The position numbers and the translations under genes are program-made. Positions 1 through 64,000 of a stretch of DNA of 64,000 nucleotides are shown here, one piece after another. Source of the DNA: [Pseudopropionibacterium] massiliense (lineage in GTDB: Bacteria > Actinomycetota > Actinomycetes > Propionibacteriales > Propionibacteriaceae); assembly GCF_900607225.1 (NCBI RefSeq), contig NZ_LR027842.1:3405458-3469457 (forward strand). The letters are read 5' to 3'. The stretch's first letter is position 1, and every line of letters begins with the position of its first letter. Under the pieces are notes generated by a model that saw only the letters and a list, made by a program, of their open reading frames with translations, was not told the origin of the DNA and ran no database searches.

Positions 1-240
1 CGTGAAACCGGTGAGGTGAGCACGCCGACTGACGTTTCTGGGGGCGTGATGCCCCTCCCGGGGCGAGCGAAATCTGATGGTTTCCCGATCTTCAGCGGAG
101 GGGTTTTCGAAACCTCGCGCGCCGGGCCGGAACCAAAGCGGGACAGAGCGAGGTCCATTCGCGGGCGAGGGGGAAGTCAGTTGAGCCGGCCTGCTCTCTC
201 CGCGAGCTGGCCACATCGAACCCCGGTGGTCGTGTTCCAA

Positions 241-390
241 GAGGCTTGTTCACAGGCGGGGCGCCGGCCAGCGCAATCCTCTGGTGGTCGTGTCCTGGAA
301 CTGCGGTGGGCTTGGTGGTTTCGACACGGACTGCTCCTTCGTCGCGGTCCGGCTCAACCGGCTTCCGGGTAGGTCTCATGAACAAGCCTC
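241..390. mobile_element. MITE copy 1 (150 bp, intact ends)
   Basis: The element starts GAGGCTTGTTCA and ends TGAACAAGCCTC, a perfect 12-bp terminal inverted repeat. The flanks read CAA before and CAA after, a 3-bp target duplication. There is no coding capacity. The interior holds the recurrent repeat with TTCGTCGCGGTCCGGCTCAA. The ends match the IS that begins at 63709, so this looks like a non-autonomous derivative of an IS5-type element. Confidence 0.75.
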
Positions 391-393
391 CAA

Positions 394-487
394 GGAATTG
401 CGGTGGGCTCTGCTGTGCGACTGCCGAGTGGTTTCGAGGTGGACCGCTCTCTCGTCGCGGTCCGGCTCAACCAGCTTCGTGAAGGCG
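394..487. repeat. interspersed repeat, internal part only
   Basis: A second, diverged copy of the interior repeat (GTGGTTTCGAGGTGGACCG, then TCGTCGCGGTCCGGCTCAAC) follows copy 1 directly. It lacks recognisable terminal inverted repeats. Confidence 0.6.
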
Positions 488-1057
488 TGAGCAGATCCCA
501 GTGACTTCTGCCACGGATTGATCGATCACTAGTTTTATTGGTTAATCTATTTATCATTTCAATTCCATACCGTTGATTTGCTGGAGAGCTAGCAGTGGTG
601 CCTTTGCGATATGGCTGCGTGCCGATGGTTGGAAATCTTGAAACGCATCGCATCTGGTCGGATGCGACTCGATGCTCGGAGTAGGGCACGCGGAACCAGA
701 GCACAGTAGTTCTTTCGAGGACCGTGTTGCTGTGTTGCATCAGGACACGGGGCGGCTCCCTGCGACGGTGCTTGTTCATGCATGGAGGGAGATCTTGGAT
801 TGTCTGGCCCAGCGCGCTGGCTGCAACCGGACGCGCCTTCGCGCCAGGACGATCAGATCTCTGGCGACCGCTGGGGTAGGGTCAGAACCACCGGGGATGG
901 CGATGTGAGAGTTCGTGATTTTCCAGAGTTCTGCGGGATGAGGAACGTCGTTGAAGAGTTCCGAGTGCACGACCCCGGGTGATGGGGATGCGATGGAAAT
1001 CTGACGAATCTGGTTTCGTCGTGGGTACTGGTGTCGTTTGTTGCACGCGGTTTTCGC

Positions 1058-1071
1058 GTTTCACGTGAAAC
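1058..1071. promoter_or_regulatory. parS: parS site 1
   Basis: Perfect palindrome GTTTCACGTGAAAC, the standard bacterial parS core bound by ParB. Here it loads the ParB encoded at 4364-5281. Confidence 0.93.
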
Positions 1072-1243
1072 GTTTGAATTGCGATCAGAATTTCCTCTGT
1101 GGCAGCGTACCCGTGTCGCGTGTCGTGGGACCTGCTCGACCGGCTTCCGCCCATCACCCGGACCCCTTGCGCCGGGACTGCCCACATGGAACAGGCCTCA
1201 AGGAACGGAGCCCTCATATCGCCGAGGAGAGCGACGTTCGATA

Positions 1244-1442
1244 GAGGTCATGCGCTAATTCATGGCCTCTCCGAAGCTGGTTGGGCCGGACCGCGACGAA
1301 GGAGCAGTCCACCTCGAAACCACCCCGTGGGTGTCTGAGGAATCCGGGGGTCGAGTGTGTTTCTCGGCTGCCGGGTGGTTTCGACACGGCCGTTCGCTGG
1401 CGCTCACGAGCTGGCTCAACCAGCATCCTGTGAATTAGCCTC
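1244..1442. mobile_element. MITE-like copy with inverted internal halves
   Basis: A 199-bp segment runs from GAGGTCATGC to CTGTGAATTAGCCTC. Its interior holds the recurrent repeat twice, first reverse (CCGAAGCTGGTTGGGCC, near 1273) then forward (GGTTTCGACACGGCCG, near 1378). The forward half carries the variant GTTCGCTGGCGCTCAC. The ends are degenerate and no clear target duplication is seen. Confidence 0.5.
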
Positions 1443-1651
1443 TATCTTTCCTGTGAATCTTTTCGAACCGTCACTTCGTGAACGCGTGCGATCCCTATGC
1501 TCTTCCGGGATGTGGAAAGCCTGGGATCGACCAGCGTATTCTGACAGGTACAGGTTGGTTCATGGATTTAGCAGGACGCATTCCCATTCACGAGGGTCTC
1601 CCGGCGGTTGGTTTCCACGCTCGGTTCCTTCCATGTCGTGGTTGCGCAGGC

Positions 1652-1665
1652 GTTTCACGTGAAAC
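1652..1665. promoter_or_regulatory. parS: parS site 2
   Basis: Perfect GTTTCACGTGAAAC palindrome. Flanking bases GC/GC extend the symmetry by two positions on each side. Confidence 0.93.
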
Positions 1666-1977
1666 GCCTGCCTGTGGTGGGGAGGGGTCTTTTGGTTCGC
1701 CCCATTCAGCGGCGCCGCTGATTGATACCGCGTGGCGATCGCGGACGCACTACCCATTGCATCCGGTCGGCATGGTGCTCTATTCCTTGTCCGGCATCAA
1801 TCGTTGTGGCTGACCTGTACCGTGCCATCCAATGATGAAATCGTCGAGACGCTGCCGCAACTTCCAAACCGATTACGATTCGGTCGATCATGACGAAGCC
1901 GGACGATCCTTCGGGTGAGTGCGTTGGGTGAACGGTTGGCAGGGATGAGGTCCGATGAGCAATCCGTGTCTTGCCAT

Positions 1978-2108
1978 GAGGCTCATTCGCAGGTGAGGGG
2001 GTTGTGGTCAGGGTCTCGAGGGGTGGAAGCCGGGTGGTCTCGACACAGACTGCTCCTTCGTCGCGGTCCAGCCCAACCAGCTTCGGGGGAGGCTTGTGAA
2101 TTTGCCTC
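1978..2108. mobile_element. MITE-like copy, degenerate ends
   Basis: A 131-bp segment opens with GAGGCTCATTCGCAGG and closes with GGCTTGTGAATTTGCCTC around the common interior repeat. The flanking triplets (CAT/GAT) match at two of three positions, consistent with an old insertion. Confidence 0.5.
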
Positions 2109-2498
2109 GATATAGTATCTATGTCGATAAATATGGATAGTTCTTTAGGTGTTGAGCGACCAGTCGATGACGCGTGAGGAAGCGTGAAACGCTGCTTTCG
2201 TGGGTCCTGGGCGGTAATGCGTGCAGGGTGATGCGTGCAGTTCGATGTGCATGGCTGGGGCGTGGTTTCCGCCCCGCGGGATCCCGATGACGGGCCGTCG
2301 AGGGGCAAACAGCGGGTGTTCTGCACCTGTCGGGAGAGCCGCGAGGCTGGTGGGTCGTTAATCGGGCACCTCCCCGTGGCTCGGATGGTAGCAATTTACC
2401 AATGTGCAGATGTAACCATATGGCTATATATCTCTCGATGAACAGAATGGGGCGCTGCATCCGTCGATGGCGCAGAGATTCGTCTCGCGGGGTTGTGC

Positions 2499-2512
2499 GT
2501 TTCACGTGAAAC
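2499..2512. promoter_or_regulatory. parS: parS site 3 within a 34-bp palindrome
   Basis: Perfect GTTTCACGTGAAAC core. The symmetry continues outward through GGGGTTGTGC on the left and GCACAACCCC on the right (2489-2522), giving an unusually long perfect inverted repeat. The extension could form a cruciform or help ParB spreading, or it could be a terminator-like hairpin. Confidence 0.93.
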
Positions 2513-2641
2513 GCACAACCCCGCAAGAATGCGAGATCGATATGTCCTGGGATGCTCCGGAATCCTGACGTGACGCGGATGCCGGGGGTGGTCAGCGTCC
2601 GATTCGATCCCTCCTCCGGTAAACCAAGGCCGCGGGACACC

Positions 2642-2790
2642 GAGGCATATTCACAGGCGGGGCGCCGGCCGACGCAATCCTCTGGTGGTCGTGTCCAGGG
2701 AACTGCGGCGGGCTCCGGTGGTTTCGACACGAACTGCTCCTTCGTCGCGGTCCGGCCCAACCAGCTTCGGAGAGGCTGTGAATAGGCCTC
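2642..2790. mobile_element. MITE copy 2 (149 bp)
   Basis: It begins GAGGCATATTCACAGG and ends CTGTGAATAGGCCTC, an imperfect 15-bp inverted repeat. It is flanked by ACC on both sides, a 3-bp target duplication. The left 50 bp (GCGGGGCGCCGGCC, then CAATCCTCTGGTGGTCGTGT) are nearly identical to copy 1. Confidence 0.72.
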
Positions 2791-2924
2791 ACCGTTGACG
2801 TTGCATCGGCGGGGATTCATCACGAAATACAATGGATCTCCGCTGAAAAGGGATACGACAAGAATGGCAGGGAGCATGCGCACGTGGGAGCCGTGTGGCC
2901 AGGACCTCGAGGGATGGAAGTCGG

Positions 2925-3010
2925 TTGAGCCGGCTGGGTGGTTTCGAGGTGGAGTGCTTCTTCGCCACGGTCCGGCCCAACCAGCGTCAGGAAGGTCGTG
3001 AACAAGCCTC
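2925..3010. repeat. interspersed repeat with one MITE end
   Basis: The interior repeat (GGTGGTTTCGAGGTGGAGTG, then CACGGTCCGGCCCAACCAG) is followed by the terminal sequence GTGAACAAGCCTC. A matching left end was not found, so this is a truncated or solo-end copy. Confidence 0.5.
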
Positions 3011-3271
3011 ACGATGTGATCCTGTTCCGGCTGAGTGGTGTAGTGGTGTGGATCACCCGCGTCTGCCCTCGAATGACCTCGTGCTGTGACCGTCGGACAA
3101 CGAGAACCCAGGATTCCAAAGTGCTGTCCCGATGGATCATGCGATGTGGCGGGGCGAGATGAGTCGTCGGCGGGGGCCGGTGGCTGTACTTCGCCATGGA
3201 TCGGCGGCACCACGAGCGTCCGACGATGTGTGGCCGTTGGTATCTGTCATCCGTTCGGATTCGTGCAGTAC

Positions 3272-3285
3272 GTTTCACGTGAAAC
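3272..3285. promoter_or_regulatory. parS: parS site 4
   Basis: Perfect GTTTCACGTGAAAC palindrome 65 bp before the parA start codon. ParB bound here could also repress parAB transcription. Confidence 0.93.
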
Positions 3286-3350
3286 GCCGCGAGGTTTCAG
3301 TTCGCGTCGGCGACTCAGGATAAAGTTGATGACCGTCAAAGGAGGACTCA

Positions 3351-4364
3351 ATGGCCCTGTTCTTTCGCAAGCGCAAGCGTACTCCGAAACACGACGTGGA
3401 CGTCGAGCCTTGGAAGGATCACGAGAGCGTTTCACGTGAAACGGCCATCCAGACCCCCACCGGGCCGCGCCGCGCGTACTTCGATCGTGCCGATGATGAC
3501 TGGGTGGCCGATGACGAGTACGGCACGGAGTATGACGATGAGACCCAGGTGCCGACGCTACCGAGCCCCGAGAACCCTCGCATTTTTGTGGTGGCAAACC
3601 AGAAGGGTGGCGTTGGAAAGACCACCACCACCGTGAATGTCGCCACCGCGCTCGCCTTCGGTGGACTCAACGTGCTCGTGATCGACATCGATCCGCAGGG
3701 CAACGCCTCCACCGCTCTTGGTATAGAGCACGATCCGGGGACGCCGGGAACCTACGAGGTGTTGCTTCGCGGTGAGCGCATTCAGGATCTTGCCAAGCAG
3801 TCGCCCCACACTCCGAACCTGCACGTCCTGCCCGCCACTGTCGACCTCTCGACGGCGGAGCTGGAACTCGTGAACGAGCCGGGTCGTGAATCCAGGATGA
3901 AGAAGGCGCTGGCCGCCTACATCGAGGAGTCCGGAGTCGACTACGTGTTCTTCGACTGCCCCCCTTCCCTCGGGCTGCTCACGCTCAACGCGCTCGTGGC
4001 TTCCAGCGAGATCATGGTGCCGATTCAGTGCGAGTACTACGCGCTTGAGGGGGTCTCCCAGCTGATGCGCACCATCCAGCGGGTCAAGGGAAACCTGAAC
4101 GATCGTTTGCAGCTCACGACGGTGCTGTTGACGATGTTCGACAATCGCACCAATCTCTCCCACGAGGTGGCGGGTGAGGTGCGGGCCCACTTCGGAAAGG
4201 AAACCCTTGACGTGGAGATCCCTCGCTCGGTGCGAATCGCCGAGGCGCCATCCTACGGGCAGAGCGTCCTCACCTATTACCCCAAATCACCCGGTGCGGT
4301 GGCCTACCTCAAGGCCGCCGAGGAGATCGCCCGCGCCGCCACGAACGAGGAAGGAATCGCCTGA
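3351..4364 (+). CDS. parA: ParA chromosome-partitioning ATPase
   Basis: Deviant Walker-type ATPase that, with ParB and parS, segregates the origin region. The 337-residue protein has a charged N-terminal extension of about 75 residues containing VSRET, where a parS site is embedded. It then has the Walker A motif KGGVGKT at 85-91, the DIDPQGN motif near 112-118 and a FFDCPPS Walker B. A strong ribosome binding site (AAAGGAGG) lies at 3338-3345. The stop overlaps the parB start by one base (TGATG), so the two are translationally coupled. Placement next to clustered parS sites supports the chromosomal, not plasmid, partition role. Confidence 0.96.
   Translation: MALFFRKRKRTPKHDVDVEPWKDHESVSRETAIQTPTGPRRAYFDRADDDWVADDEYGTEYDDETQVPTLPSPENPRIFVVANQKGGVGKTTTTVNVATALAFGGLNVLVIDIDPQGNASTALGIEHDPGTPGTYEVLLRGERIQDLAKQSPHTPNLHVLPATVDLSTAELELVNEPGRESRMKKALAAYIEESGVDYVFFDCPPSLGLLTLNALVASSEIMVPIQCEYYALEGVSQLMRTIQRVKGNLNDRLQLTTVLLTMFDNRTNLSHEVAGEVRAHFGKETLDVEIPRSVRIAEAPSYGQSVLTYYPKSPGAVAYLKAAEEIARAATNEEGIA
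3429..3442. promoter_or_regulatory. parS: parS site 5, inside parA
   Basis: Perfect GTTTCACGTGAAAC palindrome inside the parA coding sequence. It is read as VSRET at residues 27-31 of the ParA N-terminal extension. Placement of parS inside parA is seen in actinobacteria. Confidence 0.93.
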
Positions 4365-5281
4365 TGGCCAGGGGAAAGCAACACGTGGGCCTCGGGAAAG
4401 GTCTGGGAGACCTCTTTGCACGGACGGATGAAGAGAACACCCGCGACACCACCGCTCCCTCCGACCGGCTCCGTGACGGCTCCTATTTCGTTGAACTGCC
4501 GCTTGATCAGATCGTCCCCAACCCCCGGCAGCCGCGTCACGTCTTCGACGAGGACGACCTGAACGAACTGGCCGCATCCATCGGTGAGTTCGGTGTGCTG
4601 CAACCCGTCGTTGTACGTGAAGTCGGCCCCAAGAACTTCGAGTTGATCATGGGCGAACGCCGGTTCCGGGCCTCCAAGATTGCTGGCAAGGAAACGATCC
4701 CGGCCATCGTCCGCGGAACTGACGACGACGCTCTCCTCCGCGACGCGCTCTTGGAAAACCTGCACCGTGCCAACCTCAACCCTCTGGAAGAAGCACTCGC
4801 CTACCAACAGCTCCTGGGCGACTTCAACTGCACCAAGGAGGAACTCTCCCAGCGGATTCATCGCAGCCGTCCGCAGATCTCGAACACCCTGCGGCTGTTG
4901 AACCTTCCCTCCACCGTGCAGACGAAGGTGGCGGCCGGGGTTCTTTCCGCGGGCCACGCGCGTGCGCTGCTCGGATTGACAAATCAACGATCACAGGAGC
5001 TGCTGGCAGAACGGATCGTCGCGGAGGGCCTTTCGGTCCGCAGCACCGAGGAGATCATTCGGCTCGGCAACGTCCCCACCGAGGAGGAGCCCACTCCCCG
5101 CGTCCGTAGGCTCCCGTCAGAACGTGAAGCAGCCGTCGCGGCGCTTCTCTCCGATCACTTTGACACCCGGGTGAAGGTCGCCATCGGTAGGAACAAGGGC
5201 AGGATCACCATCGAGTTCGCATCCACCGATGATCTCGACCGGATCATGGCCGTGATCGACGGCCGCACCGTCGAACCCTGA
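4364..5281 (+). CDS. parB: ParB partition protein, CTP-dependent clamp
   Basis: DNA-binding partner of ParA that loads at parS and spreads along flanking DNA. The 305-residue protein shows an N-terminal GLGKGLGDLF segment, the GERRFRA nucleotide-binding motif at 98-104, a central helix-turn-helix region (about 150-215) and a C-terminal dimerisation domain. All are typical of chromosomal ParB/Spo0J. It is translated from an ATG overlapping the parA stop. Its substrate sites are the five parS palindromes at 1058-3442. Confidence 0.96.
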   Translation: MARGKQHVGLGKGLGDLFARTDEENTRDTTAPSDRLRDGSYFVELPLDQIVPNPRQPRHVFDEDDLNELAASIGEFGVLQPVVVREVGPKNFELIMGERRFRASKIAGKETIPAIVRGTDDDALLRDALLENLHRANLNPLEEALAYQQLLGDFNCTKEELSQRIHRSRPQISNTLRLLNLPSTVQTKVAAGVLSAGHARALLGLTNQRSQELLAERIVAEGLSVRSTEEIIRLGNVPTEEEPTPRVRRLPSEREAAVAALLSDHFDTRVKVAIGRNKGRITIEFASTDDLDRIMAVIDGRTVEP

Positions 5282-5843
5282 GAATCCTCTCGCGAGGAGC
5301 CATAGAGTTTGATCGGTAAGTCGATAAAACGGGATACGGTGGTTGGTGCTCTGGCCGTTGACAAGGGATTTTGTCCTGGAAGCGCAATGAGACGTCCCAA
5401 GGGTTGGGATAGCGGTTGACTGAACCGTCGCCCGGGCTGCGAGTGACAGCGAGCGGGAAACCACCTCCCTCTCCCGGGCCGAGGCCGGCGGTCCTCGGAT
5501 GCGACGCGCATTCCTCGGTCTCATGGTTCTGGAAGATGCGGGTGACGCGGTCCAGGGCCCCACAGGGAACCCGCGGTGACGACGGCGTCATCGGATTCCG
5601 CGAGGATTCACTCCTCCGCCATGATCTCGTGGGTCTTGCCTTCTGATCCCGTCCCGGGGATGGCGCCAGCACCTCAGCCCTGCCAGCGACACGGTTCCAT
5701 GCCGGTTCGCCAGTGCGAACAGTGGTGTGCCGGCAGCTGATGTTCCCGACGTCTTCAGTCCGCGGAACGGGAACAGGACCGAGGACTGTTTGGATCGCTC
5801 CAAGCAGTCTTCGAAACCGCCTCACGGTGCGCGACCGCGGGAG
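5282..5843. other. 562-bp gap, no gene seen
   Basis: This lies between convergent parB and the membrane-protein gene. Short open frames here lack ribosome sites and actinobacterial codon bias. No RNA gene, parS site or clear repeat was recognised. Confidence 0.5.
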
Positions 5844-6647
5844 CTACCGCTGATTCTTCACCGCGTCGTAGACGGATCCAATCAGGTCCGCCAAGGTTTC
5901 GTTGTCCTGACCACTGAGTCCCATGACCATGATGACCGTCTTGTCGATGACCCGGGCGCACACCGGTTTCTGCTGGTTCTCGTAGATGCCGCACGAGGCG
6001 TCGTGCACCGATGCGACGTTGGTGATGCCGGACTCGGACAGGTAGGAGTTCAGATCCGGTGCCGGGCGCTGCAACAACAGCGTGAACTTGGAGCTTCCGT
6101 CGGAGTAGTTGGACTGCAGGATTGTTCCCTCGCCATCGGGTGCATCGGACTCCTTCACCCCGTCGTGCGCGAAATCCGCGATCTGGGACGGAAGCTTGAG
6201 AACCCAGGCCGGTGATGCATCCGCGCTGGGCCTTCCGATTCCGCTGAGGCTCATACCCACCCAGATCGCGATCACGAGAAGCACCACCAAGGCGACGACC
6301 CCCATGAGCTTCACGAATCCGGGGATGGGTGGGATGTGGTGCTGCGGTGTCTTGGCGTCGATCTCATCTCTCGGGACGTTGCGCCATTCACCGGGATCCC
6401 TGGCGGGGGTTTCCGCTGAAACCGCCGAACGACGCGCGATCGGTTCCGTGATTCGCCGGAAAACCGTGGTTGTGTCGGGGCTTTCGGGGCTGACCGCGCT
6501 GCGGCGTGGTCCGGTGAACCTGGGAGGAGTCGGGACGCTCTCCGTCGTTCTCCGGGGTGCGGGGAACTCCGGTTCCAGGGGGGAATCGGGACTGCTCGCG
6601 CTACGGCGAGGCATGCCCTCGCCGTAACGCGGGAAACGGCCGGTCAT
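5844..6647 (-). CDS. single-pass membrane protein of unknown function
   Basis: The 267-residue protein has a disordered Arg/Ser/Pro/Thr-rich cytoplasmic part (1-110) with repeated RRSAVS-type segments that look like possible Ser/Thr phosphorylation sites. One transmembrane helix follows at about 111-133, then an extracellular domain of about 130 residues with two cysteines. The chosen ATG overlaps the trxA stop (TGATG), so it is probably co-translated with trxA; reading further upstream only mirrors trxA. Actinobacteria carry many such anchored small domains near trxAB, but I do not recognise this family. The role is unknown. Confidence 0.7.
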   Translation of the reverse strand: MTGRFPRYGEGMPRRSASSPDSPLEPEFPAPRRTTESVPTPPRFTGPRRSAVSPESPDTTTVFRRITEPIARRSAVSAETPARDPGEWRNVPRDEIDAKTPQHHIPPIPGFVKLMGVVALVVLLVIAIWVGMSLSGIGRPSADASPAWVLKLPSQIADFAHDGVKESDAPDGEGTILQSNYSDGSSKFTLLLQRPAPDLNSYLSESGITNVASVHDASCGIYENQQKPVCARVIDKTVIMVMGLSGQDNETLADLIGSVYDAVKNQR

Positions 6648-6967
6648 CAGATGAGCTCGTCGACGGCCTTCTTGAGTGCGTTCTTGGACTTGCCCCCGGA
6701 CAGGCTTTTCTCCACCTGTCCGGATTTGTAGAACTCCAGCGTGGGGATGCTGAGAATCCCCTTCTCGGCCGCGAAGGCCACCTCGGCGTTGATGTCGAGT
6801 TTGACGAACTTCACCCGGCCCTCGTAGTCGCGGGCGAGTTCCTCGATGATGGGTGCCATCTGTTTGCAGGGGCCACACCACGTGGCCCAGTAGTCCACCA
6901 CCACCGGTATCGGCGAACGCAGCACCTCGTCGGCGAAGGTCGCCTCGGTCACATCGACAACGGCCAT
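6647..6967 (-). CDS. trxA: thioredoxin
   Basis: Cytosolic disulfide reductase of 106 residues, the standard single-domain thioredoxin length. The active site WCGPC places the redox cysteines at 31 and 34. The cis-Pro loop sits in the SIPT segment. It lies 34 bp downstream of trxB on the same strand and is its substrate, forming the NADPH-thioredoxin reductase-thioredoxin system. This trx pair near parAB is the usual arrangement close to the origin in actinobacteria. Confidence 0.96.
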   Translation of the reverse strand: MAVVDVTEATFADEVLRSPIPVVVDYWATWCGPCKQMAPIIEELARDYEGRVKFVKLDINAEVAFAAEKGILSIPTLEFYKSGQVEKSLSGGKSKNALKKAVDELI

Positions 6968-7001
6968 GTCACACTCCTTGTTCTTTGTGGCGAGTCTACG
7001 G

Positions 7002-7934
7002 TCACGCCTCGTTCGCGGCCAGCCAGCGTTCGGCGTCGAGGGCGGCCCGGCATCCGGAACCGGCGGCCGTGATGGCCTGGCGGTACGTGTGATCCACCAG
7101 ATCGCCGCAGGCGAACACGCCCGGAAGGTTCGTGGCCTGGGAGTCGGCGAGAACCTTCACGTAGCCCGCCCCGTCGAGTTCCACCTGCCCCTTGACCAGT
7201 GCGCTGCGCGGGTCGTGGCCGATGGCGACGAACACCCCGGAGACCTCCAGGCTGCGGGTTTCCCCCGTCACCGTGTCGCGCAGGGTGACGGACTCCACCC
7301 GCGCATCCCCGTTGATGGATTCCACCACCGAGTTCCACGCGAAGTCCAGTTTCGGGTCCTTCTCGGCGCGGGAGGCCATGGCCTTCGATGCGCGCAGCTC
7401 GTCGCGCCGGTGCACGAGGGTGACGCGGGAACCGAAGCGGGTCAGGAAGGTGGCCTCCTCCACCGCGGAGTCGCCGCCGCCGATCACGGCGATGGGTTTG
7501 TCGCGGAAGAAGGCGCCGTCGCAGGTGGCGCACCAGGAGACACCGCGGCCCGAGAGCCGCTCCTCCCCGTCGACACCCAGTTTGCGGTACTCGGAGCCCA
7601 TGGCCAGGATCACCGCCCTCGCCTCCCAGACCTTGCCCGCGGAGTCGGTGACCTTCTTGACCTCGCCGGTCAGGTCGACGGCCTCGACGTCGTCGGTGAT
7701 CAGCCCTGCCCCGAACCTCTCCGCCTGGGCGCGCATCTGCCCCATCAGGTCGGGACCCATCACGCCGTCGGGGAATCCGGGGAAGTTCTCCACATCGGTG
7801 GTGTTCATCAGCGCGCCGCCGCTGTCGAGGGCGCCCTCGAACACGACGGGGTTCAGCGCTGCGCGGGCCGCGTAGATGGCAGCGGTGTATCCGGCAGGGC
7901 CGGAGCCGATGATGATGAGCTCGTGGATGGTCAT
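7002..7934 (-). CDS. trxB: thioredoxin-disulfide reductase
   Basis: FAD-dependent NADPH:thioredoxin oxidoreductase. The 310 residues show the FAD-binding GSGPAG at 10-15, the redox-active CATC at 135-138, the NADPH-binding [10 protein letters not shown] segment and the C-terminal ACGD FAD motif. Length and order match the low-molecular-weight TrxR family. It is the first gene of the trxB-trxA-membrane-protein operon. The start ATG is followed by the standard beta-strand [10 protein letters not shown]. Confidence 0.96.
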
Positions 7935-8071
7935 GGTTCCCCTCGGGTCGTCGTGGTGCCGGTCCAGTGTAGATGGGGTTTCAAGATGTGGTCAGTGAAT
8001 CGCGATTACCTCTGGTGCGGTTTCGCGACGAAGATCTAGTATTGGTCGCCAAGGAGTCAGGAAGGAATCGA

Positions 8072-8674
8072 GTGCCGAAGATCGCAGCCCCCACCGTTGC
8101 CCAGCACCGTGCGATGGTTCAGCGCCGGCTGATCGACGCCGCTGAGGAGATCATGCGCTCCGGCGAGCCCGAGAAGCTGACAGCCGGCGCCGTGACCGCA
8201 GCCGCCGGAATTGCCCGCAACAGTATTTATCGCTATGTCGATTCCGTGGATGACCTGCGTGGCCTGGTCCTGGCACGTCACCTGCCGGCCTGGATCGACG
8301 CGGTCGCCGCCGAGCTGGAGGCCGTCGAGGAGCCCGCCGAACGCATCGTCGTGTGGGTCCGCGCGAACCTGCAGCAGGCGGCCCGCACCGGGCACGGCTG
8401 GTTGATGGGGTTGAGCCGTTCCATCACGCCATCGCCGGCCACCGCGAAGGTGATGGACGACTCCCACGCGGTCATGCGCGATTCGATCGCCCAGGCGTGG
8501 GCGGCCCTCGTCCACGACCCGGTGCAGCTGCGGGTGGCGGCCGGGCTGACCCGCGGCCTGCTGGAGGCGGGGTTCCGGCAGCTCGACTCGGGCATGCCCG
8601 TCGACGTGGTGGTCGATCTCGGTGAGAAGGCGGCACGTGGTCTCGTCGCGGGGATCACGGGCGGGGATCTTTGA
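8072..8674 (+). CDS. TetR-family regulator of azlCD
   Basis: A 200-residue TetR-type repressor. The N-terminal helix-turn-helix (about 14-62) ends in the typical GIARNSIYRYVDSVDDL segment, and the rest is an all-helical ligand domain. The GTG at 8072 is preferred over an ATG 99 bp upstream because AGGAAGGAA lies just before it and the earlier codons are not coding-like. The next gene starts with TTG overlapping its stop, so regulator and AzlCD exporter form one operon. The ligand is unknown; a branched-chain amino acid is a reasonable inference. Confidence 0.82.
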   Translation: MPKIAAPTVAQHRAMVQRRLIDAAEEIMRSGEPEKLTAGAVTAAAGIARNSIYRYVDSVDDLRGLVLARHLPAWIDAVAAELEAVEEPAERIVVWVRANLQQAARTGHGWLMGLSRSITPSPATAKVMDDSHAVMRDSIAQAWAALVHDPVQLRVAAGLTRGLLEAGFRQLDSGMPVDVVVDLGEKAARGLVAGITGGDL

Positions 8675-9357
8675 CCGCGGAAACCGCCGCCACGTGGCGG
8701 ATGGCGCTGTCCGTCAGCGTCGCTACGGGGGCCTACGGGGTGTCCTTCGGGGCGTTGGCCGTCGCGGCCGGGCTCGATGTCTGGCAGGCGATGGTGCTGA
8801 GTCTGCTGATGTACACGGGCGGGTCGCAGTTCGCCTTCGTCGGCACGCTGGCGAGTGGTGGGCTGCCCGCCGCCGGGGCGGCCCTGCTCGTCGGGCTGCG
8901 CAACGCCGTCTACGTGATGCAGGTGAACTCGTGGTTCCATCCCCGCGGGGTACGGCGTCTCCTGATGGCGCACGTCACCACCGACGAGTCGACCGCGGTG
9001 GCCGCGGCCCAGTCGGATCGGCGACTGCGGAGGCTGGGGTTCTGGGCCACCGGCATCGGGGTTTTCACGCTGTGGAACGCGATGACCCTGGTCGGGGCGC
9101 TGCTGGGCAACCTACTGGGCGATCCGAAGGTCTGGGGGCTCGACGGCGCCGCCCTGGCCGCCTTCTGCGGGCTGCTGTGGCCCCGCCTGGTGGCGCGCGA
9201 TGCGGTGGCCACCGCGATCGCCGCGGCAGCGGTCACGGTCGCGCTGGTGCCCGTGCTGCCCGCCGGGTTGCCGATCCTGGCGGCCGTCGTGCTCGGCGGT
9301 GGCGCCGCCTGGTTCCAGCGTCGCCGCGCCAACCGTGGGGATGAGGGGGCGCGGTGA
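8671..9357 (+). CDS. azlC: AzlC-family branched-chain amino acid exporter subunit
   Basis: Large subunit of a two-component amino acid exporter (AzlC/AzlD, BrnF/BrnE type). The 228 residues are largely hydrophobic, with the family-typical GVSFGALAVAAG and TGGSQFAFVG motifs near the N-terminus and several transmembrane helices. It starts at a TTG overlapping the stop of the TetR gene (TTGA). Its own stop overlaps the start of azlD. Substrate (Leu/Ile/Val or Met) is inferred from the family only. Confidence 0.88.
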   Translation: MTAETAATWRMALSVSVATGAYGVSFGALAVAAGLDVWQAMVLSLLMYTGGSQFAFVGTLASGGLPAAGAALLVGLRNAVYVMQVNSWFHPRGVRRLLMAHVTTDESTAVAAAQSDRRLRRLGFWATGIGVFTLWNAMTLVGALLGNLLGDPKVWGLDGAALAAFCGLLWPRLVARDAVATAIAAAAVTVALVPVLPAGLPILAAVVLGGGAAWFQRRRANRGDEGAR

Positions 9358-9665
9358 TGTGGGGCTGGGTGCTGGTCGCGTCGCTGGCGTGTTTCGCGAC
9401 CAAACTGGCGGGTCTGCTGGTGCCGCGCCGCCTTCTCGACGACGAACGCACCGTGCTGACCATGGCCGGCATGACCGTCGGGGTGCTGGCCGGGCTGATC
9501 GGGATCTCCACCTTCACCACGGGCAGCGCCGTCACCGTCGACGCTCGGGTGGCGTCGCTGGTGGTCGCGGTGATCGCCCTGCGACTGCGGGCCCCGTTCC
9601 TGCTGGTCGTGGTACTGGGTGCTGCGGCGGCCGCCCTGGTGAGGGTCGCAGGGATAGCGGGGTGA
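9357..9665 (+). CDS. azlD: AzlD-family exporter small subunit
   Basis: A 102-residue membrane protein with about four hydrophobic segments, the partner of AzlC in branched-chain amino acid export. The ATG overlaps the azlC stop (GTGATG); a GTG three bases earlier is also possible. The pairing and one-base overlap are typical of azlCD. It is the last gene of the TetR-azlC-azlD operon and is followed by an interspersed repeat. Confidence 0.86.
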   Translation: MWGWVLVASLACFATKLAGLLVPRRLLDDERTVLTMAGMTVGVLAGLIGISTFTTGSAVTVDARVASLVVAVIALRLRAPFLLVVVLGAAAAALVRVAGIAG

Positions 9666-9702
9666 AGTCGGGTTGTGCTGTTTCGGCGCCTTGCCGTGGT
9701 TC

Positions 9703-9772
9703 GCTTGCCTTGTGGTCGTTTGCTTGCGCTGTAGCGCTGGTGTTTGTCCGTAAGGCTGGCGTTTCCGTCGGG
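9703..9772. repeat. intergenic repeat family B, copy 1
   Basis: A 70-bp sequence starting GCTTGCCTTGTGGTCG and containing GCGCTGTAGCGCTGG, ending CCGTCGGG. Close relatives lie at 39908-39963 and 53931-54000, always between genes and in the same orientation. The core GCGCT-GT-AGCGC can form a short hairpin. Confidence 0.65.
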
Positions 9773-9830
9773 TAGGCAGGCGGACGACGACAAGGCCAGC
9801 AACCCGAGGCGGGTGCCGCGGTGCGTGGTC

Positions 9831-11948
9831 TCAGCGGCCTATGGCGCGGTGCAGGAAGGTCCAGATCAGGGCGTTCATCCAGGCGCGCTGGGCGTTGTCG
9901 GCCGCACCTCCGTGGCCTCCCTCCGTGTTCTCCCAGTAGCGGACGTCGGCGCCGAGGGCCTCCAGGGCCGCCGTGAACTTGCGGGCGTGGCCCGGGTGGA
10001 CGCGGTCGTCGCGGGTGGAGGTGGTCACCAGCGTCGCCGGGTAGTCCGCCGACTCGTCCAGCAGGTGGTAGGGGCTGAAGGTGCGGATGTAGTCCCAGTC
10101 GGCGGTGTCGGGGTCGCCGTACTCGGCGATCCACGACGCCCCCGCCAGGAGTTTGGTGTAGCGGCGCATGTCGAGCAGCGGGACCTGGATCACCACCGCC
10201 CCGAACAGACCCGGGTACCGGGTGAGCATGTTGCCGGTGAGCAGGCCGCCGTTCGACCCTCCCAGGCAGGCCAGGCGCTCCCGGGTGGTCACGCCACGGG
10301 CGACGAGATCCCGCGCGACCGCCGCGAAATCCTCGTAGGCGCGGTGCCGGTGTTCCTTCAGCGCGGCCTGGTGCCAGGCCGGGCCGTACTCGCCGCCGCC
10401 GCGGATGTTCGCGACCACGTGGGTGCCGCCTCGCTCCAGCCACGCCTTGCCCGTCAGTGGCCCGTACTGCGGCGACATCGACACCTCGAAACCGCCGTAC
10501 CCCCCGAGCAGGGTCGGGTTCTCCCCGGCCGGCGGTAGGTCGGTGCGACCGATCTGGAAGTACGGCACACGCGTGCCGTCATCGCTGATCGCGAAGTGCT
10601 GGCTCACCTCGAGACCCGTGACGTCGAAGTGCGACGGTTCCGCCTTCATCCTCACCAGCGGCGACGGATCCCCGCCCTTAAGCAGGGGTGCCAGATTGCC
10701 CAGGTACAGCGTCGGCGGCTGGAGGAAACCCGTCGCCGTGATCCACAGCTCGTCGCCCTCGACGTCGTCGACGGCCGATGCCCACACCGTGCCCGGCAGG
10801 TCGCGGTGGATGCGGCGCGACTGCCACTGTTCGCCGTCGTGGTGGAACACCAGCAGGTAGGTGCGCACGTCCTCCTGGGCCGTGACCACGATGAAGTTGC
10901 GGGTGACGAAGAAGTCCGCGATCGACGTCGACTGCGACGGGGCGAACAACACCCGCACGCGCGGGCCCTTGCCCTCCCAGCCGGGCAGGAACGACTCCAG
11001 CCGTGCCACCGCGAGGGATCCCGCAGGTACCAGGACGTCGTCGACCTCCCAGTCGGTGCGGGGCGTGAGCAGCAGCAGGTCGCGGTGGGGCGCGGCCGTG
11101 CAGTCGGAGGGGACGTCGATCAGACTCAGGGAGTCGTCGGGGTTCAACAGGAACAGGTCGTAGTCGTAGAAGCCGCGGACCCGGTAGACCCAGTCGCGCA
11201 CGAAATCCGGCACGTGATCGCGACCCGCGCCGACCTGCATGTCCGTCGGTTCGCCCTGGTAGACGAGATCCGCCTCCGGCATCGGCATTCCCCGGTGCCA
11301 GCGACGCACCTGCAGCGGATACCCGGAGCTGCTGACGCTCTCGGGTCCAAAATCGGTGGCGACGAACACCGTGTCGGAGTCGATCCAGCTGAGGCTGCCC
11401 TTCGCGGCGGGCCGTTCGAACCCGCCCTCGGAGGCGGGCACGAACCGTTTGGTTACCAGATCGAACTCGCGGGTTACGTCCGCGTCGGAACCACCGTGGG
11501 ACAGGGCGACCAGGGCGTGCCGCCACGGCTGGCCGTCCTCAGGGCGCAGCACGGTGGCGCCGTGCCACACCCAGTCCTCCTGCTCCGCCGCGTTGAGGGC
11601 GTCGACGTCGATCAACACCTCCCAGTCGGGTTCCTCGGTGCGGTACGAGTCCAGCGACGTGCGCCGCCACAGCCCCCGCGGATGCTCCGCGTCGGTCCAG
11701 AAGTTGTACAGCCGGTCGCCGCGGCGCACCACGTTCGGGATGTTCGCCGGGGAGTCGAGGATCGCCTTCAGTTCCGCCGCCAGGGCCGACACCTCGCCGT
11801 CCGCGTCGAGTTCCCCCTCGGAACGCACATTGCGTTCACGTACCCATCCCAGTGCGTCCTCGCCGGTCACGTCCTCCAGCCACAGCCACGGGTCGGTGGA
11901 GCCGTCGCGGGCGGGCAGGCCGGGATTGCGGGACTGGTCATCGCTCAT
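9831..11948 (-). CDS. prolyl oligopeptidase family serine peptidase (S9)
   Basis: A cytosolic peptidase of 705 residues with the two-domain layout of the S9A family. The N-terminal half is a beta-propeller (about 70-440) that limits access to short peptides. The C-terminal part is an alpha/beta-hydrolase. Catalytic residues are Ser565 in GGSNGG, Asp near 647 in TSTRDDRV and His679 in TEGGHG. No signal peptide is present. The gene stands alone, downstream of the enoyl-CoA hydratase-like gene on the same strand. Specificity for Pro-X bonds is by family; oligopeptidase B activity is the main alternative. Confidence 0.9.
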   Translation of the reverse strand: MSDDQSRNPGLPARDGSTDPWLWLEDVTGEDALGWVRERNVRSEGELDADGEVSALAAELKAILDSPANIPNVVRRGDRLYNFWTDAEHPRGLWRRTSLDSYRTEEPDWEVLIDVDALNAAEQEDWVWHGATVLRPEDGQPWRHALVALSHGGSDADVTREFDLVTKRFVPASEGGFERPAAKGSLSWIDSDTVFVATDFGPESVSSSGYPLQVRRWHRGMPMPEADLVYQGEPTDMQVGAGRDHVPDFVRDWVYRVRGFYDYDLFLLNPDDSLSLIDVPSDCTAAPHRDLLLLTPRTDWEVDDVLVPAGSLAVARLESFLPGWEGKGPRVRVLFAPSQSTSIADFFVTRNFIVVTAQEDVRTYLLVFHHDGEQWQSRRIHRDLPGTVWASAVDDVEGDELWITATGFLQPPTLYLGNLAPLLKGGDPSPLVRMKAEPSHFDVTGLEVSQHFAISDDGTRVPYFQIGRTDLPPAGENPTLLGGYGGFEVSMSPQYGPLTGKAWLERGGTHVVANIRGGGEYGPAWHQAALKEHRHRAYEDFAAVARDLVARGVTTRERLACLGGSNGGLLTGNMLTRYPGLFGAVVIQVPLLDMRRYTKLLAGASWIAEYGDPDTADWDYIRTFSPYHLLDESADYPATLVTTSTRDDRVHPGHARKFTAALEALGADVRYWENTEGGHGGAADNAQRAWMNALIWTFLHRAIGR

Positions 11949-12004
11949 GGGACACGAGCCTAGCCATCAAGAGGCCACGGTGGTACTCCGTGAAGGTTTT
12001 CCCG

Positions 12005-12922
12005 TCAGTAGGAGAAGACCTCGTCGACGACCCGTGCGGGCACGTCCTCCAGGGTGGCGTAGCGCCAGGCGGGTTGGTTGTCCTTGTCGATCAGGAGCGC
12101 GCGCACGCCCTCGACGAAGTCGACGGGGATCATGTGCTCCGCGAGTCGCAGGTCCTGGTGCAGCACCCCGTTCAGTTCGAGGGTGGCGGCGCGGCGCAGC
12201 GCCCGCAGCGCGACGTGAACCGCGAACGGTGAGCGGGCCCGCAGCTCGCGACCCGCCTGCTGGGCGGCCGGGTCGGGATGCTCCTCGAGCCGGTGGGCGA
12301 TCTCCACCACGTCGTCACCGGCGTAACACTCCTGGATCCAGGCAGCCTCCGACAGCGGGGCGGGCAGGTCGCCGTCGGCCGACTCGTCGGCCAGTGTGAT
12401 GCGCAGGGCGTCACCCCCGCCGATCGTGCCGGAGGTCAGCGCCATGTGGGTGCCCAGCGCCCCCGCCCGCGCCAGCCAGTACATGACACCCGCGTCGGGG
12501 AAGAAACCGATCTTCGTCTCCGGCATCGCCATCAAGGTCGATGAATCCACTATTCGCCGGTCGGCATTGACCGTCAGGCCCAGCCCGCCACCCATGGTGA
12601 TGCCGTTGAGGTGGGCGGTGACGTGTTTCGGGAACTGGGCGACGATCAGGTCGAGAAGGTACTCGACCTCCAGGAACCGCAGCCAGGGGCCGTTGTCCTC
12701 GACGGCTCGCGACAGCTCCCGCACGTCGGCGCCCGCGCTGAACCCGCGCGTCCCCTCGCCGCGGAGCACCACCTCCCGCACCGAGTCGTCGTGGGCCCAC
12801 GAGGTGAGGATCTCGCTGGCGCCCTGGAGCATTTCCAGGTTGAGGGAGTTGATGGCGTTGGGACGGTTGAGGGTGAGGGTGGCGACCCCATCGTCCATGG
12901 TGGTGACGAGCAGATCAGTCAT
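12005..12922 (-). CDS. enoyl-CoA hydratase/isomerase family, HIBCH-like
   Basis: Crotonase-fold protein of 305 residues, probably a 3-hydroxyisobutyryl-CoA hydrolase of valine breakdown. The oxyanion-hole segments are visible as FSAGADVREL (about 62-71) and ITMGGGLGL. The stretch MPETKIGFFPDAGVMYWLAR and the C-terminal DFVEGVRALLIDKDNQPAW are characteristic of the hydrolase (ECH_2) branch rather than classic hydratases. It is about 40 residues shorter than typical HIBCH, so a related acyl-CoA hydratase remains possible. No other valine catabolism genes are adjacent. Confidence 0.82.
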   Translation of the reverse strand: MTDLLVTTMDDGVATLTLNRPNAINSLNLEMLQGASEILTSWAHDDSVREVVLRGEGTRGFSAGADVRELSRAVEDNGPWLRFLEVEYLLDLIVAQFPKHVTAHLNGITMGGGLGLTVNADRRIVDSSTLMAMPETKIGFFPDAGVMYWLARAGALGTHMALTSGTIGGGDALRITLADESADGDLPAPLSEAAWIQECYAGDDVVEIAHRLEEHPDPAAQQAGRELRARSPFAVHVALRALRRAATLELNGVLHQDLRLAEHMIPVDFVEGVRALLIDKDNQPAWRYATLEDVPARVVDEVFSY

Positions 12923-12976
12923 GAGGACAGCCTATGAGGTTCACGCAGCGCATCCGAACCGGAAACGGGAATCGAC

Positions 12977-13948
12977 TCAGTCGAGGCGCAGCCCGGGACG
13001 CATCTCGTGCAGCACCGCGCGGGCGGTTTCCTCGTCGATCACCAGGTCCGTCGCGACCCCGGCGCGCAGCGCGCCCAGCACCGGCACCGCCTTGCCCGTT
13101 CCGCTGACCACGCAGATGCGGCGGGGAATGGTTCGCAGTTCCGCCGGGGTCATGCCGGTGGCGCGGGAGTTGAGGGGGATGTCGCGCCAGGAGCCGTCGG
13201 CCCGCAGCATCACGGTGCAGACGTCGCCGACCACCCCCTCCGATTTCAGCTCGGCCAGTTCGGATTCGTCCAGGTAGTTGGCGGAGTACACGTGGGACTG
13301 GAGTTCGGAGCCGAGCCCCCCCACCCCGAAGATCGCCTTCGTGCAGGAGGCCCGCACCTGGAGCATGTGGCGGGTGGAGCGTTCCGCCCACATGGCGGTG
13401 CGGGTGCCCGGGTTGTCGAAGAAGGCCGGCAGCGCCAGGAACTGTTCCTCGCCGTGGAACGCGGCGGCGAAGCGTTGCAGGATGGAACCGACGTAGGGAA
13501 GCCCCGTCGTGCGCTGGTTGGCGCCGCCGTTGAGGCTGACGACGAGCACCCCGTTCAGGTCGTGGGGTCGCAGGTTCTGGGCGATCGCGGAGACGGTGGT
13601 TCCCCACGCCACCCCGATGACATCGTTGTCGGTGACGATCTCGTCGAGGAGCCGGGCGGCGACCTTCGCGACCTGTTCGAGGCGCAGCACGTAGCTGGAT
13701 CCGGGGCGGACGTCGACCAGGTGCGCCTGCACGCGGAAGTTCCTGTGGAAGATCTCGGCCAGGCGGGTCATGGGGCGGTCGGGGTCGGTGATGGTGATGC
13801 GCACCAACCCCCGGTCCTTGGCCTCCTTCAGCAGCCGCGACACCGTCGAGCGGGAAACCCCCAGGTGGTGGGCGATCGCCTCCATGGTCTCGGACTGGAC
13901 GTAGTACATGCGCGCAACCCGGAGCAACAACTCGGTGTTGCGTTCCAT
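12977..13948 (-). CDS. SorC/DeoR-family sugar-responsive regulator
   Basis: A 323-residue transcriptional regulator. It has an N-terminal helix-turn-helix (about 17-50, with AIAHHLGVSRSTVSRLLKEA) followed by the SorC sugar-binding domain, which resembles ribose-phosphate isomerase. Such proteins bind a phosphosugar and control a carbohydrate operon. No sugar operon lies next to it here, so the target is unknown; the deoA gene at 17780 is the closest nucleoside or sugar gene. The ATG at 13948 lies 11 bp after a GAAGGAG-type site. Confidence 0.88.
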   Translation of the reverse strand: MERNTELLLRVARMYYVQSETMEAIAHHLGVSRSTVSRLLKEAKDRGLVRITITDPDRPMTRLAEIFHRNFRVQAHLVDVRPGSSYVLRLEQVAKVAARLLDEIVTDNDVIGVAWGTTVSAIAQNLRPHDLNGVLVVSLNGGANQRTTGLPYVGSILQRFAAAFHGEEQFLALPAFFDNPGTRTAMWAERSTRHMLQVRASCTKAIFGVGGLGSELQSHVYSANYLDESELAELKSEGVVGDVCTVMLRADGSWRDIPLNSRATGMTPAELRTIPRRICVVSGTGKAVPVLGALRAGVATDLVIDEETARAVLHEMRPGLRLD

Positions 13949-14068
13949 GGCGCTCCTTCACGGGTCGGGGCCGATGCGTGACGACGGCGCCAGCGTATCC
14001 CTTGCTGAAGGTTTGACCAGATGCGGGAGGCCGGATTGCGCGCCCCGGCCGTGGGGCCGCGGAACCGG

Positions 14069-14641
14069 TTACAGCAGGCCGAGCCCCTCCAGCAGGATGC
14101 GGGCCCCGATGATGATCAGCACCATGCCACCGAGGAACTCGGCTGGCCTGCGGAACCTCACCCCGATCCGGTGCCCGATACCGACCGCCGCGAACGACGC
14201 CACCAGCGTTATCAGGCCGATGCAGAGGATCGCCAGGAGGATGGAGATCTCCAGCATCGCGAAGGACACCCCGACGGCCGCCGCGTCGATGCTGGTCGCG
14301 ACCCCCAGGATCAGCAGGCGACGCAGATCGAGCCCGCCACCCCGGCCGACGTCGTCCTCGTCCTCGTCGGCATGGAACGCCTCCCAGGCCATCTTGCCGC
14401 CGATGATCGCGAGCAGCACGAAGGCGATCCAGTGGTCGAAGGGATCGAGGAGGCTGGTGAAATTGGCGGCCAGCAGCCACCCGAACAGCGGCATCGCGGC
14501 CTGGAAACCCGCGAAGGTGAGGGCGACGATCAGGGCGTGCCGGTAGTTGAACCGGCCCATCTTCACGCCGCTGGTCAGCGATGCGGCGAACGCGTCGGCG
14601 GATACACCGAATCCGACCAACCAGATGGACCACAGAGACAT
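14069..14641 (-). CDS. mntP: MntP manganese efflux pump
   Basis: A 190-residue membrane protein with six helices, the MntP size and layout. It has conserved acidic/amide motifs in helix 1 (FGVSADAFAASL) and helix 4 (GVATSIDAAAVGVSFAM), the two symmetry-related DAF/DAA metal sites. It exports Mn(II). The start is taken at the ATG directly before SLWSIWLVGFGVSADAF; upstream codons are not coding-like. The gene is divergent from a DtxR/MntR-family regulator, which fits metal-controlled expression. I saw no yybP-ykoY riboswitch core upstream. Confidence 0.92.
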   Translation of the reverse strand: MSLWSIWLVGFGVSADAFAASLTSGVKMGRFNYRHALIVALTFAGFQAAMPLFGWLLAANFTSLLDPFDHWIAFVLLAIIGGKMAWEAFHADEDEDDVGRGGGLDLRRLLILGVATSIDAAAVGVSFAMLEISILLAILCIGLITLVASFAAVGIGHRIGVRFRRPAEFLGGMVLIIIGARILLEGLGLL

Positions 14642-14758
14642 CGTCAGACCTTCCAGAGCTCCTGTGAGGATTGAGCTGTGGTGACCTCGTTTCCCGGGGA
14701 AATCCAGCTCGTGAAACCACTCTGAACCCGCCGGTCCCGGTGTGTCCACGGGTAACTG

Positions 14759-14782
14759 AAAGTGTGTCTGACCACACCTTTT
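14759..14782. promoter_or_regulatory. inverted repeat between mntP and mntR
   Basis: AAAGTGTG-TCTGAC-CACACCTTT forms a near-perfect inverted repeat in the divergent intergenic region. It is a candidate operator for the adjacent DtxR/MntR-family protein, though the sequence does not match the classic MntR box. This is position and symmetry evidence only. Confidence 0.3.
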
Positions 14783-14920
14783 GCGACACCCGGTGCCCTG
14801 TTGAGACCCGTCGCCGTTTCGGGAAGAATCGTCAACGCGGGTGGAGAATCACGGCCCGCGACGAACAGCCTGCAGGGGGCGGTGACAGCCTCCGGCAGGA
14901 CGACCCACCCGGAAGAAGGA

Positions 14921-15604
14921 ATGATGACGGCCAACGGCGCTGACGTGACCCGGGTCACGGAGGACTACCTCGCGCTGATCTGGAAGGCCTGCGAATGGCC
15001 CGACGACGGACGCCGCCCGAACACCACCGACCTGGCAGCCGCCCTCGGCGTCACCCCCTCCACGGTCTCGGCCAGTCTGAAGCGCCTGGCCAGGGAGGGA
15101 ATGATCAAGTACCGTCCCTACGGCAACATCGAACTGACCGAGGCTGGGGAACGGATCGGGCGTGCGGTGGTGCGGCGCCATCGCATCATCGAGACCTACC
15201 TGGTCACGTCGCTGGGCATGCCCTGGGACCAGGTCCACGACGAGGCCGACCGGCTCGAACACGCAGCCTCCGAGGCGCTCGTCGACCGGATGGACGAGAT
15301 CCTCGGACACCCGGCCGCGGACCCGCACGGCGACCCCATCCCGAGGAGCAGGGACATCGACCACCCCGGGGCGATGCTGATCGCGCACGTGAACGCGGGC
15401 ACCGAGGTGCGGGTGGTGCGGGTCTCCGACTCGAACCCGGAGATTCTCCGTTTCCTCACGGAACGCGGCATCGCCATCGGGACGCGGCTGGAAGTGCTCT
15501 CCGGGCTGTCCGGGATGGGGCTGATGGCCGTCGAGCACGCGGGAACCGAGATCGAGCTCAGCGCCCCGATAGCCGAGGCGATCCACGTCGCGCCCGCGAC
15601 CTGA
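14921..15604 (+). CDS. mntR: MntR/DtxR-family metalloregulator
   Basis: A 227-residue metal-dependent repressor. It has an N-terminal winged helix (about 8-70, with LAAALGVTPSTVSASLKRLA), then the metal-binding dimerisation region (MPWDQVHDEADRLEHAAS, carrying the conserved E/H ligands), and a C-terminal FeoA/SH3-like domain (about 150-220). The ATG at 14921 follows GGAAGAAGGA. Divergent pairing with mntP points to manganese sensing rather than iron. A second ATG follows immediately at 14924. Confidence 0.86.
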   Translation: MMTANGADVTRVTEDYLALIWKACEWPDDGRRPNTTDLAAALGVTPSTVSASLKRLAREGMIKYRPYGNIELTEAGERIGRAVVRRHRIIETYLVTSLGMPWDQVHDEADRLEHAASEALVDRMDEILGHPAADPHGDPIPRSRDIDHPGAMLIAHVNAGTEVRVVRVSDSNPEILRFLTERGIAIGTRLEVLSGLSGMGLMAVEHAGTEIELSAPIAEAIHVAPAT

Positions 15605-15610
15605 GGTCCG

Positions 15611-16855
15611 CTACCGCAGCAGGTCGTCGTGGTGGCCGACGTGGACCAGTTCGATGGTGCCGTCCGGGTACTGCCACCAGGTCAACCGCGCCGCACCGGG
15701 GGCGCCGCGTTTCACGTACGTCCGCCACGGAACGGCACCCTCGGGAATGGATTTCTGGATCACCGACCTCCCGGGAATGATGAATTGATGGGTTTTCCTC
15801 CGGTCCCAGGCGTGACCGGAGAGGACGTCGACGACGACCTGAATGATCTTTGCCCGGTCGCGGAGCAGTTCCGCTTCCATGGAATCCAGGAATCCCTCGC
15901 CGATGACGTAGGGACTCAGCGTCTCGCCGCGTTCCTCCTCCGGTTCCCCGGTGAGCCATTCGTATTCCACCTCCCAGCGGAACTGTTTTTCCGGGTCGTT
16001 GTAGACCCGGGGATATCCGCGACGCTCCTCCTGATCGGCCATTCGGCGGCGCAGGTGATCCAATTCCTCCTCCGCGGCGTCGGCACGGGAGCGTTCCCTC
16101 GCCAAGGATTCGTGATCGCTGTCGAGAAGCAGCATCAAATCGTCGATTATGGAACTGCGAAGTTTGTTGGCAATGCGATCCGTCTGGGCGTTCAGCAGGT
16201 TCTTCAGCTCCGCTGCGCTGATCCCGGTGTCCGTCGACGCGGGAGGCGTGGGGATGGCCGGTGCGGTGGGCGCGCTGGCCGGACGGTGTGGGCCGGGTTT
16301 GGGGGACGGCCCCGGCCTCGGGTGCGGTCCGGGCTTCGGGACCCTTCCCGCGGGAGTGGGTGCGGACGGCGGCGTGATGTCGAGGGAGGCCCTGAACCGG
16401 TTGAGGGCTGCCATCTGGTCGTCCGAGAGGGCTTTCTGGGGGGTTCCGGTCCCGCTCTGATGCGGCCCGCCCGCCCCTTGGTGGGATGTGACGTATTCCG
16501 CTATGTCGAGGCAGGCGCCGTCCGCGTCGTCGCCCGGGTATACCCGGAACAGCCGGTGCCGCCTCCAGTGATCCGTTCTGGCCGCTCCGGCGAGAATCAC
16601 GCGAATACCGCCGCCATAAACCTGGAATTGCGGATCAACCGTGTCCGACAGGCGCTCGGAGGCGGTCATGGAGTCGAGGACTGCCAATTCGGTTCCGGGG
16701 GCCAGGCGTTGGGCCAGTAGCTTCGTGTCGATTCGGGGTCGGTTCGTGTCGCTGGCGGGGGAAACCACGACCAGGGCGCCGTCGCGCGATGAATCGAAAA
16801 TTCTGCTCACCAGAATTCCGACATCGCCGACTCCGACCCTCCACTCGGAAACCAC
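15611..16855 (-). CDS. multidomain protein of unknown function with Pro-rich linker
   Basis: The 414-residue protein has an N-terminal globular part (1-125), a proline-rich linker with PKPGPHPRPGPSPKPGPH-type repeats (about 150-200), and a helical/coiled-coil stretch (about 210-275, ARERSRADAAEEELDHLRRR). The C-terminal domain of about 110 residues ends in RLTWWQYPDGTIELVHVGHH. That last strand-turn-strand pattern resembles RelE/ParE-like proteins, but this is a weak impression. The GTG start at 16855 follows AAAGAGGG. The gene is convergent with mntR, separated by only 6 bp. No function is assigned. Confidence 0.65.
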   Translation of the reverse strand: MVSEWRVGVGDVGILVSRIFDSSRDGALVVVSPASDTNRPRIDTKLLAQRLAPGTELAVLDSMTASERLSDTVDPQFQVYGGGIRVILAGAARTDHWRRHRLFRVYPGDDADGACLDIAEYVTSHQGAGGPHQSGTGTPQKALSDDQMAALNRFRASLDITPPSAPTPAGRVPKPGPHPRPGPSPKPGPHRPASAPTAPAIPTPPASTDTGISAAELKNLLNAQTDRIANKLRSSIIDDLMLLLDSDHESLARERSRADAAEEELDHLRRRMADQEERRGYPRVYNDPEKQFRWEVEYEWLTGEPEEERGETLSPYVIGEGFLDSMEAELLRDRAKIIQVVVDVLSGHAWDRRKTHQFIIPGRSVIQKSIPEGAVPWRTYVKRGAPGAARLTWWQYPDGTIELVHVGHHDDLLR

Positions 16856-17048
16856 AATCCCTCTTTCTTGACACACCTGTGTCGGTCGACAAGCAGTCGC
16901 TGTCGCCACTCCGGAGGCGAAGTAGTCGCCAGCGATCCGGCTACCACCCATTGTTGCAGAAGCTTCAACGGGACCAAATGCGACTGGCCGGTGACCTGTT
17001 CACAACCCCGTGATTTTCACAGGAAAAATTAAGGGTTTGATCAGGAAG

Positions 17049-17074
17049 GAGCCGGAACCGACGGGTTCCGGCTC
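17049..17074. terminator. strong hairpin, possible terminator
   Basis: GAGCCGGAACC and GGTTCCGGCTC pair perfectly over 11 bp around a GACG loop. It lies upstream of the minus-strand gene ending at 15611 and before the plus gene at 17271. No long T-run follows, which is common in GC-rich actinobacteria. It may instead be a protein-binding palindrome. Confidence 0.4.
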
Positions 17075-17270
17075 GCTGAGCGGGAGATGCCATCCGGGTA
17101 TCGCTCAGTTATTGTGATCAGATCAGGGATCGTGCGGAATACGGTAATGTATGACACCCTGTGAGGACGCCACGCCGCCGTGGTCGGCACGGTGGACGGC
17201 CGCGGGATCCGGCTGCAGGAATCCGGGGATGTGTAGCGTGGGACTGGTTCGATTCCGGAGGGAGACCACG

Positions 17271-17576
17271 ATGTCAGAGGCCAACGATCCCGAGTCGTCG
17301 GTGCCCGGGGCCGGTTCCGCATCCGGCGTTGGACGGGGAGCACCGGGAAGACCGGTGAGTCGCGACGTCAAGGGTTCCCACCGGGCGATCGTGGGTATCG
17401 TCCAATTCTGTTTCGGGCTCCTGGTGGTGGTCTTCAGCCTGGACGTCGTGAAGGCCGCGGGGGGTGTGCTCGGCGGCGGGGAGGGTTTCCCGGCGGTTGA
17501 CGGTCTTCTGGGATTTCTGCTCGTGGTCATCGGTTTCGCGAGCATGGTGATGGGGATCGCCCGCGTGTTCCGCTGA
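17271..17576 (+). CDS. small two-helix membrane protein
   Basis: A 101-residue protein with a polar Ser/Gly/Pro-rich N-terminus (1-40), a hydrophobic helix at about 43-62, a glycine-rich loop (GGVLGGGEGF) and a second helix at about 76-97. The ATG follows GGAGGGAG. It is unrecognised. It is convergent with tRNA-Pro. A structural or stress-related membrane role cannot be told from sequence. Confidence 0.65.
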   Translation: MSEANDPESSVPGAGSASGVGRGAPGRPVSRDVKGSHRAIVGIVQFCFGLLVVVFSLDVVKAAGGVLGGGEGFPAVDGLLGFLLVVIGFASMVMGIARVFR

Positions 17577-17629
17577 TGTGATACGAACCGAACAGGTCCT
17601 GGGACGAAGCGGTCCAGAACTCGAGTGTG

Positions 17630-17703
17630 TCGGGGTGACAGGATTTGAACCTGCGGCCTCGTCGTCCCGAACGACGCGCGCTACCAAGCTGCGCCACACC
17701 CCG
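17630..17703 (-). tRNA. tRNA-Pro (CGG)
   Basis: On the minus strand the 74-nt sequence folds as a cloverleaf. The acceptor CGGGGTG pairs with CACCCCG. The D-arm is GCGC-AGCTTGGTA-GCGC. The anticodon stem CGTCG/CGACG encloses loop TTCGGGA, giving anticodon CGG. The T-arm is GCAGG-TTCAAAT-CCTGT. Discriminator A follows and CCA is not encoded. It reads the CCG proline codon. Confidence 0.95.
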
Positions 17704-17779
17704 GCGGCTCATCGAGCCAGCGGAAAGACTATACCAGCGCACGCGCGCGGGTGAAATCGCCGCCCGGGCCGCGGATTCC

Positions 17780-19060
17780 TCAGGCCTCGGCGTCGATCCT
17801 TCCCAGGATCACCGGGTCGGGGGTGACCGGCGAGCCGGAGCAGGTGACGGCGCCGTCGAGGGCCTCCAGGGCGCGTTCGAAACGCTCCGGGGTGGCGGTG
17901 TGGAGGGTGAACAGCGGGGCCCCCGCTGTGACATGGTCGCCGGGTTTGGCGTACATCTCGACGCCCGCGACCGCCTGCACGTCGTCCTCCTTGCGGGCCC
18001 GACCCGCCCCCAGCCGCCAGGCCGCCACCCCGACCGCCATCGCGTCCAGGCGCGCGACGTACCCGCTCTCGCCGGCTGAAACGACGTGGGTGTGTTCCGC
18101 GACCGGCAGGGGCGCGTCGGGGTCGCCGCCCTGCGCCGCGACCATGCGTCGCCACACGTCCATCGCGCGGCCGTCCCGCAGCGCCGGGGCCGGGTCGAGG
18201 TCCGGTTTCCCGGCGGCGGCCAGCATCTCGCGGGCGAGTCGCACGGTCAGCTCCACCACGTCCGGCGGGCCGCCGCCCGCCAGCACCTCCAGCGACTCGC
18301 GGACCTCGAGGGCGTTCCCGGCGGTCCGGCCGAGGGGGGTGTCCATGTTCGTCAGCAGCGCGACGGTGTGCACGCCCGCGTCCGTCCCCAGCGCCACCAT
18401 GGTGCGGGCCAGCTCCTCCGCGCGGTCGCGGGTCTTCATGAACGCGCCCGAACCGACCTTCACGTCCAGCACCAGCGCCCCCGTGCCCTCCGCGATCTTC
18501 TTGCTCATGATCGACGACGCGATCAGCGGGATGGCCTCGACGGTGCCGGTGGCGTCGCGCAGGGCGTAGAGCTTCTTGTCGGCCGGGGCCAGGCCGGAAC
18601 CGGCGGCGCAGACCACCGCCCCGACGCCGGTCAGCTGCGCCAGCAGCTCCTCGTTGTCCAGGTTGGCGCGCCAGCCCGGGATGGACTCCATCTTGTCGAG
18701 GGTGCCGCCCGTGTGTCCGAGGCCGCGTCCCGACAGCTGCGGCACCGCCACGTCGAAGACCGCCACCAGCGGCGCCAGGGGCAGGGTGATCTTGTCGCCG
18801 ACGCCGCCCGTGGAGTGCTTGTCGGCGGTGGGTTTGCCCAGCGACGAGAAGTCCATGCGCTGGCCGGAGGCGATCATCGCGGCGGTCCAGCGGGCGATCT
18901 CGCCGCGATCCATGCCGTTGAGCAGGATCGCCATCGCCAGCGCCGACATCTGCTCGTCGGCCACCACCCCGTCGGTGTAGGCCCGGATCACCCAGTCGAT
19001 CTGGGCGTCGCTGAGCCTGCCGCCGTCGCGTTTGGTGGAGATGACCTCTATGGCGTCCAT
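17780..19060 (-). CDS. deoA: thymidine phosphorylase
   Basis: Cytosolic pyrimidine-nucleoside phosphorylase that cleaves thymidine or deoxyuridine with phosphate, giving base and deoxyribose-1-phosphate. The 426 residues carry the family signature around SGRGLGHTGGTLDKMESIPG (about 115-134) and the phosphate-binding KHSTGGVGDK (about 81-90). The N-terminal helical domain and C-terminal PYNP domain have the usual order and length. The start is the ATG before DAIEVISTKRDGG. It is divergent from an MFS transporter, across a 71-bp palindromic repeat that may regulate either gene. Confidence 0.94.
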   Translation of the reverse strand: MDAIEVISTKRDGGRLSDAQIDWVIRAYTDGVVADEQMSALAMAILLNGMDRGEIARWTAAMIASGQRMDFSSLGKPTADKHSTGGVGDKITLPLAPLVAVFDVAVPQLSGRGLGHTGGTLDKMESIPGWRANLDNEELLAQLTGVGAVVCAAGSGLAPADKKLYALRDATGTVEAIPLIASSIMSKKIAEGTGALVLDVKVGSGAFMKTRDRAEELARTMVALGTDAGVHTVALLTNMDTPLGRTAGNALEVRESLEVLAGGGPPDVVELTVRLAREMLAAAGKPDLDPAPALRDGRAMDVWRRMVAAQGGDPDAPLPVAEHTHVVSAGESGYVARLDAMAVGVAAWRLGAGRARKEDDVQAVAGVEMYAKPGDHVTAGAPLFTLHTATPERFERALEALDGAVTCSGSPVTPDPVILGRIDAEA

Positions 19061-19084
19061 GCCGACGAGTCTAGGGCCCGTCCG

Positions 19085-19155
19085 GCGAAAGATTTCGTCG
19101 CGGGTGTGAAGGATTTTGTACCGTGTACGCCACAAAATCTTTCACAATGACATAA
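19085..19155. repeat. 71-bp palindromic repeat, copy 1
   Basis: Between divergent deoA and the MFS gene. The core is an inverted repeat with arms TGTGAAGGATTTTGT and ACAAAATCTTTCACA around CCGTGTACGCC or close to it. It ends AATGACATAA, 7 bp before the MFS start. A second copy with about 80% identity by eye is at 51202-51272, where it abuts a truncated gene. It could be an operator, a hairpin or a mobile repeat. Confidence 0.6.
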
Positions 19156-19162
19156 TCCCGGA

Positions 19163-20338
19163 ATGAGTGCTGACGCCAGGCGGGCCCGGTGGGGTGTTGT
19201 CATGCTGTTCTGGTTGAACGGGGTGGCGTGGTCGTCGATCCTGCCCAGGTATCCCGAGATCAAGGAGGCCCTGAGGCTCGACGACCAGTGGTGGGGTGCT
19301 GCGGTGGCGATCGGACCCGTCGGCGGTCTGGCCGCGGGCCTGGTGACGGCCGCGCTGATCCGGCGGTACTCGTCGGCGTGGGTGTCGGTGATCTCGCAGG
19401 TGGTGGGGATCGCCATGCTGAACCTCATCGGCAACGCCCCCGCGGCCTGGGTGTTCGTGGTGGGGGTGTTCCTGATGGCGAGTCTCGACGCGCTGACCGA
19501 CATCTCGATGAACGCCCACGGGCTGCGCGTCCAGGAGCTCTACGGCCGCCCGATCCTCAACAGCTTCCACGGCTGGTGGTCCATCGGCGCGGTGTGCGGG
19601 GGCTTCATCGGGTCCGCCGCCCGGCAGGCTGGGATTCCCGTCTGGGTGCAGTGCCTCGCCGCGACGGTGGTGTTCGGCGGGATGTCGCTGGGGGCGAAGG
19701 CCCTGCTGCTGCCCGGCCTGGACCACGAGCCGCAGGCCGAATGGAGCCGGCAGCAGCGACGGCGGCGCCTCCCCGCGGGGATCGTCGTGCGACTCGCGGC
19801 GCTCGGGCTGCTCGGGGCCTCGGCCGGGTTGATGGAGGACACCGGGTCGACCTGGGGCGCGATCTACCTGGACCGGCAGTTCGACGTCATCCCGTTCGTG
19901 GCGGGCATGGCCTTCGTCGGGTTGCAGGGTGCGCAGCTGGTCGGCCGGTTCACCGGCGATGCCCTGGTCTCGCGGATCGGGCCCCGGTTCGCCGTCGTTC
20001 AGGGCGCCATCATCGCTTTTCTCGGCATGGGGTGGTCGCTGGTCTGGCCTTCTCCGGTCACCGCGATTCTGGGCTTCGCCTGCGTCGGCTGGGGTGTCGC
20101 GACGGCGATCCCGTCGACCATGCACGCCGCCGACGAGCTGCCCGACATGAACCACGGCGACGGGCTGATGATCGTCACCTGGATGATGCGGATCGGGTTC
20201 TTCGCGGGTCCTCCGTTGATCGGTGCGCTGTCGGAGGCCACGGACCTGCGGCTGGCGCTGTGGGTGGTGCCGGCCTTCGCGGTCGTGATCCTGGTGTTGA
20301 GCCCGTCGTTGGGCCGGAGTGCCGGTGGGAGACGATGA
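19163..20338 (+). CDS. MFS transporter (YbjJ-like)
   Basis: A 391-residue integral membrane protein with 12 predicted helices in two halves, split by an Arg-rich loop near 190-200 (SRQQRRRRLPAG). It is similar in layout to YbjJ-type MFS proteins of unknown substrate. The conserved LNSFHGWWSIGAVCGGFIGS stretch in helix 5 is typical of that subfamily. It is divergent from deoA, suggesting nucleoside or sugar transport, but that is inference. The region after the start lacks a strong ribosome site. Confidence 0.82.
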   Translation: MSADARRARWGVVMLFWLNGVAWSSILPRYPEIKEALRLDDQWWGAAVAIGPVGGLAAGLVTAALIRRYSSAWVSVISQVVGIAMLNLIGNAPAAWVFVVGVFLMASLDALTDISMNAHGLRVQELYGRPILNSFHGWWSIGAVCGGFIGSAARQAGIPVWVQCLAATVVFGGMSLGAKALLLPGLDHEPQAEWSRQQRRRRLPAGIVVRLAALGLLGASAGLMEDTGSTWGAIYLDRQFDVIPFVAGMAFVGLQGAQLVGRFTGDALVSRIGPRFAVVQGAIIAFLGMGWSLVWPSPVTAILGFACVGWGVATAIPSTMHAADELPDMNHGDGLMIVTWMMRIGFFAGPPLIGALSEATDLRLALWVVPAFAVVILVLSPSLGRSAGGRR

Positions 20339-20510
20339 TGACGTGCCGGCGAATCCCTCGGCGGTCCGTGGATTCGGGCGGCTACCGGTTTGGATGTACT
20401 TAAGTCGGTCTTCCCGTCAACTGAAGATGGCCTCTTGTCGCCGTTTCTTCCACGCTGCGGACCCCTGTGCCATGCTCGGGATGAGCATGCGGGTGAGAGG
20501 CGGTGTGGAA

Positions 20511-21002
20511 ATGAGCCATGGTCCCGAGCTGATGCCGGAACTTCCCAGAAGACTTCCGCGGCAGGCGCTCGTGGTGTGGCGACTGGGTGTTCTTGCGAGT
20601 GCCTTCCTGCTTGTGCTCCTGATACTCGTGGCCGGGTGGCTCTGGCCCCGACAACGATTCCTGGAAATCGTGACATGGCCCGCGCTCGGCGTCATACTCG
20701 TGTCAACATTTCTTGATGTGGTGGTTCTGTTGGGGCTGCGTCACAAATATTACCGGTACGAGACCGATTCCTCGGGACTCCGGATCAGTAGAGGATACAT
20801 GTTTGCTCGATACATCAGCATTCCCGCGTCCCAGATCCTCTATGTCGACGTTCGACAGGGCCCGCTCGCACGCGCGCTCGGTCTCAGCACCTTGGAGGTC
20901 GGTACTCTCGGGACAACGCACGATCTGGGGCCGCTGGAGTCGGCCAGGGCCAGCGAAATAGTGCAGCAATTCGGTGTCGGAGCGCGGCATGCGGCGCAAT
21001 GA
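20511..21002 (+). CDS. YdbS-like PH-domain membrane protein (bacteriocin locus)
   Basis: A 163-residue protein with two N-terminal transmembrane helices (about 30-50 and 60-80) followed by one bacterial PH (bPH2) domain with the typical RYETDSSGLRISRGYMF and IPASQILYVDVRQGPLARAL strands. This is the layout of YdbS. The ATG at 20511 is preceded by GAGAGGCGG. It overlaps the start of the larger YdbT-like gene by 29 bp, so the two are coupled. YdbS/YdbT pairs occur in aureocin A53-type leaderless bacteriocin clusters (my recollection), where they are linked to immunity or export. Confidence 0.8.
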   Translation: MSHGPELMPELPRRLPRQALVVWRLGVLASAFLLVLLILVAGWLWPRQRFLEIVTWPALGVILVSTFLDVVVLLGLRHKYYRYETDSSGLRISRGYMFARYISIPASQILYVDVRQGPLARALGLSTLEVGTLGTTHDLGPLESARASEIVQQFGVGARHAAQ

Positions 21003-22386
21003 TCCACGCATGCTGGTCTTGACGACCTACCGGGCCATGGTGGTCTATGTGCCCTTCATGCTGATCCAGGGAAGCGTCGGTGCGGCGCTACCGGGCTGGG
21101 CGGCTTTCCTGTGGATGATGCTGGTGGTGTACTATTCCGTGACCCGGCTTGAGGTGATATTCACCAAATATCTCACGACCTTCTGGCACGCGGATGGTGC
21201 GGGGATCCGATTTCGTACCGGTTGGCCGGTTCGGGAGGAGACCCATCTCTCCTGGGCCGAGGTGGGTAGTCTCGAGGTGCACCAGGGGTGGATGGCGAGA
21301 CTGCTGTGCGTATCGCAGGTAACCGCCTCCGTGGGTGCCGAGAATCGTCGAAGTCTGGTTCTCGATGCGCTCTCCAGGGCGGAAACAGAAAGATTGTTGA
21401 GCCTGCATGACGTTTCTCCTGCGGGAGATGAGGAGGGAGGATGCGTCGCAATCGAGGAATCCGGCGAAGAGATCTATCGCGCTCGTCCGCGTGATTATTT
21501 TTTGATCGGATTCACGCATGGTAAGTTCTTTCTCTTCGTGCCATTCCTGCTCGGAACCGGATCCGACCTCCTCGAATATGTTGGAGTGGATCTGTTTGGA
21601 CTTCAGGTCACGTGGGAACTCGTGATCGTCGCTGTCGTGGCAGCGGGGGCGTATGGTGTGGTGCGGGCGTTGGTCACCTATGGCCGCTACCGTGTGATCA
21701 GGGTTCCTTCAGGTTTCAAGACGAAGGGCGGCATCGTGCAGCGCACGACCTTCGAGGCGCGGGCGACGGAGGTGGTGGGAATCCGAATTGATCGGAATCC
21801 CTTGATGCAGTTGACGGGATACTGCTCGGTGAACCTCATCCTGGCCACTGGGAGAAGGGATCTCGAGGCTCTTCCAATACTTCCGGTGATCGCGTATGGC
21901 AGAGCATTTGACGAGGTGAAAAACCTCATTCCGGTTCACTGCGAGCAACGATCTCCCTGGGCCGGGAAACTGCCGTTCACGGTTCTTGCCGGTGGTGTCG
22001 GGGTGGCGGTTGTGTTCGCGTGGGCCTCGAACCTGTGGCTGGCGGGACTCGCCCTCGCCGGTGCCCTGTCGGCGGCCAACTCACTGGTGGCCAGGGTGGG
22101 ACGTGGTGACGGGGTCGTTCTCGTGGAGAGGGGATTGCTGGGGCGCAGCCTGCGGGTGATCGATGAACAGATGGTTCGCAGCGTTTCCGCGTTTCAGCGG
22201 GTGTGGCCGACCCCGTCGTCCACCGTGTTGATGTCGTTCACGGTGCTCGATCGCCGGAAGTTGAGGTTGCACATTCCTGGGGTTCCGGTGACCCTTGCGC
22301 GAATGTTGATGGCCGTCCCGCGGTCAGTGTCGGTTGCCGGACAGCGATGTCGGCGGCTGGGGTATGACGGCGATCGTTTTCCATAG
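20974..22386 (+). CDS. YdbT-like tandem PH-domain membrane protein (bacteriocin locus)
   Basis: A 470-residue membrane protein with paired helices at about 20-60, 170-235 and 325-370, alternating with bPH2 domains (for example YRVIRVPSGFKTKGGIVQRT). This is the repeat design and length of YdbT. The GTG at 20974 overlaps the upstream YdbS-like gene; an in-frame ATG at 20989 is the alternative. Its 3' end overlaps the convergent histidine kinase gene by 63 bp. With YdbS it probably forms a membrane complex; protection from or export of the peptide at 23891 is inferred from context. Confidence 0.8.
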   Translation: MSERGMRRNDPRMLVLTTYRAMVVYVPFMLIQGSVGAALPGWAAFLWMMLVVYYSVTRLEVIFTKYLTTFWHADGAGIRFRTGWPVREETHLSWAEVGSLEVHQGWMARLLCVSQVTASVGAENRRSLVLDALSRAETERLLSLHDVSPAGDEEGGCVAIEESGEEIYRARPRDYFLIGFTHGKFFLFVPFLLGTGSDLLEYVGVDLFGLQVTWELVIVAVVAAGAYGVVRALVTYGRYRVIRVPSGFKTKGGIVQRTTFEARATEVVGIRIDRNPLMQLTGYCSVNLILATGRRDLEALPILPVIAYGRAFDEVKNLIPVHCEQRSPWAGKLPFTVLAGGVGVAVVFAWASNLWLAGLALAGALSAANSLVARVGRGDGVVLVERGLLGRSLRVIDEQMVRSVSAFQRVWPTPSSTVLMSFTVLDRRKLRLHIPGVPVTLARMLMAVPRSVSVAGQRCRRLGYDGDRFP

Positions 22387-23463
22387 GCCATCGTTTCTGT
22401 CAACCTCGAACGATCCTCGTAACTGTCGAATCCTCTCCTGTACTCCGAGCAGTCCAAGTCGACCCTTGTTCTCTTTCTTGCCCGAATCGGGATTCACGTA
22501 CTCTGCTATCAGGTCACCCTGGTTTTCACGAAGAATTATCGACACGCTGCTTCGGGGAGGACTGTGCTTTATCATATTGGTCACGGCCTCGTGGGTGATC
22601 TTTGACAATGTGACGGCGCGGGTGGGGGTGATGTTCTTTATGTCAATGGTGACCTCGGGTAAGAAACCTGCTTTTTCGAGGCGATTGACTTCCCGTCTGG
22701 TTTCCGCCGCCAACGTGATGACGTCGTTCGGCTGTTTCCGGTTGTCGACGGAACTCGACGTGCGCAGCGATGAGATCAGGCTTCTGAGATCATACGCGGA
22801 GGTGCTGCAGTCAAAGGCGATCCTCTCCAGGTCGTCGCGTATTTCCTCCGGAAGGTCTGGATGAGTCAGTGCAAGATGTGCTCGCATGGCTGTGTGGGAC
22901 AGCGTCTGCGCCACGGTGTCGTGCAGCTCACGAGCCATTTCGAATCGATAGGAGGTCAGTTTCTGACGCCCGAGCTCCTCGGCGGCCGCGACGCGTTCCT
23001 CACCGCTTCGCAAGAGCACCGCCCCGCCCACGGCTATCGTTGATCCCATCAACAGGGATGCCACATCGATCGCTATTTCCGAGGGACGCGGTGTCTCCAT
23101 CGCGACCCCGACCATGATGATGATCCAGATCGTCATCCACCACGTGGCATGGTTGATGCGCAAACGAATTATCGTGAAAACATGGATCAACAGAGCTGCC
23201 GCGCCAACGCTCATGCCCTCGGTTGGAACGTACAGCCCGAGGAGGGTCAGGCATGTGGTGAGGGCTGCGGATTGCAAGACGAATCGTTTCGCGAAGGCCG
23301 CGCTCAGGAACGGAAGTGCATTGACGAGCCAATACGTGGTGTTGCCCGACTCGACAAGGGCGAAGACGGTTGTCAGGGCCAAGGCAAGTGCTGCAAGCAG
23401 TGGCTCCGACCAGTCACTCCTCAGCGTGCGCGAGGTCGGCGTCATGTTGTCGATCCGTGACAT
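22324..23463 (-). CDS. sensor histidine kinase (HisKA_3, NarL-type partner)
   Basis: A 379-residue membrane kinase with about five to six N-terminal helices (20-165) that sense a membrane or extracellular signal. A HisKA_3 dimerisation domain follows, with the phosphoacceptor in ELHDTVAQTLSH (His near 200). The C-terminal HATPase_c domain has HEAVTNMIKHSP and GRLGLLGVQERI. It pairs with the NarL-type regulator at 24218, with the bacteriocin-like peptide gene between them on the opposite strand. Sensing of the peptide or of membrane damage is the likely input, by analogy only. Confidence 0.88.
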   Translation of the reverse strand: MSRIDNMTPTSRTLRSDWSEPLLAALALALTTVFALVESGNTTYWLVNALPFLSAAFAKRFVLQSAALTTCLTLLGLYVPTEGMSVGAAALLIHVFTIIRLRINHATWWMTIWIIIMVGVAMETPRPSEIAIDVASLLMGSTIAVGGAVLLRSGEERVAAAEELGRQKLTSYRFEMARELHDTVAQTLSHTAMRAHLALTHPDLPEEIRDDLERIAFDCSTSAYDLRSLISSLRTSSSVDNRKQPNDVITLAAETRREVNRLEKAGFLPEVTIDIKNITPTRAVTLSKITHEAVTNMIKHSPPRSSVSIILRENQGDLIAEYVNPDSGKKENKGRLGLLGVQERIRQLRGSFEVDRNDGLWKTIAVIPQPPTSLSGNRH

Positions 23464-23890
23464 GCGCCTCAGTATAGAGTGTGCGATGTTGTATGCACAG
23501 GGAAACGGATCGGTTCTGTTGCGGTGGTCGCGAGTCTGGTGAAGGGGTGCGCGCCGGCCATACGATTGAAATTTTCATCGATGTTCTTCCCTGCTTCGGT
23601 GCTCCCTTGGCCGGGTGTTCGCGGAATTAGTTTTGCTGCTTAATATAATATCGGGGATACGGTGGATCATGTGAAGGTTGGTGTGCGGAACATCCCGCGC
23701 TGCACATGCACCGCGGGTGGTGGCTCCGATACCAAAGTTGATCGTGTTATCCGCCAAGGTAGCTTGTTGTGGCACGAAGGTTGGTGATCAAGCGGCAGGG
23801 TCTTCCCGTTCAGTTCGAAACAGGATGTACTGGTGGTGGCTCCGCGGAAGCTTGGAAATCAATCACGGTAACTCAAGAAGGGATTGCATC
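23464..23890. other. 427-bp leader region of the bacteriocin-like gene
   Basis: Between the divergent kinase gene and the peptide gene. It has an A+T-rich promoter-like patch near 23625-23650 with TATAAT at 23644-23649 but no convincing -35. A 12-bp direct repeat GGTGGTGGCTCC occurs twice, near 23716 and 23832. The long untranslated leader and weak -35 fit activation by the adjacent response regulator. Any other small gene here lacks support. Confidence 0.4.
23644..23649 (+). promoter_or_regulatory. candidate -10 box for the bacteriocin-like gene
   Basis: A perfect TATAAT lies in the only A+T-rich patch upstream of the peptide gene. The hexamer 17 bp upstream (GCGGAA) is not a good -35, suggesting dependence on an activator such as the NarL-type regulator at 24218. 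The transcript leader would be about 240 nt. Confidence 0.35.
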
Positions 23891-24049
23891 ATGGCTCTTT
23901 TCTCCCGTCTCGTTTCCTACGCTTGGAACTTCGGAAGGCAGATTGTCAACTGGCTCTGGGCACACAGGAATGTCATCCTCGGCTGGCTTCGTAATGGGTT
24001 GGCCTTCGATGTGATCATCGACAAGGTTCGCAGGTACTTGGGGATCTGA
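23891..24049 (+). CDS. candidate leaderless bacteriocin, aureocin A53/lacticin Q-like
   Basis: A 52-residue peptide with no leader or signal sequence, starting MALFSRLVSYAWNFGRQIVN and ending DVIIDKVRRYLGI. It has four Trp (12, 21, 23, 32), seven Arg/Lys against two Asp (net about +5), and alternating amphipathic helices. Lacticin Q (53 residues) and aureocin A53 (51) share the size, MA-start, aromatic-Gly turn, Q-V-W segment, ILxWL motif, a D-x4-K stretch and a C-terminal LGI/L-type end. It has a good ribosome site (AAGAAGGG). The neighbours are PH-domain proteins, a two-component system and an ABC transporter. No leader-processing gene is present or needed. Membrane-active antibacterial function is inferred, not shown. 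Confidence 0.8.
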   Translation: MALFSRLVSYAWNFGRQIVNWLWAHRNVILGWLRNGLAFDVIIDKVRRYLGI

Positions 24050-24067
24050 TCGACTTTCCTGATGCAT

Positions 24068-24110
24068 CGCGTGGGTGTGGTGCCAATGGGAGTGGCACCA
24101 CACCCACGCG
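24068..24110 (+). terminator. strong terminator hairpin after the bacteriocin-like gene
   Basis: Two perfect 18-bp arms, CGCGTGGGTGTGGTGCCA and its complement, enclose a 7-nt loop (ATGGGAG). They start 18 bp after the stop codon, so the peptide gene is probably a monocistronic transcript. No T-run follows. Confidence 0.75.
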
Positions 24111-24217
24111 ACCGTGGCGGCGGGAGGGATCTCCTGACGTCAACGGGATGGCTACCGTAGCATGTGAGTGATCCTCCACCGAGAGGAAGCGGGTGTGGCC
24201 ACTCCGTCTGGAATATT

Positions 24218-24850
24218 TCAGTCGATGAGGTTCCACTCGTAGGCAAGCGCAGCCAGGGCAGTTCGATTGGGCCGGCCGAATTTTTCCAGCAGCCTGCTGA
24301 CGTAGGACTTCACCGTGCTCACCGCCAGGTGGGTTTGGGCGGCGATCTCTGCGTTGCTCCTGCCCTTGCCTATCAGGACTATGAACTCGCGGTCCCGGGT
24401 GCTGAGGTCCGGAGGGGCGGTGCTGCGACGCAGCATGGGCAGCAGGGCGGTGATGAGCTTCGGGGAGACGAGGGTGTCCCCGCTGTAAGCCGCGAGGACC
24501 CCGTTGACCACCATGTGGGGGTGGTCGGATTTCAGGAGAAAACCGGTGGCCCCCGCCTCCAGGGCCTTGATCATCGTCGTCTCGTCGGCCATGGCGGTGA
24601 AGATGAGCACCCGGCACATCAGCCCTTCGGCGAGTACGCGTCTGGTGACCTCGATCCCGTCGAGCTGAGGCATGATCAGATCAGTGATGAGGACATCCGG
24701 CTGCAGCTCCTGTGTGACCTGCAATGCCTGTCTGCCGTCATGCGCGATCCCGACCACCTCGATGGAGTGGGCCCCCGACAGATACCGTTGCAGGGCGGTG
24801 ACGGCGAAGTGATCGTCCTCGGCGATGACCACCCGGATGTGTGTTTCCAT
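24218..24850 (-). CDS. NarL/FixJ-family response regulator
   Basis: A 210-residue regulator. The receiver domain (1-120) has IAEDDH at the N-terminus and the phosphoacceptor Asp in DVLITDLIMPQLDG. The C-terminal LuxR-type helix-turn-helix (about 145-205) contains LSTRDREFIVLIGKGRSNAE and STVKSYVSRLLEKF. The start is the ATG before ETHIRVVIAEDD. It pairs with the HisKA_3 kinase at 22324 and lies upstream of the ABC transporter operon on the opposite side of the peptide gene. It probably controls the peptide and transporter genes. Confidence 0.9.
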   Translation of the reverse strand: METHIRVVIAEDDHFAVTALQRYLSGAHSIEVVGIAHDGRQALQVTQELQPDVLITDLIMPQLDGIEVTRRVLAEGLMCRVLIFTAMADETTMIKALEAGATGFLLKSDHPHMVVNGVLAAYSGDTLVSPKLITALLPMLRRSTAPPDLSTRDREFIVLIGKGRSNAEIAAQTHLAVSTVKSYVSRLLEKFGRPNRTALAALAYEWNLID

Positions 24851-24909
24851 TCTGCAATGGTAGGGCTGCGGGTTGGGTTGTGTGTCGATGTTTGAAACCT
24901 CCTCGGAGT

Positions 24910-25683
24910 TTAGCGGTAGATGCGGCCGCGGCGCAGGGCGATGGGAGCCGATGCCGTCACAACGGCGCACCAGAGGATCAGCAGGAGACCCGCTAGCAGC
25001 GGCGTCACCCTCGTCGCCAGTTCGGAACCGGTCAGGGTGGCCGCATTCATGAGGGAGGACGGAAGATAGGAGAAGATCGGGGTGTCAAGACCCGCGGTTG
25101 TGAGAGCGGTCTCCAGGGCGGGCACACCAACCACCACGATCAGGACGGTACCCACCGAAAGCGCCGGCTTGGGAAGCCACCAGGCCGCAACCAGCGCCAG
25201 GATGCCCCAGGTGAGATGGACGGCGAACGTACCCAGAACATTGATCCAGAGGACGGGTGAGGCCAGTGTCGCCAGGACGAGGGAGGCCGGCAGGAGTGAG
25301 AAGCAGAGCGCGACTGCCGCCCCCGTCGTGATGACGGTGGTCAGCAGGGATGCCGTTGAGATCACGATGAGCTTGGCGCGGAGGATCCGGCCGTTGCTCA
25401 TGGCCATGTGGATGTGATTGATCGTGCCCGAGGACCAGTCGGCGGTCACCAGGGTCGTCGCCCAGAATGCCAGCAGCAGGCCGGAGAAGAACGTCGGGCT
25501 TCCCGGCATGAAGGCGACGGCCTCGATTTGTGACGCGTGCGTTGCCCCTTCCTCCAAGGCCTTCTGGACGGCCGAGGAACTGAATGCGACGGCGGCCAGG
25601 GTGGCCAGCAGGATGAGGAGCCACACCCAGTAGGTGATTCGGTAGGCCTTGGAACGGACCAGCTCCGCACGGACATCCCTCAT
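24910..25683 (-). CDS. ABC-2 type transporter permease (bacteriocin locus)
   Basis: A 257-residue membrane protein with six predicted helices (first at about 17-35), the size and layout of ABC-2 permeases of the immunity/export type (LnqEF- or AucFG-like in function, not in clear sequence). Its start overlaps the stop of the ATPase gene by four bases. With that ATPase it likely exports the peptide or removes it from the membrane, giving self-protection. It is followed 60 bp on by the regulator gene. Confidence 0.85.
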   Translation of the reverse strand: MRDVRAELVRSKAYRITYWVWLLILLATLAAVAFSSSAVQKALEEGATHASQIEAVAFMPGSPTFFSGLLLAFWATTLVTADWSSGTINHIHMAMSNGRILRAKLIVISTASLLTTVITTGAAVALCFSLLPASLVLATLASPVLWINVLGTFAVHLTWGILALVAAWWLPKPALSVGTVLIVVVGVPALETALTTAGLDTPIFSYLPSSLMNAATLTGSELATRVTPLLAGLLLILWCAVVTASAPIALRRGRIYR

Positions 25684-26606
25684 GACTCTTCCTTCCTGGC
25701 GGCGATGAGATCACCGCGATACTCCACGTGATCGGCGGTCAGTTCCTGGAATCTTTTCTCGAGGCTGATCGTCTCCTGCTCCATGTGGGTCAGCGCAACC
25801 TCGGCGGCCAAGGCGATTTGCCCGATGGCCTCCGGTTCGAGCGAGATCCGCAGCAACCCATTTCCCGTCACGTCCACCGTGGCGCCGGCCCGGCGGCAGG
25901 CCTCCGACAGAACGGTGGGGTCGGTGGCCGAGACCAGGGTCGCGGGGTTCGCCAGCCGGGTGAGCTCGGACATGGTTGCCTGGCTGATGATCTCGCCCTT
26001 CCCGATGACCACCACCCGGTCAGCCGTCTGGGCCATCTCCGAGAGCAGATGCGACGACATCAACACCGCTGTGCCATCGGCGGACAACATCCTGACCAGG
26101 TTGCGCACCCACGTCACCCCATCCGGGTCGAGACCGTTGACCGGCTCGTCGAGAACCACGTTGCCGGGGTCGGTGAGAAGTGCTGCTGCGATGCCAAGAC
26201 GTTGCTTCATACCGAGGGAGAACGTGCCCGCTCGACGCTTGGAAACGGCGTGCAGACCGGTCAGTTCGAGAATCTCGTCCACACGCGAACGTGGTACGTC
26301 CTGCATCAGTGCGAGTGCCCTCAGGTGATCGTGTGCCGTGCGACTGGGATGCACCCAGCCGGCATCGAGCAGCACGCCGAGGTTCGTCCGTGCCGCACCG
26401 CGGGGAAGGGGCGTGCCGTCGATGATGATCTGCCCGCCGTCTGGCTGGTCGAGTCCGGCCACGATGCGCAGCAACGTTGTCTTGCCGGCGCCGTTGGGAC
26501 CGACGAAACCCGTCACCGCACCGGCGGGTACCTCGAAGGACACTTCCCGTAGAACCTGGTGCTCCCCGAATCGACGGGTCACCCGCGATATCTCGATCAA
26601 GATCAT
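25680..26606 (-). CDS. ABC transporter ATP-binding protein (bacteriocin locus)
   Basis: A roughly 308-residue ATPase of the ABC-2 drug/bacteriocin-immunity type. Walker A is GPNGAGKTT, the signature is SLGMKQR (a variant of LSGGQ), Walker B is NVVLDEPVNGLDP, and the H-loop is SSHLL. A C-terminal extension of about 85 residues is common in this subfamily. The start is uncertain: ATGs at 26615 and 26606 lie at or beside GAGAGGG, and a TTG at 26600 has the best spacing to it. It overlaps the permease start, so the two are one transporter operon. Confidence 0.88.
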   Translation of the reverse strand: MILIEISRVTRRFGEHQVLREVSFEVPAGAVTGFVGPNGAGKTTLLRIVAGLDQPDGGQIIIDGTPLPRGAARTNLGVLLDAGWVHPSRTAHDHLRALALMQDVPRSRVDEILELTGLHAVSKRRAGTFSLGMKQRLGIAAALLTDPGNVVLDEPVNGLDPDGVTWVRNLVRMLSADGTAVLMSSHLLSEMAQTADRVVVIGKGEIISQATMSELTRLANPATLVSATDPTVLSEACRRAGATVDVTGNGLLRISLEPEAIGQIALAAEVALTHMEQETISLEKRFQELTADHVEYRGDLIAARKEES

Positions 26607-26893
26607 CCCTCTCATTCATGGCCGGTGGCCGTCACACTGCCATTCCACAAACCAAGGGACGTCGATATCGAGGAGTTCTGCGCGAAAGACGACCGTCGTC
26701 GGGTGAATTGCCTACTTTGGTACATCGGCGGAGGATTGATCGCAAGGTGTGCACGACACGATCCCCCCGACCGTCGAGGGCCGAGAGGACCGTGTCATCC
26801 GTCAGTTTGAGGTGTTCGCGTGTGGCGTTGCAGGGAAGGAAGCCGTGTCGATGACGTCACATCATCGCAGTGCAGGCGTTCCGTGACGCTGTT

Positions 26894-27106
26894 TCACGGT
26901 TTGCAGAAGAAGCGTGAAACATACGTGCAGAGCATGTCCTGGATGAAGCTGTACTCGCTCGAGGACCAGCCGCCAAGGTCGATTTCCATTGGCTGGGACT
27001 GGGCGGGCAGGGTTTCCGTGGCCTGCGCGACCGTGGGGGTTCCCACCACCAAGGTGCTGATGGCCAGGGTGGCTCCGATGGCGGCGGCGATCTTGCGCTT
27101 GAGCAT
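26894..27106 (-). CDS. small secreted two-cysteine peptide 1
   Basis: A 70-residue precursor. A Sec-type signal peptide (MLKRKIAAAIGATLAISTLV) ends at about residue 30 with an AQA-type cleavage site. The mature part of about 40 residues ends in a hydrophobic loop closed by two cysteines, MLCTYVSRFFCKP. A paralogue at 27283 has the same signal peptide, ribosome site (AAGGAGAAA) and C-terminal pattern [LF]C[TK]Y...FC[KR]. The cysteines likely form one disulfide ring. Bacteriocin, pheromone or toxin roles are all possible; none is established. It is next to the ABC transporter of the bacteriocin locus. Confidence 0.75.
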   Translation of the reverse strand: MLKRKIAAAIGATLAISTLVVGTPTVAQATETLPAQSQPMEIDLGGWSSSEYSFIQDMLCTYVSRFFCKP

Positions 27107-27282
27107 GTCTTTCTCCTTGGATTTCTCGTTGGTTGAGATGATTTTCATCCCTATGGGATTCGCGTCGACGGGATCGGTGATTGGTGGTTCCGGCGGTACT
27201 GGCCATGACACGTCCCGGTGACGGGTGGACCCGGAGCTTCGCCAAACCTGCGAGGTGCGCGAACGGGTCGTGTGAGAATCAG

Positions 27283-27483
27283 TCACTTACGGCAGAAGAT
27301 TCCCAGGTACTTGCAGAAGTAGAAGGAGAGTCCGCGGAATTCTTCTCCCGTCGAGGTGTGGTTGAGTTTCGGGTCCCAGCCTGGGTCCGCTCCATCATCC
27401 GCGTGTGCAGCTGCCGGGGTTCCGAGCAGGGTTGCCAAGGTCAGGGTGACTCCGGCGATGGCTGCGAGTTTGCGCTTGAGCAT
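27283..27483 (-). CDS. small secreted two-cysteine peptide 2
   Basis: A 66-residue precursor. The signal peptide MLKRKLAAIAGVTLTLATLL is cleaved after an AHA site near residue 28. The mature peptide ends in LSFYFCKYLGIFCRK. It parallels the 70-residue paralogue directly downstream on the same strand, so the pair arose by tandem duplication. The acidic N-terminal half contrasts with the basic hydrophobic ring. The ribosome site AAGGAGAAAA is identical in style. A sigma-70-like promoter (TTGACA-17-TCAAAT) precedes it. Function unknown. Confidence 0.75.
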   Translation of the reverse strand: MLKRKLAAIAGVTLTLATLLGTPAAAHADDGADPGWDPKLNHTSTGEEFRGLSFYFCKYLGIFCRK

Positions 27484-27513
27484 TTTTCTCCTTGGAGTTG
27501 AGTGGTGGAAGGA

Positions 27514-27542
27514 ATTTGATGTCAGATGATCTCTGATGTCAA
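27514..27542 (-). promoter_or_regulatory. promoter of the small secreted peptides
   Basis: On the minus strand, TTGACA (27537-27542) and TCAAAT (27514-27519) are separated by 17 bp, just upstream of the second peptide gene. The segment also contains repeated CTGAYRTC-type motifs (ATCTGACATC and GACATCAGAG), which may be an operator. Confidence 0.45.
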
Positions 27543-27604
27543 ATCCTTTTCTTTTCTTTATTCAGTTTTGTTTCTGATTTCCCGGTGCGGCGCGGGAAGG
27601 ACTG

Positions 27605-28696
27605 TCATTCGGCCTTGCGGAGGTGGGCGACGATGCCGTCGATGTCCTGCTGCAGGCGTTCGAGGCGGACGAAGTGGCCACCTTGTTCCTCGTAGCGTTC
27701 GTACTTGATTCCCGCCGAATCGAGTTTTTCTGCGAACTCGCGCTGGGTGTTGAGAACGGTGTCCTCGTTCAAGACGCTGAAGAGCTCCTGCAGCCCGGAC
27801 ACCTTGGCATGCCCTTCCCACACGGGCTTGAGTCGATCGGTGCCGGCGACGAGGAAGATGCGCTTGTTGCGGTAGCTCTCGAGGTTCTCGATGGGGTTAT
27901 CCGCGGTGATGAGATCTTGACGCCACTTGCTTTCCGGGGCTCCGTAGATGGTACCGCCGAGAAGCTCGAAGGCAGCCGAGGTGAAATTCGCCCAGCGCAC
28001 GATCACGTCGGTGAGTGGTTGACCGCTGAGCCGTATGCCGGTGCTCGTGGTGCGGAGGTTTGCTGGTCCGGAGTGGGCGCTGACGGAGGCGAATTTGTCG
28101 CTGTACTTGGCGGTGTATTTGAGGGCTCCGAAGCCTCCCATGGAGAATCCGGAGACGGCGCGTCCGGCTTGTTCGGGGAAGGTGCGGAAGGTGGCGTCGA
28201 CCCAGGGGATGAGTTCTTCGATGTGGAAGGTTTCCCAGTTGCGTGGGCCCACGTTGGAACTTACGGGGTTGCAGTGCCAGCCGAGTCCGGCGTCGGGCAT
28301 GACGACGATGAGGTCGCGTCCGGCGGTCATTTCTCGGATGTTGTATCCGTCGAATTCGGTGTATTGTCCGCCGCCTCCGTGGAATTGGTACAGCACGGGG
28401 TAGCGTTTGCCGCTGTCGTAGCCGTCGGGGAGCAGAACGTTGACACGCGGGTTCCGCAAGAGGCCCGGATTGAAGTCCTTCGATGTGAACGAGATTATTC
28501 TTCTTCTGATCGATGGAGTCGTGAACTCGTAGGTCTGCATGCGGCCGTCGGTTTCCTGGCTGACGACCTCCAGTCCGGCAGCGTGGGCGGGGGCTGCGGT
28601 ACCCAGTGCCGCTCCGGCGCCGAGAGCGGATGCCGCTGCAATCGCTCCGGTTCCCTTGAAGACGGTGCGGCGGCTGAGTTTGTGGTTCAAGGACAT
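27605..28696 (-). CDS. Tat-secreted esterase paralogue 1
   Basis: A 363-residue exported alpha/beta-hydrolase of the esterase D/antigen 85 family (PF00756 type). The N-terminus has a twin-arginine signal (LSRRTVFKGTG) and an AHA-type cleavage site near 40. The nucleophile lies in GFSMGGFGAL, and a C-terminal GGHFVR supplies the catalytic His. This is the largest paralogue of four here. It has an extra segment after the signal and after the nucleophile (FELLGGTIYGAPESKW). A 382-bp internal tract is identical to paralogue 3. The ATG follows AAGGGAGAGTC. Substrate unknown. Confidence 0.88.
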   Translation of the reverse strand: MSLNHKLSRRTVFKGTGAIAAASALGAGAALGTAAPAHAAGLEVVSQETDGRMQTYEFTTPSIRRRIISFTSKDFNPGLLRNPRVNVLLPDGYDSGKRYPVLYQFHGGGGQYTEFDGYNIREMTAGRDLIVVMPDAGLGWHCNPVSSNVGPRNWETFHIEELIPWVDATFRTFPEQAGRAVSGFSMGGFGALKYTAKYSDKFASVSAHSGPANLRTTSTGIRLSGQPLTDVIVRWANFTSAAFELLGGTIYGAPESKWRQDLITADNPIENLESYRNKRIFLVAGTDRLKPVWEGHAKVSGLQELFSVLNEDTVLNTQREFAEKLDSAGIKYERYEEQGGHFVRLERLQQDIDGIVAHLRKAE

Positions 28697-29036
28697 GACT
28701 CTCCCTTGTGGTTGAATTTCCATGGGGACAGGTGATTCCGATGTGGGTTGTTTCCCTCTGGAATCGATTCAGGAATGGTGTTTGACTTCACAACAGACGT
28801 GGTCAACCCGGCGTCTTGGATGGTCTGTCCAACCTCCGCTCCCGTGGAGTTCGTTCGCGCTCCAGTTGAACGCAATCCTAGCTGGATACAACTGTGTATG
28901 CAACCCTTTCATCATGCGGAATTCTGATTGCTATTTCAAGGATTTTTCTGATTGAACGGCTTCCCCGGGGTCTCCATTCCTGTGGCTCGGGGACCCCGGT
29001 TCCGTTCGTGAAATCCCGTGCCTCCGGGGGTCGCGG
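28697..29036. other. 340-bp upstream region of esterase 1
   Basis: Holds the esterase 1 promoter at 28875-28903, a leader of about 165 nt, and the 3' flank of esterase 2. No small gene is supported. Confidence 0.4.
28875..28903 (-). promoter_or_regulatory. esterase promoter with internal operator, copy 1
   Basis: On the minus strand, TTGCAT and TAGGAT are 17 bp apart. The spacer contains the inverted repeat ATACA-N4-TGTAT (read on either strand). The same arrangement precedes esterases 2 and 3, so the three genes are likely under one repressor. Confidence 0.65.
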
Positions 29037-29987
29037 TCAGCCGGCCTTGCGGAGGTGGGCGATGACGCCGTCGATGTCCTGCTGGAGGCGTTCCCTGCGG
29101 ACGAAGTGGCCGCCCGGCTCCTCGTGGCGTTCGTAACGGATACCCGCTCCGTCCAGCGCGGCGGCGAATTCTCGCTGGGTGGGAAGCACGAAGTGTTCGT
29201 TCGCGTCGAAGTAGTCGGTGCCGGAGACGAGGAAGATGCGCTTGCCGCGGTAGCTCTCGATACGCTCCACGGGGTTGTCGGCGCTGACTCGGGCCTGGTC
29301 CCAGGGGATTCCGTAGACGGTGCCACCGCCCAGGTCGACGGTCGAGCTGGCGTTCGCCCAGTGGACGACCGCGCCGTTGATGCTCCGTATGCTGGCGGGT
29401 CCTGAGTGGCTGCTGACGGATGCGAAGTGGCCGTAGTACTTGGCGGTGTACTTGAGGGCGCCGAAGCCTCCCATGGAGAATCCGGAGACGGCGCGTCCGG
29501 CCTGTTCGGGGAAGGTGCGGAAGGTGGCGTCGACCCAGGGGATGAGTTCCTCGATGTGGAAGGTTTCCCAGTTGCGTGGCCCCAGGTTCGCGGTCACCGG
29601 GTTGCAGTACCACCCCGCGATTCCGCCGTCCGGCATGACCACGATGAGATCGCGTCCGGCGGTGAGCCCCCGGATGTCGTCCTCCCTGTCGAACTTCATG
29701 AAGTTCTGCGCCCCGCCGTGAAGCAGGTAGAGGACCGGGTAACGGCGGCCGCTGGCGTAGCTGTCGGGCAGGAGGACGTTGATTCGCGGATTCCATGCGA
29801 TCGACGGGGTGGAGACCTTGTAGTACTCCATCCGGCCATAGGTCTGGTGCTCGATGACGTTCAAGCCCGCCGCGTGTGCGGGGGTGTTGACCGCCAGGGC
29901 GGTTCCGGCGCCCAGGACGGATGCGGCGGCGAGTCCCCCGGCTCCCCTGAAGACGCTGCGGCGACTGATACTGCGATCCAAAGACAC
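29037..29987 (-). CDS. Tat-secreted esterase paralogue 2
   Basis: A 316-residue exported alpha/beta-hydrolase of the same family as its three neighbours. The Tat signal is ISRRSVFRGAG, with the mature start near residue 40 after AHA. The nucleophile motif is GFSMGGFGAL, and the C-terminal His lies in PGGHFVRRERL. It starts at a GTG, seven residues before the signal arginines, in the same position as the paralogues, after AGGAAGC. Its GC-rich codon use contrasts with the more AT-tolerant copies 1 and 3, so it is an older or less recombined copy. Confidence 0.88.
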   Translation of the reverse strand: MSLDRSISRRSVFRGAGGLAAASVLGAGTALAVNTPAHAAGLNVIEHQTYGRMEYYKVSTPSIAWNPRINVLLPDSYASGRRYPVLYLLHGGAQNFMKFDREDDIRGLTAGRDLIVVMPDGGIAGWYCNPVTANLGPRNWETFHIEELIPWVDATFRTFPEQAGRAVSGFSMGGFGALKYTAKYYGHFASVSSHSGPASIRSINGAVVHWANASSTVDLGGGTVYGIPWDQARVSADNPVERIESYRGKRIFLVSGTDYFDANEHFVLPTQREFAAALDGAGIRYERHEEPGGHFVRRERLQQDIDGVIAHLRKAG

Positions 29988-30125
29988 GATGCTTCCTATT
30001 GATTGAAATTTCATCACGATATGGGGCACGAGACGACCACTGCCGATTCGTGCGAGTTCGGAATTGATGCCGGAGTGTTCTCCCGCTGGCCTTTCGGGAA
30101 TCCGACTCGGTGAAGCCTCCCTCGA

Positions 30126-30154
30126 ACCCTAACTGGATACAGGTTCGTATGCAA
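30126..30154 (-). promoter_or_regulatory. esterase promoter with internal operator, copy 2
   Basis: Minus-strand TTGCAT-17-TAGGGT with the same spacer palindrome (ATACG...TGTAT, one mismatch). It lies about 140 bp before the GTG of esterase 2. Confidence 0.62.
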
Positions 30155-30257
30155 CTCCTTGTGGGGAGGATTTTGCCGCTCACCTGGAGGTGATGTCGCG
30201 GCTCGGGGTGCGGCGCGGCCTCGACCACGAGAAATAGTCAAAGAATCAAGAAATACG

Positions 30258-30352
30258 AGAGCTTCTGCTCGGCCTTGTGGAAATGGGCAATGACGCCGTT
30301 GATGCCCTGCTGGAAGCGTTCCATACGGGCCGCGTGGTCGCCCTCCGGGTTC
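30258..30352 (-). pseudogene. esterase C-terminal remnant
   Basis: The minus strand reads RMERFQQGINGVIAHFHKAE, matching the last 20 or so residues of esterase 1 (RLERLQQDIDGIVAHLRKAE). The preceding TNPEGDHAA corresponds to the GGHFVR catalytic-His region. No upstream part of the gene remains; the YdcF gene now lies there. It is the tail of a fifth paralogue deleted or replaced during rearrangement. Confidence 0.7.
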
Positions 30353-30408
30353 GTCGGCATCCGTCCCCTCGACGCCGCCGCGGCGCGCAGGGGGTGAGGC
30401 GGTTCGCC

Positions 30409-31443
30409 TCAGGACAGCCAGGCGGCCAGTGACACCAGCAACGTCAATGGCACCGTCACCAGGGCCAGGCCCAGCCCGTAGGCCCTGGGTGACCTCCGCA
30501 CCACCGCCACGAACTCCCGCAACATCGCACTGGGCCAGTAATACCACGCGGTACGCGCCCCCAACACCTGAATACCCGTACCCAGGTCACGAGCCAACAA
30601 CGCAGCACGCATCGCATGATAGTTACTGGTGACCGCGATCCCCACAGCCCGCGGCCCCAGCCGCGGCTCGGCCAGGACCAGGTCCGTCGACATCCGAAAA
30701 TTCTCCCGGGTGGTCGTGGAACGGTCCTCCAACACCACAGCCGCTTCCGGAACACCCCGCCCCAACGCGTAGTCAGCCATCGCCCGGGCCTCACTGACGG
30801 GTTCATCAGGACCCTGCCCACCACTCATCACCAACAGTGGACGCCGCCCAGCATCGACCTCACCCCGCCACACCCCCAGCGCCCGGTCGATACGCCCGGC
30901 CAGCAGCGGGGTGACCCTCCCGGAAGGAACCCCGGCACCCAGCACCATGATGAAATCCGGATGAACCCTCCGAACGACACGCTGGTAGAACCAGGAATAC
31001 CCGACGAAACAGAAGAACATCAACGCCACCCAACCGGTGGTGATCATGATGAACGTCGGGACGGGAAAGGCCCGTCGTTCCCCGGTAAGAACCACAAAGA
31101 CACAAACAACCATTGCCGCAACCAGCCCGATACCGGCGAGCAGGGACAACGAGTGGGCCAGGGAGAAACGTTCCCTACACAGCATGACCACACCGTTGAG
31201 GACGAGGAAACCCGCCAAACCAATGGCCAACAGCGGCGACATGAGCACCAGGAAACCCAACCCCATCAATGGGGCCGAGAAACCGAGGACCGCCAACACC
31301 TGGATACCGAGCAGCAAGGTGACGGCGATCCACCCGGCATTGGCCAGGCGCCGCGGTTCCTGACGGATACGCCGCCACGTCACCCACCCCACAAACACCA
31401 AGACCACCAGCAGTATCAAACCGATCAGGACATTCGAATCCAC
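30409..31443 (-). CDS. YdcF/DUF218-family membrane protein
   Basis: A 344-residue protein with five or so N-terminal helices (1-165) followed by a DUF218 domain (about 170-320). That domain contains IMVLGAGVPSGRVTPLLAGR, LVMSGGQGPDE, AVVLEDRSTTTREN and VTSNYHAMRA, the standard motif series of YdcF/ElyC/SanA proteins. These are linked to cell-envelope polymer or lipid-carrier metabolism, but their exact reaction is not settled. The GTG start is at 31443. It interrupts the esterase array between the remnant and the alpha/beta-hydrolase. Confidence 0.85.
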   Translation of the reverse strand: MDSNVLIGLILLVVLVFVGWVTWRRIRQEPRRLANAGWIAVTLLLGIQVLAVLGFSAPLMGLGFLVLMSPLLAIGLAGFLVLNGVVMLCRERFSLAHSLSLLAGIGLVAAMVVCVFVVLTGERRAFPVPTFIMITTGWVALMFFCFVGYSWFYQRVVRRVHPDFIMVLGAGVPSGRVTPLLAGRIDRALGVWRGEVDAGRRPLLVMSGGQGPDEPVSEARAMADYALGRGVPEAAVVLEDRSTTTRENFRMSTDLVLAEPRLGPRAVGIAVTSNYHAMRAALLARDLGTGIQVLGARTAWYYWPSAMLREFVAVVRRSPRAYGLGLALVTVPLTLLVSLAAWLS

Positions 31444-31510
31444 ACCGGAACGATAACCCCGCCACCGGCATGAACATGTCGCTGTTCACCGACATCCCGA
31501 AGGGTGCGAG

Positions 31511-32287
31511 TCACCGGCTGGTGCTGTCGAAGGCCTCCTCGATGAAGGGATCGACCAGCCCGTGGTAGGTCTCCGGGGCGTCCCGCCGCACGCAGTGGCC
31601 GACGCCGTCGACCAGCACCAGGCGCACGAGCGGGTTGGTCACATCGGAGGGGTCAGGGGCCATGTCGCCGTGGCGGGGTGCGAGGTACAGCGTCGGTATC
31701 GTCAGCTGGTTGACCGCGCTGACGAGATCGGCCTCGCCGAGATAGGTGCCCTCGCGTATGAAGCGGCGGTCGACCTGCTCCTTGCACCGGGCCCACTCCT
31801 CGATCTCGGCATCACTCCATGAGGTCTCGCGCCGCATCCGCTCCCGCTCGGCCGCGCCACCATCGGCGACGAACGCATCCAGGAACCGCTCCTGGTGTTC
31901 CACGAACCAAGAGGCCGGGCCCCAGTGTCCGGTGGGACGCGCGACGTCCTCCAGGACCAGTGCCCGCACCTGGTCGGGCCGGGCCACGCCCACTCGCAGC
32001 GACATGAGCCCTCCCAGGCTGTGCGCCACGACGACCGGGGGCTCCGGGAGTGAGGAGAGCACCCGCTCGAGGTCTTCCTGCATGGTCTGCGGTGCCCGGT
32101 TCAGGGCTTCGTCGTCCCACCGTGGGGACATCCCGTGCCCCCGCAGGTCCACCGCGAGAACGTGATACTGGGAGGACCAGCCAGCCACGGCGTCGGGCCA
32201 GGCGGCAGCCGATTCCGTCAGGCCGTGTACCAGAAGCAGGGCCGGAGCCGCGGGATTCCCCCACTCGTGCAGTGCAAGCGTCGTCAC
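31511..32287 (-). CDS. alpha/beta hydrolase
   Basis: A 258-residue cytosolic hydrolase. The oxyanion HG motif is in LLVHGLTESAAAW, the nucleophile is Ser in VVAHSLGGL, Asp lies in the region after the cap, and the catalytic His is in VDGVGHCVRRDAP. It has no signal peptide and is unrelated to the esterase paralogues around it beyond the fold. The GTG start at 32287 is chosen where coding-like codons begin; no strong ribosome site is seen, so a nearby start is possible. Substrate unknown. Confidence 0.8.
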   Translation of the reverse strand: MTTLALHEWGNPAAPALLLVHGLTESAAAWPDAVAGWSSQYHVLAVDLRGHGMSPRWDDEALNRAPQTMQEDLERVLSSLPEPPVVVAHSLGGLMSLRVGVARPDQVRALVLEDVARPTGHWGPASWFVEHQERFLDAFVADGGAAERERMRRETSWSDAEIEEWARCKEQVDRRFIREGTYLGEADLVSAVNQLTIPTLYLAPRHGDMAPDPSDVTNPLVRLVLVDGVGHCVRRDAPETYHGLVDPFIEEAFDSTSR

Positions 32288-32496
32288 CTCGGTGACTGTA
32301 GTACTGGGGGTGTTCAAAGTCGCGGCAAGGTGCTGTGGTCCGGTTCCACCAGCTGCCCCGTCGTGCCGCTGGTCAGCGTCGCGCGACGGATCGACGCCGT
32401 CAAGCCGCCGGGGGGTCGGGTGAGAGCGGATGCGTCCGGACCCCCTCGGCCACGAGGAAGTCGAGGGGGTCCGGAGCCGTCTGGGTCGTGGGGCTC

Positions 32497-33537
32497 CTAC
32501 TCGGCCTTGCGGAGGTGGGCGACGATGCCGTCGATGTCCTGTTGGAGGCGTTCCCTGCGGACGAAGTGGCCGCCCTGTTCCTCGTAGCGCTCGTACTTGA
32601 TTCCGGCCGAGTCGAGTGCGGCCGTGAACTCGCGTTGGGTTTCGCGAACGACATGTTCGTTCGCAGCACTGAAGAGTCCCATGATCTGGAAATTGATGAC
32701 GTCCTTGTTGTTTCCGGAAACCAGGAAGATGCGCTTGCCGCGGTAGCTCTCGATGTTTTCTATGGGGTTGTCGGCGCTGATGAGGTCTTGGCGCCAAAGA
32801 ATTCTGGGTGCACCGTAGATGGTGCCGCCATTGAGCTCAGCCCCGGCTGCGGTAATATTCGCCCAGCGGATGACGGCGCTGAGTTGGCTGCGGAGGTTTG
32901 CTGGTCCGGAGTGGGCGCTGACGGAGGCGAATTTGTCGCTGTACTTGGCGGTGTATTTGAGGGCTCCGAAGCCTCCCATGGAGAATCCGGAGACGGCGCG
33001 TCCGGCTTGTTCGGGGAAGGTGCGGAAGGTGGCGTCGACCCAGGGGATGAGTTCTTCGATGTGGAAGGTTTCCCAGTTGCGTGGGCCCACGTTGGAACTT
33101 ACGGGGTTGCAGTGCCAGCCGAGTCCGGCGTCGGGCATGACGACGATGAGGTCGCGTCCGGCGGTCATTTCTCGGATGTTGTATCCGTCGAATTCGGTGT
33201 ATTGTCCGCCGCCTCCGTGGAATTGGTACAGCACGGGGTAGCGTTTGCCGCTGTCGTAGCCGTCGGGGAGTAGAACGTTGACGCGCGGGTTTCTCTTCGC
33301 GGTGGGATTGTACTTCCTGGCCAAGTATGAGGGGTTCTCGGGTTTTTTGACCGAGGGAGTGATAAATTCGTAGGTCTGCATGCGGCCGTCGGTTTCGTGG
33401 CTGACGATTTCGAGGCCTTCTGCGTGGGCGGGGGTGGTGCTGTTCCATGCAGCTCCGGCGCCGATGATGGAAGCCGCGGCGAGGCCTCCGGCTCCCTTGA
33501 AGACGGTGCGACGGCTGAGTTTGTGATCCAGGGACAT
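32497..33537 (-). CDS. Tat-secreted esterase paralogue 3
   Basis: A 346-residue exported alpha/beta-hydrolase. The Tat signal is LSRRTVFKGAG, with AHA cleavage near 40. The nucleophile motif is GFSMGGFGAL and the His is in QGGHFVRRERL. The middle of the gene (32889-33270) is identical to 28051-28432 of paralogue 1 over 382 bp, while both flanks differ, a gene-conversion pattern. The ATG follows AGGAAACATC, and its promoter matches those of copies 1 and 2. Confidence 0.88.
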   Translation of the reverse strand: MSLDHKLSRRTVFKGAGGLAAASIIGAGAAWNSTTPAHAEGLEIVSHETDGRMQTYEFITPSVKKPENPSYLARKYNPTAKRNPRVNVLLPDGYDSGKRYPVLYQFHGGGGQYTEFDGYNIREMTAGRDLIVVMPDAGLGWHCNPVSSNVGPRNWETFHIEELIPWVDATFRTFPEQAGRAVSGFSMGGFGALKYTAKYSDKFASVSAHSGPANLRSQLSAVIRWANITAAGAELNGGTIYGAPRILWRQDLISADNPIENIESYRGKRIFLVSGNNKDVINFQIMGLFSAANEHVVRETQREFTAALDSAGIKYERYEEQGGHFVRRERLQQDIDGIVAHLRKAE

Positions 33538-33699
33538 GATGTTTCCTAGTGATTGAGTTTTCACCCTGATGTGTGAGCGCGTTGTGGCGGAAATGCCGGG
33601 GCGCGGATCGGTGCTGGCGCGATCACCCTGACCTGGTGATCATCGCCGTCCCCGGTGGCCTTTCCGGGGATTCCTGGTCCTGGTTGAAGTTTCCCCCAA

Positions 33700-33728
33700 A
33701 CTCTAACTGGATGCAACTCTGTATGCAA
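33700..33728 (-). promoter_or_regulatory. esterase promoter with internal operator, copy 3
   Basis: Minus-strand TTGCAT-17-TAGAGT. The spacer carries GCATACAGAGTTGCATCC, the same half-sites as copies 1 and 2 with one change. It lies about 165 bp before the esterase 3 ATG, the same distance as in copy 1. Confidence 0.65.
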
Positions 33729-33847
33729 CCCTCTGGTGGCAATTTCCTTGTTGCGTCGTCACCCGAGGACGCCGGCGGGCGGGCACGACCCGACTCCTCG
33801 ACCGCTGCGGGTCGAGGAGCCGGGCCTGTTTCAGGATCTGGTGCCGA

Positions 33848-34801
33848 TCAGCAGGGGCGCCAGAGGTGCCCGACGATTCCGTCGAGATCCTGCTTCAGGC
33901 GGTCCTTGCGGATGTACTGGCCGCCGGAGTCCTCGCAGTGCTCGTGCTTGATGCCGTGCTTGTGCAGGGTCTCCCTGAACTCCCGGTGGGTGTGCACCAC
34001 GCAGCGTTCGCGCGAGTTCTTGGAGTCGGTTCCGGAGACGAGGAAGATCCTCTTGCCCTTGTACTTCTCGACGCAGTCGACGGGGTTGTCGGCCTTGATC
34101 CGGTTCTCGTCGGAACCGTAGACGTAACCGCCCGCGAGGTCCACCGAGGAGGAGGAGTTGACCCACTGGACCACGGTCCTGCCGTAGTAGCCGCGCAGGT
34201 TGGCCGGACCCGAGTGGCAGCTGACGGAGGCGAAGTAGTTGCTGTACTTGGCGGTGTACTTGAGCGCCCCGAAGCCTCCCATGGAGAATCCGGAGATGGC
34301 ACGTCCCTCGCACTGGGCGATGGTGCGGAAGTTCGCGTCCACCCAGGGAATGAGCTGCTCGATGTGGAAGGTCTCCCACTTTTGGGGGCCGGCGTTCGAC
34401 GTGACGGGGTTGCAGTACCACCCGGCGGAACCCCCGTCGGGCATGACGATGATGAGGTCGTGTGAGGCCGCCAGGTTGCGGATGTCGACCTCCTTGTCGA
34501 ACTTCGTGAAGTTCTCCGAGGAACCGTGGAGCAGGTAGAGCACCGGGAAGCGGCAACCGTTGCCATAGTTCTTGGGCAGGAGGATGTTGACGCGGGGGGT
34601 CCAGCTGATGCACGAGGTGGAGAACCTGTAGTACTCCATCCGATCGATGGTCTGGTGCGCGACAACTTTCAGGTCCGAGGCGGCGTGCGCGGGGCTGGCG
34701 GAGCCGCCCAGGACGGCACCGGCGCCGAGGAAGGAGGCCGCGGCGATCCCGCCCGCTCCTTTGAAAATGCTGCGACGAGTGATTGAATGATTGAGAGACA
34801 T
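33848..34801 (-). CDS. Tat-secreted esterase paralogue 4, Cys-rich and lacking the catalytic His
   Basis: A 317-residue exported member of the same family. The Tat signal is ITRRSIFKGAG, and the nucleophile motif GFSMGGFGAL is intact. The C-terminal GGHFVR of the other copies reads SGGQYIR (CAG codon), so the catalytic His is replaced by Gln. It also has about eight extra cysteines (for example SCISW, NGCRF, AQCEG, VSCHSG, VDCVEK, ERCVV, EHCED, final C) where the paralogues have one. It is GC-rich and lacks the shared promoter. It may be a disulfide-stabilised non-catalytic binding or inhibitor variant. Confidence 0.88.
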   Translation of the reverse strand: MSLNHSITRRSIFKGAGGIAAASFLGAGAVLGGSASPAHAASDLKVVAHQTIDRMEYYRFSTSCISWTPRVNILLPKNYGNGCRFPVLYLLHGSSENFTKFDKEVDIRNLAASHDLIIVMPDGGSAGWYCNPVTSNAGPQKWETFHIEQLIPWVDANFRTIAQCEGRAISGFSMGGFGALKYTAKYSNYFASVSCHSGPANLRGYYGRTVVQWVNSSSSVDLAGGYVYGSDENRIKADNPVDCVEKYKGKRIFLVSGTDSKNSRERCVVHTHREFRETLHKHGIKHEHCEDSGGQYIRKDRLKQDLDGIVGHLWRPC

Positions 34802-35200
34802 CAAAGCTCCTACTTGGTTTTTGCGTCCCTGCAGGTATGGTGGGGGTGTTGTTTTTGAAAATTGTTGTTTTGATGTTGAGCGCTCGATCGGGTGCGTGGC
34901 GGGTCCACGCTGCGCACCCGGTTGATTGCGGTCAGCCATCCCCCAGCTGGTTTGTACGGGGAGGCTGGACCTTTGACGAAGCTTCAGGAGCACCCTAACT
35001 TCGCTCCACGGGCCGCCGCACGAGACACGCAGAAATGTGTAACTTTCGGGTGGCAACTATGGCCGTTGGTGAACGTTTCGACGGCGGTCCTGGATGTGCG
35101 GCGGGGCCCAGGTCCGGTGCGCAGGGGCGTTGTGCCTAGTCAGGCTGGCCTTCCTAACGTTCGGATGGTTTTTCTCGGAGACGGGCGTAATGTTGAAACC
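34802..35200. other. 399-bp gap between esterase 4 and dps
   Basis: Holds the divergent promoters of esterase 4 and dps. A DtxR-like half-palindrome, TCAGG-N8-CCTAA, occurs near 35139-35156 but is one base shorter than the consensus spacing. No gene is supported. Confidence 0.4.
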
Positions 35201-35698
35201 ATGAGTACCGAGACTGTGAACACCCCCCATGTGACTCTTTCCTTCACCGCCTCCGCCGCGCTGCGCGACAGCTTCCAGCGCGTCCTGGTGAACCTCATCG
35301 CCCTCGAATTGGTCGGCAAGCAGGCCCACTGGAACATCGTCGGCCCGAACTTCCGCGACCTCCACCTGAACCTCGACGAGGTCGTGGGCATCGCCCGCAC
35401 GGGTGCCGACGACGTGGCCGAGCGCATGCGCGCCGTCAACGCCACTCCCGACGGCCGTCCCGCGACCGTCGCCGCCTCCACCACCGTGCCCGTCGCCCCC
35501 GAGGGTGAGGTTCTCACCACCGACGCCGTCGCCTACGCCATCTCCGCGATCGAGGCCGTCGTCGCCACCCTGCGCGACGTGCACGACACCATCGACGACG
35601 AGGACCCCTCCTCCTCCGGCATCATCGAGGACCTCACCAACCAGCTCGAACAGCAGGCGTGGTTCCTCTCCGCGGAGATCCGCAAGCCCGTCCGCTGA
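35201..35698 (+). CDS. dps: Dps-family ferritin-like DNA-protection protein
   Basis: A 165-residue four-helix-bundle protein that forms dodecamers, oxidises Fe(II) with peroxide and stores iron. The ferroxidase signature is visible as KQAHWNIVGPNFRDLHLNLDE-type residues in helices 1-2 (His, Asp, Glu ligands, about 42-62). Length and motif order are standard. The ATG at 35201 starts MSTETVN. A hairpin terminator follows at 35740. It precedes an iron ABC importer on the same strand, consistent with iron homeostasis. Confidence 0.93.
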   Translation: MSTETVNTPHVTLSFTASAALRDSFQRVLVNLIALELVGKQAHWNIVGPNFRDLHLNLDEVVGIARTGADDVAERMRAVNATPDGRPATVAASTTVPVAPEGEVLTTDAVAYAISAIEAVVATLRDVHDTIDDEDPSSSGIIEDLTNQLEQQAWFLSAEIRKPVR

Positions 35699-35739
35699 AC
35701 CTGCCGTGGCCGGGTTCTTCGCCTGACGAACAGGGTCCC

Positions 35740-35770
35740 GAGCGGCCCCCGGTGTGTCCGGGGGCCGCTC
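35740..35770 (+). terminator. dps terminator
   Basis: GAGCGGCCCCCGG pairs with CCGGGGGCCGCTC around TGTGT, followed by TTCTCGTTTC. A 13-bp GC stem with a short T-rich tail, 42 bp after the dps stop. Confidence 0.8.
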
Positions 35771-35832
35771 TTCTCGTTTCCCGGGTGATGTCGTCCTTTC
35801 AGACCCGGGGACCCCGGAGTCTGGTTTGGAAT

Positions 35833-35849
35833 TTAGGTTTGCCTTACGA
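35833..35849. promoter_or_regulatory. DtxR/IdeR-like iron box
   Basis: TTAGGTTTGCCTTACGA resembles the 19-bp DtxR/IdeR consensus TTAGGTTAGGCTAACCTAA (I count about 13 of 19 matches). It sits 35 bp before the iron importer operon, the expected place for iron-dependent repression. Confidence 0.7.
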
Positions 35850-35883
35850 TGACCGGGTCATCCTCGAGACGAACGGAGCCACC

Positions 35884-36915
35884 GTGCTTTCCAGAAGGAC
35901 CTTCGCCGCGCTGCTCGCCGCCACCGCAACCGCCGGATTCGCCGCCTGTTCCGGCAGATCGGACCAGACCAATCCCACCGACGGCTCCGGATCCTCGGGG
36001 GACGCCTTCCCCGTCACCATCAAACACGCCCTCGGTGAGGCCGTGATCAAGCAGAAACCGGAACGCATCGCCACCCTCGGCTGGTCCAACCACGAGGTGC
36101 CGCTGGCGCTCGGGGTGGTGCCCGTCGGCATGCGCAAAACCACCTGGGGAGACGACGACAGCGACGGTCTGATGCCGTGGGTCAAGGAGAAGATCGACGC
36201 CCTCGGCGGCCAGACCCCCGTGCTCTTCGACGACACCTCCGGCATTCCCTTCGAACAGGTCGCCGACACCAAACCGGACGTGATCCTCGCCGCCCTCTCG
36301 GGAATCACCGCGGAGGAGTACGCGACCCTCAGCAAGGTCGCCCCCGTCGTCGCCTACCCGGAGGCCCCGTGGATCACGACCCTGGAGCAGATGATCGACC
36401 TGGATGCCCGCGGCATGGGCATGGCGGAGCAGGGCAGGAAACTCGCGGAGGACCTGGACAAGCAGATAGCCGACGTGGTGGGCAAGTACCCCGACCTCAA
36501 GGGGAAGAAGGTGCTGTTCAGCTGGCTGAACGCCTCCGACCTGTCCAAGATCAGCTTTTACACCACCGGTGACCAGCGCGTCGCGTTCCTCATCAACAAG
36601 GTCGGGATGGTCGCACCCCAGGTGGTGACCGACGAATCCGCCAAGGCGGCCGCCTTCTCCGTGGAGATCCCTGCGGAGAACTCCGACCGGTTCGACGACG
36701 TCGATCTCCTGATCACCTACGCACCCAACGATCCCGCGCCGCTCAGGGACGCGATGAAGGCCAGCCCGCTGATCGCCCGGATCCCGGCCGTCGCCGCGGA
36801 CCGGGTCGTGTTCCTGGGGCAGGATCCCCTCGGGAACTCCGCCACCCCGTCTCCCCTGTCCATTCCCTGGGGGCTGGACACCTACATCGCGAAGCTGGCC
36901 GAAGGCCTCAAGTGA
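35884..36915 (+). CDS. iron-siderophore ABC transporter substrate-binding lipoprotein
   Basis: A 343-residue lipoprotein that captures an iron chelate outside the membrane. The signal peptide begins MLSRRTFAALLAAT and ends in a lipobox FAAC at about residue 22. The mature TroA/FhuD-type fold shows PERIATLGWSNHEVPLALGV at the start and a C-terminal WGLDTYIAKLAEGL. The GTG at 35884 has GGAG upstream. The stop overlaps the first permease start. The DtxR-like box upstream indicates iron repression. The siderophore cannot be named from sequence. Confidence 0.9.
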   Translation: MLSRRTFAALLAATATAGFAACSGRSDQTNPTDGSGSSGDAFPVTIKHALGEAVIKQKPERIATLGWSNHEVPLALGVVPVGMRKTTWGDDDSDGLMPWVKEKIDALGGQTPVLFDDTSGIPFEQVADTKPDVILAALSGITAEEYATLSKVAPVVAYPEAPWITTLEQMIDLDARGMGMAEQGRKLAEDLDKQIADVVGKYPDLKGKKVLFSWLNASDLSKISFYTTGDQRVAFLINKVGMVAPQVVTDESAKAAAFSVEIPAENSDRFDDVDLLITYAPNDPAPLRDAMKASPLIARIPAVAADRVVFLGQDPLGNSATPSPLSIPWGLDTYIAKLAEGLK

Positions 36916-37958
36916 CGGCCACGCGGGTCCCGGTCTCCCCGGAGGTCGCGGAGATCCGGCGACGAACCGGGCAGCGTCTCGTCTGGCTCGGGGTGTTGGC
37001 CCTGGCGTTGGTGGCGGTCGTGGTGGCGTCCGCGACCTCCGGGGTGCGGATCGTCTCCCTCGACGACATCCTCGCGGCCTTCTCCGGTGATGTCGCGACG
37101 GTGGAACGGGCGGCGGTCGCGTCCCGGCTGCCCCGCACCGCGCTGGGTCTGCTGGCCGGGATGTCACTGGCGGTTGCGGGCGGGACCATGCAGGCCGTCA
37201 CCCGCAACCCGCTGGCCGACCCCGGCATCTTCGGCGTGCTGTCCGGCGCCTCCCTCGCGGTGGTGATCGGCCTGTCCTTCTTCGGGTTGTCCAGCCCCTA
37301 CACGCAGATGCTCGTCGCCGTCGTGGGTGCCGGCGGGGCCGCGCTGTTCGTCTACGGCGTCGGATCGCTGGGACGCGGCGGGGCCACCCCGCTGAAACTC
37401 GCCCTGGCCGGGGCCGCCACCTCGGCGGCGTTCACGTCGCTGGTGTCGGCCATCCTGCTGCCGCGCGCGAGCGTCATGGAGGAGTTCCGCAGATGGCAGA
37501 TCGGCAGGATCGGCGGTGCCACCACGTGGGATCCGGTGATGCCGGTGCTTCCCTTCCTGATCATCGGGCTGCTGATCTGCCTGTTCTCGGCGCGCGGTCT
37601 GAACTCCCTGGCGCTCGGCGACGACGTCGCCACCGGGCTGGGTGAGAACGTGATGCGCACCCGGCTGGTGGCCTCCATCGGCGCGGTGATCCTGTGCGGG
37701 GTGACGACCGCGGCCTGCGGGCCGATCGGTTTCGTCGGTCTCGTCATACCGCACGTCTGCCGGCTCCTCGTCGGCACCGACCACCGGTGGATGCTGCCCT
37801 TCGCGGGGATCGCGGGCGCGATCCTGCTGCTCGGGGCCGACACGCTGGGGCGGGTGGTCTCCCCCGGCTCCGAGATCGAGGTGGGCATCATCACCCCGCT
37901 CATCGGCGCCCCGTTCTTCATCTGGATCGTCCGACGTCAGAAGGTGCGTGAACTGTGA
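36912..37958 (+). CDS. FecCD-family iron transporter permease 1
   Basis: A 348-residue membrane protein with about ten helices. It carries the family signatures RLPRTALGLLAGMSLAVAG and TRNPLADPGIFGVLSGASLA, and the C-terminal PHVCRLLVG coupling region. It starts at a GTG overlapping the lipoprotein stop (GTGA) and overlaps the second permease start. The two permeases form the transmembrane heterodimer of the iron-chelate importer. Confidence 0.93.
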   Translation: MTATRVPVSPEVAEIRRRTGQRLVWLGVLALALVAVVVASATSGVRIVSLDDILAAFSGDVATVERAAVASRLPRTALGLLAGMSLAVAGGTMQAVTRNPLADPGIFGVLSGASLAVVIGLSFFGLSSPYTQMLVAVVGAGGAALFVYGVGSLGRGGATPLKLALAGAATSAAFTSLVSAILLPRASVMEEFRRWQIGRIGGATTWDPVMPVLPFLIIGLLICLFSARGLNSLALGDDVATGLGENVMRTRLVASIGAVILCGVTTAACGPIGFVGLVIPHVCRLLVGTDHRWMLPFAGIAGAILLLGADTLGRVVSPGSEIEVGIITPLIGAPFFIWIVRRQKVREL

Positions 37959-39007
37959 GTACCGTTGCCTCCTCCGGCACCGCCCCCGGCGTCCAGGAGC
38001 TGCGCGCCGCCCGGCTGAGACGCACGAGGGGTCAGAGCCTGGTGGTCGGCGTGCTGGCGGTGCTCGTGGCGGGATTGTGGATCACGTCCCTGATGGTGGG
38101 CAACACCTTCTACGGCATCGACGAGATCTGGCAGGTCATCGTCGGCGAAACGGTGCCGGGGGCCAGTTTCACCGTCGGCGAGATCAGGTTGCCGCGCGCC
38201 ACCCTCGCCGTGTTCGCCGGGTTGGCCTTCGGTGCCGCGGGTGTGACCTTCCAGACCCTGCTGCGCAACCAGCTGGCCTCCCCCGACGTCATCGGCATCT
38301 CGTCGGGAGCCAGCGTCGCCGGGGTGATCGGAATCGTGGTCCTGGGGCTCAGCGAGACCACCGTCTCCCTGCTGGCCCTGGTGGCTGCCATCGGCACCGC
38401 GGTGCTGATCTACGTCCTCAGCTACAAGGGCGGTTTCGCGGGCACGCGGCTGATCCTGATGGGCATCGGTGTCTCGTCGATGCTGGGGGCCGTGGTCACC
38501 TACACCCTCGCGAGGGCCTCGGCGTGGGACATGCAGGTGGCGACCCGCTGGTTGACCGGGTCGCTGAACGAGACGAGCTGGCCGAGGGTGCTGCCGCTGC
38601 TCGTCGCGTGTGTGGTGATCCTGCCGTTGATGTGGGTGCACTCCAGCGAACTGGCCGCGATGCGTTTCGGCGACGACACCGCCACGGGGCTGGGCGTGAA
38701 GGTGCTCTCCGTGCGGATCTGGACCATCATCGGGGCCGTCACCCTGATCGCGGTGGCGACGGCCTCCTGCGGTCCGATCGCGTTCGTGGCGTTCATGTCG
38801 GGGCCCATCGCGGCCCGGATCGCCAAATCCGCCGCCTCCCTGGTGCTGCCCGCATCCCTCGTCGGTGCGATCCTGGTCCAGGCCTCCGATCTGCTCGGGC
38901 AGTTCGCCTTCGGCATCCGCTACCCCGTCGGTGTCATCACCGGCGCGCTCGGCGCCCCGTTCCTCGTCTACCTCCTCATCCGCTCCAACCGGCAGCGCCG
39001 GAACTGA
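37955..39007 (+). CDS. FecCD-family iron transporter permease 2
   Basis: A 350-residue permease paralogous to its upstream neighbour. It shows RLPRATLAVFAGLAFGAAG, LLRNQLASPDVIGISSGASV and the C-terminal DLLGQFAFGIRYPVGVITG motifs. It starts at a GTG overlapping the previous stop. Together with permease 1 and the ATPase it imports ferric chelates. Confidence 0.93.
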   Translation: MSTVASSGTAPGVQELRAARLRRTRGQSLVVGVLAVLVAGLWITSLMVGNTFYGIDEIWQVIVGETVPGASFTVGEIRLPRATLAVFAGLAFGAAGVTFQTLLRNQLASPDVIGISSGASVAGVIGIVVLGLSETTVSLLALVAAIGTAVLIYVLSYKGGFAGTRLILMGIGVSSMLGAVVTYTLARASAWDMQVATRWLTGSLNETSWPRVLPLLVACVVILPLMWVHSSELAAMRFGDDTATGLGVKVLSVRIWTIIGAVTLIAVATASCGPIAFVAFMSGPIAARIAKSAASLVLPASLVGAILVQASDLLGQFAFGIRYPVGVITGALGAPFLVYLLIRSNRQRRN

Positions 39008-39021
39008 CCCCCGGAGACCCA

Positions 39022-39828
39022 GTGACCGCGAACCATTCCCTCACAGCCGTCGGACTCGGCCTCGCCTACGGCGAGCGCACCGTCATCGACAACCTCGACC
39101 TGACCGTCAAACCCGGGGCCATCACCTCCATCGTCGGCGCCAACGGCTGCGGCAAGTCCACGCTGCTGCGTTCCCTCGCCCGGCTGCTGCAACCCAGGCA
39201 CGGGCAGGTGCTCCTCGACGGCAAATCCCTCCACGAGCAGCCGACCAAGGAGATCGCGAAGGTGCTGGGGCTGCTGCCGCAGTCGCCGACCGCCCCGGAG
39301 GGCATCGTCGTCGCCGACCTCGTGGGTCGCGGCCGCCACCCCCACCAGGGGATGCTCGGGCGGTGGAGCCCCCGCGACTACGAGGTGGTCGCCGAATCCC
39401 TCGCCGCCACTGACACCACCGGCCTGGCCGACCGTCCCGTCGACGAGCTGTCGGGCGGTCAACGGCAGCGCGTGTGGATCGCGATGGCGCTGGCGCAGGA
39501 GACCGACGTCCTGCTGCTCGACGAACCCACCACCTACCTCGACGTCGCGAACCAGCTCGAGGTGCTCGACCTGCTCATCGACCTCAACGCCCGCAAGGGC
39601 ACCACGGTCGTGATGGTGCTGCACGACCTCGGCCTGGCGGCCCGCTACTCCGACGAACTCATCGCGATGCGCTCGGGCAGCATCCTGGCCCAGGGCACCC
39701 CGGCGGAGGTGGTGACGGAGGGGACGGTCAAGGAGGTGTTCGGGATCTCCTCGAAGGTGGTGCCGGACCCCGTCTCCGGGGCGCCGCTGGTGATGCCCAT
39801 CGGCCGGCACAAGGTGAAGGGGGAATGA
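39022..39828 (+). CDS. iron-siderophore ABC transporter ATP-binding protein
   Basis: A 268-residue FecE/FhuC-type ATPase. Walker A is GANGCGKST (about 38-46), the Q-loop is in LGLLPQSPTAPEG, the signature is ELSGGQRQRVWIAMALAQ, Walker B is LLLDEPTTYLD, and the H-loop is VLHDLG. The GTG start follows GGAGA. It completes a lipoprotein-permease-permease-ATPase operon. Confidence 0.94.
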   Translation: MTANHSLTAVGLGLAYGERTVIDNLDLTVKPGAITSIVGANGCGKSTLLRSLARLLQPRHGQVLLDGKSLHEQPTKEIAKVLGLLPQSPTAPEGIVVADLVGRGRHPHQGMLGRWSPRDYEVVAESLAATDTTGLADRPVDELSGGQRQRVWIAMALAQETDVLLLDEPTTYLDVANQLEVLDLLIDLNARKGTTVVMVLHDLGLAARYSDELIAMRSGSILAQGTPAEVVTEGTVKEVFGISSKVVPDPVSGAPLVMPIGRHKVKGE

Positions 39829-39907
39829 GGCGGCCAGTTTCGCAGGTCGTCGTCCCGTCGTCCGGTTCGCCTGCCTTGCCGCTGCTCGCCTGTCCTGGCC
39901 CGGGTTC

Positions 39908-39963
39908 GCTTGCCTTGTGGTCGTCTGCTTGCACTACAGCGCTGGTGAATGACGTGTAGGCAG
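39908..39963. repeat. intergenic repeat family B, copy 2
   Basis: GCTTGCCTTGTGGTCGTCTG then TACAGCGCTGG, ending GTAGGCAGG. A shortened relative of the copies at 9703 and 53931, again directly after an operon. Confidence 0.6.
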
Positions 39964-40046
39964 GCGAAAGGGGAAATGCGAAGCCTCTTGACGCGAGGCA
40001 GTTTCCTTCGGGGCGATTGCTAGCATTTCTGTTGGGAGGTGTAAGC

Positions 40047-40289
40047 ATGTCCACCATCACGATCCGAGGGCTCAGCGACGAGGTGCGCGATGAGTTGAAA
40101 CGTTTGGCGGCTTTGAACAATCGCTCCATGGAAGCCGAGGCGCGCGAGGTTCTCACTAGGCATACTCTCGTCAACTCCGTTCGGGCGCGGGCCGATGCGA
40201 TTCTTGCCGCAGGCTGGCGTCTCCGCGATGCGGGTGGTCCGGTGCTCACGGATGACGACCTTTATGACGAGACAGGTGCGCCCAGGTGA
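40047..40289 (+). CDS. FitA/VapB-like ribbon-helix-helix antitoxin
   Basis: An 80-residue antitoxin. The N-terminal ribbon-helix-helix (STITIRGLSDEVRDELKRLA, then NRSMEAEAREVL) binds its own promoter. The C-terminal tail (about 45-80) wraps the PIN toxin. The ATG follows GGAGGTG. It overlaps the toxin start by four bases. This is the FitA type of the VapB group. Confidence 0.88.
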   Translation: MSTITIRGLSDEVRDELKRLAALNNRSMEAEAREVLTRHTLVNSVRARADAILAAGWRLRDAGGPVLTDDDLYDETGAPR

Positions 40290-40696
40290 TCCTCGACACC
40301 TCGGCCGTTATCGCCATCATGCGTGGGGAAACCGAGGCGGAGGGCTTCAGCATTGCCATTGCCGGCGCTGACATGGTGGGGATATCGGCGGGAACCGTGT
40401 TGGAGGCTCAACTTGTCCTTGGCGCCGCGAGGTCATCAGAATTGGATGATTTTCTCCGTGAGTGTCGCGCGGTGGTGCTTCCGGTGGACGACGCGACATT
40501 GCGAATCACCCGGTGGGCTGCTGCCAAGTACGGGAAGGGGACCGGGCATCCAGCCCGTCTCAATTACGGAGACTGCTTCTCTTACGCGACTGCCACGGTG
40601 ACTGAACAACCTCTGCTGTTCAAGGGAGACGGCTTCATCCACACCGATGTCGGGGTGGCCTGGGTCAGGGACCCGTCCGGTCCTGAAGCTCCTTGA
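40286..40696 (+). CDS. vapC: VapC/FitB-like PIN-domain ribonuclease toxin
   Basis: A 136-residue PIN nuclease. The N-terminal MILDTSAVIAIM supplies the first Asp, Glu lies in AGTVLEAQLV, and LNYGDCFSYA supplies the third acidic cluster. The GTG start overlaps the antitoxin stop. Its 3' end overlaps a convergent TetR gene by 32 bp. RNA cleavage, perhaps of tRNA, is by family only. Confidence 0.9.
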   Translation: MILDTSAVIAIMRGETEAEGFSIAIAGADMVGISAGTVLEAQLVLGAARSSELDDFLRECRAVVLPVDDATLRITRWAAAKYGKGTGHPARLNYGDCFSYATATVTEQPLLFKGDGFIHTDVGVAWVRDPSGPEAP

Positions 40697-41384
40697 AGTT
40701 GCGGTGGGCCAGTTCGTCCAGGAACGCCGCCCCGTTCTCGACGCTGCCGACGTAGTGGCCGAACAGTTCCATGCTGATGCAGCCGAACAGTTCGGTCCAG
40801 CCCCGCAGGACGACGATGATCAGTTCGTCGGGGACCTCGCCGGGCATTCCCTGCTCGGTGATCCAGCGACGCACCCTGGCGAGGTCCTCCCGCAGCGCCG
40901 GGGCCGGTTCCGGTGAACCCGGAGGTGGCGTCGTCGTCCCCGCCAGCGACCTCAGGTCCGAGGCGATCCGGGCCAGCAGGATCGAGATCCGGGACGCAGC
41001 CGGGATGGTCTCCGGCGGGGCCTGGTAGCCGGGAACCGGGGTGCCGTAGATGAGGCCGTACTCGTTGCGGTGCTCCAGCGCCCAGCTGCGGGTGGCGCGC
41101 CACAGCGCCACCCAGCGGCCCTCGTGGTCCCCGCGCGGAATCCTGCCCTCGGCCTCCTCGACGGAGCGCCCCAGCGACTCGTAGGCGTCGACGATCAACA
41201 GGGTCAACAGGTCGTCACGGCTTTTCACGTAGCGGTACAGGGCGCCGGGGGTGACGTCGAGGTCGCGCGCCAGGGCCCGCATGCCCAGCCCGGAGGCCCC
41301 TTTCTCGACGAGGTGACGGTGGGCCACCTCGAGCAGTCTCCGCGTGAAGGCGTCGCGGGCCTGACTGCGTGGGGTGGGTGCCAT
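40665..41384 (-). CDS. TetR-family regulator
   Basis: A 239-residue repressor. The N-terminal helix-turn-helix (about 14-60, with MRALARDLDVTPGALYRYVKS) is followed by the TetR_C_33-like ligand domain (WALEHRNEYGLIYGTPVPGY). It is divergent from an NAD(P)-binding oxidoreductase gene, with two tandem 15-bp operators between them. The start is the ATG before APTPRSQAR. It likely represses itself and the oxidoreductase gene. Confidence 0.86.
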   Translation of the reverse strand: MAPTPRSQARDAFTRRLLEVAHRHLVEKGASGLGMRALARDLDVTPGALYRYVKSRDDLLTLLIVDAYESLGRSVEEAEGRIPRGDHEGRWVALWRATRSWALEHRNEYGLIYGTPVPGYQAPPETIPAASRISILLARIASDLRSLAGTTTPPPGSPEPAPALREDLARVRRWITEQGMPGEVPDELIIVVLRGWTELFGCISMELFGHYVGSVENGAAFLDELAHRNFKELQDRTGP

Positions 41385-41418
41385 GGTCCCAGTCTCGCAC
41401 GCCACGCACGACAAAACC

Positions 41419-41456
41419 GTGAACGATGTTTACAAAATTGTGTGAACGGTGTTTAC
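41419..41456. promoter_or_regulatory. tandem TetR operators
   Basis: GTGAACGATGTTTAC (41419-41433) and GTGAACGGTGTTTAC (41442-41456) are 23 bp apart. Each is a near-palindrome (GTGAAC-N3-GTTTAC). They lie between the divergent TetR and oxidoreductase genes, as expected for a TetR-family binding site. Confidence 0.7.
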
Positions 41457-41487
41457 TGTTCTTGGGGATCGCAGGATCGGAGGAGAC

Positions 41488-42420
41488 ATGGAACACATCA
41501 CCGTCATCGGGGCGGGACCGCTCGGCAGGGCCGCGACGCGCTCGCTCGTGGAGACCGGGCACCGGGTCACGGTCGCCACCCGCAGCGGCACACAACTGCC
41601 CGGGGCGCAGGCCGTCAGGGCCGACGTCGTCACGGGCGACGGCCTGGAGACGCTCGCGCCCGGGTCGGCGATCGTCGCCTGCTGCGGCATCACCTACACC
41701 ATCGCCGGGTGGCGCCGCGACTGGCCCGTCGCCATCGACAACCTCATCGAGACGGCGGAACGGCAGGGCGCGACCCTCGTGGTGGCGGGGAACCACTACG
41801 CCTACGCGCGCGGCCGGATGCCGATGCGCGCCACCGACCCCCTCGACCATCCGCCGTCGGCGCTGGGCGAGGTCCGGGCCGAGGTGTCCCGCAGGCTGTT
41901 CGCCGCCCACGGGCAGGGACGCATTCGCGCGGTCGAGGTGCGGGGGTCGTCCTACCTCGGGGCCGACGCGGGCCCGGGCGCCTACCTGGGACCGCGGTTC
42001 GTGGATCCGCTGCTGGCCAAAGGGGCCACGAGCGTCCTCGGCGATCCCGACCTGCCCTACACCATGACCGCGATCCCGGACTTCGGACGTCTCCTGGCGC
42101 GCGCCGCCACCGATCCGGAGATGCCCGGTCGGGCCTGGCACGTCCCCAGCGCCCCGGCTGTCAGTGTCCGCGACCTGGCCCGGATGCTGCTGCGTGCCGC
42201 CGGCCGCGACGGCGAACCGAGGCTGCGCGTCATGCCGGCGTCGCTGCTGCGCGTGCTGGGTTGGTTCTCCCCGACGCTGAGGGCGGTGGGGGAGACCCTC
42301 TACCAGAACACCGAACCCTTCGTCGCCGACGACACCGACACCCGCGAACTGCTCGGCGAGACCCACACGCCCCTGGAGGAGACGGTGGCGGACATCGTCA
42401 CAGCCCGGCGCAGGGGTTGA
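41488..42420 (+). CDS. NAD(P)-dependent epimerase/dehydratase-like oxidoreductase
   Basis: A 310-residue extended short-chain dehydrogenase-like protein. The N-terminal Rossmann motif is VIGAGPLGRAATRSL. A YAYARGRMP stretch replaces a classical YxxxK. A mid-region EVRGSSYLGADAGPG and the C-terminal substrate domain resemble NmrA/epimerase relatives. It starts at the ATG after GGAGG. It is divergent from and probably repressed by the TetR gene. The acetolactate decarboxylase gene follows after 18 bp. Substrate unknown. Confidence 0.8.
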   Translation: MEHITVIGAGPLGRAATRSLVETGHRVTVATRSGTQLPGAQAVRADVVTGDGLETLAPGSAIVACCGITYTIAGWRRDWPVAIDNLIETAERQGATLVVAGNHYAYARGRMPMRATDPLDHPPSALGEVRAEVSRRLFAAHGQGRIRAVEVRGSSYLGADAGPGAYLGPRFVDPLLAKGATSVLGDPDLPYTMTAIPDFGRLLARAATDPEMPGRAWHVPSAPAVSVRDLARMLLRAAGRDGEPRLRVMPASLLRVLGWFSPTLRAVGETLYQNTEPFVADDTDTRELLGETHTPLEETVADIVTARRRG

Positions 42421-42438
42421 GGCGTCTACTGTGGGGGT

Positions 42439-43164
42439 ATGACCGCACATGCCGTCACTCGCCACGAGATCTTCCAGACGAATCTCATCTCCGCTCTCGC
42501 CCAGGGCGTCTACGAGGACGAGATGACGCTGGCCGAGCTCCTCGGCCACGGCTCCTTCGGCGTCGGCACCTTCAACGGGCTCGACGGCGAGATGATCATC
42601 CTGGGCGGTGTCTGCTACCGACTGCGCGGCGACGGGTCCGTGACCGTGCCCGAGTTGACCGAACGCACTCCCTACGCCGTCGTGACCAACTTCGTGCCGG
42701 GTCTGGGACGTTCCTTCGCGGGACCGGTGACGCGGGAGGAGTTCTCCCGGGCCATCGATGCTTTCGTGCCGAGCTCGAACTACATGTACGCGCTGCGGGT
42801 GACCGGCCGATTCGCATGGGCGAGCGCACGCACGGTGACGAAACAGGATCGTCCCTACCGACCCATGGTCGAGGCCACCGACGGCGAGGAGATCGCCCGC
42901 CACGAGGACTTCAGCGGAACGATCGCCGGGTTCCGCACACCCCTGTACGAGTCGGGAATCTCGGTGGCGGGCTGCCACGCGCACATCATCGACGACGACC
43001 GCACCTGGGGTGGGCACCTGATCGATTTCGTCCTTGAGGAGGGCGAGGCCGAACTGTGCCTGGGCACCGACTTCCACGTGCGTCTGCCGCTGACCGAGGA
43101 GTTCCGCACCGCCGACCTGTCGGAGGACATGACCGAGGATATCCGCCGGGTCGAACATCACTGA
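42439..43164 (+). CDS. budA: alpha-acetolactate decarboxylase
   Basis: A 241-residue zinc enzyme that converts 2-acetolactate to acetoin, a pH-neutral overflow route from pyruvate. The metal-binding histidines lie in GCHAHIIDDDRTWGGHLIDF (near 178-197). The N-terminal HGSFGVGTFNGLDGEMI segment and overall length match the family. It is 18 bp after the oxidoreductase gene, so the two are likely cotranscribed. No acetolactate synthase is adjacent. Confidence 0.93.
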   Translation: MTAHAVTRHEIFQTNLISALAQGVYEDEMTLAELLGHGSFGVGTFNGLDGEMIILGGVCYRLRGDGSVTVPELTERTPYAVVTNFVPGLGRSFAGPVTREEFSRAIDAFVPSSNYMYALRVTGRFAWASARTVTKQDRPYRPMVEATDGEEIARHEDFSGTIAGFRTPLYESGISVAGCHAHIIDDDRTWGGHLIDFVLEEGEAELCLGTDFHVRLPLTEEFRTADLSEDMTEDIRRVEHH

Positions 43165-43284
43165 GCCGCCAGGGCACCTCTCGAATCCGCGGCGCGGTGA
43201 TTCGGGCCGCGCCCGCTGGTCGGGGTACGGCCCGAACCCCGTGGCTTCAGTCCTCGGTCGTGTTGCCTTTGACCGGCGTCGTGC

Positions 43285-43800
43285 TCACTGGTGAAGAGGA
43301 GGGTTGTTTCTCATTCCTCCGGTGCCGTAATGAACGCGGTACGACTCCAGTATTCGGTACAGCTGTTCCGTCGTCGTGCCTTCGTACATGCTCGAGATTC
43401 CACCTTCCACTCCGGAAAATAACTGTAGAACGCTCCGCCCTATTTTCTGCCTTTCATAACCTGGCTGGTACGTGATCCCCACCATGGGGCTCCCTTTGAT
43501 GCTGGTCATCTCAAAACTGGCGACGTCGACCCACCGCGCACGAAAGACCTTCTTTCCCATCATGGGCATCTCGAACCCGTTCTCGTCCAGCAGCAGGTAT
43601 TGTGGATGTGCCAGCATGTAGAGAGACGCGGGTAGGCACAGCACCCCGAAGAACCCAAACCCGAGAATTCCTATCAGCAAATTTTCCGAGGGGTTGGAGA
43701 AGATCAGAAACAACGAAACGGCGGCGAAGGCCAAACAGCCGATTATCAAGAAGATCACCTGTTTCCGACTTCGAGTAAAGCGAATAGGGGGATAGTCCAT
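43285..43800 (-). CDS. two-helix membrane protein (STM3941-like)
   Basis: A 171-residue protein. Two helices at about 17-36 and 44-66 precede a beta-rich cytoplasmic domain with LLDENGFEMPMMGKKVFRAR and VDVASFEMTSIKG. Its layout resembles STM3941/PH-like membrane proteins. The ATG follows GAGGTAAAAAC. Lower G+C than its neighbours suggests later acquisition. Function unknown. Confidence 0.65.
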   Translation of the reverse strand: MDYPPIRFTRSRKQVIFLIIGCLAFAAVSLFLIFSNPSENLLIGILGFGFFGVLCLPASLYMLAHPQYLLLDENGFEMPMMGKKVFRARWVDVASFEMTSIKGSPMVGITYQPGYERQKIGRSVLQLFSGVEGGISSMYEGTTTEQLYRILESYRVHYGTGGMRNNPPLHQ

Positions 43801-43872
43801 GTTTTTACCTCGATACATACCATTGTCCGTGAATTGAGTGTATCAGGCAGGGGGTTCGTGGAATTCGCAGTG

Positions 43873-45048
43873 TCAGGCGTCGTGCATTCTGTGGACTTTC
43901 TCCAGGGTCGCCTCGAGGCCGCTGGAGTCCATGTATTCGGCGACGAACCTGGGGTTGTATTTCTTCAGGCCGGCCTCTCGGGTGATGATGTCCTGGTAGA
44001 GGGCTTCGCGTTCCTCGTCGGTGTTGTGGTACTCGGTGTGCAGGTAGGAGTGGGCCCGGCGGTCCAGGCTGCGGATGGCGCTGGCGACGAGACCCTTCCG
44101 GCTGAACAGGGAAACCGCGACGGTGATCGTCAGAATCGTGAGGATCACGATCAGCGAGTCGATGTCCCCGATGTCCCACACGTCGACGTGTTTCCCGCCG
44201 TTGATGAACGGCACGTTGTTCTCGTTGAGGGCGTGGAGGATCAGTTTGACGCCGATGAAACCGAGCACTGCGGTGAGCCCGTACTTGAGGTAGATCAGGC
44301 GGTCCAGGAGGTCGTCGATCAGGAAGTACAGCTGCCGCAGCCCCATCATCGAGAACGCCGTCGCCGTGAACACCAGGTAGACGTTGGTGGTGACGCCGTA
44401 GACGGCGGGCACGGAGTCGAGTGCGAACAGCAGGTCGGTGCCGCCGATGGCGATCATCACCAGCAGCATCGGGGTCAGCACCTTGCGGCCGTTCTCGACG
44501 GTGAAGAGCTTGTCGCCGTCGTAGTGGTCGGTGGTGCGCAGGTACTTCTTCGCCATGCGGATGACGAAATTGTCGGCGTCGCCGGAGTCCCCGTCCTCGG
44601 GGGCCAGCATCCGCCCGGCCGTGATCATCAGTATCAGACCGAAGATGTAGAAGGTCCAGCTCCACGCCTCCAGCATCGCCTTGCCGAGCGCGATGAACAC
44701 CGACCTCGTCAGCAGGGCGAAGACGATGCCGAACAGCAGTGCCTTCTGCTGATCCTGCCTGGGCACGGCGAAGGATCCCATGATCACGAGGAAGACGAAC
44801 AGGTTGTCGACGCTCAGCGCCTTCTCCAGCAGCCAGCCGTTGAAGTACTGGGTGCCCATCTCGACGCCGCCGAGGACGGTCACCGCGACCCCGAAGAGGA
44901 TCGCCAGGCCCACGTAGATGATGGACCAGACCGTGGCCTCCTTGAGGGTGGGGGCGTGCGCCCTGCGGACGTGAACGAAGAAGTCGAAGGCGAGCAGCCC
45001 CGCTATGAGCAGCAGGGTCAGGACCCAGATCCAGAGAGGGACGGTCAA
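43873..45048 (-). CDS. TerC-family membrane protein
   Basis: A 391-residue integral membrane protein with about nine helices. TerC motifs include EKALSVDNLFVFLVIMGSF and GGTDLLFALDSVPAVYGVTT, whose acidic residues bind metal. TerC-family proteins handle metals during protein export, including Mn. The C-terminal tail (about 320-391) is cytosolic and charged. The start is a TTG at 45048 with GAGGAG 8 bp upstream; a GTG three codons earlier overlaps that site and is less likely. Confidence 0.88.
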   Translation of the reverse strand: MTVPLWIWVLTLLLIAGLLAFDFFVHVRRAHAPTLKEATVWSIIYVGLAILFGVAVTVLGGVEMGTQYFNGWLLEKALSVDNLFVFLVIMGSFAVPRQDQQKALLFGIVFALLTRSVFIALGKAMLEAWSWTFYIFGLILMITAGRMLAPEDGDSGDADNFVIRMAKKYLRTTDHYDGDKLFTVENGRKVLTPMLLVMIAIGGTDLLFALDSVPAVYGVTTNVYLVFTATAFSMMGLRQLYFLIDDLLDRLIYLKYGLTAVLGFIGVKLILHALNENNVPFINGGKHVDVWDIGDIDSLIVILTILTITVAVSLFSRKGLVASAIRSLDRRAHSYLHTEYHNTDEEREALYQDIITREAGLKKYNPRFVAEYMDSSGLEATLEKVHRMHDA

Positions 45049-45242
45049 CCGGCTCACTCCTCGATAGAGATTCGACAGGCAGTCGCGGGTCGATCCGGGG
45101 AAGTGATCTGGCGACCCCGTCAAGAGTACCTGCCCCTGCGCAGGAAGCCGATCAGCGTCCATGTCGAGCCGCGAACCTCCCGTCGGTTGTGGTGGTGGGT
45201 CCCGGTAGTCTCGTGGCAGCGAAATTGTGGAAGGGAGCCGAC

Positions 45243-47141
45243 GTGACCATGAAGACCCCCCGGAGGGCTGTGCTGGCCGCCGCGACGGCCTCCGTCCTGA
45301 TGCTCGGCGGCTGCGCGCCCGGCGATTCCGGGCAGGAACGCGACACCCCACCCGACGGGGTGCCGGCCGCCGACGACGTGGTGGCGGGGCTCGCCGCGGG
45401 AATCCAGAAACTGGACCTCACGGGCATCCCGCTGTCCGCCCCGCCCGCCGACGCCACCACCGAGCTGAAGACCATCTTCGCCGGCATGGACGACATCACG
45501 CCGACGGTGGAGTCGGCGGGAATCCGCTACGCGGCCGACGGCAAGACCGCCACCGCGCACCTCAACTACACCTTCCCCGTCGGCCAGGAGGGCTGGAAGT
45601 ACACCACCACCGTCCCCCTGGAGAACGCGGACGGCAGCTGGCAGGTCACGTGGTCACCGACGGTGGTGCACGAGAAACTCTCCGCCACGACGCGCCTCAG
45701 ACACCAGCGCAGCTGGCCGAAACGCGCCGCCATCAACGACCGCGACGGGGTGGCGCTCGTCGAGGAACGCACCGTCTACCAGGTGGGAATCGACAAGTCG
45801 AAGTCCGAGGAGTCCACGTGGCAGGCGGCCGCCGAGCAGCTGGCGCAGCTGCTCGGGGTCGACGCCAACGAGTACACCCAGAAGGTCCTGGCGGGCGGTC
45901 CCAAGCAGTTCGTGGTGGCCAAGACCGTCTCCCAGGACCAGGTGCCCTCCACGGTCTCCAGCATCCCCGGGGCCTTCGTGAAGGAGTCCTCCGCCAGCGT
46001 CGCACCCTCCGACACCTTCGCCGTCGGTCTGCTCGGTCGGGTCGGGAACCCGTCGAAGGAACAGGTGGAGAAATCGGGTGGCGCCCTGATGACCTCGGAC
46101 ATGGTCGGGATCAGCGGCCTGCAGCAGCGCTACGACGAGCAGCTGCGGGGGGCGCCGAAGATCAACATCGACGTGGTGGGGCGTTCGGGCCAGAACGTCG
46201 ATCCCGTCCCGTTGTTCTCCCAGGAGTCCAGCGTCGGCAGCCCCATCCAGCTCTCGCTGGACCGCGGCATGCAGGAGAAGGCTGAATCGGTGCTCGACAG
46301 CCACGTCAGCTCCGGGATCGCCTCCCTGGTGGTGCTGGACATCAAGGACGGCGGGGTGCTCGCCGCCGCCAACTCGAAGGGCTCGGGCGAATACCCCTAC
46401 GCCACCTTCGGGAAGTACGCGCCCGGCTCGACGTTCAAGGTCGTCTCGTCGCTGGCGCTGCTGCGCGCCGGCCTGCGGGCCGACTCGGTGGTGCAGTGCC
46501 CCGCCACCATGCAGATCGGCGACAAGCAGCTGAAGAACTACGACGGCTACCCGGCCGACAAGACCGGCAGCATCACCCTGACCCAGGCGGTCGCGAACTC
46601 CTGCAACACCGCGTTCGGGACCAACGCCGACAAGATGTCCCAGGAGAAGCTGCAGCAGGCGGCCGCCACCCTCGGGGTGGGCACCGACTACGACGCCGGG
46701 TTCGCCTCCAACTTCGGGAAGGTGGAGTCCGCCGACGCCCCGTTCGACCTCTCGCTCAGCATGATCGGGCAGGGCCGTGTCGAGATGTCGCCGCTGGGCA
46801 TGGCGACGGTCTCGGCCAGCGTCGCCGCCGGTGAGACGCGCATCCCGTGGCTGGTGAAGGGACACGAGGCGAAGTCGACGGCCACGCCGCTGACCCAGGA
46901 CGAGGCCTCGCAGCTCCAGACGCTGATGAAGGCCGTCGTCGCGGAGGGGTCGGGCAACGTCCTCCAGGGCGTCATGACCGGCGCGAAGACCGGCACCGCC
47001 GAGTTCGGCGACGCCGCCGCCGACACCGCCCACGCCTGGATGATCGCCTGGAACGACAAGTACGCGGTGGCGGCCTTCGTCCAGGACGGCCAGTCGGGAT
47101 CCGGAACGGCCGGGCCGCTCATCAAGGCCATGTTCAGCTAG
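45243..47141 (+). CDS. penicillin-binding protein (lipoprotein, MecA-like)
   Basis: A roughly 632-residue class B transpeptidase. The lipoprotein signal ends at LGGC (about residue 21). A MecA_N/NTF2-like domain (about 35-150) and a dimerisation domain follow. The transpeptidase domain has the SxxK motif in PGSTFKVVS, SxN in NSCNTAFG, and KTG in GAKTGTAEF. It crosslinks peptidoglycan. The GTG at 45243 fits AAGGGAG; the ATG two codons later is possible. It stands alone with a repeat copy after its stop. Confidence 0.9.
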   Translation: MTMKTPRRAVLAAATASVLMLGGCAPGDSGQERDTPPDGVPAADDVVAGLAAGIQKLDLTGIPLSAPPADATTELKTIFAGMDDITPTVESAGIRYAADGKTATAHLNYTFPVGQEGWKYTTTVPLENADGSWQVTWSPTVVHEKLSATTRLRHQRSWPKRAAINDRDGVALVEERTVYQVGIDKSKSEESTWQAAAEQLAQLLGVDANEYTQKVLAGGPKQFVVAKTVSQDQVPSTVSSIPGAFVKESSASVAPSDTFAVGLLGRVGNPSKEQVEKSGGALMTSDMVGISGLQQRYDEQLRGAPKINIDVVGRSGQNVDPVPLFSQESSVGSPIQLSLDRGMQEKAESVLDSHVSSGIASLVVLDIKDGGVLAAANSKGSGEYPYATFGKYAPGSTFKVVSSLALLRAGLRADSVVQCPATMQIGDKQLKNYDGYPADKTGSITLTQAVANSCNTAFGTNADKMSQEKLQQAAATLGVGTDYDAGFASNFGKVESADAPFDLSLSMIGQGRVEMSPLGMATVSASVAAGETRIPWLVKGHEAKSTATPLTQDEASQLQTLMKAVVAEGSGNVLQGVMTGAKTGTAEFGDAAADTAHAWMIAWNDKYAVAAFVQDGQSGSGTAGPLIKAMFS

Positions 47142-47171
47142 GTATCCGGGGGCCGGGTTCTGGCCACCGGT

Positions 47172-47230
47172 TGTGGGGTGGTTTCGACTCGGACTGCTCC
47201 TTCGTCGCGGTCCGGCTCAACCAGCTTCGG
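47172..47230. repeat. interspersed repeat A, solitary copy
   Basis: GGTGGTTTCGACTCGGACTG then TTCGTCGCGGTCCGGCTCAA, ending near CTTCGGGAAGG. It is the interior of the MITE family without its inverted ends, after the penicillin-binding protein gene. Confidence 0.6.
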
Positions 47231-47278
47231 GAAGGTTCCTCGTGCCCCCCGGCTCAGCCGGCTTCGTGCGGGGGAGGG

Positions 47279-48184
47279 TCAGCCCGCGATGGTCACCGCC
47301 CGCGCCACGATCGCGGCGACGGCCAGCAACGCGACCAGACCCACCAGCGGCCACTGCCAGCGTTGCCGCTGCTCGCGGGGGAGCCAGATCAGGGCGGCCG
47401 TGACGGCCATGCCACCGAGCAGACCGCCGAGATGTCCCTGCCAGGAGATGAAGCTCGACCCCACGAACGTGATGGCCACGTTCACACCCAACCAGACGAG
47501 GATGCTGCGCACGTCGCCGTGGTGTTTCCACGCGATCAGCAGCACCGCCCCCATCATCCCGAAGATCGCCCCGGAGGCGCCCATGGTGGTGATGTACGGG
47601 TCGGAGAACCACATCACCACGGCCGATCCGGTCACCGCCGAGATCAGGTACAGAGCCAGGAACCGGGCGCGCCCCAGCACCGATTCGAGCTGCGGTCCGA
47701 GCACGTAGAGGGCCACCATGTTGAAGGCGATGTGAATGACGTCGAGGTGGGTGAAGGCGTTGGTCAGCACCTGCCACCAGGCCCCGGAGGCGACGCCGTT
47801 GGTCCACGTCGCCCCGAGGGCGGCGCACTGGGCCGGGGAATCCGCCGCGAGGATGTAACGCTCCGTCGCGCAGAATCCCTGGGCCTGGATCGCCAGCATC
47901 CTGAACAGGGGGCTTCTCTGCCCGCCGGTCAGCAGGATGGTCAACCAGACCACCGCGTTGATCCCGACCAGCACCTGCGAGGTCAGGGCGGGCCGGCTGC
48001 TGCGGGAACCACCGTAGGGCAGCTGCCCCTGACGGGTCTGCCGGCGACCCGCGGCGACGCAGTCGGGGCACTGGAATCCGACGGAACCCGCCACCATGCA
48101 CCGGGGACAGATGGGACGGTGGCAGCGTTGGCAGACGATCCCCGTGGCCTGGTCGGGGTGCCGGTAGCAGGCGCTCTCTAGCAT
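47279..48184 (-). CDS. rhomboid-family intramembrane serine protease
   Basis: A 301-residue membrane protease. An N-terminal zinc-ribbon-like region (CYRHP, CQRCHRPIC, CMVAG, CPDC) is followed by six helices. The catalytic Ser is in GASGAIFGMMGA, and the His lies in helix 6 (SSFISWQGHLGGLLGG). It cleaves transmembrane substrates. The ATG at 48184 gives the standard N-terminus of actinobacterial rhomboids. It is divergent from the YibE/F gene. Confidence 0.9.
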   Translation of the reverse strand: MLESACYRHPDQATGIVCQRCHRPICPRCMVAGSVGFQCPDCVAAGRRQTRQGQLPYGGSRSSRPALTSQVLVGINAVVWLTILLTGGQRSPLFRMLAIQAQGFCATERYILAADSPAQCAALGATWTNGVASGAWWQVLTNAFTHLDVIHIAFNMVALYVLGPQLESVLGRARFLALYLISAVTGSAVVMWFSDPYITTMGASGAIFGMMGAVLLIAWKHHGDVRSILVWLGVNVAITFVGSSFISWQGHLGGLLGGMAVTAALIWLPREQRQRWQWPLVGLVALLAVAAIVARAVTIAG

Positions 48185-48284
48185 GGCCGCAAGGCTACCC
48201 GTCGCGATCGTCATTCCGGTGGGAATCCGGCCCATCCGTTGCGGAACGGGGCAGGATCGGGGCCGCCGAGTATCGTGTTTCCCC

Positions 48285-49511
48285 ATGGGCGCAGGACATT
48301 CACATTCTCACTCGACGGAGGAACTGGAACACGTGGGGGTGAACTGGACGGCGCGCAACGTCCTGATCGGTTTCCTGGCGGTGATCGGGGTGCTCACGGT
48401 GGCCGGGCTGATCTGGCTGTGGCCGTCGGGACAGGACCTCTCCTCGATGGTGAAGAAGGTCTACGACGCCCAGAACCTGACCCACGAGAGCGCCACCATC
48501 ACCGACATCAAGGAGGGTTGCGACACCCAGCAGGTGGGGCAGGCGAAATGCCTGACGGCGACGGTCACCATCTCCACCGGCGAGGACGCGGGCACGTCGG
48601 TGGAGATCTCGCTGCTCGGCCCGCAGGCGCAGTCCGGGTTGAGGACCGGGGACGTGATGGAGGTCAATCGCATCGACACCGGGAACGGGATCAGCTGGTC
48701 CTACTCGTCGGTCAATCGCCTTCCGGTGCTGGGGGTGCTGGCGGTGCTGTTCGTCGTGGTGGTGTTGGCGGTGGCGCGCTGGAAGGGGTTGTTCGCGCTG
48801 CTGGGGCTCGGATTCGCCGGGGTGGTGCTCGTCGGATTCATGCTGCCCGCGCTCATCACCGGAAAACCGGGTATCGCCGTGGCGCTGGTCGGGGGCACGG
48901 CGATCATGTTCGTGGTGCTCTACGTGGCGCACGGCGTCTCGATCCGGACGTCGACGGCCCTCGCCGGCACGCTGCTCGGGTTGGCGGTCACCGCCGGGTT
49001 GGGGGCGCTGTCCGCGGAGTTCGCCCGGTTGTCGGGTTTCGCCGAGGAGAACGAGTACGACCTGGCGCAGCTCCTGCCGGGGATGAACTTCCGGGAGCTG
49101 TTGATGGTGGGCATCATCGTCGGCGGGCTCGGTGTGCTCAATGACGTGACCATCACGCAGAGCTCGGCGGTGTGGGAGCTGCGCGCCGCGGCCCCGAGGA
49201 TGGGGCGGGGGAAGTTGTTCGCCGCCGGCATGCGGATCGGTCGCGACCACATCGCATCCACCATCTACACCATCGTCTTCGCCTACGCGGGCGGCTCCAT
49301 GGCGGTGCTGCTGCTGCTCTACTTCACCGACCGCCCGGCCACCGCCCTGCTGAACGCGGAAATGTTCGCGAGCGAGATCGTCCGCACCCTCGGCAGCGCC
49401 ATCGGCCTGATCCTGAGCGTCCCCATCACGACGGGCATCGCGGCCCTGACCGTCGCATCCCCCGAACCGGAACCGCAGGGACGGCACGCGGTGGGTGTCG
49501 AAGTGGAGTGA
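48285..49511 (+). CDS. YibE/F-family membrane protein
   Basis: A 408-residue membrane protein of the YibE/YibF family. An N-terminal His-rich stretch (GHSHSHS) is followed by one helix (about 25-45) and an extracytoplasmic beta domain (about 55-140) with two cysteines. Seven or so C-terminal helices follow, with the signature GGLGVLNDVTITQSSAVWEL. It is proposed as an exporter; substrate unknown. The ATG is at MGAGHSH. It is divergent from the rhomboid gene. Confidence 0.88.
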   Translation: MGAGHSHSHSTEELEHVGVNWTARNVLIGFLAVIGVLTVAGLIWLWPSGQDLSSMVKKVYDAQNLTHESATITDIKEGCDTQQVGQAKCLTATVTISTGEDAGTSVEISLLGPQAQSGLRTGDVMEVNRIDTGNGISWSYSSVNRLPVLGVLAVLFVVVVLAVARWKGLFALLGLGFAGVVLVGFMLPALITGKPGIAVALVGGTAIMFVVLYVAHGVSIRTSTALAGTLLGLAVTAGLGALSAEFARLSGFAEENEYDLAQLLPGMNFRELLMVGIIVGGLGVLNDVTITQSSAVWELRAAAPRMGRGKLFAAGMRIGRDHIASTIYTIVFAYAGGSMAVLLLLYFTDRPATALLNAEMFASEIVRTLGSAIGLILSVPITTGIAALTVASPEPEPQGRHAVGVEVE

Positions 49512-49534
49512 GGGAAGGTCGGGTCCCCAACCTT

Positions 49535-49630
49535 CTAGGCCAGCAGCCCGAGGGGAATGACCGCGACCCCGTCGTCGCGACGGTAGGCGTATTCGCCGGT
49601 GGTGACGACCACCTTACGGATACAGCTCGA
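49535..49630 (-). pseudogene. DUF4143 ATPase C-terminal remnant
   Basis: The minus strand reads IRKVVVTTGEYAYRRDDG then VAVIPLGLLA and a stop. This resembles the C-terminal strands of AAA/DUF4143 ATPases such as the intact one at 54094. Nothing of the ATPase domain is left upstream. Confidence 0.4.
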
Positions 49631-49670
49631 TGGAAGGAGACGGCTATGGCTTGCGCGCGCCAGGGAAAGG

Positions 49671-49900
49671 TCAACAACACCTACGGTCGTTGCCCTTGAG
49701 GAGGGGCGCGAGGGCGTCCTTGTCCTCAAGGACGGCGCCCGGTAGGAGACCGCTGCCACCGAAGGCCTGCAGCATGATCTCCCGGTGCGGCCCAGGCCGT
49801 TCCGCGAGCAGGAGCCGCAAACCGTCGGAGACCACGTCATTCAAGGTTCTTCCCAGGGAGGCTGCGCGTTCCTCGGCGCTGGATGCGCCAGCGCCGATGT
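49671..49900 (-). pseudogene. VapB-type antitoxin remnant
   Basis: The minus strand encodes ERAASLGRTLNDVVSDGLRL and LLAERPGPHREIMLQAFGG then GLLPGAVLEDKDALAPLL. This is the C-terminal two thirds of a VapB ribbon-helix-helix antitoxin. The initial strand is replaced by unrelated sequence (HPYIGAGASS) and no VapC follows. It is a decayed toxin-antitoxin locus. Confidence 0.5.
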
Positions 49901-50023
49901 AGGGGTGGGGCATGACTCCGACAACCAGGTCGGGCTCATGGTTCGGCCGAGATTTCGACAAATTTCTTGGGCACATCATCTGAGGGTCTGTACGTGGGGT
50001 CAAGAATATCCGGTGGTTCAAGA

Positions 50024-50422
50024 TCATTGCACTGTTATTTTCGTGCAGTCGTTGAACCATTTGATCAGGCCGGCGTAGTCCAGAAGGCGCTGGTCGTTCT
50101 TGTCCCAGATGCCGAGGGCGCGTATGACGTGGGCGGCCTCATCTTGGTCCACATCCAGTTCCATGCCGTTCAGATTCAAGAAAATCACTGCGATGAGCCA
50201 GGCGAGACGCTTGTTGCCGTCCTGGAACGCCTGAGCCTCGGCGATTCCGAAGGTCAGGCGCGCGACCTTCTCGATGAGCGTGGGATACAGGTCGGTGCCG
50301 CCGAATGACTGAAAAGGCTGCGCCAGTGTGCTTTCGAGCTTTTCTCGGTCGCAAAGGGAACCGGCATTGACCTCTTGCCAGTAGATTTTCAAGCAGAGGT
50401 CAAGGCCGATTCGCGTCGTCAC
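50024..50422 (-). CDS. doc: Doc/Fic-family toxin with degenerate catalytic motif
   Basis: A 132-residue Doc-like protein. Doc phosphorylates EF-Tu through a Fic motif, normally H-x-F-x-D-[GA]-N-K-R. Here it reads QAFQDGNKR, with Gln (CAG) in place of the catalytic His; the rest of the motif and the flanking helices (FGIAEAQAFQDGNKRLAWLI) are kept. It starts at a GTG overlapping the Panacea antitoxin stop, so the pair is coupled. Toxicity is therefore doubtful. Confidence 0.85.
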   Translation of the reverse strand: MTTRIGLDLCLKIYWQEVNAGSLCDREKLESTLAQPFQSFGGTDLYPTLIEKVARLTFGIAEAQAFQDGNKRLAWLIAVIFLNLNGMELDVDQDEAAHVIRALGIWDKNDQRLLDYAGLIKWFNDCTKITVQ

Positions 50423-50943
50423 TCGGCCAGGAGAGCCAAGGTGCGGCTCCAGCGCTGGCCCATGCGGGCTGCGAGATTCACGGCATGGTCGGGATCCGCA
50501 TCCTGCAGGGGCGTTGAGGGCCGCACCGGACCGGTGCCGTTCAAGCTTTGACGCGTGTACTCACGACGCATGGAGTCGTGAGTGATCTCGGTGGTACCAC
50601 GGGCATTGTCGGGAAGGTCGCCCCGGGCCTCGCGCCAAGGCCGTTCGGCATGGCTCAGCACGGAGAGTTCCTCACCGGTCTTCTCGCCGTAGTGCGTCAG
50701 CACCGCATCGGCTATGGCCTTCTGGCCGGCGTCCATGTCGCCAGCGGGGTGGGGCTTCTCGTGCCAGACATCGCTGACTACCGGACCATTGATCCAGGCC
50801 TCGATCCGGTCCTCGAACAGGGGACTGCCCGTCCAGGCAAGCGACCAGGCCTGTGCGTAGTAGAGCAGCTTGTGCTTCTGGGTGCGTCCGTCGAGGTGCT
50901 GCCTACTCTCCATGTAGCGAAGCACGTCGCTCGCCCATGTCAT
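50419..50943 (-). CDS. Panacea-domain (DUF4065) antitoxin
   Basis: A 174-residue SocA/Panacea-type antitoxin. It contains KLLYYAQAWSLAWTGSPLFE and IEAWINGPVVSDVWHE, the hallmark of DUF4065, and a C-terminal tail. Panacea antitoxins neutralise unrelated toxins. The start is the ATG after GGAGGAGG. It overlaps the Doc-like gene, its partner. Confidence 0.88.
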   Translation of the reverse strand: MTWASDVLRYMESRQHLDGRTQKHKLLYYAQAWSLAWTGSPLFEDRIEAWINGPVVSDVWHEKPHPAGDMDAGQKAIADAVLTHYGEKTGEELSVLSHAERPWREARGDLPDNARGTTEITHDSMRREYTRQSLNGTGPVRPSTPLQDADPDHAVNLAARMGQRWSRTLALLAE

Positions 50944-51201
50944 CTGAATCGCCTCCTCCACGTCACTCGACAGTCTGCATCCAACTCTCTGACTTCATCA
51001 TAGGTCGCGATACCCACAACCTCGTAGAAGCCCATCAGTGGTGTGCGACCTGCCTGCTCGCGGCGTCTTCCCGGCGATTGGGCCGGGGACGGTTGGGGCG
51101 GTGGTTACGGCTGTCCTCGATGCTGGATGTGCCAGCGACCGCGTCCGCGGAGCCAGGCGATCAGCAGGAGGGTCGGGATGCGGGGCCGTAGCGATGCCCG
51201 G
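50944..51201. other. 258-bp region between Panacea gene and palindromic repeat
   Basis: Contains the promoter of the Panacea-Doc pair. No gene or known repeat was recognised. It adjoins the 71-bp palindromic repeat that borders a truncated gene. Confidence 0.35.
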
Positions 51202-51272
51202 GCGAAAGATTTTCGCGACGTCGTGAAAGGTTTTAGAGCGTATACGCCACAAAATCTTTCCGAATGACATAA
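51202..51272. repeat. 71-bp palindromic repeat, copy 2
   Basis: Matches copy 1 (19085-19155), including GCGAAAGATTT at the start, TACGCCACAAAATCTTTC and GACATAA at the end. It stops within a few bases of where a beta-helix gene becomes coding, suggesting the repeat marks a recombination or insertion end. Confidence 0.6.
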
Positions 51273-52866
51273 CGACGAGACCGGGGCGGGCGCGGGCGGG
51301 GGTGACCCCGTGATCTCGGGCGCGAAGAACCCCACCACGTGGAAGGACGCCGGCGACGGCACCTGGGCGACCGCCAACGACATGGTGCGGTTCTGTGACG
51401 TCTGCACCACGAACAAGGACCCGGAGGTCGAGGGCATGGCGGCCCATCCCGAGCAGGTGTTCGTGGACGGCCAGCCCCTGACCCAGGTCGCGACCAGGGC
51501 CGAGGTGACGTCCTCCAGCTTCTTCGTCGACGACCCCGATCCCGTCACGCTGAAGGAACCCGGCAACAGCCGGGGCGGGTACAACGTCAAGCCCCACACC
51601 GGCACCTCCTACGTCATCGGCGTCAACCCCGCCGAGCACACGGTGGAGGTGGTCCAGCGCTCGCGGGCCCTGACCATCTCGGCGGCCGGGTCCGCGCTCA
51701 AAGGGGTGACGGTCGAGAAGTACTCGCCCGTGCAGGAATGGGATTACGCCGACCCCGAGATCGGTCTTTTGAGCGGCGGCGCCATGGTGTTCGCATCGGC
51801 CACCGACCTCAGGATCGAGAACTCGACCTTCCGTTACTCCTCGGCGGCGTCGGCCCTCGGTGTCGCCAACTCGCAGAACTCGACGATCAGCGGGAACGTC
51901 TTCGAGAACAACGGTGCGGGCGGCTTCGGGATCGACAAGTCCAGCAACATCACCGTCGAACACAACCGGTGGACATCGAACAACACCTCGGGTTTCAACA
52001 CAACCACGTGCGAGGCCTATTGCACCCTCGGTGACACCAAGATCACGCACGCCGAGAACATCCGCTTCGCCCACAACACCGTCGACTACTCGAACTCCGG
52101 CAAGGACGCCTCCCTCCCGGAGAACTACGGCGCGGATCGTCGGGTGGGTGTCTGGTTCGACGAGGGCGTCATCAACTCCCAGATCGTGGGCAACTACTTC
52201 GTCAACGTGCCGGTGGCGATCTTCAACGAGGTCTCCTCCAAGAACATGATCGCCTCCAACATCATCGAGGGTGCCGGCGCCGGGATCCACGTCTCCGGAT
52301 CGGACAACACCCAGATCTGGAACAACACCATCTCGCACGCACTGACGAGCATCTTCATCCAGGAGGACACCCGCTCCAAGGGATGCAACAAGCGCGACGC
52401 GAACGGCACCTGCACGAGTCCGCAGAAGTGGAGCGTCGAGCACGGTCTGTCGTGGGACACCACCGACACCACGATCTACAACAACATTCTCTCCTCGGAG
52501 CAGACCAACCTGGGAGATGACCCGTGGCGCTACGCGATGACGATGAAGGTCACCGGTGACAAGAACACCGACGGTTCCGCCGCCGTGTACGCCAACGAGA
52601 TGGTCACCGGCATCGACCACAACGCCTACTACCGGGCTCCGGCGCAGGCGAACGTGCCCAGCACCACCGTGCTGTGGAACTGGGGACCGAACAAGCCGGG
52701 AGACACGGTCAACGCGGCAACCCTCTCCGAGTTCACCAACAGCGAACACGTGACGGCCGCCGGCCGTGAGGCCAACGGTCTGGACCCTCGTCGCAGCTTC
52801 CGCCGGCCTCACCGGGCGAGCGCCGTGATCAACCAGGCCGCGCTGATCACGTACAGGGCCGCGTAG
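51271..52866 (+). pseudogene. right-handed beta-helix protein, 5'-truncated
   Basis: About 520 codons of a parallel beta-helix repeat protein (recurrent NSTISGNVFENNGAGGFGID-type and NTTIYNN-like turns) of the pectate-lyase-like fold, which is often exported. Good codon use runs back past the first GTG (51310) to 51271, directly after the palindromic repeat, with no start or signal peptide. So the N-terminus is missing. The last 20 or so codons are antisense to the next gene, so the C-terminus is probably also altered. A surface polysaccharide-acting role is inferred from the fold. Confidence 0.75.
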
Positions 52867-53282
52867 AACAGGTGCAGTGGCCGGTTGAGTTTCGTGTAGC
52901 GGTCGATTTCCTGCTGCGTCAGGGCGCCGCCACTCACCATTTTCTCCTCGACGGTTCCGAACCCCGTTGCGACGTGTACCGTCAGGAAGATCGGGAGCAC
53001 CGCGACCGCGTAGACCTGCGCGGGCAGCGGCCGGGAGAGGTTCAGCAGCAGCGAGACGACGGAGACGACCAGCTGCACCAGGTAGCAGGTGCCGTAGAGG
53101 AGTTTCACGTTCGAGCCGGCGCGGAAAGGCGCGTAGGACTGCTGCAGCTTCTCCAGCCCACCGCTCCTCAGCATGTGCGTGAAATAGGCCCCCAGCGTGA
53201 TGACGTAGCTGAGCAGATAGCCGGCCAGCACGGCACAGAGAATCACGTTCGTCAGGTAGAGGAAGTGCGCGACGGACTCCAT
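52809..53282 (-). CDS. four-helix membrane protein of unknown function
   Basis: A 157-residue membrane protein with four predicted helices (about 7-32, 62-82, 89-107, 135-155) and a conserved-looking GGALTQQEIDRYTKLNRPLH stretch before the last. The layout resembles small DUF1772-like proteins, but I do not recognise it. It overlaps the 3' end of the truncated beta-helix gene by 58 bp. Confidence 0.65.
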   Translation of the reverse strand: MESVAHFLYLTNVILCAVLAGYLLSYVITLGAYFTHMLRSGGLEKLQQSYAPFRAGSNVKLLYGTCYLVQLVVSVVSLLLNLSRPLPAQVYAVAVLPIFLTVHVATGFGTVEEKMVSGGALTQQEIDRYTKLNRPLHLFYAALYVISAAWLITALAR

Positions 53283-53363
53283 GATTTCATCGTAGGAGCC
53301 GTGTCAACGGGGCGGTGCGGGTGATCCCGCGTCGAGTGTCTCGAATGGGCAGAGGTGCCGGGG

Positions 53364-53789
53364 TCAGGACGCCTCGTGGAACAGACTGCCGCCGAAACGT
53401 TCCTTGATCTTCTGGCCGTCGTTGTTGGCGGACTTCAGCATGCCGACGACCGCCCAGGCGAGGGTGTCCTCGTCGAGGTTGTCGGCCAGGAGGGTGTGGC
53501 GGAACATCAGGACGGCGGAACCGTCGAGGGGTTCGAGGTAGATGTGTCCGAAGGTGTAGGAGTTGTCGAGGGCGACGAACTCCAGTAGTTCAGGGGTGAG
53601 GGTGAGGTCCTTGACCATGAGGATCTCGATGGTGACGAAGGAGTTGGTGTCCTCTTCATCGACCCGGATGAACGCCCGAGCCGATTCGTGGCGCAGCGTG
53701 AAGGTGTTCTCGTCGGCCTTCTGCAGGTTGCTGCTGATCTTGAGCAGCAGCTTCTGCACCTTGGCGAGGGCGGGGTGGTCGGATTTCAT
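53364..53789 (-). CDS. YbjN-domain protein
   Basis: A 141-residue soluble protein with the YbjN/T3SS-chaperone-like fold: an N-terminal helix, then FTLRHESARAFIRV, SFVTIEILMVKDL and FGHIYLEPLDGSAVLMFRHT strands, and the C-terminal helix AWAVVGMLKSANNDG. The start is the ATG before KSDHPALAKVQ. YbjN proteins act in stress tolerance; the partner here is unknown. Confidence 0.78.
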   Translation of the reverse strand: MKSDHPALAKVQKLLLKISSNLQKADENTFTLRHESARAFIRVDEEDTNSFVTIEILMVKDLTLTPELLEFVALDNSYTFGHIYLEPLDGSAVLMFRHTLLADNLDEDTLAWAVVGMLKSANNDGQKIKERFGGSLFHEAS

Positions 53790-53930
53790 GGCAATCCTTA
53801 CATCATGGGCCGGGGCGCTTCCGGAACGGTCAGGGGTCATGATCCAACATACTTGCCGACCGGCGGTCCCGGCATCCCGGGCCGGGGCGCTTCGCGCTCG
53901 CTGCACTCTTCGCTGCTCCCCCCGCGGTGC

Positions 53931-54000
53931 GCTTGTCTTGTGGTCGTGTGCTTGCGATGTAGCGCTGGCGTTCATCCGTAAGGCAGGCGTTCCCGTCGGG
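53931..54000. repeat. intergenic repeat family B, copy 3
   Basis: GCTTGTCTTGTGGTCGTGTG then TGTAGCGCTGGCG, ending TCCCGTCGGG. Same orientation and length as the 9703 copy. It ends 20 bp before the operators of the DUF4143 ATPase gene. Confidence 0.63.
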
Positions 54001-54019
54001 AAGGGTGGCGGGTGACGGG

Positions 54020-54090
54020 GCGAACCTACGAAAATATGCCTGCGAACCTACGAGAATTCCTCTGCGAACCTACGAACCGAGTAGGTTTGG
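54020..54090. promoter_or_regulatory. triplicate 12-bp iteron operator plus inverted half
   Basis: GCGAACCTACGA occurs at 54020-54031, 54042-54053 and 54064-54075, exactly 22 bp apart (two helical turns). An inverted near-copy GTAGGTTTGG follows at 54081-54090, just before the ATG at 54094. This is a likely autoregulatory site. Confidence 0.7.
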
Positions 54091-54093
54091 GGC

Positions 54094-55344
54094 ATGTCTG
54101 GTCTGGTCGAACGACATGCGTTGCCGGTTGGCCGGGAGTACCTGGCCACCTTCCCCGTGACGGTCATCGAAGGCGCCCGGCAGGTGGGGAAGACCACTCT
54201 GGCGCAGCAACTCGTCGCGGACACCGAGGCGACCTACGTCACCCTGGACGACGAGGAGCAGCTGGCCACCGCGCGCGAGGACCCCAGGGGTTTCCTGACG
54301 CAGGGCGGGGATGGCACGCTCGTCATCGACGAGGCCCAGCTGGCGCCCGGGCTGACCCGGGCGCTGAAGGCCGATGTCGACCGCGACCGCCGCCCGGGCC
54401 GGTTCATCCTGACCGGCTCCTCCGATCTGCTGCGGATGCCCGGGCTGGGGGATTCGCTGGCGGGCCGGGCGGTCACGCTGCGGCTGCGGGGCTTCAGCGT
54501 GGGGGAGACCGAGAATCGGCGCGACGACTTCTTCGCGGCGCTGCCCGCCCTGTCCGACGCCCGCCGCTGGGAGACGACCTGGACCCGCCCCGACTACGTA
54601 CGGGCCCTGGCCAGGGGCGGCTTCCCGGAGGTGCGGCTCCTGAGCGGGCGAACCCGGAACGCGTGGCTTGACGGCTACGTCGCCCGGGTGCTGAACCGGG
54701 ATGCGGTGCTGTTGCAGTCGGGGCACCAGGCGGCGCGGCTGCAATCGCTGCTCCGGTTGATCGCGGCCAATCAGGGAGGTGAGCTGGTCAAGGCGTGGCT
54801 GGCGGAACAGGCGAACCTTCCCGCCACCTCCGTCACCGCCTATCTCGACGTGCTGGTGGGGGTGTTCGCGCTGGAGGAACTGCCGCCGTGGTCGCGGAAC
54901 CTGACCAGCAGGGAAACGGGCCGCAGGAAGGTCGCGGTCAGCGATTCCGCTCTGGCCCTGCGCCTGGCCTGGTTGACCGAGGCGCGGCTCCTGCCCGTCA
55001 CCGCCGAGGCCCTGGGTGGTCCCTTCGAGGCGTTCGTCGCCACCGAACTGTTGAAGCAGCAGACGTGGAGCGAGCAGGAGTTCCGCCTCTTCCACTACCG
55101 CGACCGCGGCGGCGTGGAGGTGGACGTCGTCGCCGAGTTCGACGACGGCACCGTCGTGGGCATCGAGGTCAAGACCTCCGGCACCTACCGCTCGGAGCAT
55201 TTCAAGGGCCTGCGGTTCCTGCGCGACAGGCTGGGGGACCGGTTCCGCTGCGGGGTGGTGCTGGGCATGGCCGGCCGCGGGCACGTCATGTCGGACCGGC
55301 TCGTCGGGCTGCCCGCCTCCGCCGTGTGGGAACTGGGAGGGTGA
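54094..55344 (+). CDS. AAA+ ATPase with DUF4143
   Basis: A 416-residue ATPase. Walker A is EGARQVGKTTLAQQL, Walker B is LVIDEAQLAPGL (TLVIDEAQ), and a sensor-type ILTGSSDLLR follows. The C-terminal DUF4143 (about 190-400) has a RDRGGVEVDVV and IEVKTSGTYRSEHFKGLRFL nuclease-like core. Such proteins are common accessory genes with unclear role. The ATG follows three spaced operators, suggesting autoregulation. It overlaps no other gene. Confidence 0.85.
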   Translation: MSGLVERHALPVGREYLATFPVTVIEGARQVGKTTLAQQLVADTEATYVTLDDEEQLATAREDPRGFLTQGGDGTLVIDEAQLAPGLTRALKADVDRDRRPGRFILTGSSDLLRMPGLGDSLAGRAVTLRLRGFSVGETENRRDDFFAALPALSDARRWETTWTRPDYVRALARGGFPEVRLLSGRTRNAWLDGYVARVLNRDAVLLQSGHQAARLQSLLRLIAANQGGELVKAWLAEQANLPATSVTAYLDVLVGVFALEELPPWSRNLTSRETGRRKVAVSDSALALRLAWLTEARLLPVTAEALGGPFEAFVATELLKQQTWSEQEFRLFHYRDRGGVEVDVVAEFDDGTVVGIEVKTSGTYRSEHFKGLRFLRDRLGDRFRCGVVLGMAGRGHVMSDRLVGLPASAVWELGG

Positions 55345-55479
55345 GCGGGATCCGTCGGCCAATGCCCGCGACGGATCCGCCCCGAGGTGTTTGCGGAAAT
55401 ACAGGTCGGTGATCTCCTCCCTGTCCGGCGCCTCCGGCGGATCGATGAAGAACAGCCCGTCGGAACGCCCCGGGATCAT
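55345..55479 (-). pseudogene. truncated gene fragment (MIPGRSDG...)
   Basis: From ATG 55479 the minus strand reads MIPGRSDGLFFIDPPEAPDR then EEITDLYFRKHLGADPSR with strong third-position GC, then merges into antisense of the ATPase. No stop was found in frame before it. It starts inside the stop of the preceding fragment (ATGA). It is probably the 5' end of a gene cut off when the ATPase region arrived. Confidence 0.4.
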
Positions 55480-55720
55480 TCCGATCCCCGCTTGACGAAC
55501 AGCTTGCCGGGCGGCAGCGGTTCCCACTGCAGGTCGCCGGCCATGAGCCGTTCCCGGCCGGTGAGGGGCCTGTCCTTGCCGCGGCCGGGGCGCAGCACGT
55601 TGTGCTGCACCAGCGGGGCCCCGGAGCCGGGGTGTCGCCGCGAGGCACGAAACGCGATGCGACCGGGCGGCGGACGACGGCGGGGTGTCGGCCTCGGGCG
55701 GGGGTTGTCGGTTCGGACAT
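55476..55720 (-). pseudogene. frameshifted small gene at the end of the unknown operon
   Basis: Starts MSEPTTPARGRHPAVVRR at 55720, overlapping the preceding stop region. Coding quality later moves to another frame reading APLVQHNVLRPGRGKDRPLT then GRERLMAGDLQWEPLPPGK and LFVKRGSE-stop. The switch falls in a GGGGCCCC run near 55615-55625, so this is a frameshift mutation, sequencing error or programmed shift. The family is not recognised. Confidence 0.45.
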
Positions 55721-55721
55721 G

Positions 55722-57455
55722 TCAGTTCTCCCTGGTGGCGGTGGGCCAGCCGTCGATCAGCTCCAGCAGGGGGGCCTCGAAGGCGTCCAGTTCCTTGTAG
55801 GTCAGGTTCGCGTCGGTGAGTTCGGCCATGGCGTTGCGGTAGAGCTGGACGGAGTGGTCGTAGGCCTCCTGCCTGGCGCGTTCCAGCGCCTCGACCTCCC
55901 GGGCTGCGGCCTTCTTCTTCTGCTCACCCAGGTACCAGACGACCCCCGCCCCGATGAGCGCCGCGAGGATCCCCGCCAACGGGTGGATGATGAGCAGCAC
56001 GACCGCGATACCGGCGGCGATCAGGGCGGGCAGAAGGTAGTACTTGTTGTTGAAACGGGCCTGTTCGATCTGCGGGTTCATGGTGTTGCCCCAGGCCTCC
56101 CGGAGGAGGCCCTCCGCGGCCTGCTGGCCGGAGTTGACGTGAACCTTCGCTCCGACGAAACCGTGGGTGGCGGCGTGGTTGGAGTGGTGTGCGCCGAAAT
56201 CGAGGACGACGTCGGGTTCCTCCTTCGCCCGGTAGCCGCTGCAGTAGCGGCCGACCGCGGCGCGGAAGTCGTCCCGGACCACGCCGATCGCCATCTTCTG
56301 GGTGTTGACGCTGATGCCGATCAGCTCGGGGCTGATCGCGCCCATGGTCTGGATGGTCACCGCGTCGTTGGTTTCCTCCAGGGCCTCCTGCAGCAGCTCC
56401 GCCTTCCTCTCCGCCCGCTCCAGGTCCCCTCGTTCCTCGACCATGGCCTCGTGGTAGGTGACCTCGCGCCTGAGGGGCAGCTCCTCGGCGTCGAACTCCG
56501 TCACCAGCGTGTCGAGGATGTCGTCCAGGAGGTCCTCCAGGGATGCGGGTGGCACCGCCTCGTGGTCGCGCACCTGCCGGTACTTCGCCAGCACCTCGGG
56601 CAGCGCCGAGGCCGCCTCCATGTTCCCCCGGATGGTGTCCCACTGGGTGCACAGGTGCCGCAGGGCCTGGTATTCGTTGTCGCCGAGCCGGAGCTGATGG
56701 GTTTCCAGCTCGGAGGTCCAGCGCCCGACCTGCTCCTCGACGGCCTCCGGGTACTGCCGGAGTTCCCGGGGCCACTCGGACAGTTTCGCGGAGAGCAGTT
56801 CGCTGCCCTCCGGGCCGAAGGCGTTGCAGGCACTGGCCTCCAGGATGACCGCGAACTCCCGGGTCAGCGCCGACGGGTCGAGCGAGGCTACGTAGTGGCG
56901 CAGCCAGCGCACCGAACCGGACATGCGTCCCTGGCGGCGCAGCACCAGGGTGAAGAACAGGCTGGTCTTGTGGCGGTCGCGGGGGAAGGCCTCCCCGACC
57001 GACTTCTCGGCGATGTCCCGGCGGTCGTGGGACCAGGCCGCCAGGGCCGCCAGGGCCGGGGCCAGCCAGTAGCGGGGGGTCTGGGTCATCAGCTCCTCGG
57101 CGACGCTGGTGGCCACGGCGTTGGAGATGTCGCCAATGTCGAAGCCCTGCAGCAGGCCAACGGAGGTTTGGCGGACCACGGAGTAGTGCCCGAACTCCCG
57201 GTCCAGCCGCGCCTTGAGGTCCACGACCTTCATCTGCGACTGCTGCACCGCGGCGGCGCGGGCGGTCTCCTCGATGAACTGCCGGAATTCCTCGCGGAGG
57301 CCGGCCAGCTCCGTGCGGGTCAGTTGGAGGTCGTTGCGGACGGCGCCCAGATGGGCCTGGACGCCGTTTATCTGGTTTCCGAGGTTGTTGATGACCTCGC
57401 GTCCGACATTGTGGATCTGCTGGGACAGGGGTCTCAGGTCGAATGATGTTGACAT
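55722..57455 (-). CDS. large coiled-coil membrane protein of unknown function
   Basis: A 577-residue protein. The N-terminal coiled-coil (1-75) has HNVGREVINNLGNQINGVQA. A helical middle follows (80-370), then a domain with VTIQTMGAISPELIGISVNT and VVLDFGAHHSNHAATHGFVG. Two transmembrane helices lie at about 475-515 (LLPALIAAGIAVVLLIIHPL), and a C-terminal coiled coil ends the protein. No family is recognised. It is the main gene of an operon with the 38-codon gene and the 57601 gene upstream. It may form a membrane-associated assembly. Confidence 0.65.
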   Translation of the reverse strand: MSTSFDLRPLSQQIHNVGREVINNLGNQINGVQAHLGAVRNDLQLTRTELAGLREEFRQFIEETARAAAVQQSQMKVVDLKARLDREFGHYSVVRQTSVGLLQGFDIGDISNAVATSVAEELMTQTPRYWLAPALAALAAWSHDRRDIAEKSVGEAFPRDRHKTSLFFTLVLRRQGRMSGSVRWLRHYVASLDPSALTREFAVILEASACNAFGPEGSELLSAKLSEWPRELRQYPEAVEEQVGRWTSELETHQLRLGDNEYQALRHLCTQWDTIRGNMEAASALPEVLAKYRQVRDHEAVPPASLEDLLDDILDTLVTEFDAEELPLRREVTYHEAMVEERGDLERAERKAELLQEALEETNDAVTIQTMGAISPELIGISVNTQKMAIGVVRDDFRAAVGRYCSGYRAKEEPDVVLDFGAHHSNHAATHGFVGAKVHVNSGQQAAEGLLREAWGNTMNPQIEQARFNNKYYLLPALIAAGIAVVLLIIHPLAGILAALIGAGVVWYLGEQKKKAAAREVEALERARQEAYDHSVQLYRNAMAELTDANLTYKELDAFEAPLLELIDGWPTATREN

Positions 57456-57470
57456 GGTTCTCCTACGTTC

Positions 57471-57587
57471 TCAGGTGACGGGGTCGCCGTCGGGGTGGAC
57501 GGGGATCACGGTGCCGTCGTTGTAGACCTCGACGAAGGCGTAGGCGCCGTTCCGGGCCAGGGGGTGGCCATGGCGAACAGGATCCAT
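57471..57587 (-). CDS. 38-codon gene in the unknown operon
   Basis: Reads MDPVRHGHPLARNGAYAFVE then VYNDGTVIPVHPDGDPVT and a stop. Codons have very high third-position G+C (GTC, CAC, CCC, GAC), like the neighbours. It fills the 145-bp gap between the 57601 gene and the coiled-coil gene, with 13-15 bp on each side, as in a compact operon. No good ribosome site is visible, so coupling is likely. Function unknown. Confidence 0.55.
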   Translation of the reverse strand: MDPVRHGHPLARNGAYAFVEVYNDGTVIPVHPDGDPVT

Positions 57588-57600
57588 GACGGACGGAAGC

Positions 57601-58518
57601 TCAGCCGGCCGTGTCCAGGTCCTTCAGGATGGCGAAGATGTCGGGGGTGATCCGGTCCGGGGCCCGGCCCCCGATCCTGTCGGCCGCCAGACGGAACGCC
57701 GTCGTCGGTGACAGGGCCCCGGAGCGCAGGTGCTGGTAGAGGCCGACGAGCTGCTTGCCGAGCACCACGTCGGTGAGGTTGATGTCGGTGGCGGCGTGCT
57801 CTTCCCGCAGCTCCTCGAACGCGTCGTTGCTGATCAGTGGGAGGGTCAGGTTCTCGTGAACCCAGCGCGCCCCCAGGGTTCGTTTCGCGGTTTCCGTGAC
57901 GAACGCGATGTCCTTCCGGATCTCCTCGCGCGTGGGGGTGTGGCCGTCGGACAGTTTGGCGCGTTCCTCGATGAGCCCGTCGACGGGCCAGCGTCCGGGA
58001 ACATGGGTGGGGCTGAAGGGGTAGGACCGCATGATCCTGAACAGCCTGGTCAACCATTCCCTGCGGAGATCGCCGAGGCCCTCGAACCGTGCCAGCACAC
58101 GCCCCGGGGCGCCGTCGCTGCGGGTGGGTTTGGCCCGGGCGCCGATCCGGACCCGTTCGGCGCGTTTCTGCTCCGACAGCTGGCTCCTGGCAACCCGCAT
58201 CAGGTACGCGGGAAGGTTCCTGATGACGCGGCCCGGGTGGCGGCTGTTGTCGCGGGTGAGCTGGTTCACCATGCGTTCGAGCAGGTCGTGGTGGAGATCC
58301 AGACACCCCGCTTCCCGGCAGGCGGGGTGCAGGCCCGTGCCCTCGGGGTCCGTGTGGCCGTAGGGTGCCGTCCGGGTGGGACAGCTCGTGAGGCGATGGA
58401 ACCGGGCCGATCGTTCGGCGTGGGTGATGTGCCAGGCCGCCTCGGCCAAGGGGGCGATGTCGATGTCGCGCCACCTCGCATCCTTGGCCGTGTCGGCTGC
58501 GGCTCCTTGCCCCGTCAT
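57601..58518 (-). CDS. helical cytosolic protein of unknown function, sigma-like in part
   Basis: A 305-residue soluble, helix-rich protein. The segment RNLPAYLMRVARSQLSEQKR then AERVRIGARAKP faintly resembles region 2 of sigma factors. A later GHTPTREEIRKDIAFV resembles region 3. The C-terminal SPTTAFRLAADRIGG follows. This is similarity by eye only. The ATG at 58518 is used; the GTG at 58575 adds low-GC noncoding-like codons. It is the first gene of the unknown operon. Confidence 0.6.
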   Translation of the reverse strand: MTGQGAAADTAKDARWRDIDIAPLAEAAWHITHAERSARFHRLTSCPTRTAPYGHTDPEGTGLHPACREAGCLDLHHDLLERMVNQLTRDNSRHPGRVIRNLPAYLMRVARSQLSEQKRAERVRIGARAKPTRSDGAPGRVLARFEGLGDLRREWLTRLFRIMRSYPFSPTHVPGRWPVDGLIEERAKLSDGHTPTREEIRKDIAFVTETAKRTLGARWVHENLTLPLISNDAFEELREEHAATDINLTDVVLGKQLVGLYQHLRSGALSPTTAFRLAADRIGGRAPDRITPDIFAILKDLDTAG

Positions 58519-58815
58519 GGCCAAAAGTGTTTCGCAACCACGTGGAAGAAGGGGGTGGGGGATCCAAGTTGACACAGAAATGACACAGGTGGTGCGTCTG
58601 GCCGCGTGCGGCTCGACGACACCGCGCAGCTGCGTGGCCGTCGTCCATCCGGTGGACAGGGTGTGGTTGGCGGCCGTCCGTCATGAAGAGCTGAACAGGA
58701 AGGAACCCGGTGGAATCATCACGAGAGCGACTGTGCGACGGGCGGAGGTGCGACGGCCCGCGGTGGAGCCCGTCGTGGGGGAACGGGTTCACGAGGTGTC
58801 GTCCCGCGCTCCGGG

Positions 58816-59832
58816 GTGACGATCTCCCGGAAACGGAGGACTGAGGTGCTGCACCAGGAAATGGGTGGGCATGTGATGAAAACCGAACGGGCGCCGATCC
58901 GCAACATCGGCCTGGGAATGGTGCTGATCGGACGCGAACCCGTCGCGCCCGCCGGTGCCGTCGCGATCAACCTGCCCGGTGCCGTGCTGGACCTCGACCC
59001 CGCGCGCCCCGACCTCGTGCCGTCGTGCCTGGTGGGGGACGTCGGCGTGGCGGAACCCGGGGTGGAACAGGTCTTCGGGAGGCCCGTCGCCAGGGGGCTG
59101 CTGGACGTGGTCTCCGAGGAGGGGTGTGGATCCGGGATCTACCAGGTGTGCGGGGGCGAGGCCCTGGGGTTGCTGCGCGGGCTGGCGGAGATCCGCTGGT
59201 GCCGCGACAACTCGGATCTGCTGCTCGATCCCCTGCTGCTGGACCTGGAGGAACTCACCCTCCTCGGGCGCCTGGCCGTGCGCATCGAGGTGGACCGGGA
59301 GTGGCGGGAACCGCTGCTGGCCCTGCTCGGATTCCTGGCGCGGAGCCCGGAGGTGTCCTCGCGCATCCGGGGGCATCCGGCATCGAGGAACCTGCTGCTG
59401 GAGGCCGCCGATGTCCTGACGGGAACGGCGATCCCGGAAGCCGGGACGGCGGGACGGCCGCAGGCGCCCCGGTACGCGCTGGCCGCGGGTGGGATGGAAG
59501 CCGAGGAGGAGGACGTGGATCCCTGCCCGCCGCAGGGTCCCGGTGAGGCATCCACCACGAAGGACGCGCGGCGCCTGACCGCCCAGGGGGTGTTCGACCT
59601 GCGGTTGTGCGTGGTCACCGGTGACCGGAGGCCCCTGGAGACGGGGCTTTCCGCGCTGGAGGCCGCGATGGAGATATGGCGGGCCGGTGGGGCCGGGGCG
59701 GAGGCCGGGGCGAGTGCGGAGCTGCTCGATCTGGCCCGGGACCCCGCCTTCCCCGCGAGCTGGCCCGTGCGGCCGAGCGTCGCCGAGCGGGTGCATGCGC
59801 GCACTGGTACGAAACCGGGGGGATGGGCGTAA
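58816..59832 (+). CDS. hypothetical Leu/Glu-rich protein
   Basis: A 338-residue soluble protein. The GTG at 58816 is used; a later start before KTERAPIRN is possible. The N-terminal beta-rich segment has RNIGLGMVLIGREPVAPAG and AINLPGAVLDLDPARPDL. A helical middle follows with EALGLLRGLAEIRWCRDNSD and LLLDPLLLDLEELTLLGRLA. A linker comes at about 215-250. It is convergent with the RyR gene. The family is unrecognised; high third-position GC supports it as real. Confidence 0.6.
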   Translation: MTISRKRRTEVLHQEMGGHVMKTERAPIRNIGLGMVLIGREPVAPAGAVAINLPGAVLDLDPARPDLVPSCLVGDVGVAEPGVEQVFGRPVARGLLDVVSEEGCGSGIYQVCGGEALGLLRGLAEIRWCRDNSDLLLDPLLLDLEELTLLGRLAVRIEVDREWREPLLALLGFLARSPEVSSRIRGHPASRNLLLEAADVLTGTAIPEAGTAGRPQAPRYALAAGGMEAEEEDVDPCPPQGPGEASTTKDARRLTAQGVFDLRLCVVTGDRRPLETGLSALEAAMEIWRAGGAGAEAGASAELLDLARDPAFPASWPVRPSVAERVHARTGTKPGGWA

Positions 59833-59959
59833 CCGGGAATGGGAGGGTGGGTTCGCTCCGGTCGGCGCGGTTGCGCAGCACTCAACCCGGATTTTGGCCC
59901 ATCGGGGCCTGATTCTCGGGTTGGGTGCTGCAAAACCGGGGGAAGTTCGGCGGGACCGC

Positions 59960-61135
59960 TCAGTCGGCGACCTCCGGGAAGATCTCGATGCCCTCCGAGG
60001 CCAGAAACTCCCCCATGGTGTTGACGACGTTCTCGTCCAGCGATCGCTGGCCCTTCGTGAGATCGTTCCACGGCTTGTTGAAGTAGTGGCCCGCGCGACC
60101 GTTGCGGCGCTGGAAGTGGCTCCAGCGGCGGTGTTCGGCGACGCTGAGGGTGAAGATCTGCTCGCCGGTCAGCGCAGGCGCGGGCGCGGGGGTTTCGCTG
60201 CGGCGCCAGCCGAGGCCGACGGAGGCCAGCTTCACCGGGTAGTCCAGCACCACCGCCCGGTTGCTGCTTCTGTTGAACCCGGAGAGTTCCTCCCACGGGG
60301 TTTCCACCAGCCGCGATCCCGTCGGGTTGCCCTCCGCCATTCCCTGCCGCCGGTAGCTCTCGTGCACCTGCTGCGCCAGGTGTTCGATGCTCCCGGAGTC
60401 CAGCAGCGGCGGGGTGTCGCTGGTGACCGTCCAGCCGGAACGCTGCATCATCTCCGGCAGGCGGGACGCCAGGTCGATGGCCCACTGCTGCACGTCGCGG
60501 GCATCGGCGTCCCCGGGCAGCGCGTCGGCGAGGAGCCGTCGCAGCCTGAGCTGCATGGATCGCAGCTGCGACGGCCCCGCCAGCGGAGCGGGTGCCAGGG
60601 GGATCCCGGTCTCGGCGTTCATGCCTCCCGCCTCCAGCACCTCGCGGGCCGCTCGCGCGTCGTCCCGGGTGAGCAGGTCGACGCCCAGTTCCAGCCGGCG
60701 CGTATCGGGTGTGACGTCGATGATCTCGCCGCTGTCCGTGTCCCGCACGATGTTCGCGCTGAACAGGCTCGGGGAGTCCGGTGGCCAGCTCTCGGCGTCG
60801 CGGCGCAGCTCGGCGCGGAGCAGGTCGGCCTCGTTGCGTTCCAGGACCTCGGGGTCGGCCAGCAACGCGTCCCGGGAGATCAACCGCACCCGGTCGGCGA
60901 CGTCCCCGAACAGGTCTTTCCAGTGGGTGTTCTGGTCCACCACCAGACCGATGTGGGTGGTGGGGTCCTCCAGCAGCTCCCGGGCGATGGTCACCGCGTC
61001 GCTGGATTCCGTCAACGCCAGGTAGACCCGGATACCGCCGACCGTTCCCCTGCCCTTCTCCGGTGGCACCCAGGTGTCGCGGAACTCGTTGACCCTCGCC
61101 TCCACGCACGCGGGGAGCAGACAGATATTGCTCAT
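59960..61135 (-). CDS. RyR-domain protein, C-terminal half of a split TrkA_N-RyR sensor
   Basis: A 391-residue protein. The N-terminus (LLPACVEARVNEFRDTWVPP) continues the TrkA_N fold cut off at the end of the upstream gene. A second nucleotide-binding-like domain with IRVYLALTESSDAVTIAREL follows. The C-terminal RyR domain (about 310-391) has SVAEHRRWSHFQRRNGRAGH and DENVVNTMGEFLASEGIEIF. It is separated from the upstream half by 7 bp plus a 61-bp insertion that contains its start and ribosome site. Bacterial TM-TrkA_N-RyR fusions are known, so the two halves probably act together. Confidence 0.75.
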   Translation of the reverse strand: MSNICLLPACVEARVNEFRDTWVPPEKGRGTVGGIRVYLALTESSDAVTIARELLEDPTTHIGLVVDQNTHWKDLFGDVADRVRLISRDALLADPEVLERNEADLLRAELRRDAESWPPDSPSLFSANIVRDTDSGEIIDVTPDTRRLELGVDLLTRDDARAAREVLEAGGMNAETGIPLAPAPLAGPSQLRSMQLRLRRLLADALPGDADARDVQQWAIDLASRLPEMMQRSGWTVTSDTPPLLDSGSIEHLAQQVHESYRRQGMAEGNPTGSRLVETPWEELSGFNRSSNRAVVLDYPVKLASVGLGWRRSETPAPAPALTGEQIFTLSVAEHRRWSHFQRRNGRAGHYFNKPWNDLTKGQRSLDENVVNTMGEFLASEGIEIFPEVAD

Positions 61136-61181
61136 GAGTTTCCTAATACCGAGCCCTCGCCTCCACGCACGCGGGGAGCAG
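61093..61181. repeat. 28-bp direct repeats bounding the 61-bp gene-splitting insertion
   Basis: A 28-bp sequence beginning CCCTCGCCTCCACGCACGCG occurs at 61093-61120 and 61154-61181. The 33 bp between carry a stop for the upstream gene, an AGGAAAC ribosome site and the ATG of the downstream gene. Removing one 61-bp unit fuses both frames exactly. Confidence 0.85.
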
Positions 61182-62090
61182 GGTCATCCGCTCCACCTGC
61201 ACGGCGTCGCCGAACTTCTGGACCAGCTCGTCGGCCCAGCCGGTTCGTTCGCTCAGGCAGAGGACGCGGGGTCGCCACCCGTCGTGCTGCCAGCCGAGGA
61301 TGATGCGACGCGTCAGCTCGGCCGCCAGGGGGCCGTCGCCCACGACCACGGGGTCGGGGACGGCGGCGTCGCTGGGGAAGGGCGGGCACAGCCGCAGGGT
61401 TTCCAGCGCCAGCTGGGTCACGCGACACACCGAGCGGGTGGCGTCCGAGGATGTGCGCGTCCACTGCCGGGCCAGGGCGGGGGAGTCGAACAGCGCCAGC
61501 GGTTTGACCTCGGGCGCGCTCGAGGCGACGCGGCTGACCAGGTTCGCGGTCTCGTTGTCGTCGCTGCCGACTATCACCACGTCTCCGGCGCCGCGAATCA
61601 CCCGCGTCAGGTGCGCGTCGCTGAGATCCGGGAGGACCGAGACGCCCCTGCCGGCCAGCCAGGCCTGGTCGGAGGGGTCGAGGTCGCCGACCACCACGAC
61701 CTTCGTGCCCGCCTCGCGGTAGGTGTCGTTGCCTGCCAGCGACGCCGCCTCCGGTCCGTTGCCGACCACGACGACGTGGTTCCGTCGCCGTTTGGCGTCG
61801 AAGAGCTGCTTCTGGTGCGTGAAAACAGCCAGGAGGACCTTCGCCACCGTGAAGAACGCGATGATCAGGGCCAGCCAGCGTGCCAGATTCAGAGTCAGCG
61901 GGGGGTTCTGTTCGGGCATGTCCAGGGCGAACAGCTGGAAGGCCCGGTAGAGGGCATCGAGGCATTGGAGGGTCGGGTCGGTCTCCCGCCAGCCCCACGT
62001 GCCAAGTGCCAACACCAGCAGCACGACGACGACCGCCCCGAGCAGGTACGCCTGACCCGAGTCCCGGTCCTTGTGATTTTCCATGGCCAC
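61143..62090 (-). CDS. TM-TrkA_N (RCK) protein, N-terminal half of a split TrkA_N-RyR sensor
   Basis: A 315-residue protein. Two helices at about 14-34 and 69-89 flank a short pore-like segment (LQCLDALYRAFQLFALDMPE) without a K+ channel TVGYG. A Rossmann domain follows with HVVVVGNGPEAASLA and VVVVGDLDPSDQ (NAD-binding TrkA_N). It starts at GTG 62090, or the ATG two codons later. The last residues MTLLPACVEARARY-stop come from the duplicated 28-bp repeat. It is the natural N-terminal half of the downstream RyR protein. Confidence 0.8.
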   Translation of the reverse strand: MAMENHKDRDSGQAYLLGAVVVVLLVLALGTWGWRETDPTLQCLDALYRAFQLFALDMPEQNPPLTLNLARWLALIIAFFTVAKVLLAVFTHQKQLFDAKRRRNHVVVVGNGPEAASLAGNDTYREAGTKVVVVGDLDPSDQAWLAGRGVSVLPDLSDAHLTRVIRGAGDVVIVGSDDNETANLVSRVASSAPEVKPLALFDSPALARQWTRTSSDATRSVCRVTQLALETLRLCPPFPSDAAVPDPVVVGDGPLAAELTRRIILGWQHDGWRPRVLCLSERTGWADELVQKFGDAVQVERMTLLPACVEARARY

Positions 62091-62157
62091 GCCAACCTCC
62101 AGGAATCGACCTCACGACTCCATGACGGACAACAGGGCGGAGCCGGTCGTGCCGATG

Positions 62158-62303
62158 GTGGTTGAGCCGACCTGCGAGCGTCAGCGAGTGGGTCGTGTCG
62201 AAACCTCTTGCGGGTGTCCGGGGACCTGGGGTTGGAGTCTGCCATTCGGGTGCGAGGTGGTTTCGACTCAGCCGTTCGCTGGCGCTCACGTGCTGGTCCA
62301 ACC
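62158..62303. repeat. interspersed repeat A, two inverted copies
   Basis: GGTTGAGCCGACCTGCGAGC (62160) with GTGTCGAAACC faces GGTTTCGACTCAGCCGTTCG (62259) with CTCACGTGCTGGTCCAACC. These are the reverse and forward halves also seen at 1244-1442, without MITE ends. Confidence 0.6.
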
Positions 62304-62326
62304 TGCTTGACGTAAGGTGTCGGAGC

Positions 62327-62710
62327 ATGGACACCAGCGCTCGGTTTCGCCGTTCGGGTCGGGTCAGGCTGGTTCGGGTGGCCGAACGGGTCGAGACCTG
62401 GACCACCGACTCCGGCAGCACCATGACCGCCCAGCCCGGTGACATGATCATCAGCTCCGGGGAGCGCACCTGGAGCATCACACCAGGCTGCTTCGCCGCC
62501 ACCTACGCGCAGGTCGAGGGGGATGTGTACGAACGCACCGGCGAGGTGCGGGCGCGACGCGCAGAACCGGGGGAGCGGGTCGCGACCCAGGAGGGCGAGG
62601 ACGTCGCGGGTCAGGACCAGTGGCGGGTCACCGACGACACCGGCAACTCGTGGTTCGTCCCGGAGGACGTCTTCGCGGCGAACTACCGTCCCGTTCCCGA
62701 AGCCGATTGA
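62327..62710 (+). CDS. PGDYG-like small protein next to the RyR system
   Basis: A 127-residue protein. TAQPGDMIISSGERTWSITP then GCFAATYAQVEG resembles the PGDYG/phage-type PGDxxVTG...PxxFxATY motif, twice (the second is WRVTDDTGNSWFVPEDVFAA then NYRPV). So it may hold two such units. The start is the ATG before DTSARFRRSGR. It is divergent from the TrkA_N/RyR pair across the repeat; a functional link is only inferred. Confidence 0.6.
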   Translation: MDTSARFRRSGRVRLVRVAERVETWTTDSGSTMTAQPGDMIISSGERTWSITPGCFAATYAQVEGDVYERTGEVRARRAEPGERVATQEGEDVAGQDQWRVTDDTGNSWFVPEDVFAANYRPVPEAD

Positions 62711-62723
62711 GCCGGACTGAAGC

Positions 62724-62772
62724 TGGTTGAGCCGGGCTGCGACGAAGGAGCGACCCATGTCGAAACCACGTG
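62724..62772. repeat. interspersed repeat A, reverse solitary copy
   Basis: GGTTGAGCCGGGCTGCGACG then AAGGAGCGACCCATGTCGAA ACCACG in reverse orientation, right after the 62327 gene. Confidence 0.55.
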
Positions 62773-62834
62773 ACGAGTATCCGCAGAACCTGCGCCCAGC
62801 CCCCCGGTGAGGGGTCTTCGGAGTGGGGTCTGAG

Positions 62835-63473
62835 TCAGTCCTCCTCGAATCCGAAGCGTTCGGCCAGCTCGGCGGCATAGGCGAGCCATTCGTCCCGGTC
62901 GTCGGGGTCGCAGTCGGCGTAGTAAAGGGCGGCGTGGTAGGACATGCGTGCCAGTTCTTTGTTTTCTGGTTGTATTGCCAGCGCGTCGCGGAGGCTGATT
63001 GCTGCTTCTCGCCACAGGGAGATCCGCTCGGGGTCCTCGGTGGGCAGCAACTGGGCCAGTCGTGCTGCCGAAATTCCCAAGTCCTGCAAGGCCTGAATAC
63101 TTCCGGGCAGCCGTGTAACGAGGTCACGACAGATGACAAGGGCTTCCCGGTAGAGCTCCAATGCTTGTTCGGGGTCGTTGCCGCGGAGTAAATCGGCAAT
63201 ATTGTTTAGAGAAGTAATGAGGTTTTGCTTGATTCGAAGGTTTTCAGGTTGAGCCTCGCTGAGGTCGCGCCGGATGCTGAGAGATTTCTTATAAAGTTCC
63301 AATGCCCGTTCAGGATTGACGCGTTCAATCAATTTGGCAACGTTCTCAAGGGTGATAGCCAGATCCCTTCTGACTTCGAGGTTTTTAGGGTACGCTTCAG
63401 CAAGATCTTGCGAGATCTTGAGTGATTCTCGATAAAGCTCTGACGCCCGCCCCGTTTCAACACTTCGCAGCAA
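62835..63473 (-). pseudogene. TPR protein, 3' part of a MITE-disrupted gene
   Basis: About 212 codons of tandem tetratricopeptide-type repeats (for example SLNNIADLLRGNDPEQALEL then YREALVICRDL, and YKKSLSIRRDLSEAQPENLR). These are protein-protein interaction helices. The C-terminus is AYAAELAERFGFEED. The frame continues exactly into the 5' part at 63554 if the MITE and one AAG are removed. Translation from internal starts may still make this part. Confidence 0.8.
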
Positions 63474-63474
63474 G

Positions 63475-63553
63475 GAGGCTTATTCACAGGCGACGCGTCG
63501 ACCAGCGAAACCCCTAGTCAGAGCGCACTTGAGGATGGCTGTGAATAAGCCTC
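63475..63553. mobile_element. 79-bp MITE inserted in the TPR gene
   Basis: Perfect 15-bp terminal inverted repeats GAGGCTTATTCACAG and CTGTGAATAAGCCTC, flanked by AAG on both sides (3-bp target duplication). No coding capacity. Excision restores the TPR frame (TASLLRSVETG). The interior is unrelated to the longer MITE copies beyond the ends, but the ends match the IS at 63709. Confidence 0.88.
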
Positions 63554-63708
63554 AAGGAGGCCGTATTGTTCAAAGAGCCAACAAGATCCCTCTTGCTCTG
63601 AAGGCTGTTCGGAGACTCTTCGGCGAGATTACGTCGGATACTAAGAGACTTTTGAAATAGTTTCAAGGATTGCTTTCTGTCGATCTCTCGCAGCAAGTTT
63701 CCTACATT
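63554..63708 (-). pseudogene. TPR protein, 5' part, cut off by an IS
   Basis: Reads (NVGN)LLREIDRKQSLKLFQK then SLSIRRNLAEESPNSLQSKR and DLVGSLNNTASL, a tetratricopeptide-type unit. The 5' end is lost where the IS end GAGGCTTATTCA begins at 63709. The N-terminus of the gene is presumably beyond the IS, outside the window. Confidence 0.75.
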
Positions 63709-64000
63709 GAGGCTTATTCATAGGGGTGTTTTGGTTTCCCTCAGCTAACGCTTTATCCCGAGGGGGGATGTGAGGGCGGCTTGCCCGATCTGGGATAATT
63801 CAAAGTGTAGAAACAAAAACCTCAGATGAAAGACAAGCCGCTGCCATGAATACTACCACAAGCCTTGACCGCAACCAGATCCTTGACCTGTGCGAACTGA
63901 TCCACACCTCCCGTTCCGGAAACCTTCCCGCAGCAGGGTCCCGCACCTTGGGGTTGTTCCGCTGTATCCAGGTCACTTTGTTGACGCTCAGACACAATCT
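63709..64000 (+). mobile_element. IS5-type insertion sequence, left end (continues past window)
   Basis: Begins GAGGCTTATTCATAGG, the same terminal inverted repeat as the MITEs. It contains the transposase gene from 63846. It interrupts the TPR gene. The right end and target duplication lie outside the window. It is the likely source of transposase for the MITE family. Confidence 0.75.
63846..64000 (+). CDS. IS5-family transposase, N-terminal part
   Basis: From ATG 63846 the frame reads MNTTTSLDRNQILDLCELIH then TSRSGNLPAAGSRTLGLFRC and IQVTLLTLRHN, open to the window edge. LGLFRCIQVTLLTLRHN is the helix-turn-helix lead-in typical of DDE_Tnp_4/IS5-type transposases. The 3-bp target duplications of the related MITEs suit some IS5 subgroups. 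Truncated by the window, so the catalytic DDE is not visible. Confidence 0.7.
   Translation, partial: MNTTTSLDRNQILDLCELIHTSRSGNLPAAGSRTLGLFRCIQVTLLTLRHN

What the first reader, a model, noticed from the sequence alone, without database searches (positions are those of the whole stretch)
20511..26606. Candidate actinobacterial leaderless-bacteriocin locus with PH-domain pair, two-component system and ABC transporter
Seen: a 52-residue, leaderless, Trp-rich, basic peptide gene (23891-24049) with a strong ribosome site and an 18-bp terminator stem, inside a block of YdbS/YdbT-like genes, a HisKA_3 kinase, a NarL regulator and an ABC-2 transporter. Known: lacticin Q and aureocin A53 are leaderless Trp-rich bacteriocins of 51-53 residues; ABC and PH-domain proteins appear in such loci (recalled, not checked). 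Inferred: this is a regulated homologue in a propionibacterial relative; control by a two-component system would be unusual for the class.
Basis: partly seen in the sequence, partly recalled or inferred. Interest (0 to 1): 0.93.

Follow-up and report, generated by a model that had tools for sequence, protein, structure and literature searches.

The report
Bacteriocin locus inside a peptide-sensing cassette
This stretch of a propionibacterium-type genome encodes a small peptide of the known aureocin A53/lacticin Q antibacterial family, likely a near relative of the published arachnicin, and it lies inside a two-component sensor cassette that likely switches it on and whose relatives are predicted to listen to tiny cysteine-tailed signal peptides.

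Summary
The 52-residue peptide (23891-24049) passes the curated cut-offs of Pfam PF11758 and NCBIfam NF033881, is 20/52 identical to lacticin Q, and its predicted four-helix fold matches epidermicin, lacticin Q and aureocin A53. The bacteriocin type is not new: a 2024 paper (PMC11580447) synthesised arachnicin, an active 52-residue aureocin-like peptide from Arachnia, and judged its cluster likely non-functional because regulator and transporter lie on the opposite strand.

Comparison adds something new. In Propionibacteriaceae such peptides travel with PH and ABC genes (7 of 7 loci) and mostly with this two-component system (5 of 7); the opposite-strand layout is the rule (5 of 5). The kinase family occurs in 20 of 198 genomes; in 17 of 21 loci a short ORF with a C-x5-8-C tail precedes it (3 of 72 control kinases), a candidate peptide pheromone. 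A DNA element (CCnAAAGTTGATCG) recurs at near-constant distance before these ORFs and once before the window's bacteriocin (23729-23744).

In the window no such ORF precedes the kinase; the bacteriocin, inverted, occupies the slot. I infer a peptide-sensing circuit redirected to bacteriocin control. Signal, binding and regulation are untested.

The parts
20511..21002 (+). PH1: YdbS-like bPH_2 membrane protein, 163 aa, 2 predicted TM stretches (DdE/LnqC-type role inferred)
   Evidence: Pfam bPH_2 30.7 bits vs cut-off 22; hydropathy; same layout as YdbS/DdE in PMC8657885 (passages)
20989..22386 (+). PH2: YdbT-like bPH_2 membrane protein, 465 aa, 6 predicted TM stretches (DdF/LnqD-type role inferred)
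   Evidence: Pfam bPH_2 52.9 bits, 2 stretches; hydropathy
22324..23463 (-). HK: HisKA_3 sensor kinase, 379 aa, 5 predicted TM stretches before the kinase core
   Evidence: Pfam HisKA_3 47.8 bits; family alignment A1 with invariant His181 and Asn296; hydropathy
23729..23744 (+). candidate response-regulator site (ATACCAAAGTTGATCG), 146 bp before the bacteriocin ATG and pointing at it
   Evidence: top match of the leave-one-out matrix within the 20 kb around it; full matrix 22.1 bits vs 11.8 for the next best in the 64-kb window; spacing
23891..24049 (+). BAC: 52-residue leaderless bacteriocin of the aureocin A53 family, arachnicin-like
24067..24111 (+). 19-bp hairpin after the bacteriocin gene (likely terminator or mRNA 3' stabiliser)
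24218..24850 (-). RR: NarL-type response regulator, 210 aa
   Evidence: Response_reg 81.4 bits, GerE 41.6 bits; Asp12, Asp13 and Asp57 present
24910..25683 (-). PERM: ABC-2-like permease, 257 aa, 7 predicted TM stretches
   Evidence: weak NCBIfam PmtD match; homologues near the bacteriocin in four relatives; hydropathy
25680..26615 (-). ATP: ABC ATPase, 311 aa
   Evidence: ABC_tran 100.1 bits; best NCBIfam match TIGR03740 lantibiotic-protection ATPase, below its cut-off
26894..27106 (-). pepA: 70-aa peptide with Sec-like N-terminus and Cys tail (CTYVSRFFCKP); link to the circuit is speculative
   Evidence: also at the same site in G143 without the kinase family or bacteriocin
27283..27483 (-). 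pepB: 66-aa peptide with Sec-like N-terminus and Cys tail (CKYLGIFCRK); link to the circuit is speculative

Best explanation
Window 23891-24049 encodes a 52-residue peptide of the aureocin A53/lacticin Q family of leaderless bacteriocins, likely exported and tolerated with the help of the neighbouring PH-domain pair and ABC transporter, and likely switched on by the flanking HisKA_3/NarL two-component system through a predicted operator at 23729-23744. Shown here: family membership, predicted fold, linkage of PH, ABC, kinase and regulator genes with such peptides across Propionibacteriaceae, and recurrence of the DNA element in the regulator-kinase control region. Inferred: the kinase family is a peptide sensor, because most members are preceded by a short Cys-tailed propeptide gene whose upstream region carries the same element (a positive-feedback layout). 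In this locus the bacteriocin gene, on the opposite strand, lies where relatives keep that propeptide, and the element faces the bacteriocin. The signal for this kinase is unknown: the bacteriocin itself, one of the two secreted Cys-tailed peptides at 26894-27483, or another molecule.
Against: The window's kinase has no Cys-tailed ORF before it and sits on a long branch (1.66) outside the other bacteriocin-linked kinases. At one mismatch the element is not special in the whole genome: 15 matches vs 9 for the reversed control. Exact matches in the family number 26 (24 of 198 genomes) vs 8 control; 19 of the 178 genomes without the kinase family have one too, and only 4 matches lie in kinase control regions. 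The Cys-tail motif was set after the first peptides had been seen; of the 17, two (L165, L167) are near copies and one (L157) is a 25-aa piece of a broken-looking frame. The site search began by eye, the matrix was trained on chosen sites, and target intervals were drawn after hits had been seen; 6 of 14 held-out loci fail. In G040 both copies face the propeptide, none BAC. No TAnnnT lies at the expected place before the window's bacteriocin. G050 has peptide, PH and ABC genes without this kinase family. Fold matches have Foldseek E 0.02-0.12 and a Z that the tool calls middling for small helical bundles. No expression, binding or activity data.
Confidence: 0.68

Rival explanations
1. The two-component system and ABC transporter form an ordinary stress or immunity module (LiaRS/VraSR- or lantibiotic-protection-like) that senses membrane damage and induces the ABC genes; the bacteriocin is expressed independently.
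For: In the window RR, PERM and ATP are co-directional and closely spaced; the ATPase's best NCBIfam match is the lantibiotic-protection ATPase TIGR03740, although below its cut-off; the kinase shows weak NCBIfam similarity to LiaS (20.2 bits vs cut-off 450).
Against: In four of the five loci with kinase and regulator the ABC genes sit with the PH genes and bacteriocin on the other strand. In the 11 non-bacteriocin genus loci no homologue of this permease was found; L042 and L040 have another ABC ATPase (32 and 26% identical) near the kinase. The DNA element lies before the bacteriocin and the propeptide-kinase genes; no match above 9 bits lies before the window's ABC operon.
Confidence: 0.2
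2. The cluster is a decayed, non-functional remnant, as PMC11580447 suggested for arachnicin because the regulator and transporter lie on the opposite strand.
For: Genes are on both strands; the window lacks the ~90-aa membrane protein found near PH1 in four relatives; the kinase branch is long; no pheromone ORF. In G087 the bacteriocin frame has no standard start codon and in G170 only part of the peptide is recognisable, so some relatives may be decayed.
Against: All seven genes of the window are open frames and six of seven carry their Pfam domain; HK keeps His181 and Asn296, RR Asp57. The opposite-strand arrangement is the rule in 5 of 5 loci across three genera. The peptide is retained at 83% identity in P0003. 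Synthetic arachnicin was active (PMC11580447, parts 1-4 of 6 read).
Confidence: 0.1
3. The Cys-tailed short ORFs are themselves small antimicrobial or otherwise secreted peptides, not signals, and the kinase family senses something else.
For: They are short with paired cysteines; pepA/pepB with similar tails occur in G143 (likely A. propionica) without the kinase family.
Against: The coupling to one kinase family (17 of 21 vs 3 of 72), overlap or near overlap with the kinase start, and the shared upstream element at near-constant spacing fit a signal-receptor pair better.
Confidence: 0.25

Closest known systems
Arachnicin (PMC11580447; parts 1-4 of 6 of the text, figure legends and passages read; supplements not seen)
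   Same: 52 aa, aureocin A53-like, Arachnia, Trp21 and Trp32, two Asp; 38.46% to lacticin Q in print and 20/52 = 38.46% here; regulator and transporter on the strand opposite to the peptide. The same paper notes a response regulator, PH protein and ABC system in the Brevilactibacter (Propionibacteriaceae) cluster.
   Different: Published pI 12.12 and GRAVY 0.41 fit P0003 (12.12; 0.415), which is 83% identical to the window peptide (11.86; 0.377). P0003's ungapped identity to lacticin Q is 19/52 and its mass gives 15.82 uM at 100 ug/ml, not the printed 38.46% and 15.9 uM, so its identity with arachnicin is likely, not proven. The paper counts four cluster genes and its main text names no kinase.
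Lacticin Q / aureocin A53 / epidermicin NI01
   Same: Sequence family, length and four-helix fold; YdbS/YdbT-like pair in the lacticin Q and aureocin A53 loci (PMC8657885 passages).
   Different: Lacticin Q is controlled by the TetR-family LnqR, and PMC6131525 (passages) finds no common mechanism for leaderless bacteriocins (kinase and regulator genes are noted there near some circular bacteriocins); here a two-component system is linked.
Enterocin DD14 DdE/DdF (PMC8657885, passages)
   Same: Two adjacent bPH2 membrane proteins with 2 and 6 TM stretches; needed there for bacteriocin export.
   Different: Two-peptide bacteriocin of Bacillota; function here is by analogy only.
ComQXPA of Bacillus subtilis (PMC4008528, abstract and passages)
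   Same: In relatives: short propeptide gene beside a multi-TM HisKA_3 kinase and a NarL-type regulator (domain types of ComP/ComA recalled).
   Different: Tail is Cys-x5-8-Cys; gene order RR-peptide-kinase; ComQ-like enzyme not looked for; the 2014 census found none outside Firmicutes; the window has no propeptide before its kinase.

Membership tests
Aureocin A53-like leaderless bacteriocins (PF11758 / NF033881) | Score above the curated family cut-off | tested here: met
   35.2 vs 25 bits; 48.7 vs 27 bits
Aureocin A53-like leaderless bacteriocins (PF11758 / NF033881) | No leader: translation start at the mature N-terminus | tested here: met
   End-to-end alignment with lacticin Q from residue 1; ribosome-site-like stretch directly before the ATG. 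The start was not tested by experiment.
Aureocin A53-like leaderless bacteriocins (PF11758 / NF033881) | Four-helix compact fold | tested here: met
   Predicted model pLDDT 92.3; TM 0.75-0.90 to 6sif, 2n8p, 2n8o, Foldseek E 0.02-0.12
Aureocin A53-like leaderless bacteriocins (PF11758 / NF033881) | PH-domain pair and ABC transporter in the locus (common, not universal, in the class by PMC11580447) | tested here: met
   the permease rests on weak similarity and synteny
Aureocin A53-like leaderless bacteriocins (PF11758 / NF033881) | Antibacterial activity | not testable with these tools
   Only the relative arachnicin has published activity (PMC11580447)
Peptide-pheromone two-component system (ComXPA-like layout) | Polytopic sensor kinase with NarL-type partner | tested here: met
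   HisKA_3 with 5 predicted TM stretches; Response_reg + GerE
Peptide-pheromone two-component system (ComXPA-like layout) | Short propeptide gene directly before the kinase | tested here: not met
   Not found in the window; found in 17 of 21 family loci, the window being one of the four misses
Peptide-pheromone two-component system (ComXPA-like layout) | Regulator site in the promoters of signal and target genes | tested here: inconclusive
   Candidate element found and partly validated on held-out loci; binding unknown
Peptide-pheromone two-component system (ComXPA-like layout) | Peptide-modifying enzyme (ComQ-like) | not tested
   No dedicated search made

The most novel reading that the evidence does not exclude
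Propionibacteriaceae use an undescribed peptide-pheromone system: Cys-tailed propeptides (tail like YC-x3-P-W-L-C) sensed by an adjacent HisKA_3 kinase and NarL-type regulator that fires through a CCnAAAGTTGATCG operator. It has been coupled more than once to leaderless bacteriocin operons nested between regulator and kinase. In this Arachnia locus the bacteriocin has taken the pheromone's place and may act as its own inducer.
Probability: 0.4. Interest if true: 0.8.

Novelty: new variant of a known kind. Interest (0 to 1): 0.58.

Why it matters
How leaderless bacteriocins, which are active as soon as they are translated, are kept silent until needed is open; the 2018 review read in passages here says no common regulatory mechanism exists (PMC6131525). 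A linked peptide-sensing two-component system with a defined operator would give a testable answer in Actinomycetota. It would also add a peptide-pheromone class outside Firmicutes, to which the comQXPA census was confined, and would argue that arachnicin-type clusters are working systems rather than remnants.

Tried and rejected
pepA/pepB as the obvious pheromones of this locus: rejected as established, because G143 (likely A. propionica) keeps both beside the esterases without the kinase family or bacteriocin. They stay possible, since G087 has a Sec-type Cys-tailed peptide directly before a related kinase (L168).

Window peptide = arachnicin itself: rejected, since pI and GRAVY differ; P0003 fits better, with small mismatches.

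A wide regulon of the element: not supported. A clade of bacteriocin-linked kinases: not found. W stands alone, L029 pairs with L164 (97/91), and L031/L033/L034 group (99/97); for the regulator W and L029 fall in a clade of nine genus regulators (99/98), four other genus regulators outside it, and L031/L033/L034 group (83/80). L035 and L032 were not in the kinase tree (internal stop; no kinase). The L034 regulator row is cut short by a broken frame.

Rfam: no match in 20000-28000. The ~90-aa membrane protein near PH1 in four relatives has no Pfam match over its cut-off (three of four tested) and no convincing match in the window. A genome-contig scan with the single peptide found nothing; the scan with the kinase alignment gave the best 80 of 435 loci, five of them close. 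A first run of the Cys-tail scan read minus-strand loci the wrong way and was replaced (then 56).

Rows dropped: 3 of 14 pattern hits were left out of the matrix because they lie outside control regions; L167 was left out of the held-out test as a near copy of L165; 3 of 75 control loci were skipped for short upstream sequence; P0006 was not printed. L163 (tail CDLFPWLGVC plus nine residues) counts as a miss in 17 of 21. A wrong start for the L040 propeptide was corrected (122 nt, not 128).

Literature: in the listings and passages that I saw from searches (open-licence PMC papers only; most listed papers not opened) I found no pheromone of this kind and no kinase reported in an aureocin-like leaderless locus; a response regulator is reported for Brevilactibacter in PMC11580447.
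Full report
What is there. The finding's anatomy is correct. PH1 (20511-21002 +) and PH2 (20989-22386 +) are bPH_2 proteins with 2 and 6 predicted TM stretches. HK (22324-23463 -) is a HisKA_3 kinase, BAC (23891-24049 +) the 52-residue peptide, RR (24218-24850 -) a NarL-type regulator, and PERM/ATP (24910-26615 -) an ABC pair. A 19-bp hairpin follows BAC. BAC is low in G+C (0.53) and HK is 0.58 against 0.65 for the window.

Already in print. PMC11580447 (parts 1-4 of 6, legends and passages read) mined 757 such peptides, 97 in Actinomycetota, and synthesised arachnicin from an Arachnia MAG, active on L. lactis HP at 100 ug/ml. Its printed pI and GRAVY fit P0003. So the window peptide is likely an arachnicin orthologue, not a new class. 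The paper thought the Arachnia operon likely non-functional because regulator and transporter lie on the opposite strand, while allowing that this could be a form of regulation; it names a 'putative regulatory protein' there, a response regulator in Brevilactibacter, and no kinase.

Comparison across the family. NF033881 rings in 7 of 197 Propionibacteriaceae genomes, in 3 of 39 of the genus and in 3 of 394 drawn from the class, the window's own included, one below the cut-off. All seven family loci have a PH protein and an ABC ATPase; five have kinase and regulator (window, G095, G040, G087, G185). G050 has only a more distant regulator. G170 has a partial peptide match (positions 21-48), no two-component genes beside it, and its kinase 1.7 Mb away on the contig. 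G087's bacteriocin frame has no ATG/GTG/TTG at the expected start. By matching contig lengths, G095 is Tessaracoccus sp. OH4464_COT-324, G040 Micropruina glycogenica and G087 an uncultured Micropruina. In all five full loci BAC lies on the strand opposite to RR and HK, and RR and HK are co-directional with RR first; in four BAC lies between them, and in G095 a PH pair does. In the four relatives BAC, PH and ABC form one run on the opposite strand; in the window they are split around HK and RR. The opposite-strand layout is therefore the rule, which weakens the remnant reading.

The kinase family. A profile of 15 kinases finds it in 20 of 198 genomes at E 1e-60. In 11 of 11 genus loci without the bacteriocin, RR precedes HK on the same strand. 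Looking before the kinases, I found short ORFs ending in C-x5-8-C. Test, with the motif set after that look: 17 of 21 loci of the family, 3 of 72 distant HisKA_3 loci, shuffles 1.6 on average and 5 at most of 21. Misses: the window, G182, G082, and G196 (longer tail). Two of the 17 are near copies (L165, L167) and one is a 25-aa piece (L157). A protein search with nine such peptides plus pepA and pepB returned 46 proteins; 17 are pepA/pepB types, and the 28 others printed keep a two-Cys tail by eye. Four of the peptide genes show dN below dS in all six pairs (0.21-0.38 vs 0.40-1.46), so that group consists of real genes. I read them as propeptides of a signal; this is inference.

The DNA element. 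Reading frames before these genes suggested a shared DNA word. A one-mismatch search over the window and 19 related loci gave 14 hits, 11 of them in RR/BAC-HK control regions. A matrix from those 11 was tested: in 14 loci not used for it, the best match of the locus fell in the control region in 8, against 0.85 expected (P 7e-8; 6 of 12, P 4.6e-6, without L037 and L168, where the match overlaps the peptide ORF). Caveats: sites were first seen by eye, and intervals were drawn by hand after hits were seen. Misses: L032, L035, L036, L042, L045, L166. The nearest element lies 109-122 nt before the propeptide start in 9 of 10 loci (72 in L165), with TAnnnT 37-43 nt before the start in 8 of those 9 (L040 corrected). 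In G087 two elements face the two ways, one to the propeptide-kinase and one to BAC; weak copies face BAC in G095 and G185; in G040 both copies face the propeptide. In the window one element faces BAC at 146 nt; no TAnnnT follows at the usual place, only a TACTGG seen by eye. G050, without the kinase family, has no match above 10 bits there; G170, with the kinase elsewhere, has a weaker copy (14.5 bits) upstream of its partial peptide match.

Limits of the element. In the window's genome one-mismatch matches number 15 vs 9 for the reversed control. In 198 genomes exact matches number 26 vs 8 control; 21 of the 26 are in genomes without the kinase family; of the 5 in kinase-bearing genomes 4 lie in the kinase control region. 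It is a local element, not proof of a regulon.

History of the site. In G143 (likely A. propionica) the left flank is 87 and 90% identical, the site holds a divergent PH pair (30-36%) but no BAC, HK, RR or ABC match, and pepA/pepB follow as in the window. The block 22.3-26.6 kb is thus a strain- or species-specific gain or loss. The regulator tree puts the window and G095 in a clade of nine genus regulators (99/98) and groups the Micropruina/G185 ones apart (83/80), so the coupling probably arose or was reshuffled more than once.

Mechanism proposed. The signal (unknown here; in relatives the Cys-tailed peptide) activates HK; RR binds the element and raises BAC transcription, in relatives also that of the propeptide and kinase. 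The PH pair, needed for export of enterocin DD14 (PMC8657885, passages), and the ABC pair export the peptide and protect the cell. Shown: parts, linkage, element, predicted fold. Inferred: sensing, binding, export, immunity. Most daring: BAC sits in the pheromone slot and may induce itself.

Verdict. Observation confirmed and reading supported; the peptide type is known, the regulatory setting is a new variant. Interest 0.58.

Noticed in passing
window 26894-27106 (-) and 27283-27483 (-): Two small peptides with Sec-like N-termini and paired-Cys tails (CTYVSRFFCKP, CKYLGIFCRK); pepB is 86% conserved in G143 (likely A. propionica); 17 of 46 proteins found are of these types.
   Followed up: partly
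window 27605-34800 (-): Tandem array of related esterase genes (PF00756 in the one tested, with a TAT-signal match below cut-off) next to pepA/pepB, with several paralogues and fragments; also arrayed in G143.
   Followed up: no
L168 (G087:C30), 66-228 nt before the kinase: A Sec-type precursor ending AIPWLCRMFGLCCER directly before a distant member of the kinase family.
   Followed up: partly
L042 8442-8684 (-): 80-aa membrane-type peptide plus ABC ATPase (7642-8370) and 473-aa protein just downstream of the kinase: a possible further peptide exporter unit under the same cassette.
   Followed up: no
L064 11024-12737 (G143, likely A. propionica): At the syntenic site a divergent PH-domain pair (30-36% to the window's) without bacteriocin, kinase or ABC: possible immunity-only allele.
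   Followed up: partly
window 23716-23728 and 23832-23844: Exact 13-bp direct repeat GGTGGTGGCTCCG, 116 bp apart, in the bacteriocin control region; another 11-bp pair GAAGGTTGGTG at 23673 and 23776.
   Followed up: no
L030 9526-9800 (G170): Only a C-terminal part of an aureocin-like peptide is recognisable beside PH and ABC genes, with a weaker copy of the DNA element upstream.
   Followed up: partly
L033 7405-7557 (G087): The aureocin-like frame has no ATG, GTG or TTG before a stop 27 nt upstream of the conserved part: unusual start, assembly error or decay.
   Followed up: no
L037-L045, beside the RR-peptide-HK cassette: In several non-bacteriocin genus genomes the cassette lies next to what looks like a suf operon (by gene sizes and order, recalled; not tested by profile).
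   Followed up: no
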